A stretch of DNA of 64,000 nt, from contig WHVA01000377.1 of the NCBI GenBank assembly GCA_015179125.1, positions 1 to 64,000 of the forward strand, read 5' to 3'. Source of the DNA: Gautieria morchelliformis. Lineage: Eukaryota; Basidiomycota; Agaricomycetes; Gomphales; Gomphaceae. The notes under the pieces are model-generated. The model was given only the letters and a program-made list of their open reading frames with translations. It did no database searches and was not told the DNA's origin. This document shows, piece by piece, positions 1 to 64,000 of this stretch. Made by a program: the position numbers and the translations under genes. Each line of letters starts with the position of its first letter. Position 1 is the first letter of the stretch.

Positions 1-207
1 TATCTTGCACGTTACGTCGTCAAGTGCTGCGAGCTATTTCACTACAACTGTAGATAGGGCGAGCCCGGTTCGGGCAACCCTCTTGTTTCATGAACATTCA
101 TCGGTTCACTTATTCGCCAAACGGCATACTTATTCGCACAAGTTATTTGGGCATTCGCTGTGTGTTCACTAATACACGATATTAACGCCTAAAAACCAAT
201 CTTGACA
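1..207 (+). repeat. LTR family C, 3' part (cut by window edge)
   Basis: Near-identical to the last ~200 bp of the complete solo LTR at 23032-24056, including the shared terminus ending in CTTGACA. The left part lies outside the window. No sequence complementary to the LTR's predicted transcript start follows it, so it is more likely a solo LTR than the 5' LTR of an element. Confidence 0.8.
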
Positions 208-227
208 CCGGTAGGTTGGCCAGAGTT

Positions 228-460
228 TGTGGGTGCATAAGTGTCCACAGGCTCGAGTTCGGGTTCGCATGCGTCGGAGTTTGAATAAGCAGAGTTGTGG
301 ATACATGTGGATTCATAACTCTGCTGCAACAGAATAGAAGTGTTTTGAGCCAAAGACTTCGTTAAAAATGGCGAAGAAATGGTAGGAAATTAGAGGAAGT
401 TTAAATAGTTCATCCCCAGTGATAGCAATACCAGTATGCTATATTTTAAGGTCACTATAT
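228..460. repeat. Diverged dispersed repeat, copy 1
   Basis: Matches 11850-12120 with scattered differences. Shared landmarks are CGGAGTTTGA, AGAGTTGTGGA, TTCATAACTCTGC, TTTTGAGCCA and AATGGCGAA. In both places a Gypsy protease fragment lies downstream, so the repeat is probably a piece of LTR or leader of an old Gypsy family. The family is not identified. Confidence 0.55.
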
Positions 461-479
461 CGAAAATACAAGGAAGTTC

Positions 480-1290
480 TCCGATTTGACCGGCAAAGCT
501 GGATCCCATACATGGACACAACTGGCTCACCTGCTACAATCTGTTGATTGACTGGGTACTGGGCAGTATTACATTCCGAACTACCCTCCCGGGAGGTAAT
601 GACTACGGCTCAGTCAACCCGCAGAACTTCTGACCAATTTTCACTAATCAACAACTGTCGGAATCCCTCCGGGCAACTTGTTTACTTGCACCCATTCTCT
701 GAGCAAGCACTGTGATGGACTCCAAGAAGCTTCATGCCGACATTTAGCTAATTTGGCATCTGATCCCATAGCCACTTGGCATCTCGGTGATAGTTCTGAC
801 CCGAGATGGATGCAAACTGAGGATGGCTTCCTCCACCTCGATGGCCACATATATGTTCCCAATGCGGATGATCTCCGGCTCCAAGTACTTCAGTACAAAC
901 ACAACCATGTACTCTCGGGACATTTTGGTGAAAACAAGACCTTAGAACTCATCAGACGGGAATACACATGGCCCACACTTCTGTCTTTCGTCATTGACTT
1001 TTGCAAGTCCTGCACCACTTGCTTGTGTTCAAAGTCACAGTGTCATTGGCCTTACGGCTGCCTGCAGCAGCTTCCGATACCCGAGCATGCTTGGAATTCC
1101 ATCTCCATGGATTTCATTGAGCAGTTGCCAGTGTCTTTGGGATTCACTGCAATCCTTGTAGTAGTTTGCCGCTTAACCAAGCAGAGCATATTCATCCCGA
1201 CCTACGACACGGTTACTTCCGCAGACCTCACCCACCTGTTTGTCTTGCATGTATTCTCAAAGCATGGTCACTGCAGGCATACGAAAGTTT
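480..1290 (+). mobile_element. Gypsy (chromovirus-type) remnant, protease and integrase pieces
   Basis: Three pieces of pol remain in order. About 490-590 encodes the end of an aspartyl protease (GHNWLT-type motif). About 595-660 encodes the RNase H/integrase linker (VNPQN). About 740-1290 encodes the integrase zinc finger (H...H...C...C) and the start of the integrase core (SMDFIEQLP). Wording is close to Gypsy-1 at 2915-11154, so it is the same or a sister family. It is an old, incomplete, broken copy whose right end is cut by the foldback element. Confidence 0.8.
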
Positions 1291-1647
1291 TCTTGTCTGA
1301 AAAACTGTTCAAAATACTGTAAAGATATTCCAAATATTTTTAGTGATTTTTATGTAAAAAAACTATAATAAAATTTTGTGTTTTATTAGAATTTGTTGAG
1401 CAAGAAAATTGTAAAAAAATTCGAAGTTTTTTTTCAGGGTTTTTTATGGGTTTCTTTGTGTTTTCACAAAGAAACTTATAAAAAGACATAAAAAACCCTG
1501 CAAAAAACTTTAAATGTTTTTACAATTTTCTTGCCTCAACAAATTCTAACAAAAACACAAAATTATGTTAAAGTTTTTTTACATTAAAAACACTAAAAAA
1601 AACTTGGAATATCTTTACAGTTTTTTGAACAGTTTTTCAGATCAGAA
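1290..1647. mobile_element. Foldback/MITE-like palindromic element
   Basis: The sequence is one long imperfect palindrome. The left arm begins TCTGAAAAACTGTTC at 1296, and its reverse complement ends at 1641. The centre near 1462-1478 is a tight hairpin (TTTCTTTGTG / CACAAAGAAA). It is very AT-rich, has no coding capacity and sits inside integrase sequence. It could be a foldback element or a MITE with very long terminal inverted repeats. No clear target duplication was found, so the superfamily is unassigned. Confidence 0.7.
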
Positions 1648-2536
1648 ATTTTTTATGTTTCCAGTGGGTGTCCCTAGCCATGTGACATTCGACTGAGGTT
1701 TGGAATTCATCTTGCATTGTCGTCGGGATTAGCATCGGGAACTTCTTCGAAACGTTGCGGAATAGCGTCGGAAAGCTCATCATCTCCACGAGAGCTACTG
1801 GAGGGTTCCATGTGCCTTGGTGCTGCGGATCTAAGACTGCCAAAATAAGAGAGAGCTTCGACAGCTCTGCTCGAGCTGAAGTAGCTGTGGTACGAGGAGG
1901 CATAGTGATAGTTATCGGGTGGGAATCAGATAATACTGTTACGTATCGTGATTTCCGCTAAGTCGGGACTGGAAAGGACAGCGGCTTCAACTTATGGGTT
2001 GCGCCCCCGATGAACTATCGTCCTAAGTATTTCAGAAATGGGTCGGAAGGCGGAACATATTGAACTAAGCTTTGGTCGGAACGTGGGTCGGAATGGAGGC
2101 AGAAGGTGGAGAGATGGAGGTCTTGCTAGACTCGCTGTGCTAAGAACAGGAGATGGAGCGAAGGAAATCAAGTATCGAAGGTGATTATCTGATTGCGGAA
2201 TAACAGACATACATGGGAGGCTTTTATACAAAGAGCTGAGACAACAGGTAATGAGATAGTACTAAGCAAATTCCGGGGGGAGTGGAAGTCGGGTAGACAG
2301 ACATGGGAACTAACTAATTGGGAAAAATGGGACTACCAGGGGGGTTCAGGGTAAGGTAAAACAATGGCAAAAGAACAAGGGGTTGGAAAACATATCTGAC
2401 AACGAACTACAAGGGTGACCGGATTTATGATCTTGATGAATGATGAAGCGGGTCCGGTGGGTCCGAGTAATAGAGTTGAAAGAACAAGGGAGTAGATGTT
2501 TTGGAACCCTTCAAGACTTTGGTGTTATTGCTAACA
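1640..2536 (-). mobile_element. Gypsy family B: 5' LTR plus start of gag
   Basis: The LTR occupies 1937-2536. On the minus strand it runs from TGTTAGC to CGTAACA and matches the solo LTR at 19103-19793. It is followed at about 1640-1903 by a short open frame starting MPPRTT, in the place expected for gag. The minus strand has a TATA box at about 2222-2228. A sequence just inside the LTR (1924-1934) is complementary to 2184-2194 of the LTR. The rest of the element is absent. This is a partial fossil. Confidence 0.7.
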
Positions 2537-2909
2537 CTTCAATCTATCAGAACGTGTCGTTTACGAGACTCAAAGAATATTAAACAATGCTGCAGCACAA
2601 CTGCAGAAATAATTTAATATTTGTACCTTGGTTGCAATCCGCGTAAAAACTAGTACAAGTTAATATGGATGGAAGGCAATGTGTTTCTTAGCAGCACTGA
2701 ACAATAAACTAAAAGACTGTAGGTTCAAGGACACTATCGGGGTCCAAGCGTATTCCAAAATATAAAGGAATGTACTTAGCAGGCGAGTTTATAAATGGAC
2801 TGCCCTGATAATCTACCAGCACACAGCAATACAACAAGGGATGAACGAGTTTTAGAAGTGACTTGTGAAAGTCTCCAATCAGGAAAATCAACTGATCAGA
2901 TCGTCTCGG
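2537..2909. other. Unassigned spacer
   Basis: About 370 bp with no gene or repeat I recognise. It is continuous with the unassigned DNA at 11160 onward and was split when Gypsy-1 inserted at a GTATT target. Confidence 0.5.
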
Positions 2910-2914
2910 GTATT

Positions 2915-3470
2915 TGTTACGATACGATCTGTTGTAAGGTTGACCGAGGTCAGGAGCGAAACCCGAGGTACGGTCCGAGGTTACAGGGCGAGGTTTGGAT
3001 GGGGAAGTCGGAGAGGAACTAGGCTTCAGCTTATGTGCTGCGCTGACCCTACGCACGAGTCCCAACTTCGGAGGCAAACAAATAAGAGGCGAGGTTTGGC
3101 TTTAAGAGGCGAGGCTTAGACACTAACTAAGGATCGAAGTTATACGATAGTTGATTTTCAGACTGAGGAGTAGGAATGCATACAGGGGGGTTTATATATG
3201 GGGCGAGGGTACGAGTCAGGGGCGAACATATCAGTGGGGATCAGGGCAAGGTCAGGGCAAGGTCAGGGCAAGGTAATATATGAATGATGCGTGATGGAGT
3301 GGAATCAGTAACTAAGGGAATACGGGCATGGGATCAAGGTCGGATATGAGCTCTAGCTCGGGCTCGGGCGCAGGATAAGAATCATGTGTACTCGGGCACG
3401 AGTATCACAAGGCTCGGGCTCAGAAGAAAGTTATACCGGTAAGTAACTGGCCAAAGGCCGGGTTCTTACA
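2915..3470 (-). repeat. Gypsy-1 3' LTR
   Basis: 556 bp, bounded by TGTTACGATA on the plus-strand left and TTCTTACA on the right. It is slightly longer than its partner because of small internal duplications (an AAGAGGCGAGG-type repeat and a GGGCAAGGTCA-type repeat). Most substitutions against the other LTR are CpG to TpG/CpA. Confidence 0.92.
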
Positions 3471-3641
3471 GTATCCCCTCCTTATGGCTGAGACCCTCGA
3501 GGCCGTAATGTGAACAAGGTTCACCTATCCTCGAATCTAGATCCTGGCCCGATGTTAAGTCACCGGAAAGGTGAAGCTTAATCATAGCCGAGGTTAGATA
3601 AAAGGGTGGGTAGGAGGCAGCAAACCCAAGTGCCAACGAAT

Positions 3642-4761
3642 ATGGTGCGCCCCCAAGCTCTCTTTAACTCCGCTATCGACGAAAACAGCGCGAACAACGT
3701 GTTCGACCAGACCTTGTTGTCTGAGGAGGACGGCCCCTCGGGCGAGGTTATGCCCGAGGTTCGACCTGACGTGGTTCCGTGGCCCATCGAGGATGCGGGG
3801 GCCATAGACATGCAGAAGCCGTGGCAGGAAGGGCCCAACGGCAAGAAGGTGAGTCCCGTCGTTGTCTGGTCATGGACGCTGCTGACTTGTATAGTATAAA
3901 CACATGTTGTTCTCGTACCACCCTACCGACTTGTCCCTATATGGGTACAAGCTCGCCGACGGAGGACCTCATGAGTGGCAACTCGCGACCAAGGCCGAGG
4001 CGAGGTGCGCGCGCTGTGAAGAGCGCGACTATACGTGCCTTCGGGTCGTTAGTCTCGACTTCGGCCTCGCCGACCAGGGTGCCTGTGTGTGGTGCAGGAC
4101 ACACTCTTTGGGCTGCAGTATAGCCCACGGTCGTCGCAGCAAGGCGACCCCAGGAAAGGGAAAGGCGAGTGCCTTGGGCAAGAAGCGGGCGAGGAGCGAG
4201 GACCCCGAGGATGGACCGAGGCCGAGGAAAGAGGCCAAGGTTCGGGACGAGGTTGCAGAGGACGATGACTCAAGTGACTGGGTCGAGCGGAACCTCGAGA
4301 TGAGGGTGGAGCAGATGGAAGTGAGGTTGAGCGAGGAGAAGGGTAAGGGGTCAGAGGGAGCGAGGCGGAGTGAGGGGAAGGAAGCCGAGGTAGTGGAAAC
4401 CGAGGTGGAAGGTCGGAGGGCGAAGAAGGACAAGAAGACGAAAAGGTCGGAGCGAAGTGCGGAGATGAGGGAGTTGATAGCGGCGGTGAGGGATGTGGGG
4501 CAGAAGGTTGGCGAGGTTGGGGAAAGGGTGTGTGAGTTGTTGGGGGAGTTTAGGGCTGCGAATGATAGAATGAACCGGGCGGATGTGGAGTTCATGAGGA
4601 TAAGGAGCAGGCGGAATTACTTGAAGCGGATGCAGGGGGCGAGGGACTTGGCGGATTATGGGGGACATGGGGGTCTGGTGGAGCGAAGTAGTAGTAGTAA
4701 TGAGAAGTCAGGCGAGGGTAGCGAGGAGAGCGAGGGAGAGGATATGAGGATGTTGGAGTAA
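3642..4761 (+). CDS. Antisense two-exon gene inside Gypsy-1, Zn2Cys6-like
   Basis: Predicted protein of about 357 aa from an ATG at 3642. Exon 1 is 3642-3848, the intron 3849-3894 (GTGAGT donor, CTGAC branch site, ATAG acceptor) and exon 2 is 3895-4761. Exon 1 is exactly 69 codons, so the frame is kept. Exon 2 has six cysteines spaced CX2CX6C-X15-CX2CX6C (4006-4116). This resembles the fungal Zn2Cys6 cluster but with a longer linker. A basic stretch (GKKRAR) and a long charged coiled coil follow. It lies antisense to pol, between the chromodomain and the 3' LTR. A DNA- or RNA-binding accessory protein is an inference; I do not recognise a named family. Alternatively it could be a captured host gene. 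Confidence 0.7.
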
Positions 4762-4879
4762 ACTGGTAAATGGGATAATGGAATTTTTCTTGGATTTTAT
4801 TGATTTTTTTGGTGTTGTTCGATTGCGAGGGGATTTTGTTATCTAACTACTGGGTCATGGGGATTAAACAAGAAAACGA

Positions 4880-6240
4880 TCATAGAGCAGTCAAAGGGCC
4901 CGGCTTGCCCAGGTAAGATTCGTGGAAGTCAGTGACCAGCTCCGAGGCATGATCAAGCTCGGAAGCGAGGATCCACGAGGTTTCTTCGTCGGTACCTTCG
5001 TAACCAGTCCACCTAACAAGATAGAGCAGCTTGGAGCTCCTTCGTCTATTATCAATCTTCGAGTCGAGGATTTCGGAGACTTCGAACTCGGGCTCGCCGT
5101 CGATAATGACTGGGGGTGGAGGTGGCTGAACTCGGTTTGGGATGGTGTTGGGCGAGGCTGGTTCGAGCATGGATACGTGGAATACTGGATGGACTGAATG
5201 CATGTGTTCTGGAAGTCAAAGGGTGAAGGAGTGAGTACCTGCTCGGGAAATGGTCTCGAAAGGACCCAAGAACTTCTCGGCGAGCTTCTCGGTAGGCCGA
5301 GTTGTTCTGAAATACTGTGCCTTTACAAAGGCGAGGGATCCTACTTGGAAATCAGAAGCGGATTTGCGGCGAACATCAGCCGAGGCTTGGTAGGTCTTCT
5401 GAGCCTCGAGGATGGCGCGGCGAAGTTCTTGGTGTAGCTCGTCCAGGTCAACCACGAAGTCTCAAGCTCGTGCCGAGGCGAGGTCGCGCTCGGGGTGGAC
5501 TGCGAGGTTCAGGTGGTAACCCTTATTAGCAAAGAATGGGGATATGCCGGTGGTTGCGCTAGGGCGCATTGTTGTAAGCGAACTCGGCTAGGGGAAGGAG
5601 CGAAGCCCAATTGGACTGTTGATAGTTGTAGTATATCCTGAGGTACTGTTCCAAGGTCTGGTTAGCACGCTCGGTTTGATCGTCACCCTCGGGATGATAT
5701 CCTGAGGTAAAATGCAACCGCATGTCGAAGGCTTTCCCTAGAGAACGCCAGAAGTGTGAGACGAACTCGGAACCCCTGTCCGAGATGACGTGCGAGGGGA
5801 ATCCATGCTTGGAAAAGACATGAAGGATGAAGAGGTGAGCGAGCTCTTGCGAGGTTATCTTGTCGGTGGTTGGAATGAAGATAACCTGCTTAGTGAAGCG
5901 GTCAACAATCACAAGTATGGAGGTGAACTCGGATGAAGGGGGGAGCTGCTCAATTAAATCCATAGAGATGGAATTCCAAGGCTTCTCGGGAACGGGAAGT
6001 TGTTTGAGGAGACCATAGGGCTTGTGACGTTGCGGCTTGCTTCGCATACAAGTGGTACACGTCTTGCAATACTCCTTGACAAAGGATCTAATCCCTGGCC
6101 AAGTGTAGTCTTGTCAGATCAACTCCAAGGTCTTGTTGACCCCGAAGTGTCCCGAGAGAATATGATCGTGCTTGTATTGCAGGATGCGAAGTCGAAGGTC
6201 TTGGGCCGCTGGAACATAGGTACAGTCGTCAAGCTTGAGA
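4880..6240 (-). pseudogene. Gypsy-1 integrase and chromodomain part
   Basis: The upstream part encodes the integrase zinc-binding region (YKHDHILSGHFG, CX2C pair) and catalytic core (SMDLIEQLPP, ISDRGSEFVS, TERANQTLEQ). The downstream end, about 4880-5203, encodes a chromodomain (YLVRWTGYEG, ETSW). Chromodomains on integrases steer insertion toward heterochromatin in known chromoviruses. Fossil copy. Confidence 0.88.
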
Positions 6241-6243
6241 CAG

Positions 6244-6579
6244 TGTCAGGGTTCACGCATTTCCTTCCACAAGTTTCTATTTCCTTCCATGAGTTTCCGT
6301 CACCTTCTGTCAGTTTCCATAACCTTCCGTCACATTCTGTCACATTCTATCACATGTCACCTTCCATCACTTTCTGTCCCCTTCCGTAACCTTCTACAAG
6401 TTTCCGTCTCCCCTATTATGTAAGCCTTGCCAGCGCTATAAGACTGTAGCCCGTGTGGTGGTGTTTCCTCAGCTTGATCTCTGAGGATACCCACTACACA
6501 GTTGGTCATTGTCCTAGCATCGGCTCTTATCTCCTCGAGTATCTTTGCTTGTGGCTTCATCATTAGTGTTGCCCTCACA
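6244..6579 (+). mobile_element. Small TG...CA element (solo-LTR-like), copy A
   Basis: 336 bp with ends TGTCAGGG and CCCTCACA and a perfect 5-bp target duplication GACAG (6239-6243, 6580-6584). It matches 8415-8816 in inverted orientation. TG...CA ends and 5-bp duplications point to a solo LTR or a very small non-autonomous LTR element. The first half is a run of CCTTCCGT/TTTCC-type short repeats. Confidence 0.8.
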
Positions 6580-6589
6580 GACAGCCCTC

Positions 6590-8410
6590 GGGGCCTGTGG
6601 TCCACCTTGGGCCATTAACCAAGCCGAGGTGCGACTTGGCTATGGGGTCCAAGGGGAGGTTCGCTAGTATGTCAGCTCGGATCTGCTCGGTATCAAGCAT
6701 CGAAGCGGCTCGGAGTACGACGGGAGCGAGGTGAGTAGCTCTAAGGCACGATGCCAGCTGGTGTTGAGTAAATACTGGCCGTAGGTTCTGTGGGTTTATG
6801 GTGGCATAGTCGCTATTCCCCTCTTCAAGGTAGACATCCCATCGTCTAGTGAGAGATTCCAGCTTCGTTCTGAGGCGACCAGGTCGGAAGCGGATGGCGA
6901 GGTTGAATTGGGAAAGGTATTCTGACCACCGAGCTTGTCGACGGGTCAAGAGCTTCGTTGTTGAAAAGTATTCGAGGTTCCTGTGATCGGTAATAACGTC
7001 GACAGGGTCGCCAGAGCCCTCGAGGTAGTGTCGCCAGCGTTGAAACACTTCAAAAATTGCTAGCAGCTCCTTGTCATGAACATCGTAGTTGAGCTCAGTA
7101 GAGGTGAATGTGCGGGAGTGAAAGGCGACGGGGTGAAGTTCGCCTTCTGAGGTTCGCAGTGATAAGATTGCCGCTAAGGCATAATCTGAAGCATCAGTCT
7201 CTACGATTAGTGGAAGGTCAGGAATACAGTGGGTAAGGATAGGAGCGGTAGTGAACGCCCTCTTCAACAGGTTGAAGGCCTGTCGACAATCCTCGGAAAT
7301 GTTCCGAGGGGTACCCTTGCGGGTGAGTCGGGTGAGAGGAATGGTGATGTCGGAGTAGTTGTGAATGAAACGTTGGTAGAAGTTGGCGAAACCGAGGAAG
7401 GACTGGATGTCGCGAACTTTGCGAGGTTCAGGCCAGTCTTGAATGACCTTTACCTTGTCCTCCGCCATAGTGAGGCCCTCGGGAGAGAGTATGTAGCCGA
7501 GGAATTCACCCGAGTTGCAATGAAACTCGCATTTGTCTTCTTTGGCAAAGAGGTTGTTGAGTCGCAGTCGTCGCAAGACTTCCTTGACATGTTCAACATG
7601 TTTGGAGGGGTCACTGGAGTAGATTAGAATGTCATCCAAGTATACCACCACACAAACATCCAAAATGTCGGCGAAAATCTCGTTCATGAATCTCTGGAAA
7701 GCGGCAGGGCCGTTAGTGAGACCAAATGGCATAACCAACCATTCAAAAGACCCATAGCGAGTCCTGAAGGCGGTTTTCCATTCGTCACCCTCGGCCACCC
7801 TTACGAGGTGGTAAGCGTGACGAAGGTCAATCTTCGTATAGATGTGAGCATTCTTTGGAGCATCAAGTAAGTCAGCAATCAATGGTAATGGGTACCGATC
7901 TTTTTTCGAGATCTTGTTTAAACCTCAGAAGTCGACACACAACCAAAGTGAGCCATCTTTTTTGCGGAAAAACAATACCGGTGCACCATGAGGCGAGCAC
8001 AAAGGTCGGATGAAACCGATGTTCAAGTGCTCGTCGATGAACTCACGAAGTGCTTTGAGTTCGGAAGCTGAGAGAGAGTAGATGGGACCGATAGGCGGCG
8101 AGGTCCCTTCTTCAAGGTTGATCTTGATGTCTTGCGGTCGGTGGGGGGCTAGAGTGTCAGCACGTGCTTTGCTGAACACATCTGCAAATTCGTGATATAC
8201 TTCGGGAACATGTTTTTTAACGTTCTCAGAAAGCTTGGGAGAGCTTTCTCCTGATGTTGCTCCTCGGGCGAGGAGCTCAGGCGAGGCCAGATTGAGCTGA
8301 AACACTTCGGACCCTTCCAATCTAGACGCGTGCATGAAAGCGGGTGCATTGATTAGGGAAACGAGCGGTGCTTGCAACTTTGGAGGCGAGTTCTGAGGCG
8401 AGGTCGAAGG
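6590..8410 (-). pseudogene. Gypsy-1 reverse transcriptase / RNase H part
   Basis: Contains the RT palm motifs (KIDLRHAYH, the YLDDILIYS active-site block) and the RNase H region (VETDASDYA, DHRNLEYF). Upstream is the usual conserved linker (RLEGSEVFQ, FRKKDGSL). Order and spacing are typical of Ty3/Gypsy pol. Fossil copy. Confidence 0.92.
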
Positions 8411-8414
8411 CGGG

Positions 8415-8816
8415 TGTGAGGGCAACACTAATGACGAAGCCACAACCAAAGATACTCAATGAGATAAGAGCCGATACTAGGACAATGACCAACTGTGTAG
8501 TGGGTATCCTCAGTTTATAACTCTACCAACGATAGATACATGGGGACTTGCCTGTGTAGTGGGTATCCTCAGAGATCAAGCTGAGGAAACGCCACCACAC
8601 GGGCTACAGTCTTATAGCGCTGGCAAGGCTTACATAATAGGGGAGATGGAAACTTGTAGAAGGTTACGGAAGGTGACGGAAAGTGACATGTGACAGAATG
8701 TGACAGAATGTGACATGTGACAGAAGGTGATGGAAGGTTATGGAAACTGACGGAAGGTGACGGAAACTCATGGAAGGAAATAGAAACTTGTGGAAGGAAA
8801 CGCGTGAACCCTGACA
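8415..8816 (-). mobile_element. Small TG...CA element (solo-LTR-like), copy B
   Basis: 402 bp, ends as in copy A, with a perfect target duplication GCGGG (8410-8414, 8817-8821). It is 66 bp longer than copy A, mainly because a 20-bp segment beginning TGTGTAGTGGG occurs twice (8494 and 8553) around a 39-bp spacer. It is inserted between the protease and RT parts of Gypsy-1. Confidence 0.8.
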
Positions 8817-8819
8817 GCG

Positions 8820-9300
8820 GGGGCAAAGATGCCGTAGGCGAGGTCGTAGTCGTAGCCACAGCTGAGCGGGCTGACGTCGCCGTGGTCGCTGGAGTTGTAG
8901 TTAGGTCAATGGTCTTGAAAGTAATACTGCCCAATACCCAGTCAATCGACGGCTTGTAGCGGGTGAGCCAGTTGTGGCCAAGTACCACCGAGCAACTCGA
9001 GTCGAGCGAGGTTACGTAGAAGGTAACCCATTGTTGTTCACCAGTCGGAAAGCAAATACAGAGGTCTAGAGCTTGGGTAATGGTAGTGTTAGTACTACCG
9101 TCAAATAGTTTCAAGGGTATAGGAGAGACAGGGTAAGCAGGCATAGAGTACTTCTGGACAAATCTGGATTCAATAAAACAGTCTGAGGACCCGCAGTCAA
9201 CTAATGCAACAAAAGCAACGTTGGGAAGCGAAGGCGAGGTTAGATCTACATTAAGGGAATCTTTGGACAATGAATGAGCAGCGGCACTGAGTCTGAGCAC
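8820..9300 (-). pseudogene. Gypsy-1 aspartyl protease part
   Basis: Retropepsin-type region with ALVDCGSSDCFI at the active-site position and the hydrophobic GHNWLTRY block downstream. It lies between gag and RT as expected. Fossil copy. Confidence 0.85.
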
Positions 9301-9349
9301 ACGGGTGAGGTTACTGCAATCCTCGGATCGTGTGGTTCCGAGGTTGCTA

Positions 9350-10580
9350 CCTATTTTTTCACCTCCACAATGGAGGCCGAAGTCCCCTCGTTGGAGGTCT
9401 TCGCTGCCCGACCTTTAGAACCGCTACCGTTGGTAGACTTGTTCTTCGGGCAGTCCTTGACGATGTGGCCTTTGGTGCCGCAAAGTAGACAAAGGCCCTG
9501 GTCGACCCGACGTTGGCGTTCCTCGGGAAGTAGTTTGCCATCCTTCCCGAGCTTGCTCGATATGTCGGGCTGACTCTTGCTGTTCGAAGAGTTGTTGTTG
9601 GAACCCTTGCCGTTATTGTGAGTCTTGTTGCAGTTCTTATTGTTGTTGGAACCGCTGGAAGACTGGTTGTTGTTAGTGGCATTGCTGCTGGACTGATTAG
9701 CGGTGCATGCAGGCTGGGAGCTACGACCATTGATCATGGCGTCATATTCCTTATGCTCCCAGTAACGGCTGTCGCATTCCAGCGCGAAGTTCCTAAGCTC
9801 GGCGAGGCTGCGGAATCGAGGGAAGTGAAGTAAGTTGTCCTTGATTCGTTTGGCCAAGCCCTTGTAGGCGAAGTGTCGGAGGGCCGCGTCGTTCCACTGA
9901 GTCTGAGTCGAAGCTCGGGCGAAGTCGATAAAGAATCACACGGCCTTGTGGTGCTCTTTCATAACGATCTTCTCGAGGTCAATCTTGGCTTGGGCAGCGT
10001 TGTCGTATGGACCGAAGTTGAGCTCGAGCTCGACCTTGAAGCTGTCCCAGTCCTCGAGCCAATCTGGCTCTGGTTGTACTTCGCTGAGGATCGCCGGCTC
10101 GAAATACTGTAGAGCTGAGCCGGACAGGTAAGAAATAGCATACTGCACCTTCGAGGCCCCAGTCTTGAACGCTGTGGGATGATCTCGGAAGTTGAGTACG
10201 CATTGAAGGAAGAAGGTGCGAAGCTTGGCCTGGTCGGTACCATTATAACTATCCGGTTCCTTGACCTTGGCTTGTGCTTCGGACTCGCGAGGTTTCGCGA
10301 GTTTGATGAACACTCGACGCATAAGCTCGTTGTCCTCGAGGTCACCGAGGTCCTTGGGTGGCAGGTTGGGGAGATCCCGATCGTTGTCAGAACCTCCAGA
10401 GCCATCACCTGGATCACCTGAAGGGTCACCGGGGTTAGCCCTACCTTTGCCTTTGTTACTAGGCTCGGCGGGGTCTGCGAGGGGTATCCCCGGGGACGGT
10501 TGTGAATCGTTGGGGGCTTCCGAAAAACGTTGTTGTTCTGATATACCCTGAAGGGTGCGGGAACGAGTTATCATGGACAT
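9350..10580 (-). pseudogene. Gypsy-1 gag part
   Basis: Starts at the ATG at 10580 (MSMITRSRT). It has a Pro/Gly/Asp-rich N-terminal region, the retrotransposon-gag capsid-like core (YISGSA-like, then WDSFKVELELNFG), an Asn/Ser-rich stretch and a zinc knuckle (CX2CX4HX4C, CLLCGTKGHIVKDC) near the end. Fossil copy. Confidence 0.85.
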
Positions 10581-10610
10581 AGTGAAGAAAAGGGATACGT
10601 AGGGTGTAAG

Positions 10611-10622
10611 CAGTCTGAAAAT
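10611..10622 (-). promoter_or_regulatory. Gypsy-1 predicted self-priming primer-binding site
   Basis: The 12 nt ATTTTCAGACTG (minus strand) lies two bases inside the 5' LTR end. It is the exact reverse complement of an LTR segment at 10844-10855 that sits about 30 nt downstream of a TATA box (10881-10887). Such pairing is how Tf1/sushi elements prime reverse transcription from their own RNA end. No tRNA-like TGG site is seen. Confidence 0.7.
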
Positions 10623-10624
10623 AC

Positions 10625-11154
10625 TGTTACAATATGATCCGTTGTAAGGTTGACCGAGGTCGGGAGCGAAACCCAAGGTACGGTCCGAGCTTACGGGGCG
10701 AGGTTTGGATGGGGAAGTCGGAGAGGGACTAGGCTTCAGCTTATGTGCTGCGCCGACCCTACGCATGAGTCCCAACTTCAGAGGCAAACGAATAAGAGGC
10801 GAGGCTTAGAAACTAACTAAGGATCGAAGTTATACGATAGTTGATTTTCAGACTGAGGAGTAGGAATGCATACAGGGGGTTTATATACGGGGCGAGGGTA
10901 CGGGTCAGGGGCGAACATATCAGTGGGGATCAGGGTGAGGTCAGGGCGAGGTAATATATGAATGATGCATGATGGAGCGGAATCAGTGACTAAGGGAATA
11001 CAGGCATGGGATCAAGGTCGGATATGAGCTCTAGCTCGGGCTCAGGCTCGGGCGCAGGATAAGAATCATGTGTACTTGGGCACGAGTATCACAAGGCTCG
11101 GGCTCGGAAGAAAGTTATACCGGTAAGTAACCGGCCAAAGGCCGGGTTCTTACA
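10625..11154 (-). repeat. Gypsy-1 5' LTR
   Basis: 530 bp, with TGTTACAATA at the plus-strand left and TTCTTACA at the right. It is followed by the GTATT target duplication. The minus strand has a TATATAA box at about 10881-10887. Confidence 0.92.
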
Positions 11155-11159
11155 GTATT

Positions 11160-11845
11160 GGAGTGTGAATGGCAAGACTATCACTCTGTAGAATTACACC
11201 TGGAGGATTAGTCCATGTGGCTAAGCAGTAAAGTAACTACTTAACAAGGAATTAGACACTAAAGTAAGTAAATAACCCTAGCTGGGATTAGCAGCTTAGT
11301 AAGATGCAAGTCACATGAGGTCACGTGGATAGAAGATGTTAGATTGCTAGAATGATGATTCAAGGAGGTCAGAATGGCCTCCTTTTATATTGTAAAATAC
11401 ACAGGATTATGTAAAATGGGGTTCTTCTATCTATTAGGCGAGTGATGTCATATGTAAATATTTGCACTGCTGAAACACACCCTCGTAACTATTGCGGTGT
11501 GTTTGAGCAAAGAAATTGGAAATAAATAGCCAATCACCTTCCCTGGTTTGCACAGCCTTTCACAGCCCTACACAGCCTTGCACTGCCCTGCACAGCCGCT
11601 ATGACATCAAGGGACCTATTCGGTGTCGTAGCGTTGCGTTTGGAGGATTCATTCCTCCAATAGGCTTTGTCAAACCTGCACCCTAGTTTTGGCTTTGTAC
11701 ATCTTTGTGTGACTTTGTATGCAGCCTTGCACAGCCATGGTAGCTATGATGCAAGTCATGTGCCAGCTGGGTTTGAATTGCACAGGCTTGTGTAAGCGGT
11801 AGAGGACACATTCAGTCTCAGTGGCTGAGTTTGAGTGAGCCAAGG
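11160..11845. other. Unassigned repeat-like spacer
   Basis: About 690 bp without a convincing reading frame. It holds runs of a CACAGCC/CACTGCC motif (about 11560-11600) and short palindromes such as GGAGG...CCTCC near 11365-11385 and 11640-11660. It is probably an old LTR or leader, but I cannot name it. Confidence 0.4.
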
Positions 11846-12130
11846 TACCGGAGTTGTAGGTGCTTGAGTGCCTGCAACTCCAAGTTCACGGTTCGTGGGA
11901 AGCTCTGGTCGGAGTTTGAAAATGAGCGGCTGTGGCAGAGTTGTGGACCTGTGTGGGTTCATAACTCTGCGTGACAGAATAAGGAGTTTTTGAGCCAGGG
12001 AAGCCAAGTTAAATGGCGAAAAAATAAAAGGAAATTCAAGGAATATTTGAACAGAATTCTCCCAACAATAGCCACATGTATTAGCTACTATCAGCTGGGA
12101 AAACAAGGTTTTAAAGCGATTTTTATCCAT
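11846..12130. repeat. Diverged dispersed repeat, copy 2
   Basis: Counterpart of 228-460, sharing the AGAGTTGTGGA, TTCATAACTCTGC and TTTGAGCCA landmarks in the same order and orientation. Confidence 0.55.
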
Positions 12131-12164
12131 TTTTCATGAGGCTTTTTGTTAGCAACGGTGCCCA

Positions 12165-12268
12165 CACAGTAGAACAAGGGGCGGGATGTCGGAAATATCA
12201 GAGAGGCGGAAAGTGTTGCGGAACTGAAGGTCGGAAGTCGGAAATGCACGGTCGTAACAACGGGTTAT
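12165..12268 (-). repeat. LTR family B terminal fragment
   Basis: Reverse complement of the first ~100 bp of the LTR at 19103-19793, ending at the conserved CGGTCGTAACA terminus. The rest of the LTR is missing. Confidence 0.7.
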
Positions 12269-12269
12269 C

Positions 12270-12655
12270 CAACACGGCAATTTCCCAAGTCATGGACCTG
12301 TCTATCCGTTTCGCTACTGGGGACAACCATGAAGTTACATTTTACGTTACTCCGCTAGATGCTAGCTGTTCCGTTGTACTAGGACACAATTGGCTCACCC
12401 GCTATATTCCGTCGATTAACTGGGCATTGGGTCAGATACAGTTCCGTACCCCAGATCAACTTCCGTCTATTCCAACATCGTCCGCAAAGATGGCTCAGGC
12501 CTCTTCTGCAACTCCGCTCGTGGATTCAGTTCCGCAATCCAGTCCCGCTTTAGCACCTCCACCCCTTGAAGCTCCTGGAATTGCGCTCGTTTCCGCCACC
12601 ACTTTCCACATATTGCAATGGCAAGAATGTAAAGGATGTCGATCTTAGAACCTTG
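12270..12655 (+). pseudogene. Gypsy protease fragment
   Basis: Encodes the second half of a retropepsin region (VTFYVTPLDASCSVV, GHNWLTRY) followed by a Pro/Ser-rich linker. It is similar to the same region of Gypsy-1. It abuts an LTR-B fragment of opposite orientation, so it is a rearranged fossil piece. Confidence 0.75.
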
Positions 12656-12836
12656 TATCACAAGGGCACTACAGAACTTGACCAATGAGTGGTATTCTGA
12701 ATGCTACGTAGTGACAGGTAAGAGTAAGATGCGATGGGGGCCGCTGGCCGGTTCCCACGCATAAACTATACAGTGGGTCCCTAAGGGGCCCACTGGGATT
12801 ATGTAATAACTATTGTACATGTAGATACATAGGTTA
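12656..12836. other. Unassigned spacer
   Basis: Short stretch with a GGGTCCCTAAGGGGCCCACTG near-palindrome at about 12776-12796. No gene is seen. Confidence 0.35.
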
Positions 12837-12872
12837 CTAGCCAATTGACCCGTGCTTCGCACCAGGTTAGTC
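12837..12872 (-). mobile_element. Helitron-like 3' terminus (separate family)
   Basis: On the minus strand the sequence GTGCGAAGCAC forms a small hairpin. It is followed about ten bases later by CTAG and a flanking T, the classic Helitron 3' end. Its subterminal sequence differs from the other Helitron ends in this window. Confidence 0.55.
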
Positions 12873-13139
12873 AAGGCTAACATCGCACAGGGGTAGTTAA
12901 TAGTATTAAAGCATTATTTGGTGGAATGAAACTACATATTTAATCAGGCTTTAGCAATACCTCTTTGTATACAATATTAAAGAACATGGACTTGTTCCAA
13001 TTAGTCCACCTGCCCATGGGAAAACACTGTTGGAGTTCAAGGGTGACCTATACGTGTACCAAACTCCGCTGGCGCGGTACTTGAGACATGTGTCGGAGTT
13101 CAAATCCTTTTCCTCAGTCTATCACAATCATCTGTGAGA

Positions 13140-13456
13140 CTGAGGTAATGTGATCTCACCTAGTTGCCGCTTTTCATATGTATTGATACACCTGTACCTA
13201 GATCTAACCAGTCGGTACAGGTATATAGAGTCTATCACAATCATCTGTGAGACTGAGATCTAACCAGTCAGTACAGATTCCAATAAATACTGCATATTGC
13301 AAGTCTACTCCTACCATGCCCCTGTGCTGCACATCAGGATATGCCTGGATGTGGCACAGTACTGGGTAGGGACCGCCGGGGACCCGTGGGATGAGCCTGG
13401 ATGACCTGAGACTGCCAGGGACCTGTGGGATAAGCCTGGATGCGCTGGGACCACTG
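13140..13456. repeat. Short direct repeats
   Basis: A segment containing TCTATCACAATCATCTGTGA and GATCTAACCAGTC occurs twice within about 13115-13280. A GCCTGGATG/CCTGTGGGAT unit is repeated in 13375-13455. No coding capacity is seen. It probably belongs to the body of the Helitron ending at 12837. Confidence 0.45.
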
Positions 13457-13639
13457 CCAGGGTGGATGATACCCATGCTTTGCCCAGGGGTTAGGTCAAA
13501 TACATTGGGTAAATGAAACTTGGGTAAAACACATCTTGTCACGATTGAAAGTAGCTCTAAGTAACACAACTGGGTAGGTAATGTCTCCACACATTTCTCC
13601 CATGTCTGTGTGCCAATCATGTGTAGCATGTCCCCATGT

Positions 13640-14175
13640 TGTAAGGACCCGGCCTTTGGCCGGTTACTTACCGGTAAAACCTTCTTCCAAGCCCGAGCCT
13701 TGTGATATTCGTGCCCGAGTACACATGATCCTTATCCACGCCCGAGCCCGAGCCGGAGCTTGAGCTCATATCCGACCTTGATCCCATGCCCGTATCCCCT
13801 TAGTTACTAATTCCGCTCCATCACGCATCATTCGTATATTACCTCGCCCTGACCTCCACTAATATGTTCGCCCCTGACTCGCACCCTCGCCCGTATATAA
13901 CCCCCTTGTATGCATTCCTACTCCTCAGTCTGAAAATCAACTATCGTATCCCTTCGATCCTTAGCTAGTTTCTAGGCCTCGCCTCTTAAGCCAAACCTCG
14001 CCTCTTATTCGTTTGCCTCCGAAGTTGGGACTCGTGCGTAGGGTCGGCGCAGCACATAAGCTGAAGCCAAGTCCCTCTCCAACTTCCCCATCCAAACCTC
14101 GCCTCATGACCTCGGACCTTACCTCGGGCTTCACTCCCGACCTCGGTCAACCTTACGACGGATCGTATCGTAACA
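13640..14175 (+). mobile_element. Solo LTR, Gypsy-1 family (LTR-A)
   Basis: 536 bp from TGTAAGGACC to TATCGTAACA, matching the Gypsy-1 LTRs in the opposite orientation. It is flanked by a perfect 5-bp target duplication CATGT (13635-13639, 14176-14180). It is inserted inside the minisatellite of H3. The TATA box (TATATAAC) and the CAGTCTGAAAAT start-site block are retained. Confidence 0.93.
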
Positions 14176-14189
14176 CATGTATGGCATGT

Positions 14190-14460
14190 GTTCCCTGAGT
14201 GTAGCATGTCTCCCAAGTATAGTGTGCATAGCATGTCCCCATGTGTAGCGTATCCCCCATGCATAGTGTGCCCTCCATGCATTGTGTGCCCCCCATGCAT
14301 AGCGTGCCCCCCATGCATAGCGTGCCCCCCATGCATAGCGTGCCCCCCATGCATAGCGTGCCCCCCATGCATAGCGTGCCCCCCATGCATAGCGTGCCCC
14401 CCATGCATAGCGTGCCCCCCATGCATAGCGTGCCCCCCATTCATAGCATGTCCCCAAAGT
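14190..14460. repeat. 18-bp minisatellite
   Basis: About ten almost perfect copies of an 18-bp unit built on CCATGCATAGCGTGCCCC (clearest at 14276-14440), with degenerate flanking units. Because 18 is a multiple of three, open frames run through it on both strands. I treat those as non-coding. Confidence 0.93.
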
Positions 14461-14729
14461 AGCATTTCCCTTGTTTGTAGCATGTCACTTGTTTATTGTG
14501 TATCTGCAAGAGCATAAGAGTGAAAGAAATTATTGTAGGGGCAAGTGAAAATAAATAAATGTCAGAAGGTTGTACAATGGGTAACAGAGAAATAGACTCA
14601 TATTTGCAGGTAGGGCTGTTGTCATCAATTTTTAGCCAATTCAGAGAAATCTATTGATATGTATTTTTTAAGCTATACAGGATATATGTATATACATATA
14701 AAATAAAATACAAAAAGGGATAAAAAGCA

Positions 14730-16265
14730 AGAATTATTGCAAGAAATGACAGAAAAAAAGACACCAGATGCAGTAATGATGAGCAGGAAAGGTGGGAGGC
14801 AATGAGAGGAGCAACCTGGGCTGAAAAGAAGTCAAAAAGAGGTCAAAAAAGAATTACAGGAAGAAACACCACAGATAGAAGCTGATCCTAATAAATATCA
14901 AAACAACATAAATATGATAGCAAGACACACACCAGATACACCAATGGCAGACAGGCAAGGTGGGAGGCACTGAGAGCAACCTGGGCTGAAAAGGAAGCCA
15001 AAAGTGAATAAAAAGTGAAAATTATTGGAAGGAATGACAGATATGATAAGGAAAAAAACACACCAGAGGCAGTAATGACGGCCAAGAAAGGTGGGAGGCA
15101 ATGAGAGGAGCAACATAGGCTGAAAAGCAGTCAAAAAGAGGTTAAAAAAGCGAAAATTATTGCAAGAAATACCAGGGAGAGAACCTGATCCTAATAAATA
15201 TCAAAACAACATAAATTTGATAGGAAGAGACACACCAGATGCAGCAATGGCAGATAGGAAACGTGGGAGGCACTGAGGGGAGGAACATGGGCTGAAAAAA
15301 AGGCAAAAATGGTATAAAAAAGCGAAAATTATTGGCAGAAATGATAGATATGATAGGAAAAATACACACCAGAGCCAGTAATGACCATCAAGAAAGGTGG
15401 GAGGCAATGAGAGGTGCAACATAGGCTGAAAAGGAGTCAAACAGAGATTAAAAAAGGGAAAATTATAGCAAGAAATAGCAATATTTACCATGGAGAGAAG
15501 CTGATTCTAATAAATGTCAAAACAAAACAAATATGATAGCAAGACACACACCAGAGGCAGAAATGGCAGACAGGAAAGGTGGGAAGCACTGAGAGGAGGA
15601 ACCTGGGCTGAAAAGATGGCAAAAAGAGGATAAAAAAGCGAAAATTAGTGGAAGAAATGACAGATATGATAAGGAAAGAACACACAGGAGGCAGGAGTGA
15701 TGACCAAGAAAGGTGGAGGCAATGAGAGGAGCAACCTAAGCTGAAAAGAAGTCAAAAAGAGATTAAAAAAGCGAAAATTATAGCAAGAAATAGCAATATT
15801 TACCATGGAGAGAAGCTGATTCTAATAAATATCAAAACATGATAGCAAGACACACACCAGATGCAGCAATATCATACAGGCAAGGTGGGAGGCACTGAGA
15901 GAGGGGGCTGAAAAGAAGACAAAAAGAGGATAAAAAAGCGAAAATTATTGGAGGAAATGATAGATATGATAGGAAAAAACACCCCAGAGCCAGTAATGAC
16001 CCTCAAGAAAGGTGGGAGGCAATGATAGGAGCAGCCTAGGCTGAAAAGAAGTCAAAAGAGGATAAAAAAAGCGAAAATATCTGAAAAGAAGACAAAAAGA
16101 TGATAAAAAAGCGAAAATGATTGGAAGAAATGATAGATATGATAGGAAAAAACACACCAGAGCCAGTAATTACCATCCAGAAAGGTGGGAGGCAATGAGA
16201 GGAGCAGCCTAGGCTGAAAAGAAGTCAAAAGAGGATAAAAAAGCGAAAATATTAACAATATTTAC
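14730..16265. repeat. Long tandem repeats, AT/purine-rich
   Basis: About ten diverged units of roughly 130-170 bp alternate in two types. Landmarks are ACACACCAGA, CAGTAATGA, GAAAGGTGGGAGGCA, GGCTGAAAAG and AAAAAGCGAAAATTA. Every second unit ends with a GAGAAGCTGATTCTAATAAA block, giving a higher-order period near 300 bp. The plus strand is strongly purine-rich. Inside Helitron H3. Confidence 0.88.
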
Positions 16266-16625
16266 CTGAGGGGGCTGTAGAGAGACAGAGAGCCCCAGTA
16301 ACAGACACAGAGAGAGCCAGACAGAGAGAGCTAGTAGCAGACACAGAGAGAGCCAGCAGCAGACACAAAGATCCAGCAGCAGACACAGAGATCCAGTAGC
16401 AGACAGACAGATCCATCAGGCACAGAGACAGTGGGCAGGGGAGCTAGAAGTTGCCAGCAGTTGAGCCAGAAGAAATGGCAGCAGGAGGGACGCGAACGGG
16501 TCACGTGACCAGGAACACTGCTCGGTTGCTCGCGGCTGCGCCGCTCGCGTTCAAACTCAGCAAATGAGATAACATTATTACGTAAAACACCCACAACCAC
16601 CCTCCCAGCAACTTTATACTATAGA

Positions 16626-17314
16626 CTAGGTGGATACCCGCGCGAAGCATGGGGGTGCAAGTCAAATGCCTCGGTAAGGTCAAACACATCAGCAAGGTCA
16701 AACGCCTTGGGTAAATCAAACTTGGGATAAGTCAAACACATTCCAAGGTAGGTAATGTTATGACCATACTGGTTGACCAACTCCAGTACCTCCACACCTC
16801 CTCCAACTCTATTCCGCAACATCCGCACTTTGACCTTTTGATCCCCTTGCTCTTTCCAATTCACATGTTTCCCCCTATGCCTCTATTCACCGGCCTTCCG
16901 TACTCAACTGTCAGCACAGCAAGGCTGGATCATCAGAAGTTCCATTTGTTTTGCTATCAATTAGACCTACACACCCCTTGTTCTTTTGCCCATTGTTCTT
17001 AGTTCTACCCTGCACCCCCTGGTAGTTCCTCTTGTTCCGCATTAGTTACTTACTCCATGTATCCTGGTGACTTTTACTTCCACTGGAATTGCTTACCCCT
17101 CTACCTTCTGACATGTTGTCTCAGCTCTTTGTATAAAACCCAGTCATGTGTGCCTCTGTTCTGCAATCAGATAATTGACTTTGATATGTGACTCCCTTTG
17201 CACTGTTTCCTGTTCTTACCACAGCAAGTACTTGCAAGGCCTCTGTCTCTCTGACCTCTGCCTTCCAACTCGATTTCTGATATCCAACTTAACTCGATTC
17301 TTGAACCCTTACCT
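16626..17314 (-). mobile_element. Helitron 3' end H4 plus LTR-B relic
   Basis: Begins at the plus left with CTAGGTGGATACCC, the reverse complement of a Helitron 3' end (hairpin then CTAG, flanking T), and about 120 bp of typical subterminal sequence. From 16756 (TGTTATGACC) to about 17300 it is a diverged, incomplete copy of LTR-B, recognisable by the TTGTATAAAA box and the GCAATCAGATAAT block. The element appears cut where H2 begins. Confidence 0.6.
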
Positions 17315-17439
17315 CTAGGTGGATACCCATGCTTCACACGGGGGTGTAGGTCAAACGCATTGGGTAAATCAAACTTGGGATAAGTAAAACACATCTCATT
17401 GCAACTGAAAGTAGCTATAAGTAACACATCAAGATAGGT

Positions 17440-18945
17440 AATGTCTCTACACGTGTCCGCATGTGCCCAAGTATAGCGTGCATAGCATGTCCTCCATGCA
17501 TAGCCTCGAATATAGCATGCTTATTGTGTCCCTGGTTTGTAACATGACCCCACACATAACATGTCCCCAAGTACAGTGTGCATGGCGTGTCCCACATGCA
17601 TAGCATGTCCCTAAATTATAGCATGTGTGTCCCCCATGCATAGCGTGTCCACATGTGTAGCATGTCCCTACATGTAGTGTGTGTAGCTTCTCCGTCAAGC
17701 ATAGTGTGCAAAGTGTGTCCCCAATGCATAACATGTCCCCCAAGTATAGTGTGCATAGCATGTCCTTTGTTTGTAGTGTGTCCCCCAAGTATAGCATGTG
17801 TAGAATGTCCCTTGTTTGTAGTGTTTTCCCCTGTAGTGTGTCCCTTGCTCGTACCGTGTCCCCCAAGCATCGTGTGTCCCCACATATAGTGTGCACATCC
17901 CCATGCATAGCGTGCGTGTGCCCATGCATAGCGTGCGTGTGCCCATGCATAGCGTGCGTGTGCCCATGCATAGCGTGCGTGTGCCCATGCATAGCGTGCG
18001 TGTGCCCATGCATAGCGTGCGTGTGCCCATGCATAGCGTGCGTGTGCCCATGCATAGCGTGCGTGTGCCCATGCATAGCGTGCGTGTGCCCATGCATAGC
18101 GTGCGTGTGCCCATGCATAGCGTGCGTGTGCCCATGCATAGCGTGCGTGTGCCCATGCATAGCGTGCGTGTGCCGCTAGTGCGGCCATGCATAGCGTGCG
18201 TGTGCCCATGCATAGCGTGCGTGTGCCCATGCATAGCGTGCGTGTGCCCATGCATAGCGTGCGTGTGCCCATGCATAGCGTGCGTGTGACCACGCATAGC
18301 CTGTGTGTCCCCATGCATAGCGTGCGTGTGCCCATGCATAGCGTGCGTGTGCCCATGCATAGCGTGCGTGTGCCCATGCATAGCGTGCGTGTGACCACGC
18401 ATAGCCTGTGTGTCCCCATGCATAGCATGCTTGTTCCCACGCATAACATGGGTGTCCCCAAGCATAGCGTGCATGTCCCCACGCATAACATGTTTCTCCA
18501 CGCATAGCGTGTGTGTCCCCATGCATAGCCTGTCTGTCCCCAAGAATAGTGTGTCCCCACATGTAGCATGCATGTTCCCATGCATAGCATACATGTCCCC
18601 AAGCATAGGGTGCATGTCCCCACACATAACATGTGTGTCTCCAAGCACAACATGCGTGTCCCCAAGCATAGTGTGCGTGTCCCCACGCATAACATGTGTG
18701 TCCCCATGCATAGCATGCGTGTCCCCAAGCATAGCGTGTGTGTCCCCACACATAACATGAGTGTCTCCATGCATAACATGAGTGTCTCCACACATAGCAT
18801 GCATGTCCCCAAGCATAGCGTGCGTGTCTCCATGCATAACATGCGTGTCCCCATGCATAACATGCGTGTCCCCATGCATAGTGTGTGTAGCATGCCCCTC
18901 AAGTATAGCATGTGTAGCATATCCCCAAGGGCCTCAAAGTGAAGC
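17440..18945. repeat. 21-bp minisatellite
   Basis: The core 17900-18173 has 13 nearly identical 21-bp units built on CCCATGCATAGCGTGCGTGTG. About 35 further variant units extend to about 18895, and looser 17-21 bp variants begin at 17440. It shares CATGCATAGCGTG with the 18-bp array at 14190-14460. Long open frames on both strands are a by-product of the period. Confidence 0.94.
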
Positions 18946-18949
18946 AAGC

Positions 18950-20330
18950 AGAGGCTGTTACTACTTATTAACTTTTAGCAAACTCAGGGACATGTATCAA
19001 TATCTATTTTGTGACATATACAGACATAAATAAAATAGTCAAGGAAACCATATTTAAGCAGCTGCTGTCATTAATTTTAGCAAAGTCAGGATCATCTATT
19101 TTTGTTACGACCGTTCATTTCCGACTTCCGACCCTCAGTTCCGCAACACATTCCGCCCCTCAGATAATTCCGCAACACATTCCGCCCCTCCGACATTTCC
19201 GACATTCCGCCCCTTGTACATTTCCCTTGTTCTTTTGACTCTATTACTCGGACCCACCGGACCCACCTCATCGTTCATCAAAACCACATATCCAGTCACC
19301 CTTGTAGTTCGTTGTCAGATATGTTTTCCCAACCCCTTGTTCTTTGCCATTGTTCTACCTTACCCTGAACCCCCCCCTTGTAGTCCCATTGTTCCCAATA
19401 GTTAGTTCCCACACATTGTCTACTCGACTTCCGCTTCATCCAGAATTTGCTTAGTACAATACCATTACTTGTTGTTCTGCGCTTTGTATAAAACCCCCTC
19501 ATGTATGTCTGTTATTTTGCAATCAGATAATCACCTTTGATACTTGATTTCCTTCGCTCCATCTCCTGTTCTTAGCACAGCGAGTCTAGCAAGATCTCAG
19601 TCTCTCCGCCTTCGGTCTTCCGCCTTCCGCCTCAGTTCCAACACAAGTTCCGACCAAACCTTTGGCTCAGTACTTTCCGACTTCCGACTCAGTTCCAAAA
19701 TACTTAGGACGATAGTTTATTGGGGGCGCAACCTATAAGTTGAAGCCGCTGTCCTTTCCAGTTCCGACTTAGCAGAAATCTCGATACGTAACAATTTTTC
19801 GAAAATATGTCAAGAAAATGTCCAGTACATGTAAGCTGAAGCTGTTATTAATTTTAGCAAAGTTAGGATTATCTATTTTTCGAAAAATGTCAAAAAAATG
19901 CACTGCACATTTAACCTGGAGCTGTTGTCAATTTTCACAAAGTCAGGATAATTTATTGATATCTATTTGCGAAAAAAATGTCAAAAAAGTACAGTACATT
20001 GAAGCAGAAGCTGTTATTAATGCCCAGCCAAAGCCAGAGAAGCCCAGAGCCCAGCCAAAGCCATAGTAAGCCAGCCACCAGTATAGCCAGAGAGGAGTGG
20101 CTGGTAAGCGGCTTTACAGTAAATAAAACCATAAAACAAACCACATTTAAAAGCAGAATCTATTGTCATTAATTTTAGAGGAAACTTATTGATGTCAATT
20201 TTCGAAAAAAAAACCTGAAAAATATTGATATTAAAATTAATTTTTTCAGCAGTCTTTGGATGTTATTTAAATCTATTTTCGAAAAAATCACAAAAATATA
20301 ACACACATGTGACAATACTATATGATGAAA
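18950..20330. repeat. AT-rich tandem repeats of about 75-90 bp
   Basis: Several diverged units share GAAGCTGTTATTAATTTTAGC, AAAGTCAGGAT and TCTATTTTTCGAAAAA-type blocks (about 18955, 19055, 19845, 19920, 20005, 20150, 20245). They are interrupted by the solo LTR at 19103-19793. One related unit also lies in H3 near 14605-14680. Confidence 0.75.
19103..19793 (+). mobile_element. Solo LTR family B (Gypsy)
   Basis: 691 bp from TGTTACGACC to GATACGTAACA with a perfect 5-bp target duplication ATTTT (19098-19102, 19794-19798). A TATA box (TATAAAA, about 19488) precedes the GCAATCAGATAAT block that in the copy at 1937-2536 is complementary to the primer-binding site. Confidence 0.92.
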
Positions 20331-20333
20331 AAA

Positions 20334-20653
20334 AAAAGGAACCAATAAAATTACTAACACAAATAAAATAAAATACATGGCAATGCATTAAAAAAAAAGA
20401 TATTACCTACCAATAGAAAGCCAGCCAAGCCAATAGATAGCCAGCCAGCCAAAGCAATAGACAGCTAGCCAGCTAAAGGAGGAGACAGCAGACAGCAGAC
20501 AGAGCAGACAGCAGAGAGAGGAGAGAGGAATCGCCGGTTGGGCAGGTTCCTGGCGTTACCTCCTTACCGTTCGGCCTTTATACCCCGCGCGCGTGTCGTG
20601 CACAGACCACGTATGCGCTCTCTGGTCGCGAATGGGTCACGTGACCGCTGCGC
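20334..20653. repeat. AGC-rich repeats and CACGTG palindrome of H2
   Basis: AGCCAGCC, CAATAGA and GCAGACAGCAGAC short repeats (about 20400-20530) are followed by GC-rich DNA with the perfect 12-bp palindrome GGTCACGTGACC (20637-20648). The same order occurs in H3 (16270-16510). Part of the Helitron 5' region. No gene is seen. Confidence 0.6.
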
Positions 20654-21128
20654 TGTCAGGGGACACCCTGTTTTCCATTTCCAGTTCCGACACCACACCC
20701 AGTTCCGACTCCATTTCCAACTCCGCTTCCGGTTCCGATTCCATCTCCCCCTCCGCTTTCGGAAATGATTCCACTTCTGGGAGAACTTCCACCAGTTCTG
20801 TTCGCCTTGCCAGTTCCACTCCAATTTCCGACTTCCACTCTCAGAACAGTGTCGGAAATCAAGCAACTCGCGTAATAGGTGGCATCAAGGGTCGATCAAG
20901 GGTCAGGGAGGTGCGATGGCGGGTGCCAAGTGTTGTCCCTGGCTGCGCAGCGTAGTATAATACAGGCTCGCTGACATTGGGGGTCCTTAGACTTTTCTCT
21001 TTGGATTTCCCCTTGTCAGGTGAGAATCCCCTCTCTTGTATGCTCTGTTCATTTATACATACTTTGGATTTCCCCTTGTCAGTTGTGTGGTAGTGTGATC
21101 TCCACAACTAGCCAGGGTTGCCCTTACA
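20654..21128 (+). repeat. Gypsy-2 5' LTR
   Basis: 475 bp, TGTCAGG...CTTACA. It holds a TATAATA box at 20956-20962 and, about 33 nt on, the AGACTTTTCT block (20989-20998) that pairs with the primer-binding site. Confidence 0.95.
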
Positions 21129-21130
21129 GC

Positions 21131-21140
21131 AGAAAAGTCT
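21131..21140 (+). promoter_or_regulatory. Gypsy-2 predicted self-priming primer-binding site
   Basis: AGAAAAGTCT lies two bases after the 5' LTR and is the reverse complement of AGACTTTTCT at 20989-20998, at the likely transcript start. This is the Tf1/sushi self-priming arrangement, different in sequence from the Gypsy-1 and family B sites. Confidence 0.65.
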
Positions 21141-21315
21141 CTCCCCTAGAGGACCGGCGGTCGTACTGCGCGTTGCATTCGCCATAGGTGCGTTCGGAAT
21201 CAGAGACAGCGACTCGGAGATCACAACCTCTTCCGCACACACAGCGTACGACAGCCCCTCTTCTTACGTCGAGCTCCCAACCCCGGAAATCCCGTCCCAT
21301 ATTTCTCCTTCCGAC

Positions 21316-22491
21316 ATGGATCCGGACGATCGTCTTCGGAATATGGAGGAGGAATTGACGCGGAACCAGATGAAGACCGACGCGATTGAAACAGCCTTAC
21401 AAGTGATTTTGGCTAAGTTAGATATTCCACAAAGTGGTGGAAATGAAATGCTGGATGATCCGGATTTCGGAAAAGCGGAAGCAGCGGAAGAGAGGATGTC
21501 CTCGAAATTAGCAAAGGTCAAACCCGCAACTCCGGCGGACTTTGACGGAGATCGGGAAAAGGGACGCGCATTCTTCAACACATGCAGCATCTACTTTGCA
21601 ATTGTCAGAGACCTCTTTCCGAACGACCAGGCTCGGATCCACTGGGCATTGTCCTTTTTCAAGTCGGACCGCGCAGCCTGTTTTGCAAACAAGGTGATCC
21701 GACATGAAGCAAAGGGCAAGGGGAACTACTTCCGGGACTGGGACGCCTTCGAGAAAACATTTTCCGACCAGTTCTGCCCGAAAAACGAGCAGCTCACAGC
21801 CCTTACGAAGCTCGAGGGGACCAGCTGGTACCAGGCCAAGGATCCAGTCGATGACTACATCGATCGCTTCCAGGAGCTCATCGACCTTGCGGAGTATGAC
21901 GATGATAAGACGATCGTCATCAAATTCCGACGAGGACTTGATCCGACACTCCAGAACCAAGTCGCGCTGCTTGGGGATGGAGCTCCGGATTTCGATGACC
22001 CGGAAGGGTGGTACCAAGCTGCGCAGAGGGTGTCCCGGAACAGGGAAGCAAACGAGGCCTTCGTGGAGACAAACCGGAACATGACACGCAGTTCCGCTCG
22101 TCCTACTCCACCTGTGCCAAAACCCAGAGGTGCATTCATTCCCACACGGAAAATATTTCCGACGCTTGCTCTGCCTGCTCCTGTTAGGAACCATAGCCCC
22201 CCTCCCTCAAAGGGTGGCCCTACCCCGATGGATGTTGACCGCATGCGTGGAAAAGGCCACAGAACTATCACCTGCTTCCGATGCCGGCAACCAGGCCACT
22301 ATGCTCGCGAGTGCCCCCAAGCCTTTGACATCCGGCTTATGACCACGGAGGAGAAACTCGAGCTCCTTCCAGAGTTCCTCGCACTCTCGGACATAAGCAG
22401 AGTGCCCACTGCGGAAGTATTTTCCGAAAATGCGGAACATGGTCCACCGGAGGCGGAAGATGCGTCGGATTTTGTGACGCGCAGCGGGTGA
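21316..22491 (+). CDS. Gypsy-2 gag
   Basis: Start chosen at ATG 21316 (MDPDDRLRN); the frame is open further upstream but has no earlier good ATG. About 391 aa. An N-terminal coiled coil is followed by the retrotransposon-gag core (WALSFFKSD, W..FEKTFSDQF, DYIDRFQELI) and a CCHC zinc knuckle (CFRCRQPGHYARECP) near the end. It forms virus-like-particle protein in known relatives. Confidence 0.85.
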   Translation: MDPDDRLRNMEEELTRNQMKTDAIETALQVILAKLDIPQSGGNEMLDDPDFGKAEAAEERMSSKLAKVKPATPADFDGDREKGRAFFNTCSIYFAIVRDLFPNDQARIHWALSFFKSDRAACFANKVIRHEAKGKGNYFRDWDAFEKTFSDQFCPKNEQLTALTKLEGTSWYQAKDPVDDYIDRFQELIDLAEYDDDKTIVIKFRRGLDPTLQNQVALLGDGAPDFDDPEGWYQAAQRVSRNREANEAFVETNRNMTRSSARPTPPVPKPRGAFIPTRKIFPTLALPAPVRNHSPPPSKGGPTPMDVDRMRGKGHRTITCFRCRQPGHYARECPQAFDIRLMTTEEKLELLPEFLALSDISRVPTAEVFSENAEHGPPEAEDASDFVTRSG

Positions 22492-25400
22492 GATGTGTGC
22501 CCCTGCTGCCTGTACATAACCGGTTTGCCTGTCTTGAAGTAGAGAATGAAAAGCCCCCACTCCCCTCACTTCGTACAGACCCACCGGATAAAGTCACACA
22601 AAAACCAAATCCGACACCCCATCCATCCCGCATCCGCCCTTGGGAGAGACGCCTTCCGAAGCGCTATGTTGTTGCTGCCACCCCTGGCCCCAAGTCACTA
22701 GTCATTAAGGTGGAGATCCAGACGACGGATACGGCGGAAGTCAAATCCGGACCCGCCCTTGTCGATTGCGAGGCCACTGGTCAGTTTATAGACCGGGACT
22801 ATGTGGAACGGAACCGACTGACCACGCGGAAGTTGCAACAGGCAATCCCGGTGTTCAATGTGGATGGAAACCCCAATGAGGCAGGGTCCATCACGGAGAT
22901 AGTAGACACAATTCTCCGCTACGATGGACACTCAGAACGCACCTCCTTTGCAGTGACCAGCCTGGGGAAGCAGGACGTCATCCTCGGGTTTGCCTGGCTT
23001 CAGGAGCACAACCCGGAGATCAATTGGCAGATGTCATGACCGGTTTATTTCTTCTACCGCGCTACCTCCATGTTCCCCCTCGTCACTCCCTAGCCTCTTC
23101 GGCAGAGTCCGCCGCACCTACCGACCACTCCTCCTCTACGTCTACTCTATTCGCTGTTCGCCCCATCCTCCAAACCGCTATTCGCTACTCGCACATTTCG
23201 CCAGGAGGCATGCCATCAAATATGATCAATACCAATCACCCGGCATGATGGTTCATCATTAGCCCCATCACCTTCTTAATCCAACCCCATTGGGTGTTTG
23301 TATGGCCAATGCATGTTCGCAGGGCGTCCCTCCTATAGGTCGTGCGGGATCAACCCAGTAGACCAAGAGTCCGTGCAGGGTAGCATGTATGCGGGTCCCA
23401 AGACATGGTTTTGTCCATAAGTGCTTTCGCCCCTTTACTCCCCGTTGTTTCATGCTCGCATTCTTCCCTCACTCTATTGTATGTTTATTCCATCTCCTTA
23501 GTATCATGACTGCGCACCCCTATCCAACCCTGACTCGTGACGGCCTCTTTCCTATTCGCTGATACCTTACGAACATTCGATATAAGTAGTTTACATTCGC
23601 ATGTATATTCTCCAGTTCAATTATCATACGTCGTCCATCTTGTGCAAACTTGACCTCGCTGTGATTATCATCTTAAGCCCTTCCTTGAAGATTTCTATCT
23701 TCAACCAGCCAAGGACTTAGGCATCACTGGTGAGTTCTCATACTTTATCTTCGTTACCTTAGTCTTCGAACTACTTTCTGTGCTGTTGGCGAAGGGCTCC
23801 AAAGGAGCACCTTCACCAGCGAAGGGACCGTTGAAACTTAGACAGCCCTTCCGTGACATCTTGCACGTTACATCGTCAAGTGTTGCGAGCTGTTTCGCTA
23901 CGACTGTAGGCGAGCCCCGTTCGGGCAACCTCTTTGTTTCATGAACATTCATCGGTTCACTTATTCGCCGAACGGCATAATTATTTGCACAAGTTATTCG
24001 GGCATTCGTTGTGTTCACTAATACACGATATTAACGCCTAAAAACCAATCTTGACAGCAGACTCGGAAGGTACTGATGAGTCGATGTCCAGCCAAGTGTC
24101 ACATGTGCCGGTCGGAAGTGCGGAAGGAGCGCCAGGAGCAGCGGAAGACCGAATGGCTCATACAGACATGTTGTTCTGGCCCCCATCCACTGCTTACAGA
24201 AGAAGACTCCGAAGCGGAATTTGAACCGGATCCCACTTCCAATTCCAATTCCAATTCCGACGTCATCCGACTCGGCCCGGAAGACACTCTGGTGGAAGGG
24301 GAGCGCTTGCTGTACGTAAACCTTCCGCCGGAGGCAGAACACATCCGCGCCACCGGAAATATTTCGCAACACCTTGCTGAAGCCTCCAAGAGGCATGATA
24401 GAGCAGAGGCGGAAATTCCGGAGTACCTGCGGGAGTTCGAGGACGTCTTTTCCAAGGAGTCGTTTGATGCCCTGCCTCCACGGAAGCTGTGGGACCACGC
24501 CATCGAGTTGGAGCCTGGGTCAAAGCCCACCAACTGCAAAGTCTACCCGCTGTCACCCAAGGAGCAGGTAGAGCTCGATGTATTCCTTGCGGAAAACCTC
24601 CGTACAGGGAGGATCCGCCCCTCCAAGTCACCCAAGGCATCTCCGGTGTTCTTCATCAAGAAGAAGGACGGCTCGCTCAGACTTGTGCAGGATTACCGGG
24701 CCTTGAATGCGATCACGATCAAGAACCGGTACCCCATTCCACTCATTTCGGAACTGATCACACAACTCCGTGGGGCAAGGTACTTCACTAAGCTGGATGT
24801 CCGCTGGGGCTTCAATAATGTCCGGATCCGGGAGGGAGACAAGTGGAAGGCCGCATTCCGCACCAACCGAGGACTCTTTGAGCCACAGGTCATGTTCTTT
24901 GGCCTCACCAACAGTCCTGCCACGTTCCAGATGATGATGAATGACATTTTCCGTGACATGATAGCAGAAGGGGTTGTCTGCGTCTACCTCGATGACATCC
25001 TCATCTTCACAAAAACAATGTCCGAACATCGGGAAGTCGTGCGGAGAGTGCTGGAACAGCTCCGGGAGTACACCCTGTGTCTCAAGCCGGAAAAGTGCGA
25101 ATTTGAGCGGACGCGGATAGGGTATCTTGGGGTGATTGTGTCAGAAGGAAAGGTGGAAATGGACCCAGTCAAAGTTTCCGGTGTGTCGGATTGGCCAGTG
25201 CCGCAGAACAAGAAGGAGGTCCAGTCCTTCATTGGGTTTGTCAATTTCTACCGGCGGTTCATCAAGGACTTCTCCTGCCACGCCTGTGCCCTCTTCGACC
25301 TCACCAAGAAGGAGGTTGGATGGCGGTGGGGAGAGCCGGAACAGGCCTCCTTCGAGAAACTCAAAGAGCTGATCACTTCTGCCCCGGTCCTGATCTTTCC

Positions 25401-27429
25401 CGACGACTCTCGCCCCTATCGAGTCGAGGTGGATTCTTCCGACACAGCTACCCAAGCGGTGTTGTCACAACAGTCATCGGAAGATGGTGGGGGTGGCACC
25501 CGATTGCCTTCTTCTCTAAGAGCCTCAGTCCGGTCGAGCGGAACTATGAGATCCATGACAAGGAGATGCTGGCAATCATCCGAGCGCTGGAGGAGTGGCG
25601 ACACATCCTCGAGGGTGCTCTATGCCCATTTGAGATCTGGACAGACCACAAGAACCTCGAGTATTTCCGCACGTCTAAGAAGTTGAACCGACGACAAGCA
25701 CGGTGGTCCCTACACCTGTCCCGGTTCGACTTCATGCTCCACCACCGCCCCGGCCGCACCATGGGCAAGCCCGATGCCCTATCCCACCGTGCGGATCATG
25801 GAAGAGGAAGTGGAGACAACGTGGATATGACACTGCTCCGCCCAAGTCTCTTTGCAATCCGTGCCCTAGAAGGAGTGACTGCAGTTGGGGCGGAAGCGGA
25901 AATGCTCCGGGATATCCGGAGGCAGTACCGGAATGGAGAGAAGGAGGAGTCGGTGGTGAAGGCAGTGGAGGAACTTCGGAAAGGGCACTCACGGTCTGTA
26001 TGGGCAGCGGAATGGTCGGAACGTGATGGACTGCTCCACTTCAGAGGCAAGGTCTACGTTCCAGGTGGGGCGGACCTCCGCCGCCGCATTGTGTCCCAGC
26101 ACCATGACACACGGGTCGCTGGGCATGCTGGGAGGTGGAAAACGCTGGAGTTGGTGGCTCGGAATTACTGGTGGCCTCAGATGTCCCGCTACATTGGACA
26201 GTACGTGAAGACCTGTGACCTTTGTCTCCGAACCAAAGCACAACGACATCCGCCCGTCGGAGAACTTGTTCCACTCCCGATTCCCAAATCCCGCTGGGAC
26301 ACCATCAGTGTCGACTTCATCGTTGAACTCCCAGAGTCTCATGGCTACGACGCGATCATGAACGTGGTGGATTCGGTAAGCAAGGTGTCCCACTTCATTC
26401 CGACGCACACGACGATCACGGCCCTCGGAGCGGCCCGCCTGTTCCTTGCACATGTCTGGAAGTTGCATGGACTCCCGAAGCAAGTCGTTTCCGACTGAGG
26501 TCCGCAGTTTGTCGTGGAACTGACTCGGGAGCTCTACCGCCTGCTCGGAATAAAGCTGGCTACCACCACAGCGTACCATCCGCAGGGTGACGGACAGACG
26601 GAACAGGTCAATCAGGAGTTGGAGCAATATCTCCGCCTCTTTGTCAATGAGAGGCAGGATGACTGGGATGAGTTACTTCCACTGGCGGAATTCCAATACA
26701 ACAACCATGTACATTCCGCCACACAACAGACTCCCTTCATGCTTGACTCCGGACGACACTCACGGATGGGCTTCGAACCAAGCCAGGCTGACTCCCGACT
26801 CGAGACGGTCAACGAGTTCCGAGACCGCATGGACTCCACCCTTTCGGAAGCCAAGTCGGCCCTTGCAAAGGCCAAGGATGACATGGCAAGGTACTACAAC
26901 CAACGCCGGGTTCCTGCCCCGGAGTACCAAGTTGGAGACAAGGTGTATCTAGATGCAAGTGACATCCGCACCACACGCCCTTCACAGAAGCTTGCCCACC
27001 GCTACCTTGGGCCCTTCACAGTGATGCGAGAGTTGGCGGAATGCATACCACCTCCGACTTCCGATGTCCATGTCCCGCCTCCACCCCGTCTTCAACGTGG
27101 TGAAGTTACTCCCTATGCTTGAGGACCCAATTCCAGGTCGGAAGGCTCGTCCACCACCTCCGCCGGAAATTGTAGAGGGGGAAGAGCATTATGTGGTGGA
27201 ACGGATCCTGGACAGCCGGTTTGTGCGAGGACGACTCCAATTCCTCATGAAATGGGAAGGGTATGGGTACGAGGAGAATTTGTGGGTCCCGGAGCAAGAT
27301 GTTTCCGCTCCAGACAAACTCTGGGAGTTCTATAGGACACATCCCGGTTCCCCTCGCCGGATCTGGTCGCTGGCATTTCAATCCCTCGTGTCCCGTGCTT
27401 CGAGGACGCAGCACGCTAGAGGGGGGTGA
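22488..27429 (+). pseudogene. Gypsy-2 pol region (PR, RT, RNase H, IN, chromodomain)
   Basis: Parts in order: protease about 22690-23030; RT about 24550-25130 (FFIKKKDGSL, the YLDDILIF active-site block); RNase H about 25390-25790 (DSSDTATQAVL, DHKNLEYF); integrase about 26020-26760 (HHDTRVAGH zinc finger, SVDFIVELP, YHPQGDGQTEQ); chromodomain about 27160-27370 (ILDSRFVRG, FLMKWEGYG). It is broken by about three coding changes and by one LTR insertion. Confidence 0.92.
23032..24056 (+). mobile_element. Solo LTR family C inside Gypsy-2
   Basis: 1025 bp from TGTCATGACC to CAATCTTGACA, with a perfect target duplication GCAGA (23027-23031, 24057-24061). It contains a TATAAGTA box near 23581 and no coding capacity. 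The same family supplies 1-207. It inserted after Gypsy-2 and then lost its internal part by LTR-LTR recombination. Confidence 0.95.
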
Positions 27430-27913
27430 TGTCAGGGGACACCCTGTTTTCCATTTCCAGTTCCGACACCACACCCAGTTCCGACTCCATTTCCGACTCC
27501 GCTTCCAGTTCCGATTCCATCTCCCCCTCCGCTTTCGGAAATGATTCCGCTTCTGGGAGAACTTCCACCAGTTCTGTTCGCCTTGCCAGTTCCACTCCAA
27601 TTTCCGACTTCCACTCTCGGAACAGTGTCGGAAATCAAGCGACTCGCGTAATAGGTGGCATCAAGGGTCGATCAAGGGTCAGGGAGGTCAGGGAGGTGCG
27701 ATGGCGGGTGCCAAGTGTTGTCCCTGGCTGCGCAGCGTAGTATAATACGGGCTCGCTGACATTGGGGGTCCTTAGACTTTTCTCTTTGGATTTCCCCTTG
27801 TCAGGTGAGAATCCCCTCTCTTGTATGCTCTGTTCATTTATACATACTTTGGATTTCCCCTTGTCAGTTGTGTGGTAGTGTGATCTCCACAACTAGCCAG
27901 GGTTGCCCTTACA
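27430..27913 (+). repeat. Gypsy-2 3' LTR
   Basis: 484 bp. It is identical to the 5' LTR except for six G/A differences, all in CpG context, and a 9-bp tandem duplication (GTCAGGGAG). Confidence 0.95.
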
Positions 27914-28099
27914 TGCGCAGCGTTCATGCTCGCGGCTGACCTAAAGAGAGAGCCCTGGAGCCGGCAGACCGGCGTAACCCGGTGATAGGGCCAGGGGCTC
28001 GCGGCTGCGCCGCTCCGCTGACAAACTAATGACCAAGCATTGGTCAGCATTGGTCAGCGCGCCCACAACCTCCCACCGAGCCGCTTTCATATAGTGTAA

Positions 28100-31000
28100 C
28101 TAGGTGGATACCCGCACTTCGCGCGGGGTGTAGGTCAAACGCCTCGGTAAGGTCAAACGCATCAGTAAGTCTAATGCATCAGTAAGTCTAACGCATCGGG
28201 AAGTCTAACATATCAGTAAGGTCAAGTGCATTGGGGAAAATATCAAAGTAATCAATTTGCATCAAGTAGATATCAGAAATCAAGGAGCTCTAAGTAATAC
28301 ATCTTTATATACTATGTTGGTTGTGTTCAAACCCTCCTCAAGCAAGACCTTCACTTTGTTCCAGCTTGTTCCCCTTGAAACACCAACATACAACTGACCA
28401 TGTCCAAACACTGGATATCTCAGGTCCAGCCCAACCGTAACCAAAAACTGTCCCTGAGACTTGTTGATGGTCATTGCAAATGCCACACGCACTGGAAACT
28501 GTCTCCTCTGCAGCACAAATGGTAATTCTCCCTCTGATGGTGAAATAGTGATCCTGGGGATGAAAGCAGTATTTCCTGCACGTGGACCTGAGATGATCCT
28601 GACCTCCAACACTCTATTCCTCATCCTGACCAACCGCAACCTTGTCCCATTGCATAGTCCTTGCTTCTTATCCAAATTGCGCAACATCATCAGAGGCACT
28701 CCAGGCTTGACTTCCAAGTGAGCAGGAGGAAGACTGCCCATCTCTATGGAATTCAGATACTCCACAGGATACTGCTCTGCAAAGTCGGTTTCCTTGACAG
28801 AATCTGCACAGTGGAAGACCTGAGCATCACCTGGAAACTGCCTCAACACCATGGAATTGATCTCATTGACCTCAATATTTCTGGGACAGAGGATGGCCCG
28901 CTCTAAAAAATAAGTGTCCTGGGCAGGGATTGCATTGCCAATGCCAGGGTATATTTCCTGGATCAGCTCTGCAATTCCAGGGCCACAAACCATGTGAGGA
29001 GGGAGTGAGAACGTATGACCTAGTGGGAGATCCTTTCCCTGACCCACATTCTGCAGCCATTCTGCAAACCTGGCTCTGTCAGGGTCATTTCTCACCCGCA
29101 TGTTCTCTGTCAGATGGAGGACCTTGATCTTTGGCCACAGATATGACTTCTGAAGGGTAGCTCCCACCATATCCTCCTTGGAGCCTTTAGGGACAATTGG
29201 GAGAGTCTGCTGAACGTCACCTCCAAAGGCAACCGTGATGCCACCAAAGGGTCTGTCAGGCTGGTCAAGGAAATCCCTCAGTGTCCTGTCAATGGCCTCT
29301 ATGGCATGGCGATGCTGCATTGCAGCCTCATCCCAAATGATGAGCCTGGCCAGTCTCAGCATATCAGCCTGGTCAGAGTTCTTTTTGATGGAGGAGAGAG
29401 AGCCCTCATGGACAGGAATTGGAATTCCAAGCATGCTGTGAGAGGTTGTCCCATTAGTGAGGATAAGTGCAGCCATTGCAGATGAGGCTACAGCAAGCAC
29501 AATGAGACTCTCCGCTCTACAGGAGTGGATTAGGGTGTTCCATGTGAATGATTTCCCAGCGCCCCCTGAGCCAATGACGAAAAACATTTGTCCGTTAGGT
29601 TTCCCCTGAGCATCTATGTCCAGTGCTGACTGTAATACCTGATCATGTGCAGACCTTTGCCCCTCATTCAGCTTGGGAACCTCCTCATCAGCCTTCTGCC
29701 TCTCTTGAACAGGGTCATAGTCCCTCTGCTCAGCTATGAACCTGTTTCCAATCAGGACCTCCCACTCGCCTACCACCCGAGGCATATCTTTAAAGCTGCT
29801 CAAGGACATTCCATTACGCTGAAGGAGTTTATCCAAGAGAAAGAGGCCAAAATCATAGACATGATCATCCCGTGGCTCCTGGATATTGTGTCTGGTTTGG
29901 AGCCGATGTCTGAGATCATCACATATGTGCTCCTTGAAGCCGTCCCATAGTCTGTCAGGCTGTGAGGGAATGCAATGACCAAGGATGGTGGCAAAGAGAT
30001 GTCTGAGCTGAGCGCCTGTTTTCATGCCACTGGCTTCCTGGAGACACAACCTCCACTCCTGATCATCCTCCAGAAGTCCCCTGGAAAGACAGGCCTCCTT
30101 GTAAGTAGCACATTGTATGCCATCCACTGTCCTAAGCTCCTCAAAGGATCTGGCCCCCTTGACCACCGTGAGGAGAGTGCGCAAATAAAATATCTCTCCT
30201 GATTTTGGGCTTGCAAAGTGAAGGCGTCCAATGCTATATCCCCTTTGACGTGGTGTCCATACCCTTTGCTCTTTTTGCCAGGTAAAATGCTCAGGAAAAT
30301 CCACATAGAGCACATCGCGTGCATGAGGGTAGGCAGCATTAGCCTCAAAGTAAGCCATGAGCACTGGCTTTGACCCCTCGACCCTGTTCATGATGGTGAG
30401 TGGATCAGCATCAGGATTGAAAACGACTGATTGCTGGTCTTTTTCATGGACTGGCAGTGCCATGACTGCAGGCACCTGGGTGTGGATTTCCCGCTCCAGC
30501 AACCTCCAACAGGCCTCATGAGCACTGACATAGCGAGCGTCCAGGTACTTCTTTATCTCATCATAGTTGACACCAAACTCCATCGTGGTCCGATCGTGGC
30601 CCTTGTATAGATACTTGTGGATATACTTGACGCACCTCACACTGAAGGTGAATTCAAGGTTGATGTGACACCGGAGTTTGAGCAAGAGCAGAGGAGAGTA
30701 TGGCACAACCCATCTGTTGTCCAGCATGTCACCTCTGACATTGTGCAGCCTTCCATCATTGCGACGACGATATTTTGGATATCCATCTACATTCACAATG
30801 GTCTCCTCACAGAATGGCTTTGGGAAGCCTTTCTTGCACTTGCCATTTTCCATGCAGGGTGCATTTGGATTCATTTGTCCACAGGGACCATGTGTCATCA
30901 GCTCACAGACCAACTGGTAGAGGACAGGATGTGTCTCTGGATCAGGGAACTCTGCTGAAATCATAGAATCCACCTCATGTGCATGTTTGACATTGGACTC

Positions 31001-32235
31001 CCTATCGAACCAGGTAAGCAGGTGCATGTGTGGGAGCCCCCTCTTCTGGAATTCAATAGTGTGAACGCGAGCGACGGTTTCTCCAAAGATCTTGTCCTTG
31101 ACGATCAAGTCAATGAGGTATTTCTTTTTGAGGTGAAACACCCGCGACACCAGGTCAGGTCTGTCCTGAGCAGTTTGTCCAGGGAGCAACTCAGCCACTA
31201 TCTCATCCCACTTTGGATTGGCAGTCATGGTAATAAATAAATCAGGGGGACCCTTCTTTGTTGTAATGGCCAGGGAGTTCTGGCAGTTTTGATTCATGTC
31301 CCGTGTACTTCCTTGAAATGTCGCAGGCAGAATGACTTTTATGCCCAAGCTGTTTGCATCTCCAATGTCATTGTCCAAGCCTCCATATGAATCTACCATC
31401 TGGTTATACTGCTCAGCACCCAGAGTGTGTTGATTGGCCCTGATCCACCTCAGTCTGCTTTGCTCTGCAGCAGCCCAGGAGTCTACAATGTACTGCTGGA
31501 ACAATTTGCCACCACGCAGGAGTGTTGTAGGTTCTCTCGCTCTCTGGAACAGACGATACGCATGGTACTGTATTTGGGTGACCTGTGTCCGTCTGTTTGG
31601 ATTGGTATTGGCCTGCCGAGCACGCTCTGGCTCATGATAAGGAATACCTGGTTCCTATCCCAACTCTCCCTTGGGAAAGAGCAAGACATAGTGCAGAGAG
31701 GCATAGTTTGCATTGGTATCCAATACCCTTCTGAAAGGTCCACCTCTGAGCTGGACAATAATATCCCTAGGTCCAGGGTCGATGCCATCTCCAGGAAGAA
31801 CGACTGCAATCTCATCTGCAGTTGGGACATTATATCTCCTAGGATCCTGTGGGCCCTGTATGTGAGCCTTGCCTGGATGTCACCATTCTGTTCTTGAGCT
31901 CTGAGCCTCTCAGCTGCTTGTTTATATGTGCGCACATGAGGATTGCATAGCAGGAGCATTTCCTGCAAGTCTCCCATGATAGTTGGAGACAGACGCTCAT
32001 TACGATTTTTTCTCTTTGCCAAAGCCAGTGCAGGATCATATATGTAAAGCTGGGCATACTTTGGATCGTCTTCATTGTCAGGGAGGAGAGAGCCATGGAG
32101 ATGATACAGTTCACCCTGTAGCTTGAGGACATGTGGACCACGACCCTCCCGAAGCAAATCTTGGTCAAAGTCGGCCCCCACAGAAGTGAATGCAAACGCA
32201 GCATTATACTGCCTGATAACGTGCATGCTGCCATG
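28100..32235 (-). mobile_element. Helitron H1 (Rep/helicase-encoding), 5' truncated
   Basis: The 3' end at 28100 reads, on the minus strand, a CCCGCGCGAAGTGCGGG hairpin, a seven-base spacer, then CTAG and a flanking T. It shares subterminal GTCAAACGC repeats and the GAGCTCTAAGTAA block with H2, H3 and H4, so it may be the autonomous source of the family. The other end is lost: at about 32235 the Helitron protein sequence stops against Gypsy gag sequence, with no recognisable TC terminus. Confidence 0.85.
28280..32220 (-). pseudogene. Helitron Rep-helicase, N-terminus lost
   Basis: Replication initiator fused to a Pif1-type helicase, which drives rolling-circle transposition. The N-terminal Helitron-like domain is at about 31850-32220 (IRQYNAAFAFTSVG). 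HUH motif: GLPHMHLL (about 31020). Two-tyrosine motif: KYIHKYLYKG (about 30615). Helicase motifs: Walker A GSGGAGKS (about 29560), WDEAAM, FGGDVQQ, LTENMRV, AMTINKSQGQ, YVGVSRG. The frame 28280-31654 is open for over 1,100 codons. Upstream, a TAG at 31655-31657 stands where relatives have Trp (LGWEPGI), and a frameshift lies near 31850. The N-terminus is missing. It is therefore inactive as it stands, but the Rep and helicase cores are preserved. Confidence 0.9.
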
Positions 32236-34116
32236 ACTTTCATGGTGGCATTGTCTTCCGGCGCGAATCTGATCACGCTGGACCTGTAGGCGGTGTCTTC
32301 CGCCTCTTCGTCCCATTCATAATATTGGGACGGTTCCCGATCCCACTCTTCAGCGGGTGCATCTTGGTTGCCCGGAGATTCATTGGGTTGGGGATCACCC
32401 TCCCCCTCTTCATCAATTTGATGGAGAGAATTTTGACCGAGATCCATCTCCGGATCCTCGGCCTCACCGTCGTGCCTTGCGGCTGCTGTCCTTATACCGG
32501 ACCTAAGCCGGGGGCACTCTGCCTTCTTGTGGCCAGGTTGGCCCCATTCAAAGCACGTGGTGTTGCTTTGGCTGCCGCTGGGCCGATCGTTAGGCCGGCC
32601 CAACGCTTTCGTTGGTGGGGCAGGTCGTGGGGACTACCCTGACACTTGAGGCTGTTTAGCTTCAGGCGGGCGTCCAGCTTGTGCTGGGCGTGGGGGCGGC
32701 AACCGTTGTCCTGTTCCGCTTCTTGAGAACAGGTTGGGCCTGGTCAGGCCCACTTGTGTCAACGGCTTGCTCCCTGTGAGCCAGGCAGCACTAGCCGTTG
32801 CTGCTGCGCTTTCTGCGCGGCGCATCCCCATCTTGTATTGGGATGCCTCAATCATCCGGGCTGTCTCGAAGAGTTGCTCTATTGAGCTGCTCTCGGAATT
32901 ATAGCCCTTTTTGAGGACTTCGTTGCGCACCGTCTCCGGAACGTGTAATCGTCTGGCGGCTGTACCATACGTGCCGCGTATTTCATGAGCTCGTTCAGCA
33001 TTTCCTGAACGGTTTTCATGCCCTGCATGACCGCGTCGAACTTATTCGATGCGTGATGGTACGTCAGTGTGTGCAGGAACAGTTTTTGAAGGCCCTGCAT
33101 CACAGTTTCCAGCGTCCAGCTGCGGACCTGGCGATCGAAGCATTCTACGTTTCGAAGGAACCACTCCTGGGCTTCGCCGGTGAGGCGAGTGCCCACGTAG
33201 CCGACCTGCATGTCGATGCTGGTTGGCCATAGGAGGCAATTCATTTTCAGCCATCGTAGGATGGCTGCCACGAAGATTTCAAACTCTTTGAGGTCAGATC
33301 CCCTGGCATATGGCTCGGGGTGAGCCAATTTCACACCGGCTTTCGCTAACACAGACTTCTCCGGGTCTGTGTCCACGGCGTCTGCTAACACCACGCGATC
33401 ATCCATGTGATCCTGTCGTACGGCTCCATTGGTACGACGTTGGCCTGGTCAGGGATTCCCTGGCCCTCCGTTGGGGCCATGGATCGCTCACGTGGCTGTG
33501 ACGCTGCGCGGGGCAGGCTGTTGTATGCCTTGACGGGCCCCAGGCCCGGATCGGGCTCGGGATCGGGGGCATTTTGTGCTCTCAGTTCCGGGGGCATTTT
33601 GTGCCTGGTGTCCCCGGTCAGTCCCGCGTTGCGGATCCGCAGCCTGCTGTTGTAGGCTGCGCGCGCCTGCCGTGCGTCCTGTACGGCTCACGTGAGCTGC
33701 TCGTCGGGCAGCTGAGCGGTGTGGCTGTGGGCCACTGTTTCTTCAGTGTTCTTCGCTAGTAGCTCGAGTGCCCATGTGTGGTGGCGCGCGGCTGTGGCTT
33801 CTTTACGCTGCCAGTGTGCGACTTCGAGCTCTAAGCTCTGGGTCATCATTTCAGAGTCAGGCTCTGAGGCGACCTGATCCCTAACGATCTGTTGGATTGT
33901 TTTACGGCTGTCCATTGGGGCAGCCGGTTGCTCTTGAGGTTCGTTCCCAAACCTTACGTCCTGTTCGACCGGGACGGCTGGCGGCGGCATTCGCTGCTTG
34001 TCCCGCTCCTTTCGGCGCGGGTCTTCCACATCGTGACTGCGGTATACAGTTGGTGCGTACATACTGGCAACATAGTATATCCATGCCGTCGCTCGCCTGC
34101 TCGGTGTCGCCTGCAT
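32235..34116 (-). mobile_element. Gypsy gag fragment
   Basis: On the minus strand: an N-terminal region rich in charged residues (about 33690-34060), the gag capsid-like core (about 33000-33400, TRLTGEAQEWFL) and a zinc-knuckle-like region (GQPGHKKAECP, about 32530-32560), then an acidic tail. No pol follows, because the Helitron sequence starts directly. A different family from Gypsy-1 and Gypsy-2. A broken fossil with several breaks. Confidence 0.75.
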
Positions 34117-34599
34117 GTAAGGCTGAACGGTGGTGGCTCGCCTGATGGCTCAAGGGATAAGGCGAAGGGGTGGCGGGATGGAATAGGAATGAGAGACTCA
34201 GCATGTAGGTGTTGGAGTGGAGGTGTTGCAAGATGGGATCGGTGTGTGGCTCAACTCGGTGTGCTCGGAGTACCTGTCTGCTTGTGCGCATGTGATTTGC
34301 ACGTCTCGGCTTGACTTGTCGTGTGTAAGTGTGGACTCGGGTGTGGCCTCGACTCGTGGGGAAGGACTCGTTAGCTCGGGTACTTGGTTGTGTGTGTGTG
34401 CGCGTTGTGATACTCGTAACGGACTTGAATGTAGGAGGGAATCGGATCGTCGTTAAGTTGTTGTAAGGGACATCGTAAGTCATAAGATATATTCGTGAGC
34501 TCGTGAAATAGATCGAGTGATAGTTAGGTCCCTAGCTGTTATGTCCTCACGACATATTCCAGGTGATGGGGGTGAATCATCAGGAACCTCAGAGAGACA
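34117..34599. other. Unassigned spacer upstream of the gag fragment
   Basis: About 480 bp, GT-rich on the plus strand (TGTGTGTGTGCGCG near 34390-34410), with no gene. It could be the leader or LTR of the gag fragment, but no second copy is present to prove it. Confidence 0.35.
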
Positions 34600-35174
34600 G
34601 CATTGTTCTGAGATACCCCATAGGGTGCAGGAGTGAGCTATCATAGACATAGCAAAGAGAGGGGTATGTAGGGTGTGTACAGTCTGAATATACTGTTACA
34701 ACACAATCCTTCAGGGAGATTGACCAAGCTCAGGGATGAGACCCAAGGCAAGGTCCGAGGTTATGGGGTGAGGTTCAGAGAGGGAGGTCAGAAAGGGACT
34801 TGGCTTCAGCTTATGTGCTACACCTGCCCTACATACCAGTCCCAACTCCTTAGATAAACAAATAGAGGTGAAGGCTTAGCAACTAGCTAAGGATCAAAGG
34901 TGTATGAGAGTTGGTATTCAGACTGAAGAATAGGAGTGCATACAGGTGAGTTTATATATGGGTGAAGTAAGGGTCAAGGGCAGGGATATGGGCAAGGTAA
35001 ATATAACTAAGTGATGCATGATGGAACAGAATAGACAGATAAGGCAAATAGACCATGTGCTTAAGCTCAGGCTCTGGCTCATAATCACAAGGCTTGGGCA
35101 TGATGTTCACAAGCCTCGGAGGGATGGCTAGAGGTATCACTGGTAAGTAACTGGCCAGAGGCCAGGTTCTTACA
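34600..35174 (-). mobile_element. Decayed Gypsy-1-family relic (gag start + LTR-A)
   Basis: 34600-34690 matches the beginning of Gypsy-1 gag and its leader. 34694-35174 matches LTR-A from TGTTACAACA to GTTCTTACA. CpG sites of the intact LTRs are mostly TpG or CpA here, so the copy is old and heavily deaminated. Confidence 0.75.
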
Positions 35175-35176
35175 GT

Positions 35177-35436
35177 ACCTGTCCCAGCTTCTTAGGTAGA
35201 CAAATAAGAGGCAAAGGCTTAGAAACTAGCTAAGGGCTAAAGGGTGCATGAAGTTGATATTCAGACTAAGGAATAAGGGTGAATGATGCATGGTAGAATG
35301 GAATAGACTGATAAGGAAATAGACCATATGCTCAAGCTCAGGCAGGGGCTCAGGCTCGGGCTTGATATTCATGAGCCTCAGAAGGATGGCTAGAGGTATA
35401 ACCGGTAACTGGCCGGCCGGAGGCCAGGCTCTTACA
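35177..35436 (-). repeat. Second partial LTR-A relic
   Basis: Repeats the last ~260 bp of the LTR just to its left (CCCAGCTTCTTAG ... GGCCAGGCTCTTACA). It is likewise CpG-poor. The tandem arrangement suggests local duplication or two abutting insertions. Confidence 0.65.
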
Positions 35437-35905
35437 GCCATACAAATCATTGTATTCTTCCAGGTGATTGGCTCAATGTCTATGGACACTCATCAATTGG
35501 CGCAGAGCCAGTGCATGGGTGGTGAGTTCACATGTAAGAAGACTGTCTAGAACACCTCAGCCACTGCCTTTGCAAGTCCAGGTGTGTTTTAAGCTATGCA
35601 CCTATGATGTTAACTTTGCATTTATGGCATTTATGTAACTTCATACAGATTTTTGTACAGGAAGTAGGGATATCTTTGACAAAAATAAATCTTAGTCAGG
35701 GTATTCAAGGGACATGCATACATCTTCAGTTAAAGGAATACATATTTGGGAGGAGAGGAGACATGGCGGCTGTAGAAAGCAGTGGCAAATGCGTGCAGCG
35801 AACGGTATAAGATAGTGGGAAATGATTTGCGTGTGGTACCTGAACGGAAGACCGACACGACCTTGAAAAGGTATGAATGGTAATAAAAACTGAAGAAGCA
35901 GGTCA
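35437..35905. other. Intergenic, 3' flank of RhoGAP gene
   Basis: AT-rich, no gene recognised. It marks the edge between the transposon block and the gene-rich block and probably contains the RhoGAP 3' UTR. Confidence 0.4.
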
Positions 35906-38497
35906 TTATGACTCGTCGACGAAAATATCCGCATAATGCTCCAAAATAGTTTCGATGGCCTGTAATTCTCTTGTCAGTGAGTTTGTTACGAGGGTTCAGT
36001 ACTTGAACATATGCCTTATTCTGCCAGGTTGCATCTGCCATTCCGTTCACAGCGCCCACACCTGCACCACCGCCACCGATGCCGAAAAGTGTTGGACCAA
36101 AGACAATGGCTAAGTTGGATATACCCATCTGATTTTCCGCTTCATGCAGCGATATCCTGGCAGGCGGACAAATGAATACAGTTGAAGATGGTATATGAAA
36201 ACATCTGTACTTATGCAGGTGTCCTAGGAAATACTTGAGCGTCGCGTAATTGGCATCGGGAAGGTCGTTGACACGCTCATGCAGACGTATGTGACGCATT
36301 CGGTCAAGCTCAATTTCTAACAATAAGAGTGAGTAAACGATGGCGGCATTATGGTGAGGTTACATACTCGCAGCCTCAATAAACCCTTGGTGGAGGCTGT
36401 GAGTAAGCAATGGTTCAGGTAGCTCTCGAAGCCATAACTTCATGAGTGAAGCGACATTATTGATGTCTGACGTCCATTCAGCACTGTCCAGATCAACGGA
36501 TCCGACATCTGTACTAATAGGTAGGAGGAATGAATAGTGGAGAGCGAATACACGACAAACCTCGATCAAGCAACTCTTTCAGTTTTTGTATCTTGCTATG
36601 GGTACCACTGAGACGGTAAATCCCCTTGGACTCAAGTCCCCACTTCTCAATCGCTTCGCAACACTTCAGCATGATCAGTGGGACGTCTACACTATCACGT
36701 GTCATCTGCTCGGCAAGATCGACACCGAAAGTCAAGCCAGCTTTGTCGTTGCCCTGCGAATCCACGACCGAGTTCTGCGAGTGCGATGCAACCTGAGCGG
36801 GTTTCTCTATTACATGGGGCGGAAGAGGCGCAACCTGCCACGCACAATATGATTAGTATGAGAGAGGGTGTAGGTATTAACGAACGTACGAATCCTTCTT
36901 GCCAAGGGCCTTCTCGCCGAAGAACCTTCTGCCCGGAACTGGCGTGGGCTACGGCATAGTTCTGCATGTAAATCTTGAAGTCTGCGCGATTATCAATGAC
37001 CTCAATGGCTGCTCGTAACCCAGGTGCTACAACAAAATCGTCACAATCATACTAGCTGTGGTGATGAAAATATACTGACTTGAGTCCTGTTCCATAGGAG
37101 CAAGGGTAGTCCCGTCGGTGTGTAGCAAACTCTCAAACAAGAAGGCATATCGCCCAAGGTGATATTGTAACCCATTATCAATTTCGTCAGCACCTTCCTT
37201 CAGGTTCTGTTAAGGCAAATTGAGTACACTCCCAGCTGGTACCTTTAAACTACGTAAAACTCACTCTGAGGATTCGCGGAAGCTGGAAATTGAAATATTC
37301 TTGTCGCATTGCCTGTGTCTCTTGGATAGCCTTGGACATTGCAGTCGAAGCAGTCGACATGCGCATCCTGACATCATCTTCTTGGCGCTGGAGCTGAGGC
37401 ACCAATTCAGCCCTGCACAGCTTTAGGTAATCGGGGTATCTCACATTAGCGGGATTTTTCCCTTTAAGTAGTAGTCCACCCTTAGCCAGTGCCGCTTTAC
37501 CTATGGCCCTTTTAGCCCCCGGCGAGCGTACACCTTGGACGCCAGTCTCCTTGTAAGACTCCCCCTCTTTCTGCAATAGCAAGCGCTCCAGTTCTTCCGC
37601 AGTTGCATCGTGACGTAACTTGGCCTTTTCCAGAGCTATCTCGGAGTCGGTAAGAGCACGCTCATATCGCGTGGCGAGATCCTTAGTCTAGGTAGAAGAT
37701 GTATGGATAAGAATGGGTGTATGAACTTTGAAAACGAGCTAACCTCTTTCCGGCCTTTATCAACATGCTTGGCTAGATTCACGAGTTCCTCACTGATATC
37801 GCTTAGCCTCTGCGCAAACCGAAATCGATTTTCTGCTATCACTTCGTGTATACGCATTGAGGATTGCCATGCAGTCACAAAAGTCCTATGATATCACCAA
37901 CAATTCAGTCTGTTAGAAATAATTGTGCGAGGTAGGACTGCTCTGAGCTAACCCGGCCTTTCCGTCATTCATAGAATATACGTCAGAAGTCGTCCGTGCA
38001 AGCTTCTGCATGCTTTTCCCGTACTCCTCCTCCAAGACGGCCCGCTTCTTGAGGAATACAGATGCCTCCTGATATTCATTAACAGAAGCACTGGGCGGAC
38101 ATGCATAATAGAGACGTACTCGACAAGACACCATGCTTTGCTTTATTCGATCCAGCAATAACGGTACACCGCACTGACCATATACTCGGAGTCAATTACG
38201 AATTACGGTGCTGCTGCTAATACCGAGATCACGTACATCTAAATCACAAAGTGCTCGTAATATGCTTTCATCGAAACTCTCCACGATGCTTGTAGAGTCA
38301 TGAAGCAAGGTGCTGACTGTGTCTCTCCGTTCCATGGGGGATATATCATCCTGCCATTTAGAGGAGGATGGTGTGTTGGCAGATTCAGAGCTGAGACGTG
38401 GTATCACCAGTGGAGGTGAGCTGGACTTGGACGGTGCTGGCGGTACGGAATTGGGATCTGAGTCAAGTGAATGCTGGGATGGAGATGCACTGGACAT
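35906..38497 (-). CDS. RGD1: F-BAR and RhoGAP protein (Rgd1/Rga7 type)
   Basis: A GTPase-activating protein for Rho GTPases with an N-terminal membrane-binding F-BAR domain; yeast relatives act at the cortex in polarity and cytokinesis. Start chosen at ATG 38497 (MSSASPSQ). A Ser/Pro-rich leader precedes the FCH/F-BAR segment (PLLLDRIKQS, then FLKKRAVLEEEYGKSMQKLA), followed by a coiled-coil stretch and a C-terminal RhoGAP domain with the arginine finger in GIYRLSG, then LMKLWLRELPEPLL and NLAIVFGPTL. Many short introns; clear ones are 38174-38236 and 38069-38119 (both GTACGT donors). The end at TAA 35906-35908 needs a small last intron. No DEP domain is seen between F-BAR and RhoGAP, favouring Rgd1/Rga7 over Rgd2. 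It looks intact. Confidence 0.88.
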
Positions 38498-39446
38498 GTT
38501 CCGGTGAAGGGGATATGATGAATGACTGTACACTGGATCTGTGGTTTGTGGGGCGGTTGTTGGAGGTGCTGTTGGAAGTGCGCCAGCTTTATTTGTAGCT
38601 CAGATAAGCGGCGTGCCGTCAAAGAATACGTATGTGTGGACGTACGGATTGCAAACATTGTTGCACAGGAGTGGGAGTAGTAAACAACGCAAGGCCAGCT
38701 TGGTACGGTACGGCGTTTGCCGACAGGCTTCATGTACCTTCCGACACCGTGACGACCATGTATTATACCACTTATAATGCTTCGAATATCCATAAAACCC
38801 TGCATGCTATCTAGCATCGTCTGGCTGTGCTCATTTCTCGTCGTGGCCATACAGCAGCTTGGTCTTTACCTGCACACAATAATAATGGTTACCCTGACCG
38901 TTGACCGAGAAATCCCTTGCGATGGGAAGATGACTCCACCAGGACCAACCCTGCCAGCCAAAACGGTCATATATAACTGCCTATCACACTGCGAGCGTGA
39001 GTTGCGCCGTATGATGCATCACCGCACGAGTCAAACACGCTGGCAGTCCGCAAATCATCATCAGCAAACCGTCAGGATTATCTCTAACTTCGGCTCTAGA
39101 CAGAATGGCATAACTAATAATAGCACTGTTATCCCTACTTTTAATGAAAATTTCCTGTAACGTTGACCTTCACTCCCCGGTCATGGTAGCATCGACATGT
39201 CCGATACCATCTGGGCCAGTTTGTCTTGACTCTTTTTGAAGACCGTCAACGATGGTTTGTGTGCTTCACACCACGTCTGATATGCCACAGCACCTGCAGC
39301 GGCAATAATCTGCCTTTTTATTTGACGAGTAATTAAATTTCATAGTCCTAACTGAAAGAGTATATAATCGCCTAGGGCTGAGTAAGCGTCCCATGCGTGA
39401 CAAGGTCACGCGACACGGCGCGTTGTCATTACCAAGACAAGACAAG
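38498..39446. other. Divergent intergenic region RGD1/NUP85
   Basis: About 950 bp between two divergently transcribed genes, so it should hold both promoters. No repeat or further gene is recognised. Open frames here lack recognisable domains. Confidence 0.4.
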
Positions 39447-42144
39447 ATGGTATTATTACCGCATGTCCTCCTCGCGCCTCCCCTACTGGAAAAGCATGAG
39501 CGAGAGGCCTTTACTCGTGCAGGGGACTACATATCAACCGCGGTATCTCCTCGAGGCAACTCCCTGGCAGTATTTGCAGCGGCAACCGATGTAGGCCACA
39601 ATTCTACTTATGGTTTATGCATGGGTTGCAGCTCAACCAGACGCTCTAGTCCAAGCACTCTAAAAGAAGTGAGGAAGACGGCTATGCCTCGGACATCTTT
39701 ATATCAACGTGGGACAGCGTCATCTCAAATTCACGGAGAAAAGTGAGCTTGGTCGTGCGCGTACCTTTAATCACGGCATGACACAATATTAGTTTATTTC
39801 TGATTGCTTCGTGACAATGGTTAAATTTAACAAGACCATGGCACGCCATCAGTCTGGTCTTTTTGATGAGTGAGTGACCCTAACTTCCGTAATAGCGTGC
39901 TGATGGAAGTGTTTTGAAGGGACTTGAGTGAGGATGATTTGATTTGGTTCAACGGTATTGCGGATGAGTATTTGATCGCTCTGAAACTAGAAAGGGAGAG
40001 ACTTGATGTTAGTCCAAGCTGTCGTTACTTCTCAATTCCTTCTAAGTATCCCTATTCTAGGATGAAGATCCTTGGCCAGAGGCCGCTATCTCTCACACTG
40101 AAATTCTTTATGCTGCCTTCAGCCTCTTCCAGGTTATGCACTTGCCGTCTAACGGCTCTTTGAGCGGCCTTGTAGGCGAGGAACTACTTGAATGGCTCAA
40201 TACAAATTTCATTGCTCCCGACTCAGAGGCGGCCATTGAGTTGAGCAATCTGAGCCTACCATGGGAAGAGGACAGATTTTGGCATTATCTCATTCGGTGA
40301 GTTTTTTTGTTCGCAGCCATTGTAACCCGGATTGAAAGCCCCAGATGTATTTTGCGAGGACTTTCGCGGACTGCTTTGATATTTTTTGAACGTCTTAAGA
40401 AGCACCCGTCGCCTCTGATGAGTCATCAGGCTGAGGCTCTTGTCAATATATTATCCTCTCATCCGAGATCAAACAGCTTTGACACTGAACAGGAGTTCTT
40501 CTCCACCTGGAGACAGTGGAAAAGCAAAGTTGCCGGCTTCCGAAAAAAGTTGGAGTTACTTTCAGACGAGGATGGCGATGACTGGCTTCCTTGGCTTCTT
40601 GAGATTGCTCATATAATGGAAGGTGACAAAGCTACCATCATCCGATATTGTGAGTCGTACGAAGAAGGGTGGAAAGAAGCCATCTGTGTCTGGGGTATTT
40701 GGGTAGACGTTGGCTTGCGGCGACAAAATATTCCGTAAGTATTTGCTAATTGTAACAAATCGTAACGTGCTTGTTCACATGCTAGCACCTTGGTCAGGGG
40801 TGTGATGACATCAATTCTGGAAAGTCTGCCCCAGGATCCCACTCTTTCCGAGGAAAAATTGTTCGCGGCCTTCTTCAGTGACCAGATTGGCGAAGTGATC
40901 AAATGTGCTAACGAGATCGACATATGGCTGGCTGCTCATCTAGCGGACATGATGCAGCCGTTGGGATTGTTGGTTGAAAGTGAAGAGTAAGCTTTGGAGC
41001 GCTCGGTTTCTATGCTTATCCTCACCTATGCGATTGTAGTGCCGAGTTACCTATCCGTATACATTTTCTCCTCGGTTACGCAGAGTATCTCCTCGTCGAT
41101 CCGTCGTTATGGCGCATAGCTGTGTTGTATATGTATGAATGCGGTGAAGCCGGCCAACTTCAAGCCGACGAGGTTCTGTTAAGGATCCCACTTAATTTAG
41201 GCAACACAAAAGGAAAAGAAGGGACTGCTGAACGGGGACAGATGGACCCTGAAGATGATGTTCTGGTGGATGGAAGAGTAAAGCAAATACTAGAAATTTG
41301 TAAGGATCATGGACGGGAAGGCGTTCGGAGAGAGATTTGCAGGGTGAGACATTGTGTCAATGATGAAACCACTCACCTCGTTACTTCGACCTTTAGATTG
41401 CGGCGCGAACATTCACCGAACTTGGAAAGTATTCCCTCGCCATTTCATACTACACATCCGCCGACGATTGGCCAGGAGTTGGGCGGATAGTCGACTTGAT
41501 GCTCACCAAAAGCATTGCCGCAGGTAAATTGGGTGACGTTGTCGATGTGATTATGTCCCCTCACGACAAGTTGATTGTGCAGATTCAAAAGAGTTCATCG
41601 CCTCTGTATTGGAAATTGCGCCATCACTGCAACACGCCTCCTCCTACGGACAATCAATCTTTCAAAGGCGGCTATCTTTTCTGGTAAGATATGCCGAGTT
41701 CCACACACACTGGTCCCAAGGTGACGTACAAGATGCGGCCTGGGACGTTGTTTCCATGTTCCGCGATGAGCTGGTGCCCACATTTTGGTGGGGCATGTTG
41801 CTCAAACAGGCAGGGGAGCTTTTGCTTCAGGATGGTGTGTATTTTTCGTTGCCTGCTCTGTTGTGTCATCAACTTGAAGTTATTGTTTCGCAGCTGAGGT
41901 CATGCCTTTCGAGGTTACAGAGGTGTTCGAGCTGTTGCGTCGTCTTGAGGAGGTTCAAACCCGTGCCGCGCAAGGATCTGGCCCCGAGTACCTTGGCGCG
42001 CTGATGTACCAACTGCAGAAAGGTGGAGAGCGAGAAGCCCTTCGGCAGCTGGAGTCTGTGCGACTCACTTTGGCGCGATATTTTGCTCGATGCAGTGTTC
42101 TTGCCGTAGGTGGTAAGGGCAGGATACTCCCTCAACCAACGTGA
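39447..42144 (+). CDS. NUP85: Nucleoporin Nup85
   Basis: A structural subunit of the Y-shaped (Nup84/Nup107) scaffold of the nuclear pore. Start chosen at ATG 39447 (MVLLPHVLL). The exons read in one frame through about ten short introns with GTNNGN donors. Recognisable family features are the helical-repeat blocks LPWEEDRFWHYLIR, LSRTALIFFERLKKHPS and LLGYAEYLLVDPSLWRIAV, followed by LLRIPLNL and an Arg/Leu-rich C-terminal helix set ending GRILPQPT at 42144. Length of about 650-700 aa fits the family. It is divergent from the RhoGAP gene. No disabling change seen; exon borders are by eye. Confidence 0.8.
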
Positions 42145-45100
42145 TTCAGTGAATCGCAGCAGGTTGACCCTGTCGTCGTTGTGATCAAAGGAGGGCATTT
42201 ACCAAACAAAATAAATGGATGGCGATCACTGCCTACCGGCCACCGGTGAAAGAAGTTGTAGCCTCACGTGACGCCTGACCGCATCGTAGATCGTCTCAAT
42301 TGAGGCGAATATGCTACCTCCAGAACCATGCATTGGACTCCTTTGAAAACCTTGCGCAGTTATGATAGATGAACGTCAGTTGAAGTGACGCTGCAGTCAG
42401 GCTGCAAGACCTCTTAGTTATAGCGCGGTCATTATCTCTTGAGAGAAATTTACTGCCAGAATAATCTAGGAACAAGAAATTAGTGCTGCGCACGATATAT
42501 ATATAACTTTGTCGAAAAGGCGAATCCCCACGAGAACATACACATAAGAAAATAATCTCAGCACTCAGTAATACCTCGGAGACGATGGAGTGGGGTCACA
42601 TCAAGACACTCGTCACTTTGTATCTCCGCCTCAAATTCTTGCGCTCATGCTGCTGAATTTGATGCAACAAGTACTGCCAGGGCGACTGGCATCTGCTTTG
42701 AAAACCCCCGCTTTTTTAACTCCTGCATTTGGATTCACTGAGTAGTGGCACTACTGTCGAGTCTGCTTTGTTGACTTGGAATCCAAGGATCCATCAGTGA
42801 TTCACGCTGATTATATTATTTTGGGGACTCCTCACTAGCTTGCTGCGTTCTAGAAACAAATATCCTTTATATGCTCCAGGAATACTAAGTTCCAAAGGCT
42901 AGTCGCAGGAGCTTGCATAATGAATTGGCAGGAGCGTTTTCACGAACTGCGAGGAAATCCAAATGTAGATCATCTCAACTTGGAGGCAGTCTCGGAGGCC
43001 ACACCAAAAAATTTGCTTCTCACCTCACTCCCCTTCACTATTGTGCACGCGATCTGCGGTGTATAAGTGCCCAGTGATATCCCTGGCCTAAGAAACCTCT
43101 GGCTAGCATGGCGCCCAGTTGTCGCTCTACGTGCCAAATTGTGATGCCATGGCCATTTTTTTCCTCTAATACAGTTGCCATTATGCTAAAAGGCTGGTAT
43201 TTGGTGTCAGAGATATGCATTACGACTCCGTGCAGCTTTGCACTCTATATCGTGCGTGAAGCTTAGCCTTGAATGTGCACATCGAGCTCATCCTTTCGCT
43301 CCCTTTGGAGGTGCAGATGTGTTCATTTCATTTCGCTATCTCTTATTTGCCCTGCGGACATTCGACCTTGGTCTCTATTGTGCGTCACGGCCCTATGACC
43401 CATTCCTTCATGTCGAGACACTGAACAAACACAGCTAGATAAATGTCCCGCGGGCCCTTGTAGGGGTGTTGGTGCCCAGAAGGCACATATCTGCACGTCC
43501 GCGTGCACGTGGGTCTTCAACCTATAAAATTCTTCATGTCTTTGACTGAGAATTGCAACAGGCACGCAACCCCCGGGCCTCAATCCTCTACTCCCGAAGT
43601 TATCACCGACTGCGGGGGTACCATCACGTGTCCCACCTGCCAAAGAGTTGTATGAGCTGTTTATAATTTACCTGACAATGATAAATGTAGTCGCATACAT
43701 ATATCACAACTCCAATATATATCATATAGATGGCCACGTTTCACACATACTTTTGTCCTGATATTACTCAGAGTCTGCTTCAGCACTGGCAATTAACGGG
43801 AATTCTGCGGGGTGGTTGTGTTGATCTAGCCGTCGGTAATCATTGGCCAATCTCCTGGTTACAACGAAATCCTGGTTCTGGGAGCCGATGGGAGGACTCC
43901 ATCATTTCATCAGCGCTTCCTCGTCGCTGAACGTACACCCTCAAGAGACATATACGTGAAGCTTTTAACTTTTCTAATCTATGACAAGTCAAACTCGACA
44001 AATAAAACTTGCACAAGCAGCGTGTCGCCTTCCTGTACATATGTACCAGCCGATCGCCGGGAACCCCATGATCTATCCGACGCCTATGCATGGCGATGTA
44101 AGATAGATCGGTCGCTAATAGGTAAATATTGATGATGGTTGCGGCTGGATTGCGCTCTTGATCCCATGACTCTCCTCAAAAAGTCAGAGAGATCTATGCA
44201 CTCAATACTGGTTGAAGCATAGGACGAGGCATACAGAAGTGCCAGAATTAAAGCCACGTGCATCACACGTTGATGCACGTGGAGGCCTGTCGGTATAGTC
44301 TGAGTGATTAGTATAATGAAATGGACAAAGCTCTGAAGACTTGCTTTCGAGTCCAAGTGCGTCTACTAGTAGATAGGCGTGTTCCAAGAGTTTCATGGCA
44401 TCTTTACTGCCAGTGGAAGTTTTACCACATCGAATGGCTCCGGTGGAAGGCATGGCCGCTCTACCTTGCCTCATGCGCATGTACGATTAGGCGTATACAA
44501 TTTCTTAGCTGAGCTGAACATACTTATAAGGGCTCATAGTTATAGTTATTGGAGAGGGAACTCCATTGTGCTGTGGAGATACAACGCCCATGACGAGTCA
44601 AGGCGGGACCTGCGAAATCCCATCGGGTTTCTACAAACTAATTGGTTAGCTTATGTAATACCCAAGCCTGCGATGTTCGCGGTGTGAATTGTCACGAGCG
44701 ATTCCGTCATCATAGGTGTCGCCCAGCCGTCTCAGCTCAAATCCATGGGCGCAATCACCCGAGTGTTGAAAGATTATAGATATTTTCACTGGGGTCCGAG
44801 AATAACTGGTCGTGGATCTATCTTCATTTCTTGGTACTAAATTTTTCCTGCCGTTAGAAGCATCGGAGGCAAGGTATCAATGAAACGCCTGACCATGCGA
44901 AGGACGGGATTATATAGCCCCCCGGGCCGGGCAATTACTAGTCTGAAGCTTACAGGATTATCATATGCTATGTTCCCTTCCTCTCATATTCGCAGGGCGG
45001 CAGATACTCAGTGCCCCTCAAGGCATCACAATGAAGATGAGCCGTAGAATTCTGGAAGATATCCGAATCGATGGGGTATCGTGCTAGTAAAGCAAGCGCA

Positions 45101-45453
45101 GTATAAACGGGATGGATCGTGGCAGCTAGATACCTGTAGAGCGTTGGGGTAACTATAAGTTCTTTATCCTGCCGCTGCTTATTCCACAGCAAGATAGACA
45201 TGAGAGCGAGGTGCGAAAATAAACGCCTACAGCCTAGCGCCTAACAGTGCTTCTTGATCGTAGATAGGCGCCGATCGGTTTGGTCTGATACCGTAGGCTC
45301 TCCGTAACGCTGTATCCTCCGCCAGTGTGTAACTATCTAATTCTACTGGACTACGCATTCCCAACGTGAACATCATTCCCAAAGTCCTTTTGGTTCTTCT
45401 TTGGCCGAAGGCACGGCCGAACGAGGGATCACCTAGATCCTGCCTGTCACAGA
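42145..45453. other. Long intergenic gap without recognised genes
   Basis: 3.3 kb. No open frame shows a known domain, and no repeat shared with the transposon block was found. Small features: an (AT)n run near 42498-42508, and an 88-codon minus-strand frame at 45227-45493 that overlaps the start of the next gene and matches nothing I know. It could hold lineage-specific exons, a non-coding RNA or decayed DNA. Confidence 0.4.
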
Positions 45454-47091
45454 ATGCACGAAACGCCTCTTGGTAACGGTCATGGATGGCCAATCAGCGA
45501 GAAACAGGTTGACTGGACCTCCCTGGAGATGGGTGGGCAGAGAACACGTACTAGTTGGTTGGCAAGATGGGCAGGTAGCTTGGGGCCGTTGGGAGAAAGC
45601 AGACGAAGGGCATCAAGGCTTGTCCCTAGCTTCACTCGCGAAGCAGCCTTCAATCGCCCAACGCTCGCGCCGCCAGCATCTACCTCCACCGTACGATTCA
45701 TCCTTCTGTGCTCGCTTTGGTACATGTCATCAGCCATGTCGTCCAATACTGGCAAGGCGATCCTCACCCAGTTTCGGTACCCTGTCACTTTGACATTTGT
45801 TCAGTTTGGCTTCGTCGCGGGATATTGCCTACTCTTCATGAGCCCAATCGTTCGAATTACCCGACTTAGGCCACCCACGCGCGCCATCATTCGAAACACG
45901 GCGCCTATGGCGGTTTTCCAAGTTGGGGGGCATATCTTCTCCAGTTTTGCCATAGCGCGAATACCCGTCAGCACGGTGCATACGATCAAAGTATGTACAC
46001 GAATTCCCGCGAGGCCTGCGCCCTCTTATCTAACGACTCCATAGGCATTATCGCCATTATTTACTGTCGCTGCGTATGCTCTATTATTCCGAGTGAGGTA
46101 CTCGCTGAAGACCTACCTGTCCTTATTACCATTGACCGTGGGCGTGATGTTGGCATGTTCTTCTGATGTGTCAGCATCGAACTTTCTTGGTATCCTATCA
46201 GCATTCGGTTCAGCGGTCGTCTTTGTGTCGTCGAACATCTTTTTCAAGAAGATTATGCCGTCAACCTCCGCATCAGGTGGATCGTCCACACATTCGAGTC
46301 ACAAACTCGATAAACTCAATCTTCTTTTTTATTCATCCGGGTTGGCGTTCTTGCTTATGATCCCAGTCTGGTTGTATTCAGATCTCCGCGCCCTGACGTC
46401 GCCCATAGTTGGGCATCCACCACACCCATCTTCTCATAGCGCTGCATACTATTTCTTTTGGAACGGCACGGTTCACTTTGGACAAAATATCATTGCATTT
46501 GCCATCCTCTCAACCACATCCCCCGTTACTTACTCAATCGCCTCCCTCATCAAGCGCATTGCTGTCATCATTATCGCTATTGCATGGTTCAACCAGACCG
46601 TGCACTCTATACAAGCGTTTGGCATTGCCTTGACCTCCGTCGGGCTATGGATGTACAACAGCGCCAAAAGCGACGTTGAAATGGGCGAAAAGAAGATGTT
46701 GCGGGTCGAAGCCGAGCGGCACTTGATGCTTCCTAGTACCGAGCGTGAACGGAGTATCATGGACCCCACAATCAGCCCACGAATATCGGACGAGATGGAA
46801 GATAGGGCTGCTGGGCGAACCGGCAATTTAACTATTAGCACATCCATCAATCAAAACCATACCCATGTTTCGCCCACCATGTCCCACCCGCCCTTGGCTG
46901 CCATGCCACGTGCCCCGCCTTCTTCCTTGCATATACACCCAAACAAACATATGTACAGCCACCGAACAATCGGCGTCGCTTCATCCACTGGATCATACCC
47001 CTCACCTCCACCATCATTGGATTCGCCACCTGGCGGAACCACCACAACATTTGCCGACCTCAACCCGCTAAGAATAGCACAAGTCGCTTAG
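45454..47091 (+). CDS. SLY41: TPT-family transporter, Sly41-like
   Basis: A multi-pass membrane protein of the triose-phosphate/nucleotide-sugar transporter family (DMT superfamily, SLC35E-like). Yeast Sly41 localises to the ER/Golgi and suppresses loss of Ypt1. Exon 1 45454-45990, intron 45991-46044 (GTATGT, CTAAC branch, CATAG), exon 2 46045-47091; about 527 aa. The TPT core is clear: SSNTGKAILTQFRYPVTLTFVQF, split here as SSNTGKAIL and FRYPVTLTF; STVHTIKALSPLF; LPLTVGVMLACS; VFVSSNIFFKKIM; TYSIASLIKRIAVII. About ten hydrophobic segments. The C-terminal ~110 residues are polar and Pro/Ser-rich. The start is uncertain; a later ATG at 45529 is possible. Confidence 0.87.
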
Positions 47092-47248
47092 AATAGACAG
47101 TTTCAGATTTAGTCTTTCCTACCCCAAAGCACTATACATATATTATAGTCAACTAAGTAGCATCAAGAGCAAAAAAAAACTTACATAAGCCGGCCTCGTC
47201 TCGAACTTATGTTGTGCTCAGTAATAATTTCTTCTGTCTCCTGTTTCC

Positions 47249-49012
47249 ATGATCACCAGAACCTCCAACAAGACCTACTCGCGTAAACGCAGGCGGGCTC
47301 TGTCTGTCCTCACGGACAGCCAACGTTCAAGCCCCCCTGCAATTCCAGCTTTCACCGTGGATATTCAAGATACAAAAAAGAGGAAAACTAAGGTTCTGCA
47401 ACTTACAGCTAGCAAGGCTAATGCATCAAGTTCGACTGATGATGTAGCTTCCGACCGACCATCCAAGAGACTGAAGAAACATTCGAGTTCCACCATAACG
47501 CCGGTTCTGTCCGTCCAACACCAGACTACTCCGTCTTCGATTTTGTCTCGTTCTGGCACTGAACCTTCTCAACCCATTCTGCTAATGAAAAGTGAAAGAG
47601 ACAACATTGATCAAGCCCCCTGTTCTGAGCATGTCGTGCCCGTTACTGCCTCTATTCACGCTGATGTCAAGATGGACATGTTTCAATCCGGTGCTAGCCA
47701 CCCGCCTCCTTTCAGGAGGACCAGGTCCCAGATTCGAAAAGAAAACATCTTTGCTCACCCACATGCTTTAGCCTCACCTTTCCATATTGCAGCCCCATCT
47801 TCCTCGAGAATACGTCACACCGGCACGAAAGCAAATAAAGAAACCCGGGCTTCAAAGTTTCTTCGCAGACAATCTGCCGATGTTTTCCGTGCGCATACAT
47901 CTCCTTCTGCATCTTTCCGACGCCGCCCATCCGGTTCCCATGCACTGGAAAGAAAGGCCCATCAGACTCAGGACTGGCTTGTTCCACCCGCACCTCCTGC
48001 GCCAATAGAAGAGAATCGCCCTCCTTTCGACCCTGATATTGACCTTAGCAAATCACATTCGTTCTTCTCACCTCAAGGTTTTTCTACACCGCTTCCACTG
48101 AGGCGTTCCACCGAGCATGGAACACCTGTAACTCCTAGGCTATCTTTGGCGTGGGAAGAAACAAAAATGCCTCTACGTCAGGGGCGTGATATTGTCGTGA
48201 ATGACGCCACGCCAGTACATGAAGAAGGCAACACTCTGCCTCCAGCCCTAGCCCCGGATAATCATGCTCCTACCTCTTCCCCGATATCTTCTGGCGTGAC
48301 TGGAAACGTTTGTCAAAGCATTGCACCAATTTCTCACCGAAAAGTCCATCTCCCTCATGATAGTATATTCTCCTCCTTCGACGTATCGGCTTCTGCACCC
48401 ACCATCCAAGTCGATCCGATCCTTTCTCGTTATAAGGTCGTAGAAGAACGCGAGGCGCAGCGCGAGACATCTCGTACTTTGCTCACTAGAACGGACGTAT
48501 CAGACGGGGACAAGTTACAAGACATGTTCTCCGTTCTGGATCTTGCTGGTTCGTTTACATCATCATCGATGCTATCTTCTGATCCGCTCCCAGAGGGTGA
48601 TAACGGAGCATCGTCACGGGACTCAGGCATTGGGATAAACGATCAGGTTGTGAACTGGGACGAGAGGGAGGAAAAGAAAGGAACGGCAATTGATCCTGAG
48701 CTACAAGACAAGCAGAATTCAATATCATCAACAAGGAGTGCCTCCAATGTAACGCCTACCATTCTAGGAAAAAGGAAGGTAAAAACAAGCCCGCGACAGG
48801 TGGAGTTGTTAGGCAGCCGTCCTGTTTCCACATCCTCCACTCGTCAGAATTTAGGTAAGTGCCCTATCCAAGTATATGCCGACAGTGAACCACTTGTTGC
48901 CGGAGACGATGAGGATGATGAGCTTCTTCTCACCTCGAAGGGATGGGACTGGGATCCGTTGTGCGTTGTTCACCTGTCGTGGTGGCCAGACATTCATCCT
49001 TTCCAGCAGTGA
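47249..49012 (+). CDS. Unrecognised basic, disordered protein
   Basis: One open frame of 587 codons, 157 bp after the transporter gene on the same strand. I do not recognise it. It is Ser/Pro/Thr-rich and largely without predicted globular order. It has basic clusters typical of nuclear localisation (SRKRRRAL at 11-18, SKRLKKHS, GKRKVKTS), a KEN motif at residues 164-166, RxxL at 15-18, repeated S/T-P sites (FSTPLPLRR, TPVTPRLSL) and an acidic patch near the C-terminus (GDDEDDELLL). KEN and RxxL motifs occur in APC/C substrates, so a cell-cycle-regulated nuclear protein is a weak inference. A GTAAGT at 48854 could be a real donor, so the C-terminus is uncertain. Confidence 0.6.
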   Translation: MITRTSNKTYSRKRRRALSVLTDSQRSSPPAIPAFTVDIQDTKKRKTKVLQLTASKANASSSTDDVASDRPSKRLKKHSSSTITPVLSVQHQTTPSSILSRSGTEPSQPILLMKSERDNIDQAPCSEHVVPVTASIHADVKMDMFQSGASHPPPFRRTRSQIRKENIFAHPHALASPFHIAAPSSSRIRHTGTKANKETRASKFLRRQSADVFRAHTSPSASFRRRPSGSHALERKAHQTQDWLVPPAPPAPIEENRPPFDPDIDLSKSHSFFSPQGFSTPLPLRRSTEHGTPVTPRLSLAWEETKMPLRQGRDIVVNDATPVHEEGNTLPPALAPDNHAPTSSPISSGVTGNVCQSIAPISHRKVHLPHDSIFSSFDVSASAPTIQVDPILSRYKVVEEREAQRETSRTLLTRTDVSDGDKLQDMFSVLDLAGSFTSSSMLSSDPLPEGDNGASSRDSGIGINDQVVNWDEREEKKGTAIDPELQDKQNSISSTRSASNVTPTILGKRKVKTSPRQVELLGSRPVSTSSTRQNLGKCPIQVYADSEPLVAGDDEDDELLLTSKGWDWDPLCVVHLSWWPDIHPFQQ

Positions 49013-49877
49013 AGCCCGTCTTGGCTGAGGAAATGTTCGACTTTTTAACTCACATAATGCAAACAAAGTGAAGAGATATCCTGGGTCCAGAGAGCAGGGA
49101 CAGTCAGCATAAATTCCTGCATTTTGAAACTTTGAACGTCTAACACATGTTAATTGTAAACGCTGCGGCGAGTGTGGGTGAGTTTCAAACCGAGGACTCC
49201 GGACAGTGTTTGAACATGCTCGCACTAGGACTATTCAGAGCCACGAGCCTTACCAGTGCATGACTTTGAACCGAGGGGATATCACCCGTTGGACTCATTC
49301 ATGCGGCGTAGTGGAATCATCTCCCACGCGTGAGCACCTAATATCTGGCAGCAGCCTTACCATGTCCATGACGACATAAGTACCGCATCTTCCAAGGGAG
49401 TGCAGACGCAGATTATGCGAGGCAAGGAGCCATTTACCACGATGGGCGATTTGCAAGCTTAATGCATGCCCGACTTAAAGCTTACTCTATGCGTCGCCCA
49501 CATGTACATGACACATTATCATCGTCACCGGGTATGAAGTCGCGAGATAGCGCCACCATGCGATAACCAGAAGGTACGTTCTTGCCCGTTGGATAACGGC
49601 ACGCGTATACATCGAGCGTATATGATGAGAGAGCCCTCATCTCCATGTCAGGGCTAAACCAGATCATCTGATGCAAGCGGTTCAGGTTCATGACAACCAC
49701 AGGCCAAGACGTACCATTTGATTAAACTCTGAGTAGCAGCGTTGACGGTACAGTATGCTGTGAAAAAAAAAGCTCGCCGTGAATTTGGTAATAAACAGGA
49801 CGAAACACGCTTTTAATCCCCGCTCACCCTCTCACTAACCACCTGCCTGGGAGGACTGCGCCACCTTAAAGACGCTC
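49013..49877. other. Intergenic, nothing recognised
   Basis: About 865 bp with only short frames. It should contain the 3' UTR of the preceding gene and the promoter of the sirtuin gene. Confidence 0.4.
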
Positions 49878-52316
49878 ATGGCTCTGCAGCCCCAAGATTT
49901 AAGTGTCTCACACCGACCTATCACTCATCGAGACTGTCCGTCTAAGCTTGCGTGGAATACCCAGGGGCCTCAAGATGATGACCTGCAACTTGATGATTCT
50001 AGCGACGAGGACCACGTAACATTGAAGGTAGTGCTCTCATTTCCGTTGGACATTGGGTCCCACATCCGAAAACTGGGGCTGGGATATATTATATTTTTTC
50101 CTTACCCTCCGCCTTGTTTTCTCAGACTATCATAATGAGTCGAGAAGACGTGAATACCGATCCCCACCTACAAGCACAGTACTCCGAGGGTGATCACCAA
50201 CTACTATCTACGCATTTGTCTAGCAGATGGCTGAGTTTTACTCCTAAAGCTTCTGTACTGTGGACGGATGAAGATGTCTGTACTATGACGGTGGATGTTC
50301 AGGAGAGAGGTACGGCCATATCGCCCCATTGACTAACATTTCTCTCAATGTTCCCTCTTAGGAGTCGAGTGGTGGATCAAAGAGTACGTAGGGAGGCGTG
50401 CAATTCTCCCTCGGAAATTGCTACTTGCCTTTGGACTCATCTTCGTAAGGATGCCTAAAACGATACCCTGCGTCGTTTTCTGACTGATATTTTATTTCTA
50501 CTTTTATATAAAATTTATATACCATGAAGAGTAAAGATATGCCTGAGCCGGACAATGAGAAAGCTCTCAAGATATTGAAGATGACACTTCGGCGCATGTA
50601 AGCATTCGTTTACTGCGTGCCTTGCCTTCTATGCTTACACGAGTAGTGTGAGGCGTCGAGAAAGACTTACACAATATAATACCCTTGCGGATGTTGCCAA
50701 CCTTTTGCAGAAATCACAGCGTATCATGGTGCTTTCCGGGGCTGGAATATGTACGTCCTGGAATTGGAGATTCCCTGAAGTTAAACTGAGTCATTCTGGC
50801 CATGAACTTAGCGGTCTCTTCGGGTATTCCTGACTTCAGGTCAAAGAACGGCTTGTACCAGATGCTCAAGTCTTCATTTGAATTCGACCTAGACGACCCT
50901 CAACAAATGTTTGACCTTGAATTCTTCAGAGAAAACCCGCGAGTCTTTTAGTGCGTGATCCTCCACATAACTAAATTCCTCATATTTAAAGCCTTTGCTT
51001 TGTAGCTCTTTTGCGAAGTACGTCTACGTTGGTTTGGCCTTTGTATCAAAATAATTGACCTGCATAAATACCTAAACAGGGAAATCTACCCATCCAACCA
51101 TGAACCATCACTTTCTCATCATTTTATCAAGCGATTAGAAACCCAGCAGAAGGTGACCATTATATTCACATGCATTACTTCTCTCATGAAGCATTGCATA
51201 GCTTCTTCGTAATTACACGCAAAATATCGACGACCTGGAAAGCTCCGCAGGCATTCAGACTGTTTTGCAGTGCCATGGTTCATTTTCTAAGGTGCCTTTA
51301 TGTGTCTTCGATGTCACGCTTGTTTCCTAAACGTCCCTCAGGCGACTTGCCTGCAGTGTGGGACTCAGTTTCCCGGAAAAATCCTCGAGCATGATGTCTT
51401 ATTACAACGCGTCCCTATCTGTCCAACATGTCCGCCGCCGGCATCAAAGCCACCGAAGAAAATCAAGAAGCTTGCTAATCCCTGGGACGGCGGGGACGAA
51501 TCTGAGTCAGATGTGGATGATTCGCCGAAGGCCATCTTAAAGGTATATTGTGGTTATCAGGGTAAACAAATGGGCGTTAACCCCACTGCACCAGCCAAAC
51601 ATAACATTTTTCGGCGAGAAATTGACCGACAGATTCGACAAGTTGCTGCGGTTGGATAGGGAGACTGTCGATCTACTTATTGTTATGGGGACTTCTTTGA
51701 AGGTAGTGTGTGGATATGATTCATCTGATTTCGACTCATTGTGGTTTGGAAGGTTACACCAGTGTCAGAGATATTGAGCCACATACCGCACTCTGTTCCA
51801 CAAGTACGGAGGATCATATTCGGGCTAATCTTGCGTTGATCAAACATCCAGATACTGATCAACAAGACGCCAATCAAACACATGAATGCCGATGTAGGTA
51901 TTAAGAGGCCACCAAAAGCTAATGGCATTGACCTGGTGATTCCAGGTTGTCCTCCTTGGTAACGCGGACTCGATTGTACGCTATCTGTGCGCAGAGGCGT
52001 TGGGTCCTGGCTGGGAACTACCGTCCACCAGTCTCAGCGCCCAGCGCCCTGTAAGTAGAAAGCGAAGCTCATCGCAGTCTCTTGAAGGAAAACCCCAATC
52101 CGTGCCAAGGCGTGTTGGAGACAGGTAAGATTACTCTCTTTGCTTCCTCCACACTCGGTCAACTCCACGTGTTATTATAGCCATGTATGGCTGTTTGAAG
52201 GCGCCGAGGGCGGAGATTTCGTAGCAAATTTGGAACAGGCTCAGACAGCATCCAACCCAAGTATTGGGAACGAATCGTACGAAATCCGTCAATCCAAGAG
52301 AGCTCGAGCCTCATAA
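49878..52316 (+). CDS. SIR2: Class I sirtuin, NAD-dependent protein deacetylase
   Basis: Removes acetyl groups from lysines using NAD+; the Sir2/Hst1/SIRT1 group acts mainly on histones in silencing. Start at ATG 49878 (MALQPQDLS). After an acidic leader and the N-terminal helical region ([21 protein letters not shown]), the catalytic core is complete once ~50-nt introns are removed: NAD motif GAGIS then [16 protein letters not shown], catalytic His in QCHGSF, zinc pair CLQC and CPTC, GTSLK then PVSEIL, and NADSIVRYL. An acidic insert lies within the zinc module ([10 protein letters not shown]). The C-terminal tail ends with the basic RQSKRARAS at TAA 52314-52316. At least ten introns; no disabling change seen. 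Exact exon borders are approximate. Confidence 0.87.
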
Positions 52317-52803
52317 GCCGATATCTGCTGCCATGTACCCGTGATGAGTTCATGTTTGGAGCATTCCACATCATGATACCCACTGCGCCATTTGTTCTCA
52401 AACATATCTTCCTCGCTTTCCTTACTTTCCTTACAGCGTTCAATAGATGTATTCAAAGCATGTATTATTTAATAATGATAGTGAAGCTGGCCAGCCGTGT
52501 TGAAGTCATCAGTCGTTTCACGTGAACGTCTTCAAGTCTTTCGCGCGCTCGCCAGCAACTTGAGGCACACGTACCAGGTGATCGCCTTTTTTTTCTGCCG
52601 TGCAGACTTAGTAACAAAGTACTCACACCCGTCTCACCTGGCTTTAATGCTTTGGTAATTTGGTTGCTTTTGGAGTATGAACTCTCGCTTTTTCGGGCCG
52701 AGTTGCCTGAACGGACCGTGAGTCACGTCGTCTTGAGGATTCAACCTGGGTATAATAAGTATGACTGTGAAATAGAGCATGCTAGTTCTCCCAATTTCAG
52801 CTG
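52317..52803. other. Intergenic, nothing recognised
   Basis: About 490 bp between two plus-strand genes. Presumed sirtuin 3' UTR and dehydratase promoter. A 5' untranslated exon is possible near 52660-52740. Confidence 0.4.
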
Positions 52804-55003
52804 ATGATGGCAGACAAAGTCAGCCGCTTTGAAATTCATGGTCAGCATGTTCTACTGTACTACTATCATGCGTACACTGACCTCGAACTTGGGGGCCACT
52901 GGCAGATGTTCGATTTCCTACCTCACTCACAGGTGATGGTACCGATGCCATGTCAGACCGCTATATTTCACACGCAGAGCTTATGCTCAGGCCGCTGACA
53001 CGTCCATAGGAACACTGAGTGCGATTACTCCTCTGCGTATGTCACTCTGTACACCGCCAATGGTCTCGTCGGCAATGGGATGACATTCACAATTGGTCGG
53101 GGAAATGACATCGTGCGTACAGTTTCATAGGTTTTTGTTTTGTTCTTAGAATCAACTGCAGGTATGTATAGCTATTAGAGAAGTTGCCAATCGCCTAGTA
53201 GGGAAAGAGATCGAATCCTTGTTTGCAGACATGGGTAAAGCATGGGACTTTATGCTTGCTGATCCTCAACTTCGTTGGTTAGCTATTTTACCATATCCCA
53301 TTACTCAGTCGTGTGTGTTAATGAAGCTCGCGTAAGGATTGGCCCCGAGAAAGGTGTCATCCACATCGCTTCAGGTGCCGTGAATAACGCGCTTTGGGAT
53401 CTTTTCGCCAAGTCGCGAAAGAAGCCATTATGGAAACTTATCGTCGATTTTACACCGGTCCGTAAATATTTCTCTCACAGCTATAGCAGCCCGACTGGTC
53501 ACTAAACCTATCTCTAGGAGGAGCTGGTCAGCGCGACCGCCTTTCGATACATCACGGATGCCATTACACGTGATGAAGCCTTGCAGATGCTTAAGACGAA
53601 GGAGGCCGGGAAGTCAGAACGCGAGGCGAGAGCGCGTGAATTTGGGTGAAGCCTCACGTTATGGTGGCAGCTCATCTAACTCAGACTGACTCATCAGCTA
53701 TCCTGCGTATGTGACGTCCGCCGGGTGGTTGGGTGTGTTTCCTCCTGAAAGAAATGTTTATTTATACTCATTCTGAGCTGTTCTGCCTACGGCAGGCTAC
53801 GATGACGAGAAGGTGCGGAGGCTCACTAAAGAAGCTCTAGCAGCCGGATTCAACCACTTCAAGGCATGTCCTGCATTATCAGACTATGTGCACGAACTTT
53901 GATGGAATCACAATTCTCAGATGAAAGTCGGCTCCGATCCCGCTTCCGATTTGCGTCGTGGAATGATCATTCGCTCTGTGATTGATGATCCTGCCAACTT
54001 ACCAGAAGGACACGAACCACGGGATCCCAAGACATTACTTGGGAAAAACGCTGGGCCAACGGGGAATGTGTTAATGATAGACGCAAACCAAGCAAGTAAC
54101 GGCTTTGGTCTATCTAGGATTCTGTACTGACACTCCCGTATTAGGTTTGGGATGTTCCTCAGGCGATTGAATACGTGAAAGGTTTGCAAGCAATCAAGCC
54201 TTGGTAGATAAATAGATAAAACGATGCTACTCATGTGACTTACTTGTTCACTTCCAGGTTCATCGAAGAGCCCACTGCCCCCGATGATATTTTGGTATGT
54301 TCTGAAATATATCCGATCGTTGGTTATGGACTGCTTCTCAGGGTCACGCCGCGATTCGAAAGGCGTTGAAGCCTCACGGCATTGGTGTTGCCACGGGGGA
54401 ACACGCCCACAATCGAATGGTGTTCAAACAATTACTGCAAGCAGAAGCAATTGATGTTGTGCAGATCGATTCGTGTAGATTAGCTGGTGTAAGCGAAGTC
54501 CTGGCCGTATTATTGATGGCTGCCAAGCAAGTCTGGATGACAAAAACTCATCAGTTATACTGACACAATGTTGCAGATTTGGAGTACCTGTGTGTCCCCA
54601 CGCGGGTGGAGTTGGCTTGTGCGAGTATGTTATTCATTTGAGGTTCGTGCAATGTCATCGCCATTGCGTAAAGACTGATGAGACCTCCCAAAGCTTGATA
54701 GACTACATCGCTGTATCAGGAAGTATCGATCGGAATGTGCTGGAGTTTGTTGACCATCTTCATGAACATTTCATTTACCCCTGCTCCATCAACTCGAAAG
54801 GAAGATATAATGTTCCGTCAGATCCAGATGAAGGCTATAGGTTCGTATGTTCCTTGCCCATCCTCAAAGTTTTATCACCAAACCTCGTATTTCACTGCCA
54901 CAGCATCGAAATGCACAAATCCAGTATATCGGCGTATGAGTGGCCCAGTGGGACTTACTGGCAAAGCCCGGGAGCTCGGAAAGCGCATGGTTTGGATAAA
55001 TGA
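52804..55003 (+). CDS. L-fuconate dehydratase (enolase superfamily)
   Basis: Dehydrates L-fuconate to 2-keto-3-deoxy-L-fuconate in L-fucose breakdown (EC 4.2.1.68; human relative ENOSF1). Start at ATG 52804 (MMADKVSRF). Many short introns; exons give DVRFPTS, GTDAMN, the family-specific [17 protein letters not shown], the catalytic KxK (FKMKVG), metal ligands in [18 protein letters not shown] and GVATGEH, and the catalytic His block [10 protein letters not shown]. The tail after the last intron reads [10 protein letters not shown] and ends at 55003. Length about 440 aa is normal for the family. It looks intact. Rhamnonate or galactarate dehydratase are alternatives, but the GEHAHNR and SAYEWPSG blocks fit fuconate dehydratase best. 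Confidence 0.88.
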
Positions 55004-55546
55004 CCTGATCTCTAGGGAGAACAGCACAATTCGATGTACACTGTTGATGTATACACATCCTTATACATCACTGCGTGAAAACAGCGCCAGATCCATTGTC
55101 TTGATTAAATGTGTGAGCTCATACATCACGGCTGTAAATGTAAGACCTGGAGTTCTTAGTCGTCAATACGGCTCCTTCAACGATCTAGTGGTGGTGATAT
55201 GGGACTCGTGATATCATAAGGCATCGTGCAGACGCAACTACCCATAGGAGGGTCGGTGCAATAATCGGAACCATGACTCGTTATAGCTGAAAGCTGGGAC
55301 CTGGTATAGTTATCCCACGCCAATAGACGTTTCGCCGAAAGTTTACTATGTGCTCACTGGTAACTGAGCATAGTGACTGTTTGTGAACTATGAACGGAAC
55401 ACTACTGTAACATGAAGGCATATCATTCAACATAAGAGGTCATTTAGGAAACATTGATAGGCGATGCAGAAATAGACGCCGCGCACCTTTTTGCGAAGTA
55501 CTAGGATACTTGATGCGGACGAGGAATCAACACATCTTTGGAGTTT
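55004..55546. other. Convergent intergenic region
   Basis: About 540 bp between the 3' ends of two convergent genes. Nothing else is recognised. Confidence 0.4.
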
Positions 55547-57082
55547 TCAACGTCGAAGCCGTAGCCTGAAGGCGTTCTTGCAGGCTTTTGACTCTTTTGA
55601 AAGGTAGTCCTCGTAGAAACCCACAACGAACTCTTCTGCTTTGAAACCGAACTTATTGTAGAGAAGCTGCCTTCCGGGTGAATTACAGGACCTCACGGTA
55701 GCATATCGAAATAATACATACCATAGCAGGGTTGCTGGCGGACACATGGAGAGTGATGTCCTTCCTAGGATTTGCGGTAATCAGATGGTACAGCATGACG
55801 CTATTGTCAATGTTAAACCTTCAACAGTCAAGGTGAGGGCATATGATCCGACCTTGCAATATTAACGTCTTCCCAGCCAGGTCGAACGACGAGATATGTC
55901 AGGTATGTCTCTTCAGGAGAGCTTAACAACGCGGCGCCAACGACAAGTCGTTTGTAAGTGGCGACAATGGTACATCGTGTAGGTGAGTACCGCAACGAAT
56001 CTGATACTAGAAAGGTAACATGGCTCGACCTCCTGTATGGTAACGGGTTGATAAATGCTCACCGTCGATACCCGGCCAGAATATTCGTGAGAGAAGATCA
56101 TGTATTTGAGGGAGATGGGTGCGGTGGAGAAAGCTGTAATCGATGGGAGCGCTTGCCGTGACTGGCTTCGTCTCATTTGGACTGTGGCAATGAGGTATAG
56201 TGATGCATAGCAGAGGGTGTATCGGGCTCACTGTCGCAGACAATAGTGTAATCTGATATCAGACAACAGATCCATCCATGGTGCCTGGGTTTCCCAGTCT
56301 CTGTGTATCGGGCGTTGATGTTCCTCGTTAGTCCTATGCCCCCCTAGCAAACGAGATGCGAAAGATGAGACGTATGGAGTTCTCCGGATGGAGTACAGGG
56401 CACTTAAAGTCTCTTCATTGGGAGCAGAATGTAAAGGCAGTCGGGTTGGCAGTCTCGACAATTCATGTTGAGAGCTTGGTTGCCGTAACGCGTCGTACGA
56501 GAAAGCGAACTTATCCAACTTGCCAATCTGGTGGAATGTTAGACCCAAGATATATATGAAACATAGCTTCTACCTTTCGTAACTTAAGTCTGCGTGTAAG
56601 AATAGCTTCGCCAATAGTCCAATTCTTTCTTCCAGCAGCAGCGGAGCTCTCAAGCCAACCTCGAAGATCGTTGATTTCCGATAAAGTCAACGGACGTAAT
56701 TTGTTTTTCTGAGCATGGATCGTCCGTCTGGGAGTGGATTGATGAAAAAAAGCCGAAGCTCTTACATATGGGTCAAGCTCTGAGTTGTCGCTCAGAAGCT
56801 GTAATCGTGCAGCTACATAATTCTCTTTCGGAAGAACCTCTTCAAAGTCATGAATTGGGACAGGGTTATCCAGAAGAGAGTCCAAGGATATGCCACCAGT
56901 GCCACCAGGAACCTTGGACGGTTTAGTAGAAGGTCGAAGAGCTCTCCCTGAATTTGTCTTGACTCGTTTACTTCGTCTTCCCGACTTGATCCGTCAGTGA
57001 CTATGTATGTAGTTCGAGTTGAAATGTAACCTACAGGCTCCCATCCGTCCTCGTCTTCGATTGTACCAAGGCTGAAGTTCAT
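55547..57082 (-). CDS. KAT14/CSRP2BP-like GNAT acetyltransferase
   Basis: The C-terminal GNAT fold closely resembles metazoan KAT14 (CSRP2BP, an ATAC-complex histone acetyltransferase subunit): IFWPGID, then LVVRPGWEDVNIA at the acetyl-CoA site, DITLHVSASNPAM, LLYNKFGFKAEEFV and the terminal AFRLRLRR. Start chosen at ATG 57082 (MNFSLGTIE). The N-terminal half (ELFDLLLNRP, LTLSEINDLRGWLESS, TIGEAILTRRLK) may match the KAT14 N-terminal region. Several short introns, e.g. a GTATGT donor in the GNAT domain after NPAM. It is divergent from the caspase gene and convergent with the dehydratase gene. Partners in fungi are unknown to me. No disabling change seen. Confidence 0.75.
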
Positions 57083-57824
57083 TGCAGTTGCGCGCAGTTA
57101 GTAACCCAAGCAGGTGTGTGAAATCGTCCGCTCCTTTTTAGTACAGGCAGGCTGCAAAGCTCGGACAAGATTCTTGGTCAGCGGCTTGACTGCCGATTCA
57201 GTACCTTACACATTGTCGGCGCGAGAGCCTCCGTACTTTTACATAAGCCTTGCATAGACCTAACGATGAGAAATTTTGAAAAGCCAGAAAAAAAAAAGGG
57301 TAAGACAAAACTGGTATTTGAACGTTGAACGTTGAACGTTTGAACCCTTGCATTCCCAGAGCCAATTCATTATCACCTGAACCACCACAGAGCTTGGTTG
57401 CCAATTCGCACGTTTCATGTTTTATAATCGGCACAGAATAGTTGACACAATAGAGTAGAACTTTCGGCTTGCCAAATCTGGCACATCCAGAAATGCCATA
57501 TATGGGAGGCTGTGTTGGCGTTGTACAGCGCGCGGCGCTTCAGCTCCTACACAGTTACACTCCCACTGCATCCTGGGCGGCCGGCTGTGCTCTGTACTAA
57601 CGTTCCAAAAACCGGGATCGTGACGGTGGAGTGCGTTTGGCGAGTGTTGGTACATTTGTCTCAGGCCTGTCATCACGGGGAGGCTAGCGCTAACTTCTGA
57701 ACTTTGAAGTACCGAGAGAGTTGAAGGAGAAAGGTCTGTATGTATATTTTCTGCTTTATTTGAAACTCCATGGAGCACAGACATCAAGTGGCACAGCATT
57801 CCCTATCATTTTCTCCTTCATCCA
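57083..57824. other. Divergent intergenic region
   Basis: About 740 bp between divergent genes, presumably both promoters. It contains a short tandem GAACGTT repeat (about 57318-57342) and an A-run at 57287-57297. No gene is recognised. Confidence 0.4.
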
Positions 57825-59957
57825 ATGTTTACGAAGAGGTAGGCTCTTTAAGCACAGAGAAGAACAGCGGAATAATCGCTTCAACTGCAGGAACGCTCGT
57901 GTTTTCGCTCTATTAATCGGCATAGATGTTTATGGTCACGTAAAACCTCATTTGGAGGGCTGTAAACATGATGTCGATTTGATCGAGCAGTTTTTGAAGG
58001 ACACATTCAAGGACTATAGCATCAAGCGCCTCGTTGACGGTGAGGCTACCTGTGAGATGATACTTACCACGTTCAAGGAGCATTTCACCATGAACCCGAA
58101 AATCGGCGAAGAGGATGTCATGCTGTTTTATTACTCTGGGCATGGTAGCCGCATCAAAGCTCCCGACGGCTGGGTGACACAGGACGGTCAAATAGAGATT
58201 ATTTGTCCCTACGACCAGGACAAGGAGGTTCAAATGGGGAAGGAACTCAAGCGCATTTGTGGCATTTCCGATCACAAACTCAATGAAATGCTGCGCGAAC
58301 TGTCTTCGATTAAAAAGAACAATAATATTGTTCGTCTCCCTCCCACTGGAGCGCCTGAGATACCTGACCGTATAGTCTATCCTCATAGGTCGCAATTATT
58401 GATTCCTGTTATTCTGGTGGTATTGGGCGTGACGGCGAAATAAAGGGGCAGCCAGAAAACGTCCGCTCTGTCCAGGCACAACCTCCCCTACCAGGAGACT
58501 TTGAGCAGGAGGCATGGACTGTAGACAAGGGTCGCGATTTGGAAGTATCACATATGGGGTTCAATTATCCGTTCATGTCATCACACGTCCTCCTTGCCGC
58601 ATGTCGACCGCTGGAGAAAGCTAAAGAGAAGCTTTTGCATTACCAAGAAGGAAATGATGCCGAGGAACTCAAGATGCGAGGCGTCTTCACCACCCACCTC
58701 GTCAGAATGTTGTACATGGCAATAACTATGGAACAGGTCACATATGCGACACTGCTAGACGAGCTGTTAAGGGACTGGCACGAACAACAGCGTCCAATGT
58801 GCGAAGGATCAAATAAAGGCAGACTTTTATTCTCCAAGAAGCATGGAGAGGATCCTCACGGGACGTTCAGATTGGTCCCAGCCTCGGATGGGACGATGTA
58901 TAAGGCAGCTGCCGGTTGGATTCATGGTGTTGTCAATGGCACTGAGTTTGTGGTTCATCCGAATCGTGGTACCTTCATCGCCAGAGAGGTTCGCAGCGAT
59001 TCGTGCGATTTAGTATGCAAAGGTGGACAGCCCAAGTGCCAAATCTCCGCGGAGGCGCGAGCCCTAATGTTCATCGGGAAAAGCCTCGCCCTTTATCTTC
59101 AACCAGGCCTTAGCGATTCGGATGTCAGCGGTGTATCTGATAGCTGTACGATTGTTTCCCAATCCGCAGCGGCACACGTCGTTGTCCACTCTAGGGACAG
59201 GGCATATTTGTATTTGGAAGGAGCGGATAAACGTGTCCCGGACAACTGCAAACCGAGGTCAGGACCTCTCTTGCCAAGGGACATGCCATCAGTCCTTGAC
59301 AAAATGGCTTACTTCAATTTTCACCTTCACCGAGGGAACGGTGATCGCCCGCTGCACGATTACATCAAGCTGGAGCTGGTTCCTCTGAAGACGATTCCAG
59401 GCGGGTACCGTATACCTATCCATGATGACTCTGTGACCCTCGATGACAATGACAACAAGGACAACTGTGTGACTAACCTGGCCCCCTTCTATGGGCTGAC
59501 CCTGAAGAATTATACCAACCGCAGTATCTTCCCATATCTCTTCTACTTCAGGCCATCTGACTGTACCATCTTGGTAAGTGACCTTGTATCTTGTGCTTGA
59601 GAGATAGGCTAAATATGGGATCAGTCATATTATGTTCCGACATCACGTGAAACGCTACCGCTGGGCCCTGGAAGTCCTGGTCAGCCCTCAAAACTTGGGG
59701 TGGTGGGTTACGGCGCCGAGGGTGGCGATCCTGTGAGGTTTACTCTGCCGCAAGGAAAGAGCACAGATACTGTATTCCTCAAACTTTTCGTTTCGACTAC
59801 TTATGTCGACTTCAATATCGTCGAACAGCGTATTGACCAATTACGGGACATCGACAGGCCGTCGGTGCCAGACCCCTACATTTGGGATGCTTGGAAGTTT
59901 CAAATCACTTGCCAGGCGGGACCCAGTGTGCCAGCCGTGCCACACCAGACATCCTAA
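57825..59957 (+). CDS. Caspase-domain (peptidase C14) protein
   Basis: A cysteine peptidase of the metacaspase/caspase fold. Four exons fit: 57825-57838, 57891-58329, 58389-59573, 59625-59957, summing to exactly 657 codons with stop. The short first exon gives MFTKR joined to NARVFALLIGID; the start is therefore tentative. The catalytic His is in YYSGHGS (about residue 89) and the catalytic Cys in DSCYSGG (about residue 158). The p20-like domain is followed by about 450 residues without a domain I know, including LAACRPLEKAKEK and a C-terminal block VRFTLPQGKSTDT plus FLKLFVSTTYVD. Proteins of this layout are common in mushroom-forming fungi, often in many copies; here there is one copy and no NACHT/NB-ARC neighbour. 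Looks intact. Confidence 0.82.
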
Positions 59958-61511
59958 TGGTCAGATCGCTCCCCTTTTCGAATTCGTCTGGATCCTGGTA
60001 CAGCAGAGTTCAACCCCTGCTGTTTGATTGTGTTCGGATACCTTCCGCATATGACTCTACCAAGATGATTTGCTCTTTTACTTAGTGGGGTATTTGTATT
60101 ATATTGAGCCAACCCTGATGGGAGAGCAACCGGCCCCACAAAAAAACAGAATCATTTGGCTCGTAGAAACCATGGCATAGAGCCCTCTGAACAAGCGCTT
60201 CAAAAAATTCTTTTGATGTGTTCCGCCGCGCCGAATGTTGTAGGATCGACCGGCAGTCTGGATGACGTGGCAACCATAAGCGCCGTCGAGTGACCATATA
60301 TGGCCGGATATTCCCATATATAGTCATTCGTGAGAACCGAGGAATTGTCGGTAATTTCCGAAACCCGTATCTGGATATCAATGCTTCAGGCCTGCATGAG
60401 CTGAGCATCGTTTTCACGGGCACCTTACAGCACGATGCAGTCGTGCTGGCGTTGCGTGGTCTACCTTTCCACTAGCCGTGTGAGGTTCTATATTGGCCGC
60501 CGCTTCGTACAGCTTCTGACCACATAGCCACTAATAGACAATGCATCGGTTCTATTAACATAGTCTGAGTTGATGAATATTTCGAGCTCGAGACCGGTGT
60601 CTTGGCTGAAAGTTATTCCGTCATCATGTGATCCCTTGAGGTACGGTTCTGCACAAGCCCCATCTCCGACTCAAAGTTTACGCTCCGCGAGCACCTTCGG
60701 GAGAAGGGGCTTGTACCAAGATGCCACAAAACAGGGGCCGTCTCCCACCGCCTCTACCACCAGCCACACACTCTCTACCGCTCCACTCATTATGACAATC
60801 TACTAGACCATATGTCTCTTGAGCTCCCTAGCTAGTTAGAAATGCTTAATCACTGAGCAACTGTCTTATATCCCATTGGGAATAGTGGGGGTAGGCACAA
60901 TTGTTCTATCTCACTTGTCAACACATTACAGACGGCCGCTCACTGATTTTTAAGGACATCTATAGTTGGGAATGTAGGCCAGATATCCTAAATATTTTTA
61001 GCAGCAAATGGGACAGCTCGATCGCTATGATAGTAGTGGTAAGAATAAATTGAGCCATTGACAGGCACGGTTTCAAAGAGAAGAGAAACAAGAATAGCTC
61101 AGAATATGAGACTGCCAGATAACTGATGAGAGAGAATATGATCCCATGCCTGTCCTCTGGAGCATCTTTGCATGATAACAGCAGGATATCTCCCCAGCAT
61201 ACGTCGATGTCCATTTAAAACACGAGCGTGCTTAAAGTCATGTGACGTAACGAACTGTCAACACTGTTGTCTGGAAAAGTGCCTGGTGCTGCTCCCACCG
61301 GTCACCGAGCAGCAAAGTAATTTATGGGATCACTTTACATAAAACATACTACAGGTCATTGTTATAATTTTTTAAAAATTATTCTTGAGTGACTGGTTCA
61401 ACTACATGTCTCACAAGCCATTTGTCACCCGTCCCAGAAGGCACATACATCACGACATAGTTAAACTGATTCTTAGCTACTCACACCAGACAAGTTGTCA
61501 GAATACATCTC
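59958..61511. other. Intergenic gap before Copia element
   Basis: About 1.55 kb with only short frames that lack domains or good start contexts. No repeat shared with the rest of the window is evident. Confidence 0.4.
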
Positions 61512-61990
61512 TGTTACAATAATCTAAAGAATCCTTGACGCGAGAGGTGTTGTGGCCGATGCAGCACCATGAGGAGACAGTCCCCCTAGCATGGCATCTT
61601 GGTACAAGCCTCTCCTCTGGAGATGAAGTCGGAGCTTCAAAGCTTGCGCCGAACCTATGAGGTACCTAAGTACGTGTTTGATTGCCATGTTGTAATTAGC
61701 GCAGTGTCTAGAGACGAAGGAGCTCAGTGAATGGGCAATTCACTGAGCATCTATTGTTACTATGCCTAGAGACGAAGGAGCTACAGTCATAGTGTAAGCT
61801 ACTGTACGTCTCAGTATACATGAATGGCACGTACCTCAGTGAATGGGCAATTCACTGAGGTACTACTAACAATGGTGCGAGTAATATACTGCCACAGTCG
61901 AGTATGACTGTGGCTCCCTAACTACCTGTCTGTGCATCGGACACGGCCCTGCGTTCTCCGCTTACCCCCGCTCATCCTCTAATCCCAATA
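61512..61990 (-). repeat. Putative Copia 3' LTR
   Basis: The right boundary is set by the polypurine tract next to the pol stop; the left by TGTTACAAT (plus strand). The partner LTR is outside the window, so the left boundary is a guess. It contains two internal repeats: GAGACGAAGGAGCT (61709, 61771) and the palindromic CAGTGAATGGGCAATTCACTG (about 61726, 61833). Confidence 0.5.
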
Positions 61991-61997
61991 CTCCCCC

Positions 61998-63952
61998 TTA
62001 AGCAGAACGCAGCCCAACCAGCTGGTTCATATGGAGGACCTTGTGCCATGGGAGCCACTTCATGAACATGTCCACCGCCATGTCTGCGGTGGGTACGTAG
62101 TCAATGTTCAGTAGGTTCTCCTGGACCGAGTGTCGTATGAAATGATACCGAATGTCAATGTGCTTCGTACGGGGGTGATACTTGTCGTTTTTCGTGATAG
62201 AAATGGCGGAGATGTTGTCAAGATGTATGGTGATGGGTTTCCTCAAGGGGCGTGCAATCTCAGCGAGAAACATTCTTATCCATAGTGCCTCCTTTGCCGT
62301 GTGAGTTGCCGCGATGTACTCGGCCTCAGTAGTCGATAGCGCGACGATCGCTTGTTTCTTTGAGCTCCAGGAGACTGCGCCACCTCCCATCGTGAAGACG
62401 TATCCGGATATGGAGTGACAGTGTTCTTGCGATGCCCAATCCGCATCCGAGAAGGCCTCAAGTCCTTTCCCCGTTCCCCCAATGACAAGATCCACATCTT
62501 TCGTCCCTTTGAGATAACGGAAAACTCTTTTGACCGCCTCCCAGTGTGGTCTTCCGGGATTTTGCATGAACTGCGAGAGGAACAATACAGCGAAGGAAAT
62601 ATCCGGACGGGTGCCCAGCGCTGCGTACATGAGGGAGCCAATGGCTTCCCTGTAAGGTACGCCATGCATATCTTCAAATTGGTGCGGGGTGGACGGACAT
62701 TGTGACAGGGAGAGCTTGTGGTGAGGTCGAGTGGGGTTCCGAACGGGTTAGCGTCCTGCAAATTGAATCTCTTGAGGATTTTCTGTATGTAGGCACGCTG
62801 TGATAGGGAGATCGTGCGTAACTTGCGATCCCTCTTCACTTCGATTCCCAATAGCCAATGCAAGTCCCCCAGATCCTTGATCTTGAGTGCGGTGCACAGC
62901 TCGTCCTTAAACCTGCTTATCGCACCTCTGGAATTCACGGCCATGGTAAGATCGTCAACGTTCACAGCGGCGATGAGGGCATCCTGCCCGATATACCTGT
63001 AAAAGACCGCGTGCTCGACCTCACATCGTGTGAACCCAAAACTGAACATAATCCTGCAGAACATGTTATACCATTCTCTGCCTGACTGCTTCAGGCCGTA
63101 AATGGCGCGGTTGAGGTGGCAGACATGGCGCTCCTTGCCAGGGGTCTCATACCCCTTTGCCTGACACATGTAAACGACCTCGGTGATCGGGGCGTTGAGG
63201 TACGCGCCGTCTATATCCGTCTGCTCGAGCTCCCAATCGTTCCTGATGGCAATAGCGGCGATGATGCGGATGGCGGAGAGTTTGGCGGTAGGGGAGAATG
63301 TCTCGTTGTAGTCTATCCCTTCAGCTTGTGAAAAGCCTTGCGCGACGAGCCTTGTCTTGCGATTCACAATTTTGCCATTGGCGTTGTGTTTGTAGTGGAA
63401 TACTAGTTTGCTGCCCACTATGTTCACACCACCTGGGGGTTCCACTAGGTCCCAGGTTCTCAATTCGGCATGCTGGTTCAACTTGCGCCTTATGGAGGTG
63501 TCCCAGGCCGGCCAGTCTTCGCGTGAACGTGCATCATCCAGGCTGACCGTGTCGGTTCCCACGCTCTGGATAGATGCCGCCATTGAAAACTCTAGGGGGC
63601 GACACGTCATCCCCTCATCCTCCGTGCTGACCTCCAGGACTTCCAAGGCCACATTCCCGGTCGGTATTGGCAGCCCCTTAGGGTACATGGGGCCACTCGC
63701 GCGACCGGTGCTGCTGCCTGCACCGTCGGCGATGTCCCTTATGTAGGCAGAGGGCTTGCGCGCCCTGTGACCCCTGCCTTGAGGCTGCTCCTCTGGGGGG
63801 TCCGGCGCCTCAAATCCTTCAAGAGGATCTATTTGCAGCGCAGGAGGGTCGACGCGCGGTGCAGCTGGGGGCAGGAGTGTGCGTGGCGTGGGCAGGTGGT
63901 TGTGAGCGGCGCCTTGACTGTTCTGGGTGGCTAGCTCCCCCTCAGTCTGCAC
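61998..63952 (-). pseudogene. Copia RT and RNase H region
   Basis: RT motifs in order: TWDLVEPPGG, FSPTAKLSAIRI, QTDIDGAYLNA, NRAIYGLKQSGREWY, the VDDLTMAV active-site block (about 62945), KIKDLGDLHWLLGIEV. These are followed by IGSLMYAALGTRPDIS and the RNase H region GYVFTMGGGAVSWSSKKQ, STTEAEYIA, KHIDIRYHFIR. Order and wording are typical of fungal Copia pol. Confidence 0.9.
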
Positions 63953-64000
63953 GTCGCTCGGGACGACCAGGACGGATTCGTCGAATGCAACGTTGCGCTC

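Follow-up and report, generated by a model that had tools for sequence, protein, structure and literature searches.

The window analysed here, 64,000 nucleotides of Gautieria morchelliformis DNA (assembly GCA_015179125.1, contig WHVA01000377.1, positions 1 to 64,000), contains a Ty3/Gypsy chromovirus copy on its minus strand, and on the opposite strand, in the stretch that separates pol from the 3' long terminal repeat (LTR) of this element, lies a spliced gene. The features to which we refer below are as follows.

678..1322, plus strand: integrase fragment of a sister chromovirus family, 72-87% identical to its listed relatives
2910-2914 and 11155-11159: GTATT repeat flanking the chromovirus copy on both sides
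2915..11154, minus strand: Ty3/Gypsy chromovirus copy, delimited by LTR match, flanks and Pfam domains
2915..3470, minus strand: 3' LTR of the element, 88.9% identical to the other LTR with gaps counted and 95.2% over 524 aligned bases without gaps
3471..3641, plus strand: leader of 171 bases between the 3' LTR and the antisense ATG, delimited by conservation, with a presumed role
3642..3848, plus strand: exon 1 of the antisense gene, 69 codons, ATG at 3642
3849..3894, plus strand: intron of 46 nt, phase 0, GTGAGT ... CTGAC ... TAG
3895..4761, plus strand: exon 2 of the antisense gene, 288 codons and stop
4006..4116, plus strand: six-Cys region CX2CX6C-X15-CX2CX6C, cysteines kept, Zn_clus match below threshold
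4880..5203, minus strand: chromodomain closing pol, whose end is at 4880; Pfam Chromo with 35.8 bits (cut-off 25.1) and E 7.8e-9
5559..6047, minus strand: integrase core fragment, Pfam rve
6575..7882, minus strand: reverse transcriptase (RT) and RNase H, Pfam RVT_1 and RT_RNaseH
9351..10787, minus strand: gag region in two frames, Pfam DUF4939 above cut-off, zinc knuckle below cut-off
10625..11154, minus strand: 5' LTR of the element, from LTR comparison
20654-27913, plus strand: second Gypsy element, with LTRs at 20654-21128 and 27430-27913 that are about 98-100% alike

The reading given in an earlier note on this DNA, namely a plus-strand gene with an ATG, a canonical 46-nt intron and in-frame exons inside a minus-strand Gypsy element, was confirmed on the sequence, as was the cysteine spacing CX2CX6C-X15-CX2CX6C that it reported. 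The spliced frame gives a product of 357 residues, and exon 2 encodes, in order, the six-Cys region (cysteines at exon 2 positions 38, 41, 48, 64, 67 and 74), a basic stretch, a predicted coiled coil and an acidic tail. Within the host element, Pfam matches above the cut-off include Chromo, rve, RVT_1, RNase H and a retroviral protease, and the chromodomain at the C-terminal end of pol identifies the element as a chromovirus. Its pol is split by two nested insertions, at about 6244-6580 and 8413-8816, and because pol is broken in this way and the LTRs are only 95.2% identical, the copy is not young. The two insertions are 91-95% alike and mutually inverted. The leader is presumed to act as promoter and 5' untranslated region of the antisense gene on the plus strand and as polypurine tract on the minus strand; its conservation (in 20-base bins over 21 rows, the majority fraction averages 0.93-0.99, compared with 0.87-0.97 in the first 120 bases of exon 1) fits a combined promoter and priming tract.

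Elsewhere in the window, the second Gypsy element has no room for an antisense gene, since its last pol frame ends at 27122 and only about 300 bases are left. By eye, an A+T-rich, fold-back-like inverted repeat at about 1300-1640 interrupts the sister integrase fragment, and two long minus-strand frames, at 28280-32316 and 61998-63952, resemble in translation a Helitron helicase and a Copia polyprotein, respectively.

Conservation, selection and position across element copies

The gene is not confined to the window copy. With exon 2 as query, tblastn found at least 152 matches in the same 122-Mb genome, those listed being 73-100% identical, and 118 of 150 among the matches listed were free of stops. 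The gene content of this genome points to a fungus, and the basidiomycete family DUF6534 has nine matches above its cut-off there. Forty copies were aligned, a nonrandom set made up of the window, rows 2-21 of the match list and 19 of 20 places chosen for their divergence; L048 was left out by a length filter and L001-L008 as repeats of places already included. The ATG is kept in all 40 copies, and the intron, which is 45-48 nt long throughout, has the donor GTGAGT in 37 of them (L015, L033 and L043 are each one base off), the branch-site columns GCTGA in 40 and the final AG in 40, while its interior drifts, with gaps and with columns conserved in as few as 16 of the 40. Both exons are intact in 22 of the 40 copies. 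Of the 40 copies, 11 have stops in the proper frame of exon 2 (20 stops in all), and each of the other five frames is interrupted in every copy. Conservation in other copies, whose absence the earlier note had named as evidence against its reading, was thus found, with the splice signals kept and the gene in the same place in the element. One scan each of IMG/VR and of bacterial and archaeal genomes revealed no relatives, nor did phage records.

Selection was assessed as median pairwise NG86 dN/dS in the 22 copies with intact frames. In the gene's own frame the values were 0.217 (exon 1) and 0.191 (exon 2), while exon 2 gave 1.19 and 1.00 in the other plus-strand frames and 1.43, 0.37 and 1.34 in the minus-strand frames. 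The tightest constraint was seen in the coiled coil (0.127), followed by the Cys region (0.138), and the loosest in the middle (0.337). For comparison between regions, copies with at least 90% of the region in one piece were used (of 20 fetched stretches, 15 for RT, 14 for gag, 20 for the chromodomain, 14 for integrase and 20 for exon 2, plus the window); median values over these same full-length stretches were 0.188 for exon 2, 0.150 for RT/RNase H, 0.260 for gag, 0.080 for integrase and 0.077 for the chromodomain. By the comparison with RT, exon 2 is conserved about as well as pol, a property also used to define the aORF-3R genes of plant elements discussed below. Since the low dN/dS is limited to the gene's own frame and lies near that of RT and gag, the antisense frame is under protein-level selection, and the values are far below the figure near 1 that the earlier note had named as evidence against its reading. 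A minus-strand gene in the exon 2 region was rejected by the frame-wise dN/dS and the stop counts.

These data bear on two alternative explanations. The DNA is rich in G and A, with a GC skew of 0.34 in 4001-6000, and strong skew lengthens open frames; however, a chance open frame is excluded by the frame-specific dN/dS, the kept splice sites, the kept cysteines and the sister genes described below, and we give it a negligible probability. It is also improbable that the antisense transcript acts as RNA, as a double-stranded RNA or a long noncoding RNA that would silence the element, and that the protein matters little. Antisense transcripts of LTR elements have been discussed as a source of small interfering RNAs (passages in PMC7264820), and transposon-derived antisense long noncoding RNAs are described for Blumeria in the cited part of PMC10648671, but codon-level constraint in one frame only shows that the protein matters. 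An additional role of the RNA beside that of the protein is possible.

The gene lies antisense beside the chromodomain in all 20 fetched stretches, with an LTR on its far side in 19 of them (the exception is L016). Among 119 listed RT copies, 70 have the gene downstream in antisense orientation (55 with a listed gene and 15 with a match to its C-terminal piece), none has it downstream on the same strand, and 49 have none among the matches listed, a number that speaks neither for nor against the gene because the lists do not cover all matches. This count used 136 of the 150 listed exon 2 rows (of 152 matches) and set aside 14 rows that continue a split match. The gene thus sits after pol and before the 3' LTR and is antisense to gag-pol, both of which are defining properties of aORF-3R, and homologues lie antisense in this position, as the earlier note had proposed to check, in other copies as well as in the sister families.

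Sister families, age of the copies and allele exchange

Other members of the family represented by the integrase fragment at 678-1322 carry an antisense gene of their own. When the window protein was used as tblastn query, none of 12 sister loci yielded a gene, but comparison of antisense frames revealed one in six of eight stretches downstream of sister integrases. As read in six longer stretches, the sister gene has an exon that encodes a coiled coil, then a 47-57-nt intron running from GTGAGT to YAG, and then a Cys region, after which come a run of basic residues, another predicted helix-like region and an acidic tail. Its spacing, CX2CX6CX7CX2CX6C, is that of a canonical Zn2Cys6 cluster; in L066, the region reads REPCDACRRRQTRCLHGKKTAC.QCVDRKVRCSF, where the dot is a stop. 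All six fetched sister copies are broken somewhere (in L062, for instance, exon 2 is open, exon 1 is shifted and the sixth cysteine is lost), and open sister exon 2 frames exist elsewhere in the genome among the matches listed. At least 153 matches to the sister gene were found in the genome, those listed reaching down to 35% identity. Among 150 listed integrase rows, the sister gene lies downstream and antisense in 39 (37 of 74 in the first batch and 2 of 76 in the second, which was compared against listed genes on the same contigs), and the window gene does so in 36 of the 76 rows of the second batch. None of the 150 rows has either gene downstream on the same strand. The sister gene was found upstream on the same strand for two integrase rows, C651 and C230, which are probably rearranged, and the remaining rows have no listed gene. 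This count used 140 of the 150 listed sister gene rows (of 153 matches) and omitted nine second pieces and one 55-residue fragment.

Two LTRs were seen in 12 of the stretches formed by the window and the 20 fetched copies, one pair (L009) being rearranged. In four copies the LTRs are nearly identical (L018, 99.8%; L020, 99.8%; L026, 99.6%; L028, 100%), the 5-bp flanks match and the gene is intact, and therefore recently moved copies carry the gene. This does not amount to a simple picture of intact genes in young copies, as the gene is also intact in the old, pol-broken window copy and in L027, yet the LTRs of the latter are only 93% alike and its flanks are unlike. The gene is at the same time the most variable part of the element, with a median p-distance of 0.174 for exon 1 and of 0.050, 0.058 and 0.063 for RT, gag and LTR, respectively. 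The young copies differ from one another by 0.7-1.3% in RT, 0.2-0.8% in gag and 1-12% in exon 1, in sharp patches; in the four copies named above, these blocks lie in the gene and the short stretch between gene and pol, where as many as 26 of 100 columns differ if gaps are included, compared with 0-5 per 100 elsewhere, one insertion aside. The simplest reading of the blocks is an exchange of older alleles. By eye, the alignment of the family also contains many single-copy changes from Arg to Gln, Trp, Cys or His that resemble CpG decay, and the copies are perhaps methylated.

Taken together, the family-wide copies, the kept splice signals, the low dN/dS, the intact young copies and the sister genes in the same place identify the antisense gene as an accessory gene encoded by the element; it is neither a frame open by chance nor cargo recently taken from the host. 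The earlier note had offered captured host cargo as one of its two explanations, and as a recent or single-copy capture this is contradicted by a gene that is spread through the family, is seen in sister families too and is under constraint similar to that of gag and RT. Zn2Cys6 proteins are encoded by host genes too, and 17 Zn_clus matches above the cut-off were found in this genome, none of which, by eye, coincides with a listed antisense gene. That a captured host gene is carried without use to the element is highly improbable, given that the gene has spread across the family of the window copy and no fewer than one sister group and is under pol-like constraint; an ancient capture that later became useful to the element is compatible with the explanation that we prefer.

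The six-cysteine region

Fungal Zn2Cys6 regulators have the spacing CX2CX6C-X5-12-CX2CX6-8C, and in known fungal proteins this motif mediates sequence-specific DNA binding; the linker of AlcR is about 16 residues long, and predicted agaricomycete proteins with similar Cys patterns exist. In the window family the linker of 15 residues falls outside the range of 5 to 12, the sister linker of 7 residues falls inside it, and the first half-cluster of the window family is poor in basic residues. The six cysteines are retained in 176 of 180 cells in 30 copies. When the Cys region alone was searched, Zn_clus matched in two stretches in three of four copies with E values of 0.0064-0.064, all below the cut-off, and three of four sister pieces likewise matched below it; the best scores were 17.0 bits in the window family (L034) and 17.4 bits in the sister family, where the Pfam cut-off is 21 bits. 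With the whole of exon 2, only 3 of 30 members gave a Zn_clus match (best E value 0.29), and the spliced protein gave a single, chance-level Pfam match (MRP-S31, E 0.098). Neither exon 2 nor a profile of the window-family Cys region found a match in the PDB, and a profile of the sister gene found only the Zn2Cys6 protein PUT3, weakly (E 0.33). An hhalign comparison of the window and sister profiles aligned all six cysteines (E 2.6e-4, probability 42%), an alignment that may reflect the six cysteines alone. Both structure models were weak and gave no confident fold, one predicting a long helix at exon 2 residues 167-254 (pLDDT 52.6) and the other, of the Cys region, predicting two short helices in the right places (pLDDT 46.6). 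CGG and CCG triplets were not in excess over shuffled sequences in the LTR (16 versus 16.1) or in the leader (5 versus 5.0).

This evidence is mixed: the kept cysteines and the sister genes stand against the subthreshold scores, the linker length, the paucity of basic residues, the absence of a confident fold and the lack of a CGG excess. We thus use the term Zn2Cys6-like for the region and refrain from assigning it to the family. Judged from its sequence, the gene product is likely related to Zn2Cys6 clusters; the corresponding reading in the earlier note stands as to this relationship, by way of the sister genes, and the linker exceeds the spacing range that the note quoted.

Possible role of the protein and related systems

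As selection has preserved the protein across many copies, the element probably makes its own regulatory protein. We favor, with modest confidence, a reading in which a spliced antisense accessory gene encodes a Zn2Cys6-like protein with a basic stretch and a coiled coil that acts as a nuclear DNA-binding dimer regulating its own element family. Transcription of the antisense strand would start from a promoter near the 3' LTR, the transcript would be spliced once and translated into the 357-residue protein, and the protein, to judge from its putative zinc cluster, basic stretch and coiled coil, would enter the nucleus, bind DNA as a dimer and regulate expression of its own family, with activation, anti-silencing and self-limitation as candidate directions. 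The genomic RNA of an LTR element is the other strand, in which an antisense intron is not spliced and survives each cycle; the intron can thus persist through retrotransposition, its splice signals being on the strand absent from that RNA, which offers a reason why an antisense gene can keep an intron. Against a regulator speak the Zn_clus scores below the cut-off, the X15 linker, the few basic residues in the first half-cluster, the weak models, the triplet counts and, although the lists do not cover all matches, the 49 of 119 listed RT copies that have no listed gene.

The main rival to such a regulator is a protein that serves replication or targeting, for instance nuclear entry of the preintegration complex or choice of the integration site, and we regard it as possible but distinctly less probable. 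Its constraint does resemble that of gag and RT, but the gene would be carried on a separate antisense RNA and encodes a Zn2Cys6-like motif, which in known fungal proteins binds DNA. Such accessory functions are proposed for plant antisense genes by Vicient and Casacuberta in the cited part of PMC7264820. A more far-reaching version of the regulator reading, which we consider rather doubtful, is that this chromovirus lineage carries its own transcription factor, an intron-bearing antisense regulator of Zn2Cys6 type that would govern expression of the family through anti-silencing or copy-number control and whose alleles active copies would swap in the manner of an immunity or specificity module. 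The patches between young copies are, by eye, mostly synonymous and leave the Cys region nearly unchanged, and plain recombination with older alleles thus explains them equally well.

Several known systems resemble the gene described here. It shares with fungal Zn2Cys6 transcription factors (Zn_clus; PUT3) the two CX2CX6C halves followed by a basic stretch and a coiled coil, and it differs from them in its 15-residue linker, the few basic residues in the first half, the scores below the cut-off and its location in a retroelement. HBZ of HTLV-1 is a bZIP protein. Like the window gene, HBZ and other antisense retroviral genes encode accessory proteins on the antisense strand of a retroelement and are suggested regulators in the cited passages of PMC11963269; the host is different, and the likeness is one of description, not of sequence. 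A parallel in arrangement is the aORF-3R of plant Gypsy elements, as in maize Grande (gene23), rice RIRE2, Retand (with a TRP28 domain) and PvRetro13; as far as the cited passages describe them (PMC7264820, PMC11963269), these genes have the same place and antisense orientation, occur in many copies, are conserved about like pol and are suspected of nuclear or DNA-binding roles. In contrast to them, the window gene resides in a fungal chromovirus, has an intron and a six-Cys Zn2Cys6-like region, and contains no TRP28, SMC or other Pfam domain above the cut-off. Among fungi, brtn of the Boty element in Botrytis cinerea and Sclerotinia (Zhao et al. 2011, as cited in PMC7264820 and PMC8365987) is likewise an extra antisense gene in a Gypsy element, although its hosts are ascomycetes, the cited passages mention neither a zinc cluster nor an intron, and the two genes are likened by description and not by sequence. 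A literature search, with most subscription journals outside it, listed no work on a Zn2Cys6-like antisense gene with an intron in an LTR element of a fungus.

In summary, antisense genes of LTR elements are known mostly from plants, and the window family adds to the question of their role an example from a fungus, in which intact copies are numerous, some insertions are young and sister families have a recognizable Zn2Cys6 spacing. Its diagnostic intron would expose antisense expression in ordinary RNA-seq data, and together these features make it directly testable whether LTR elements encode their own transcriptional regulators.
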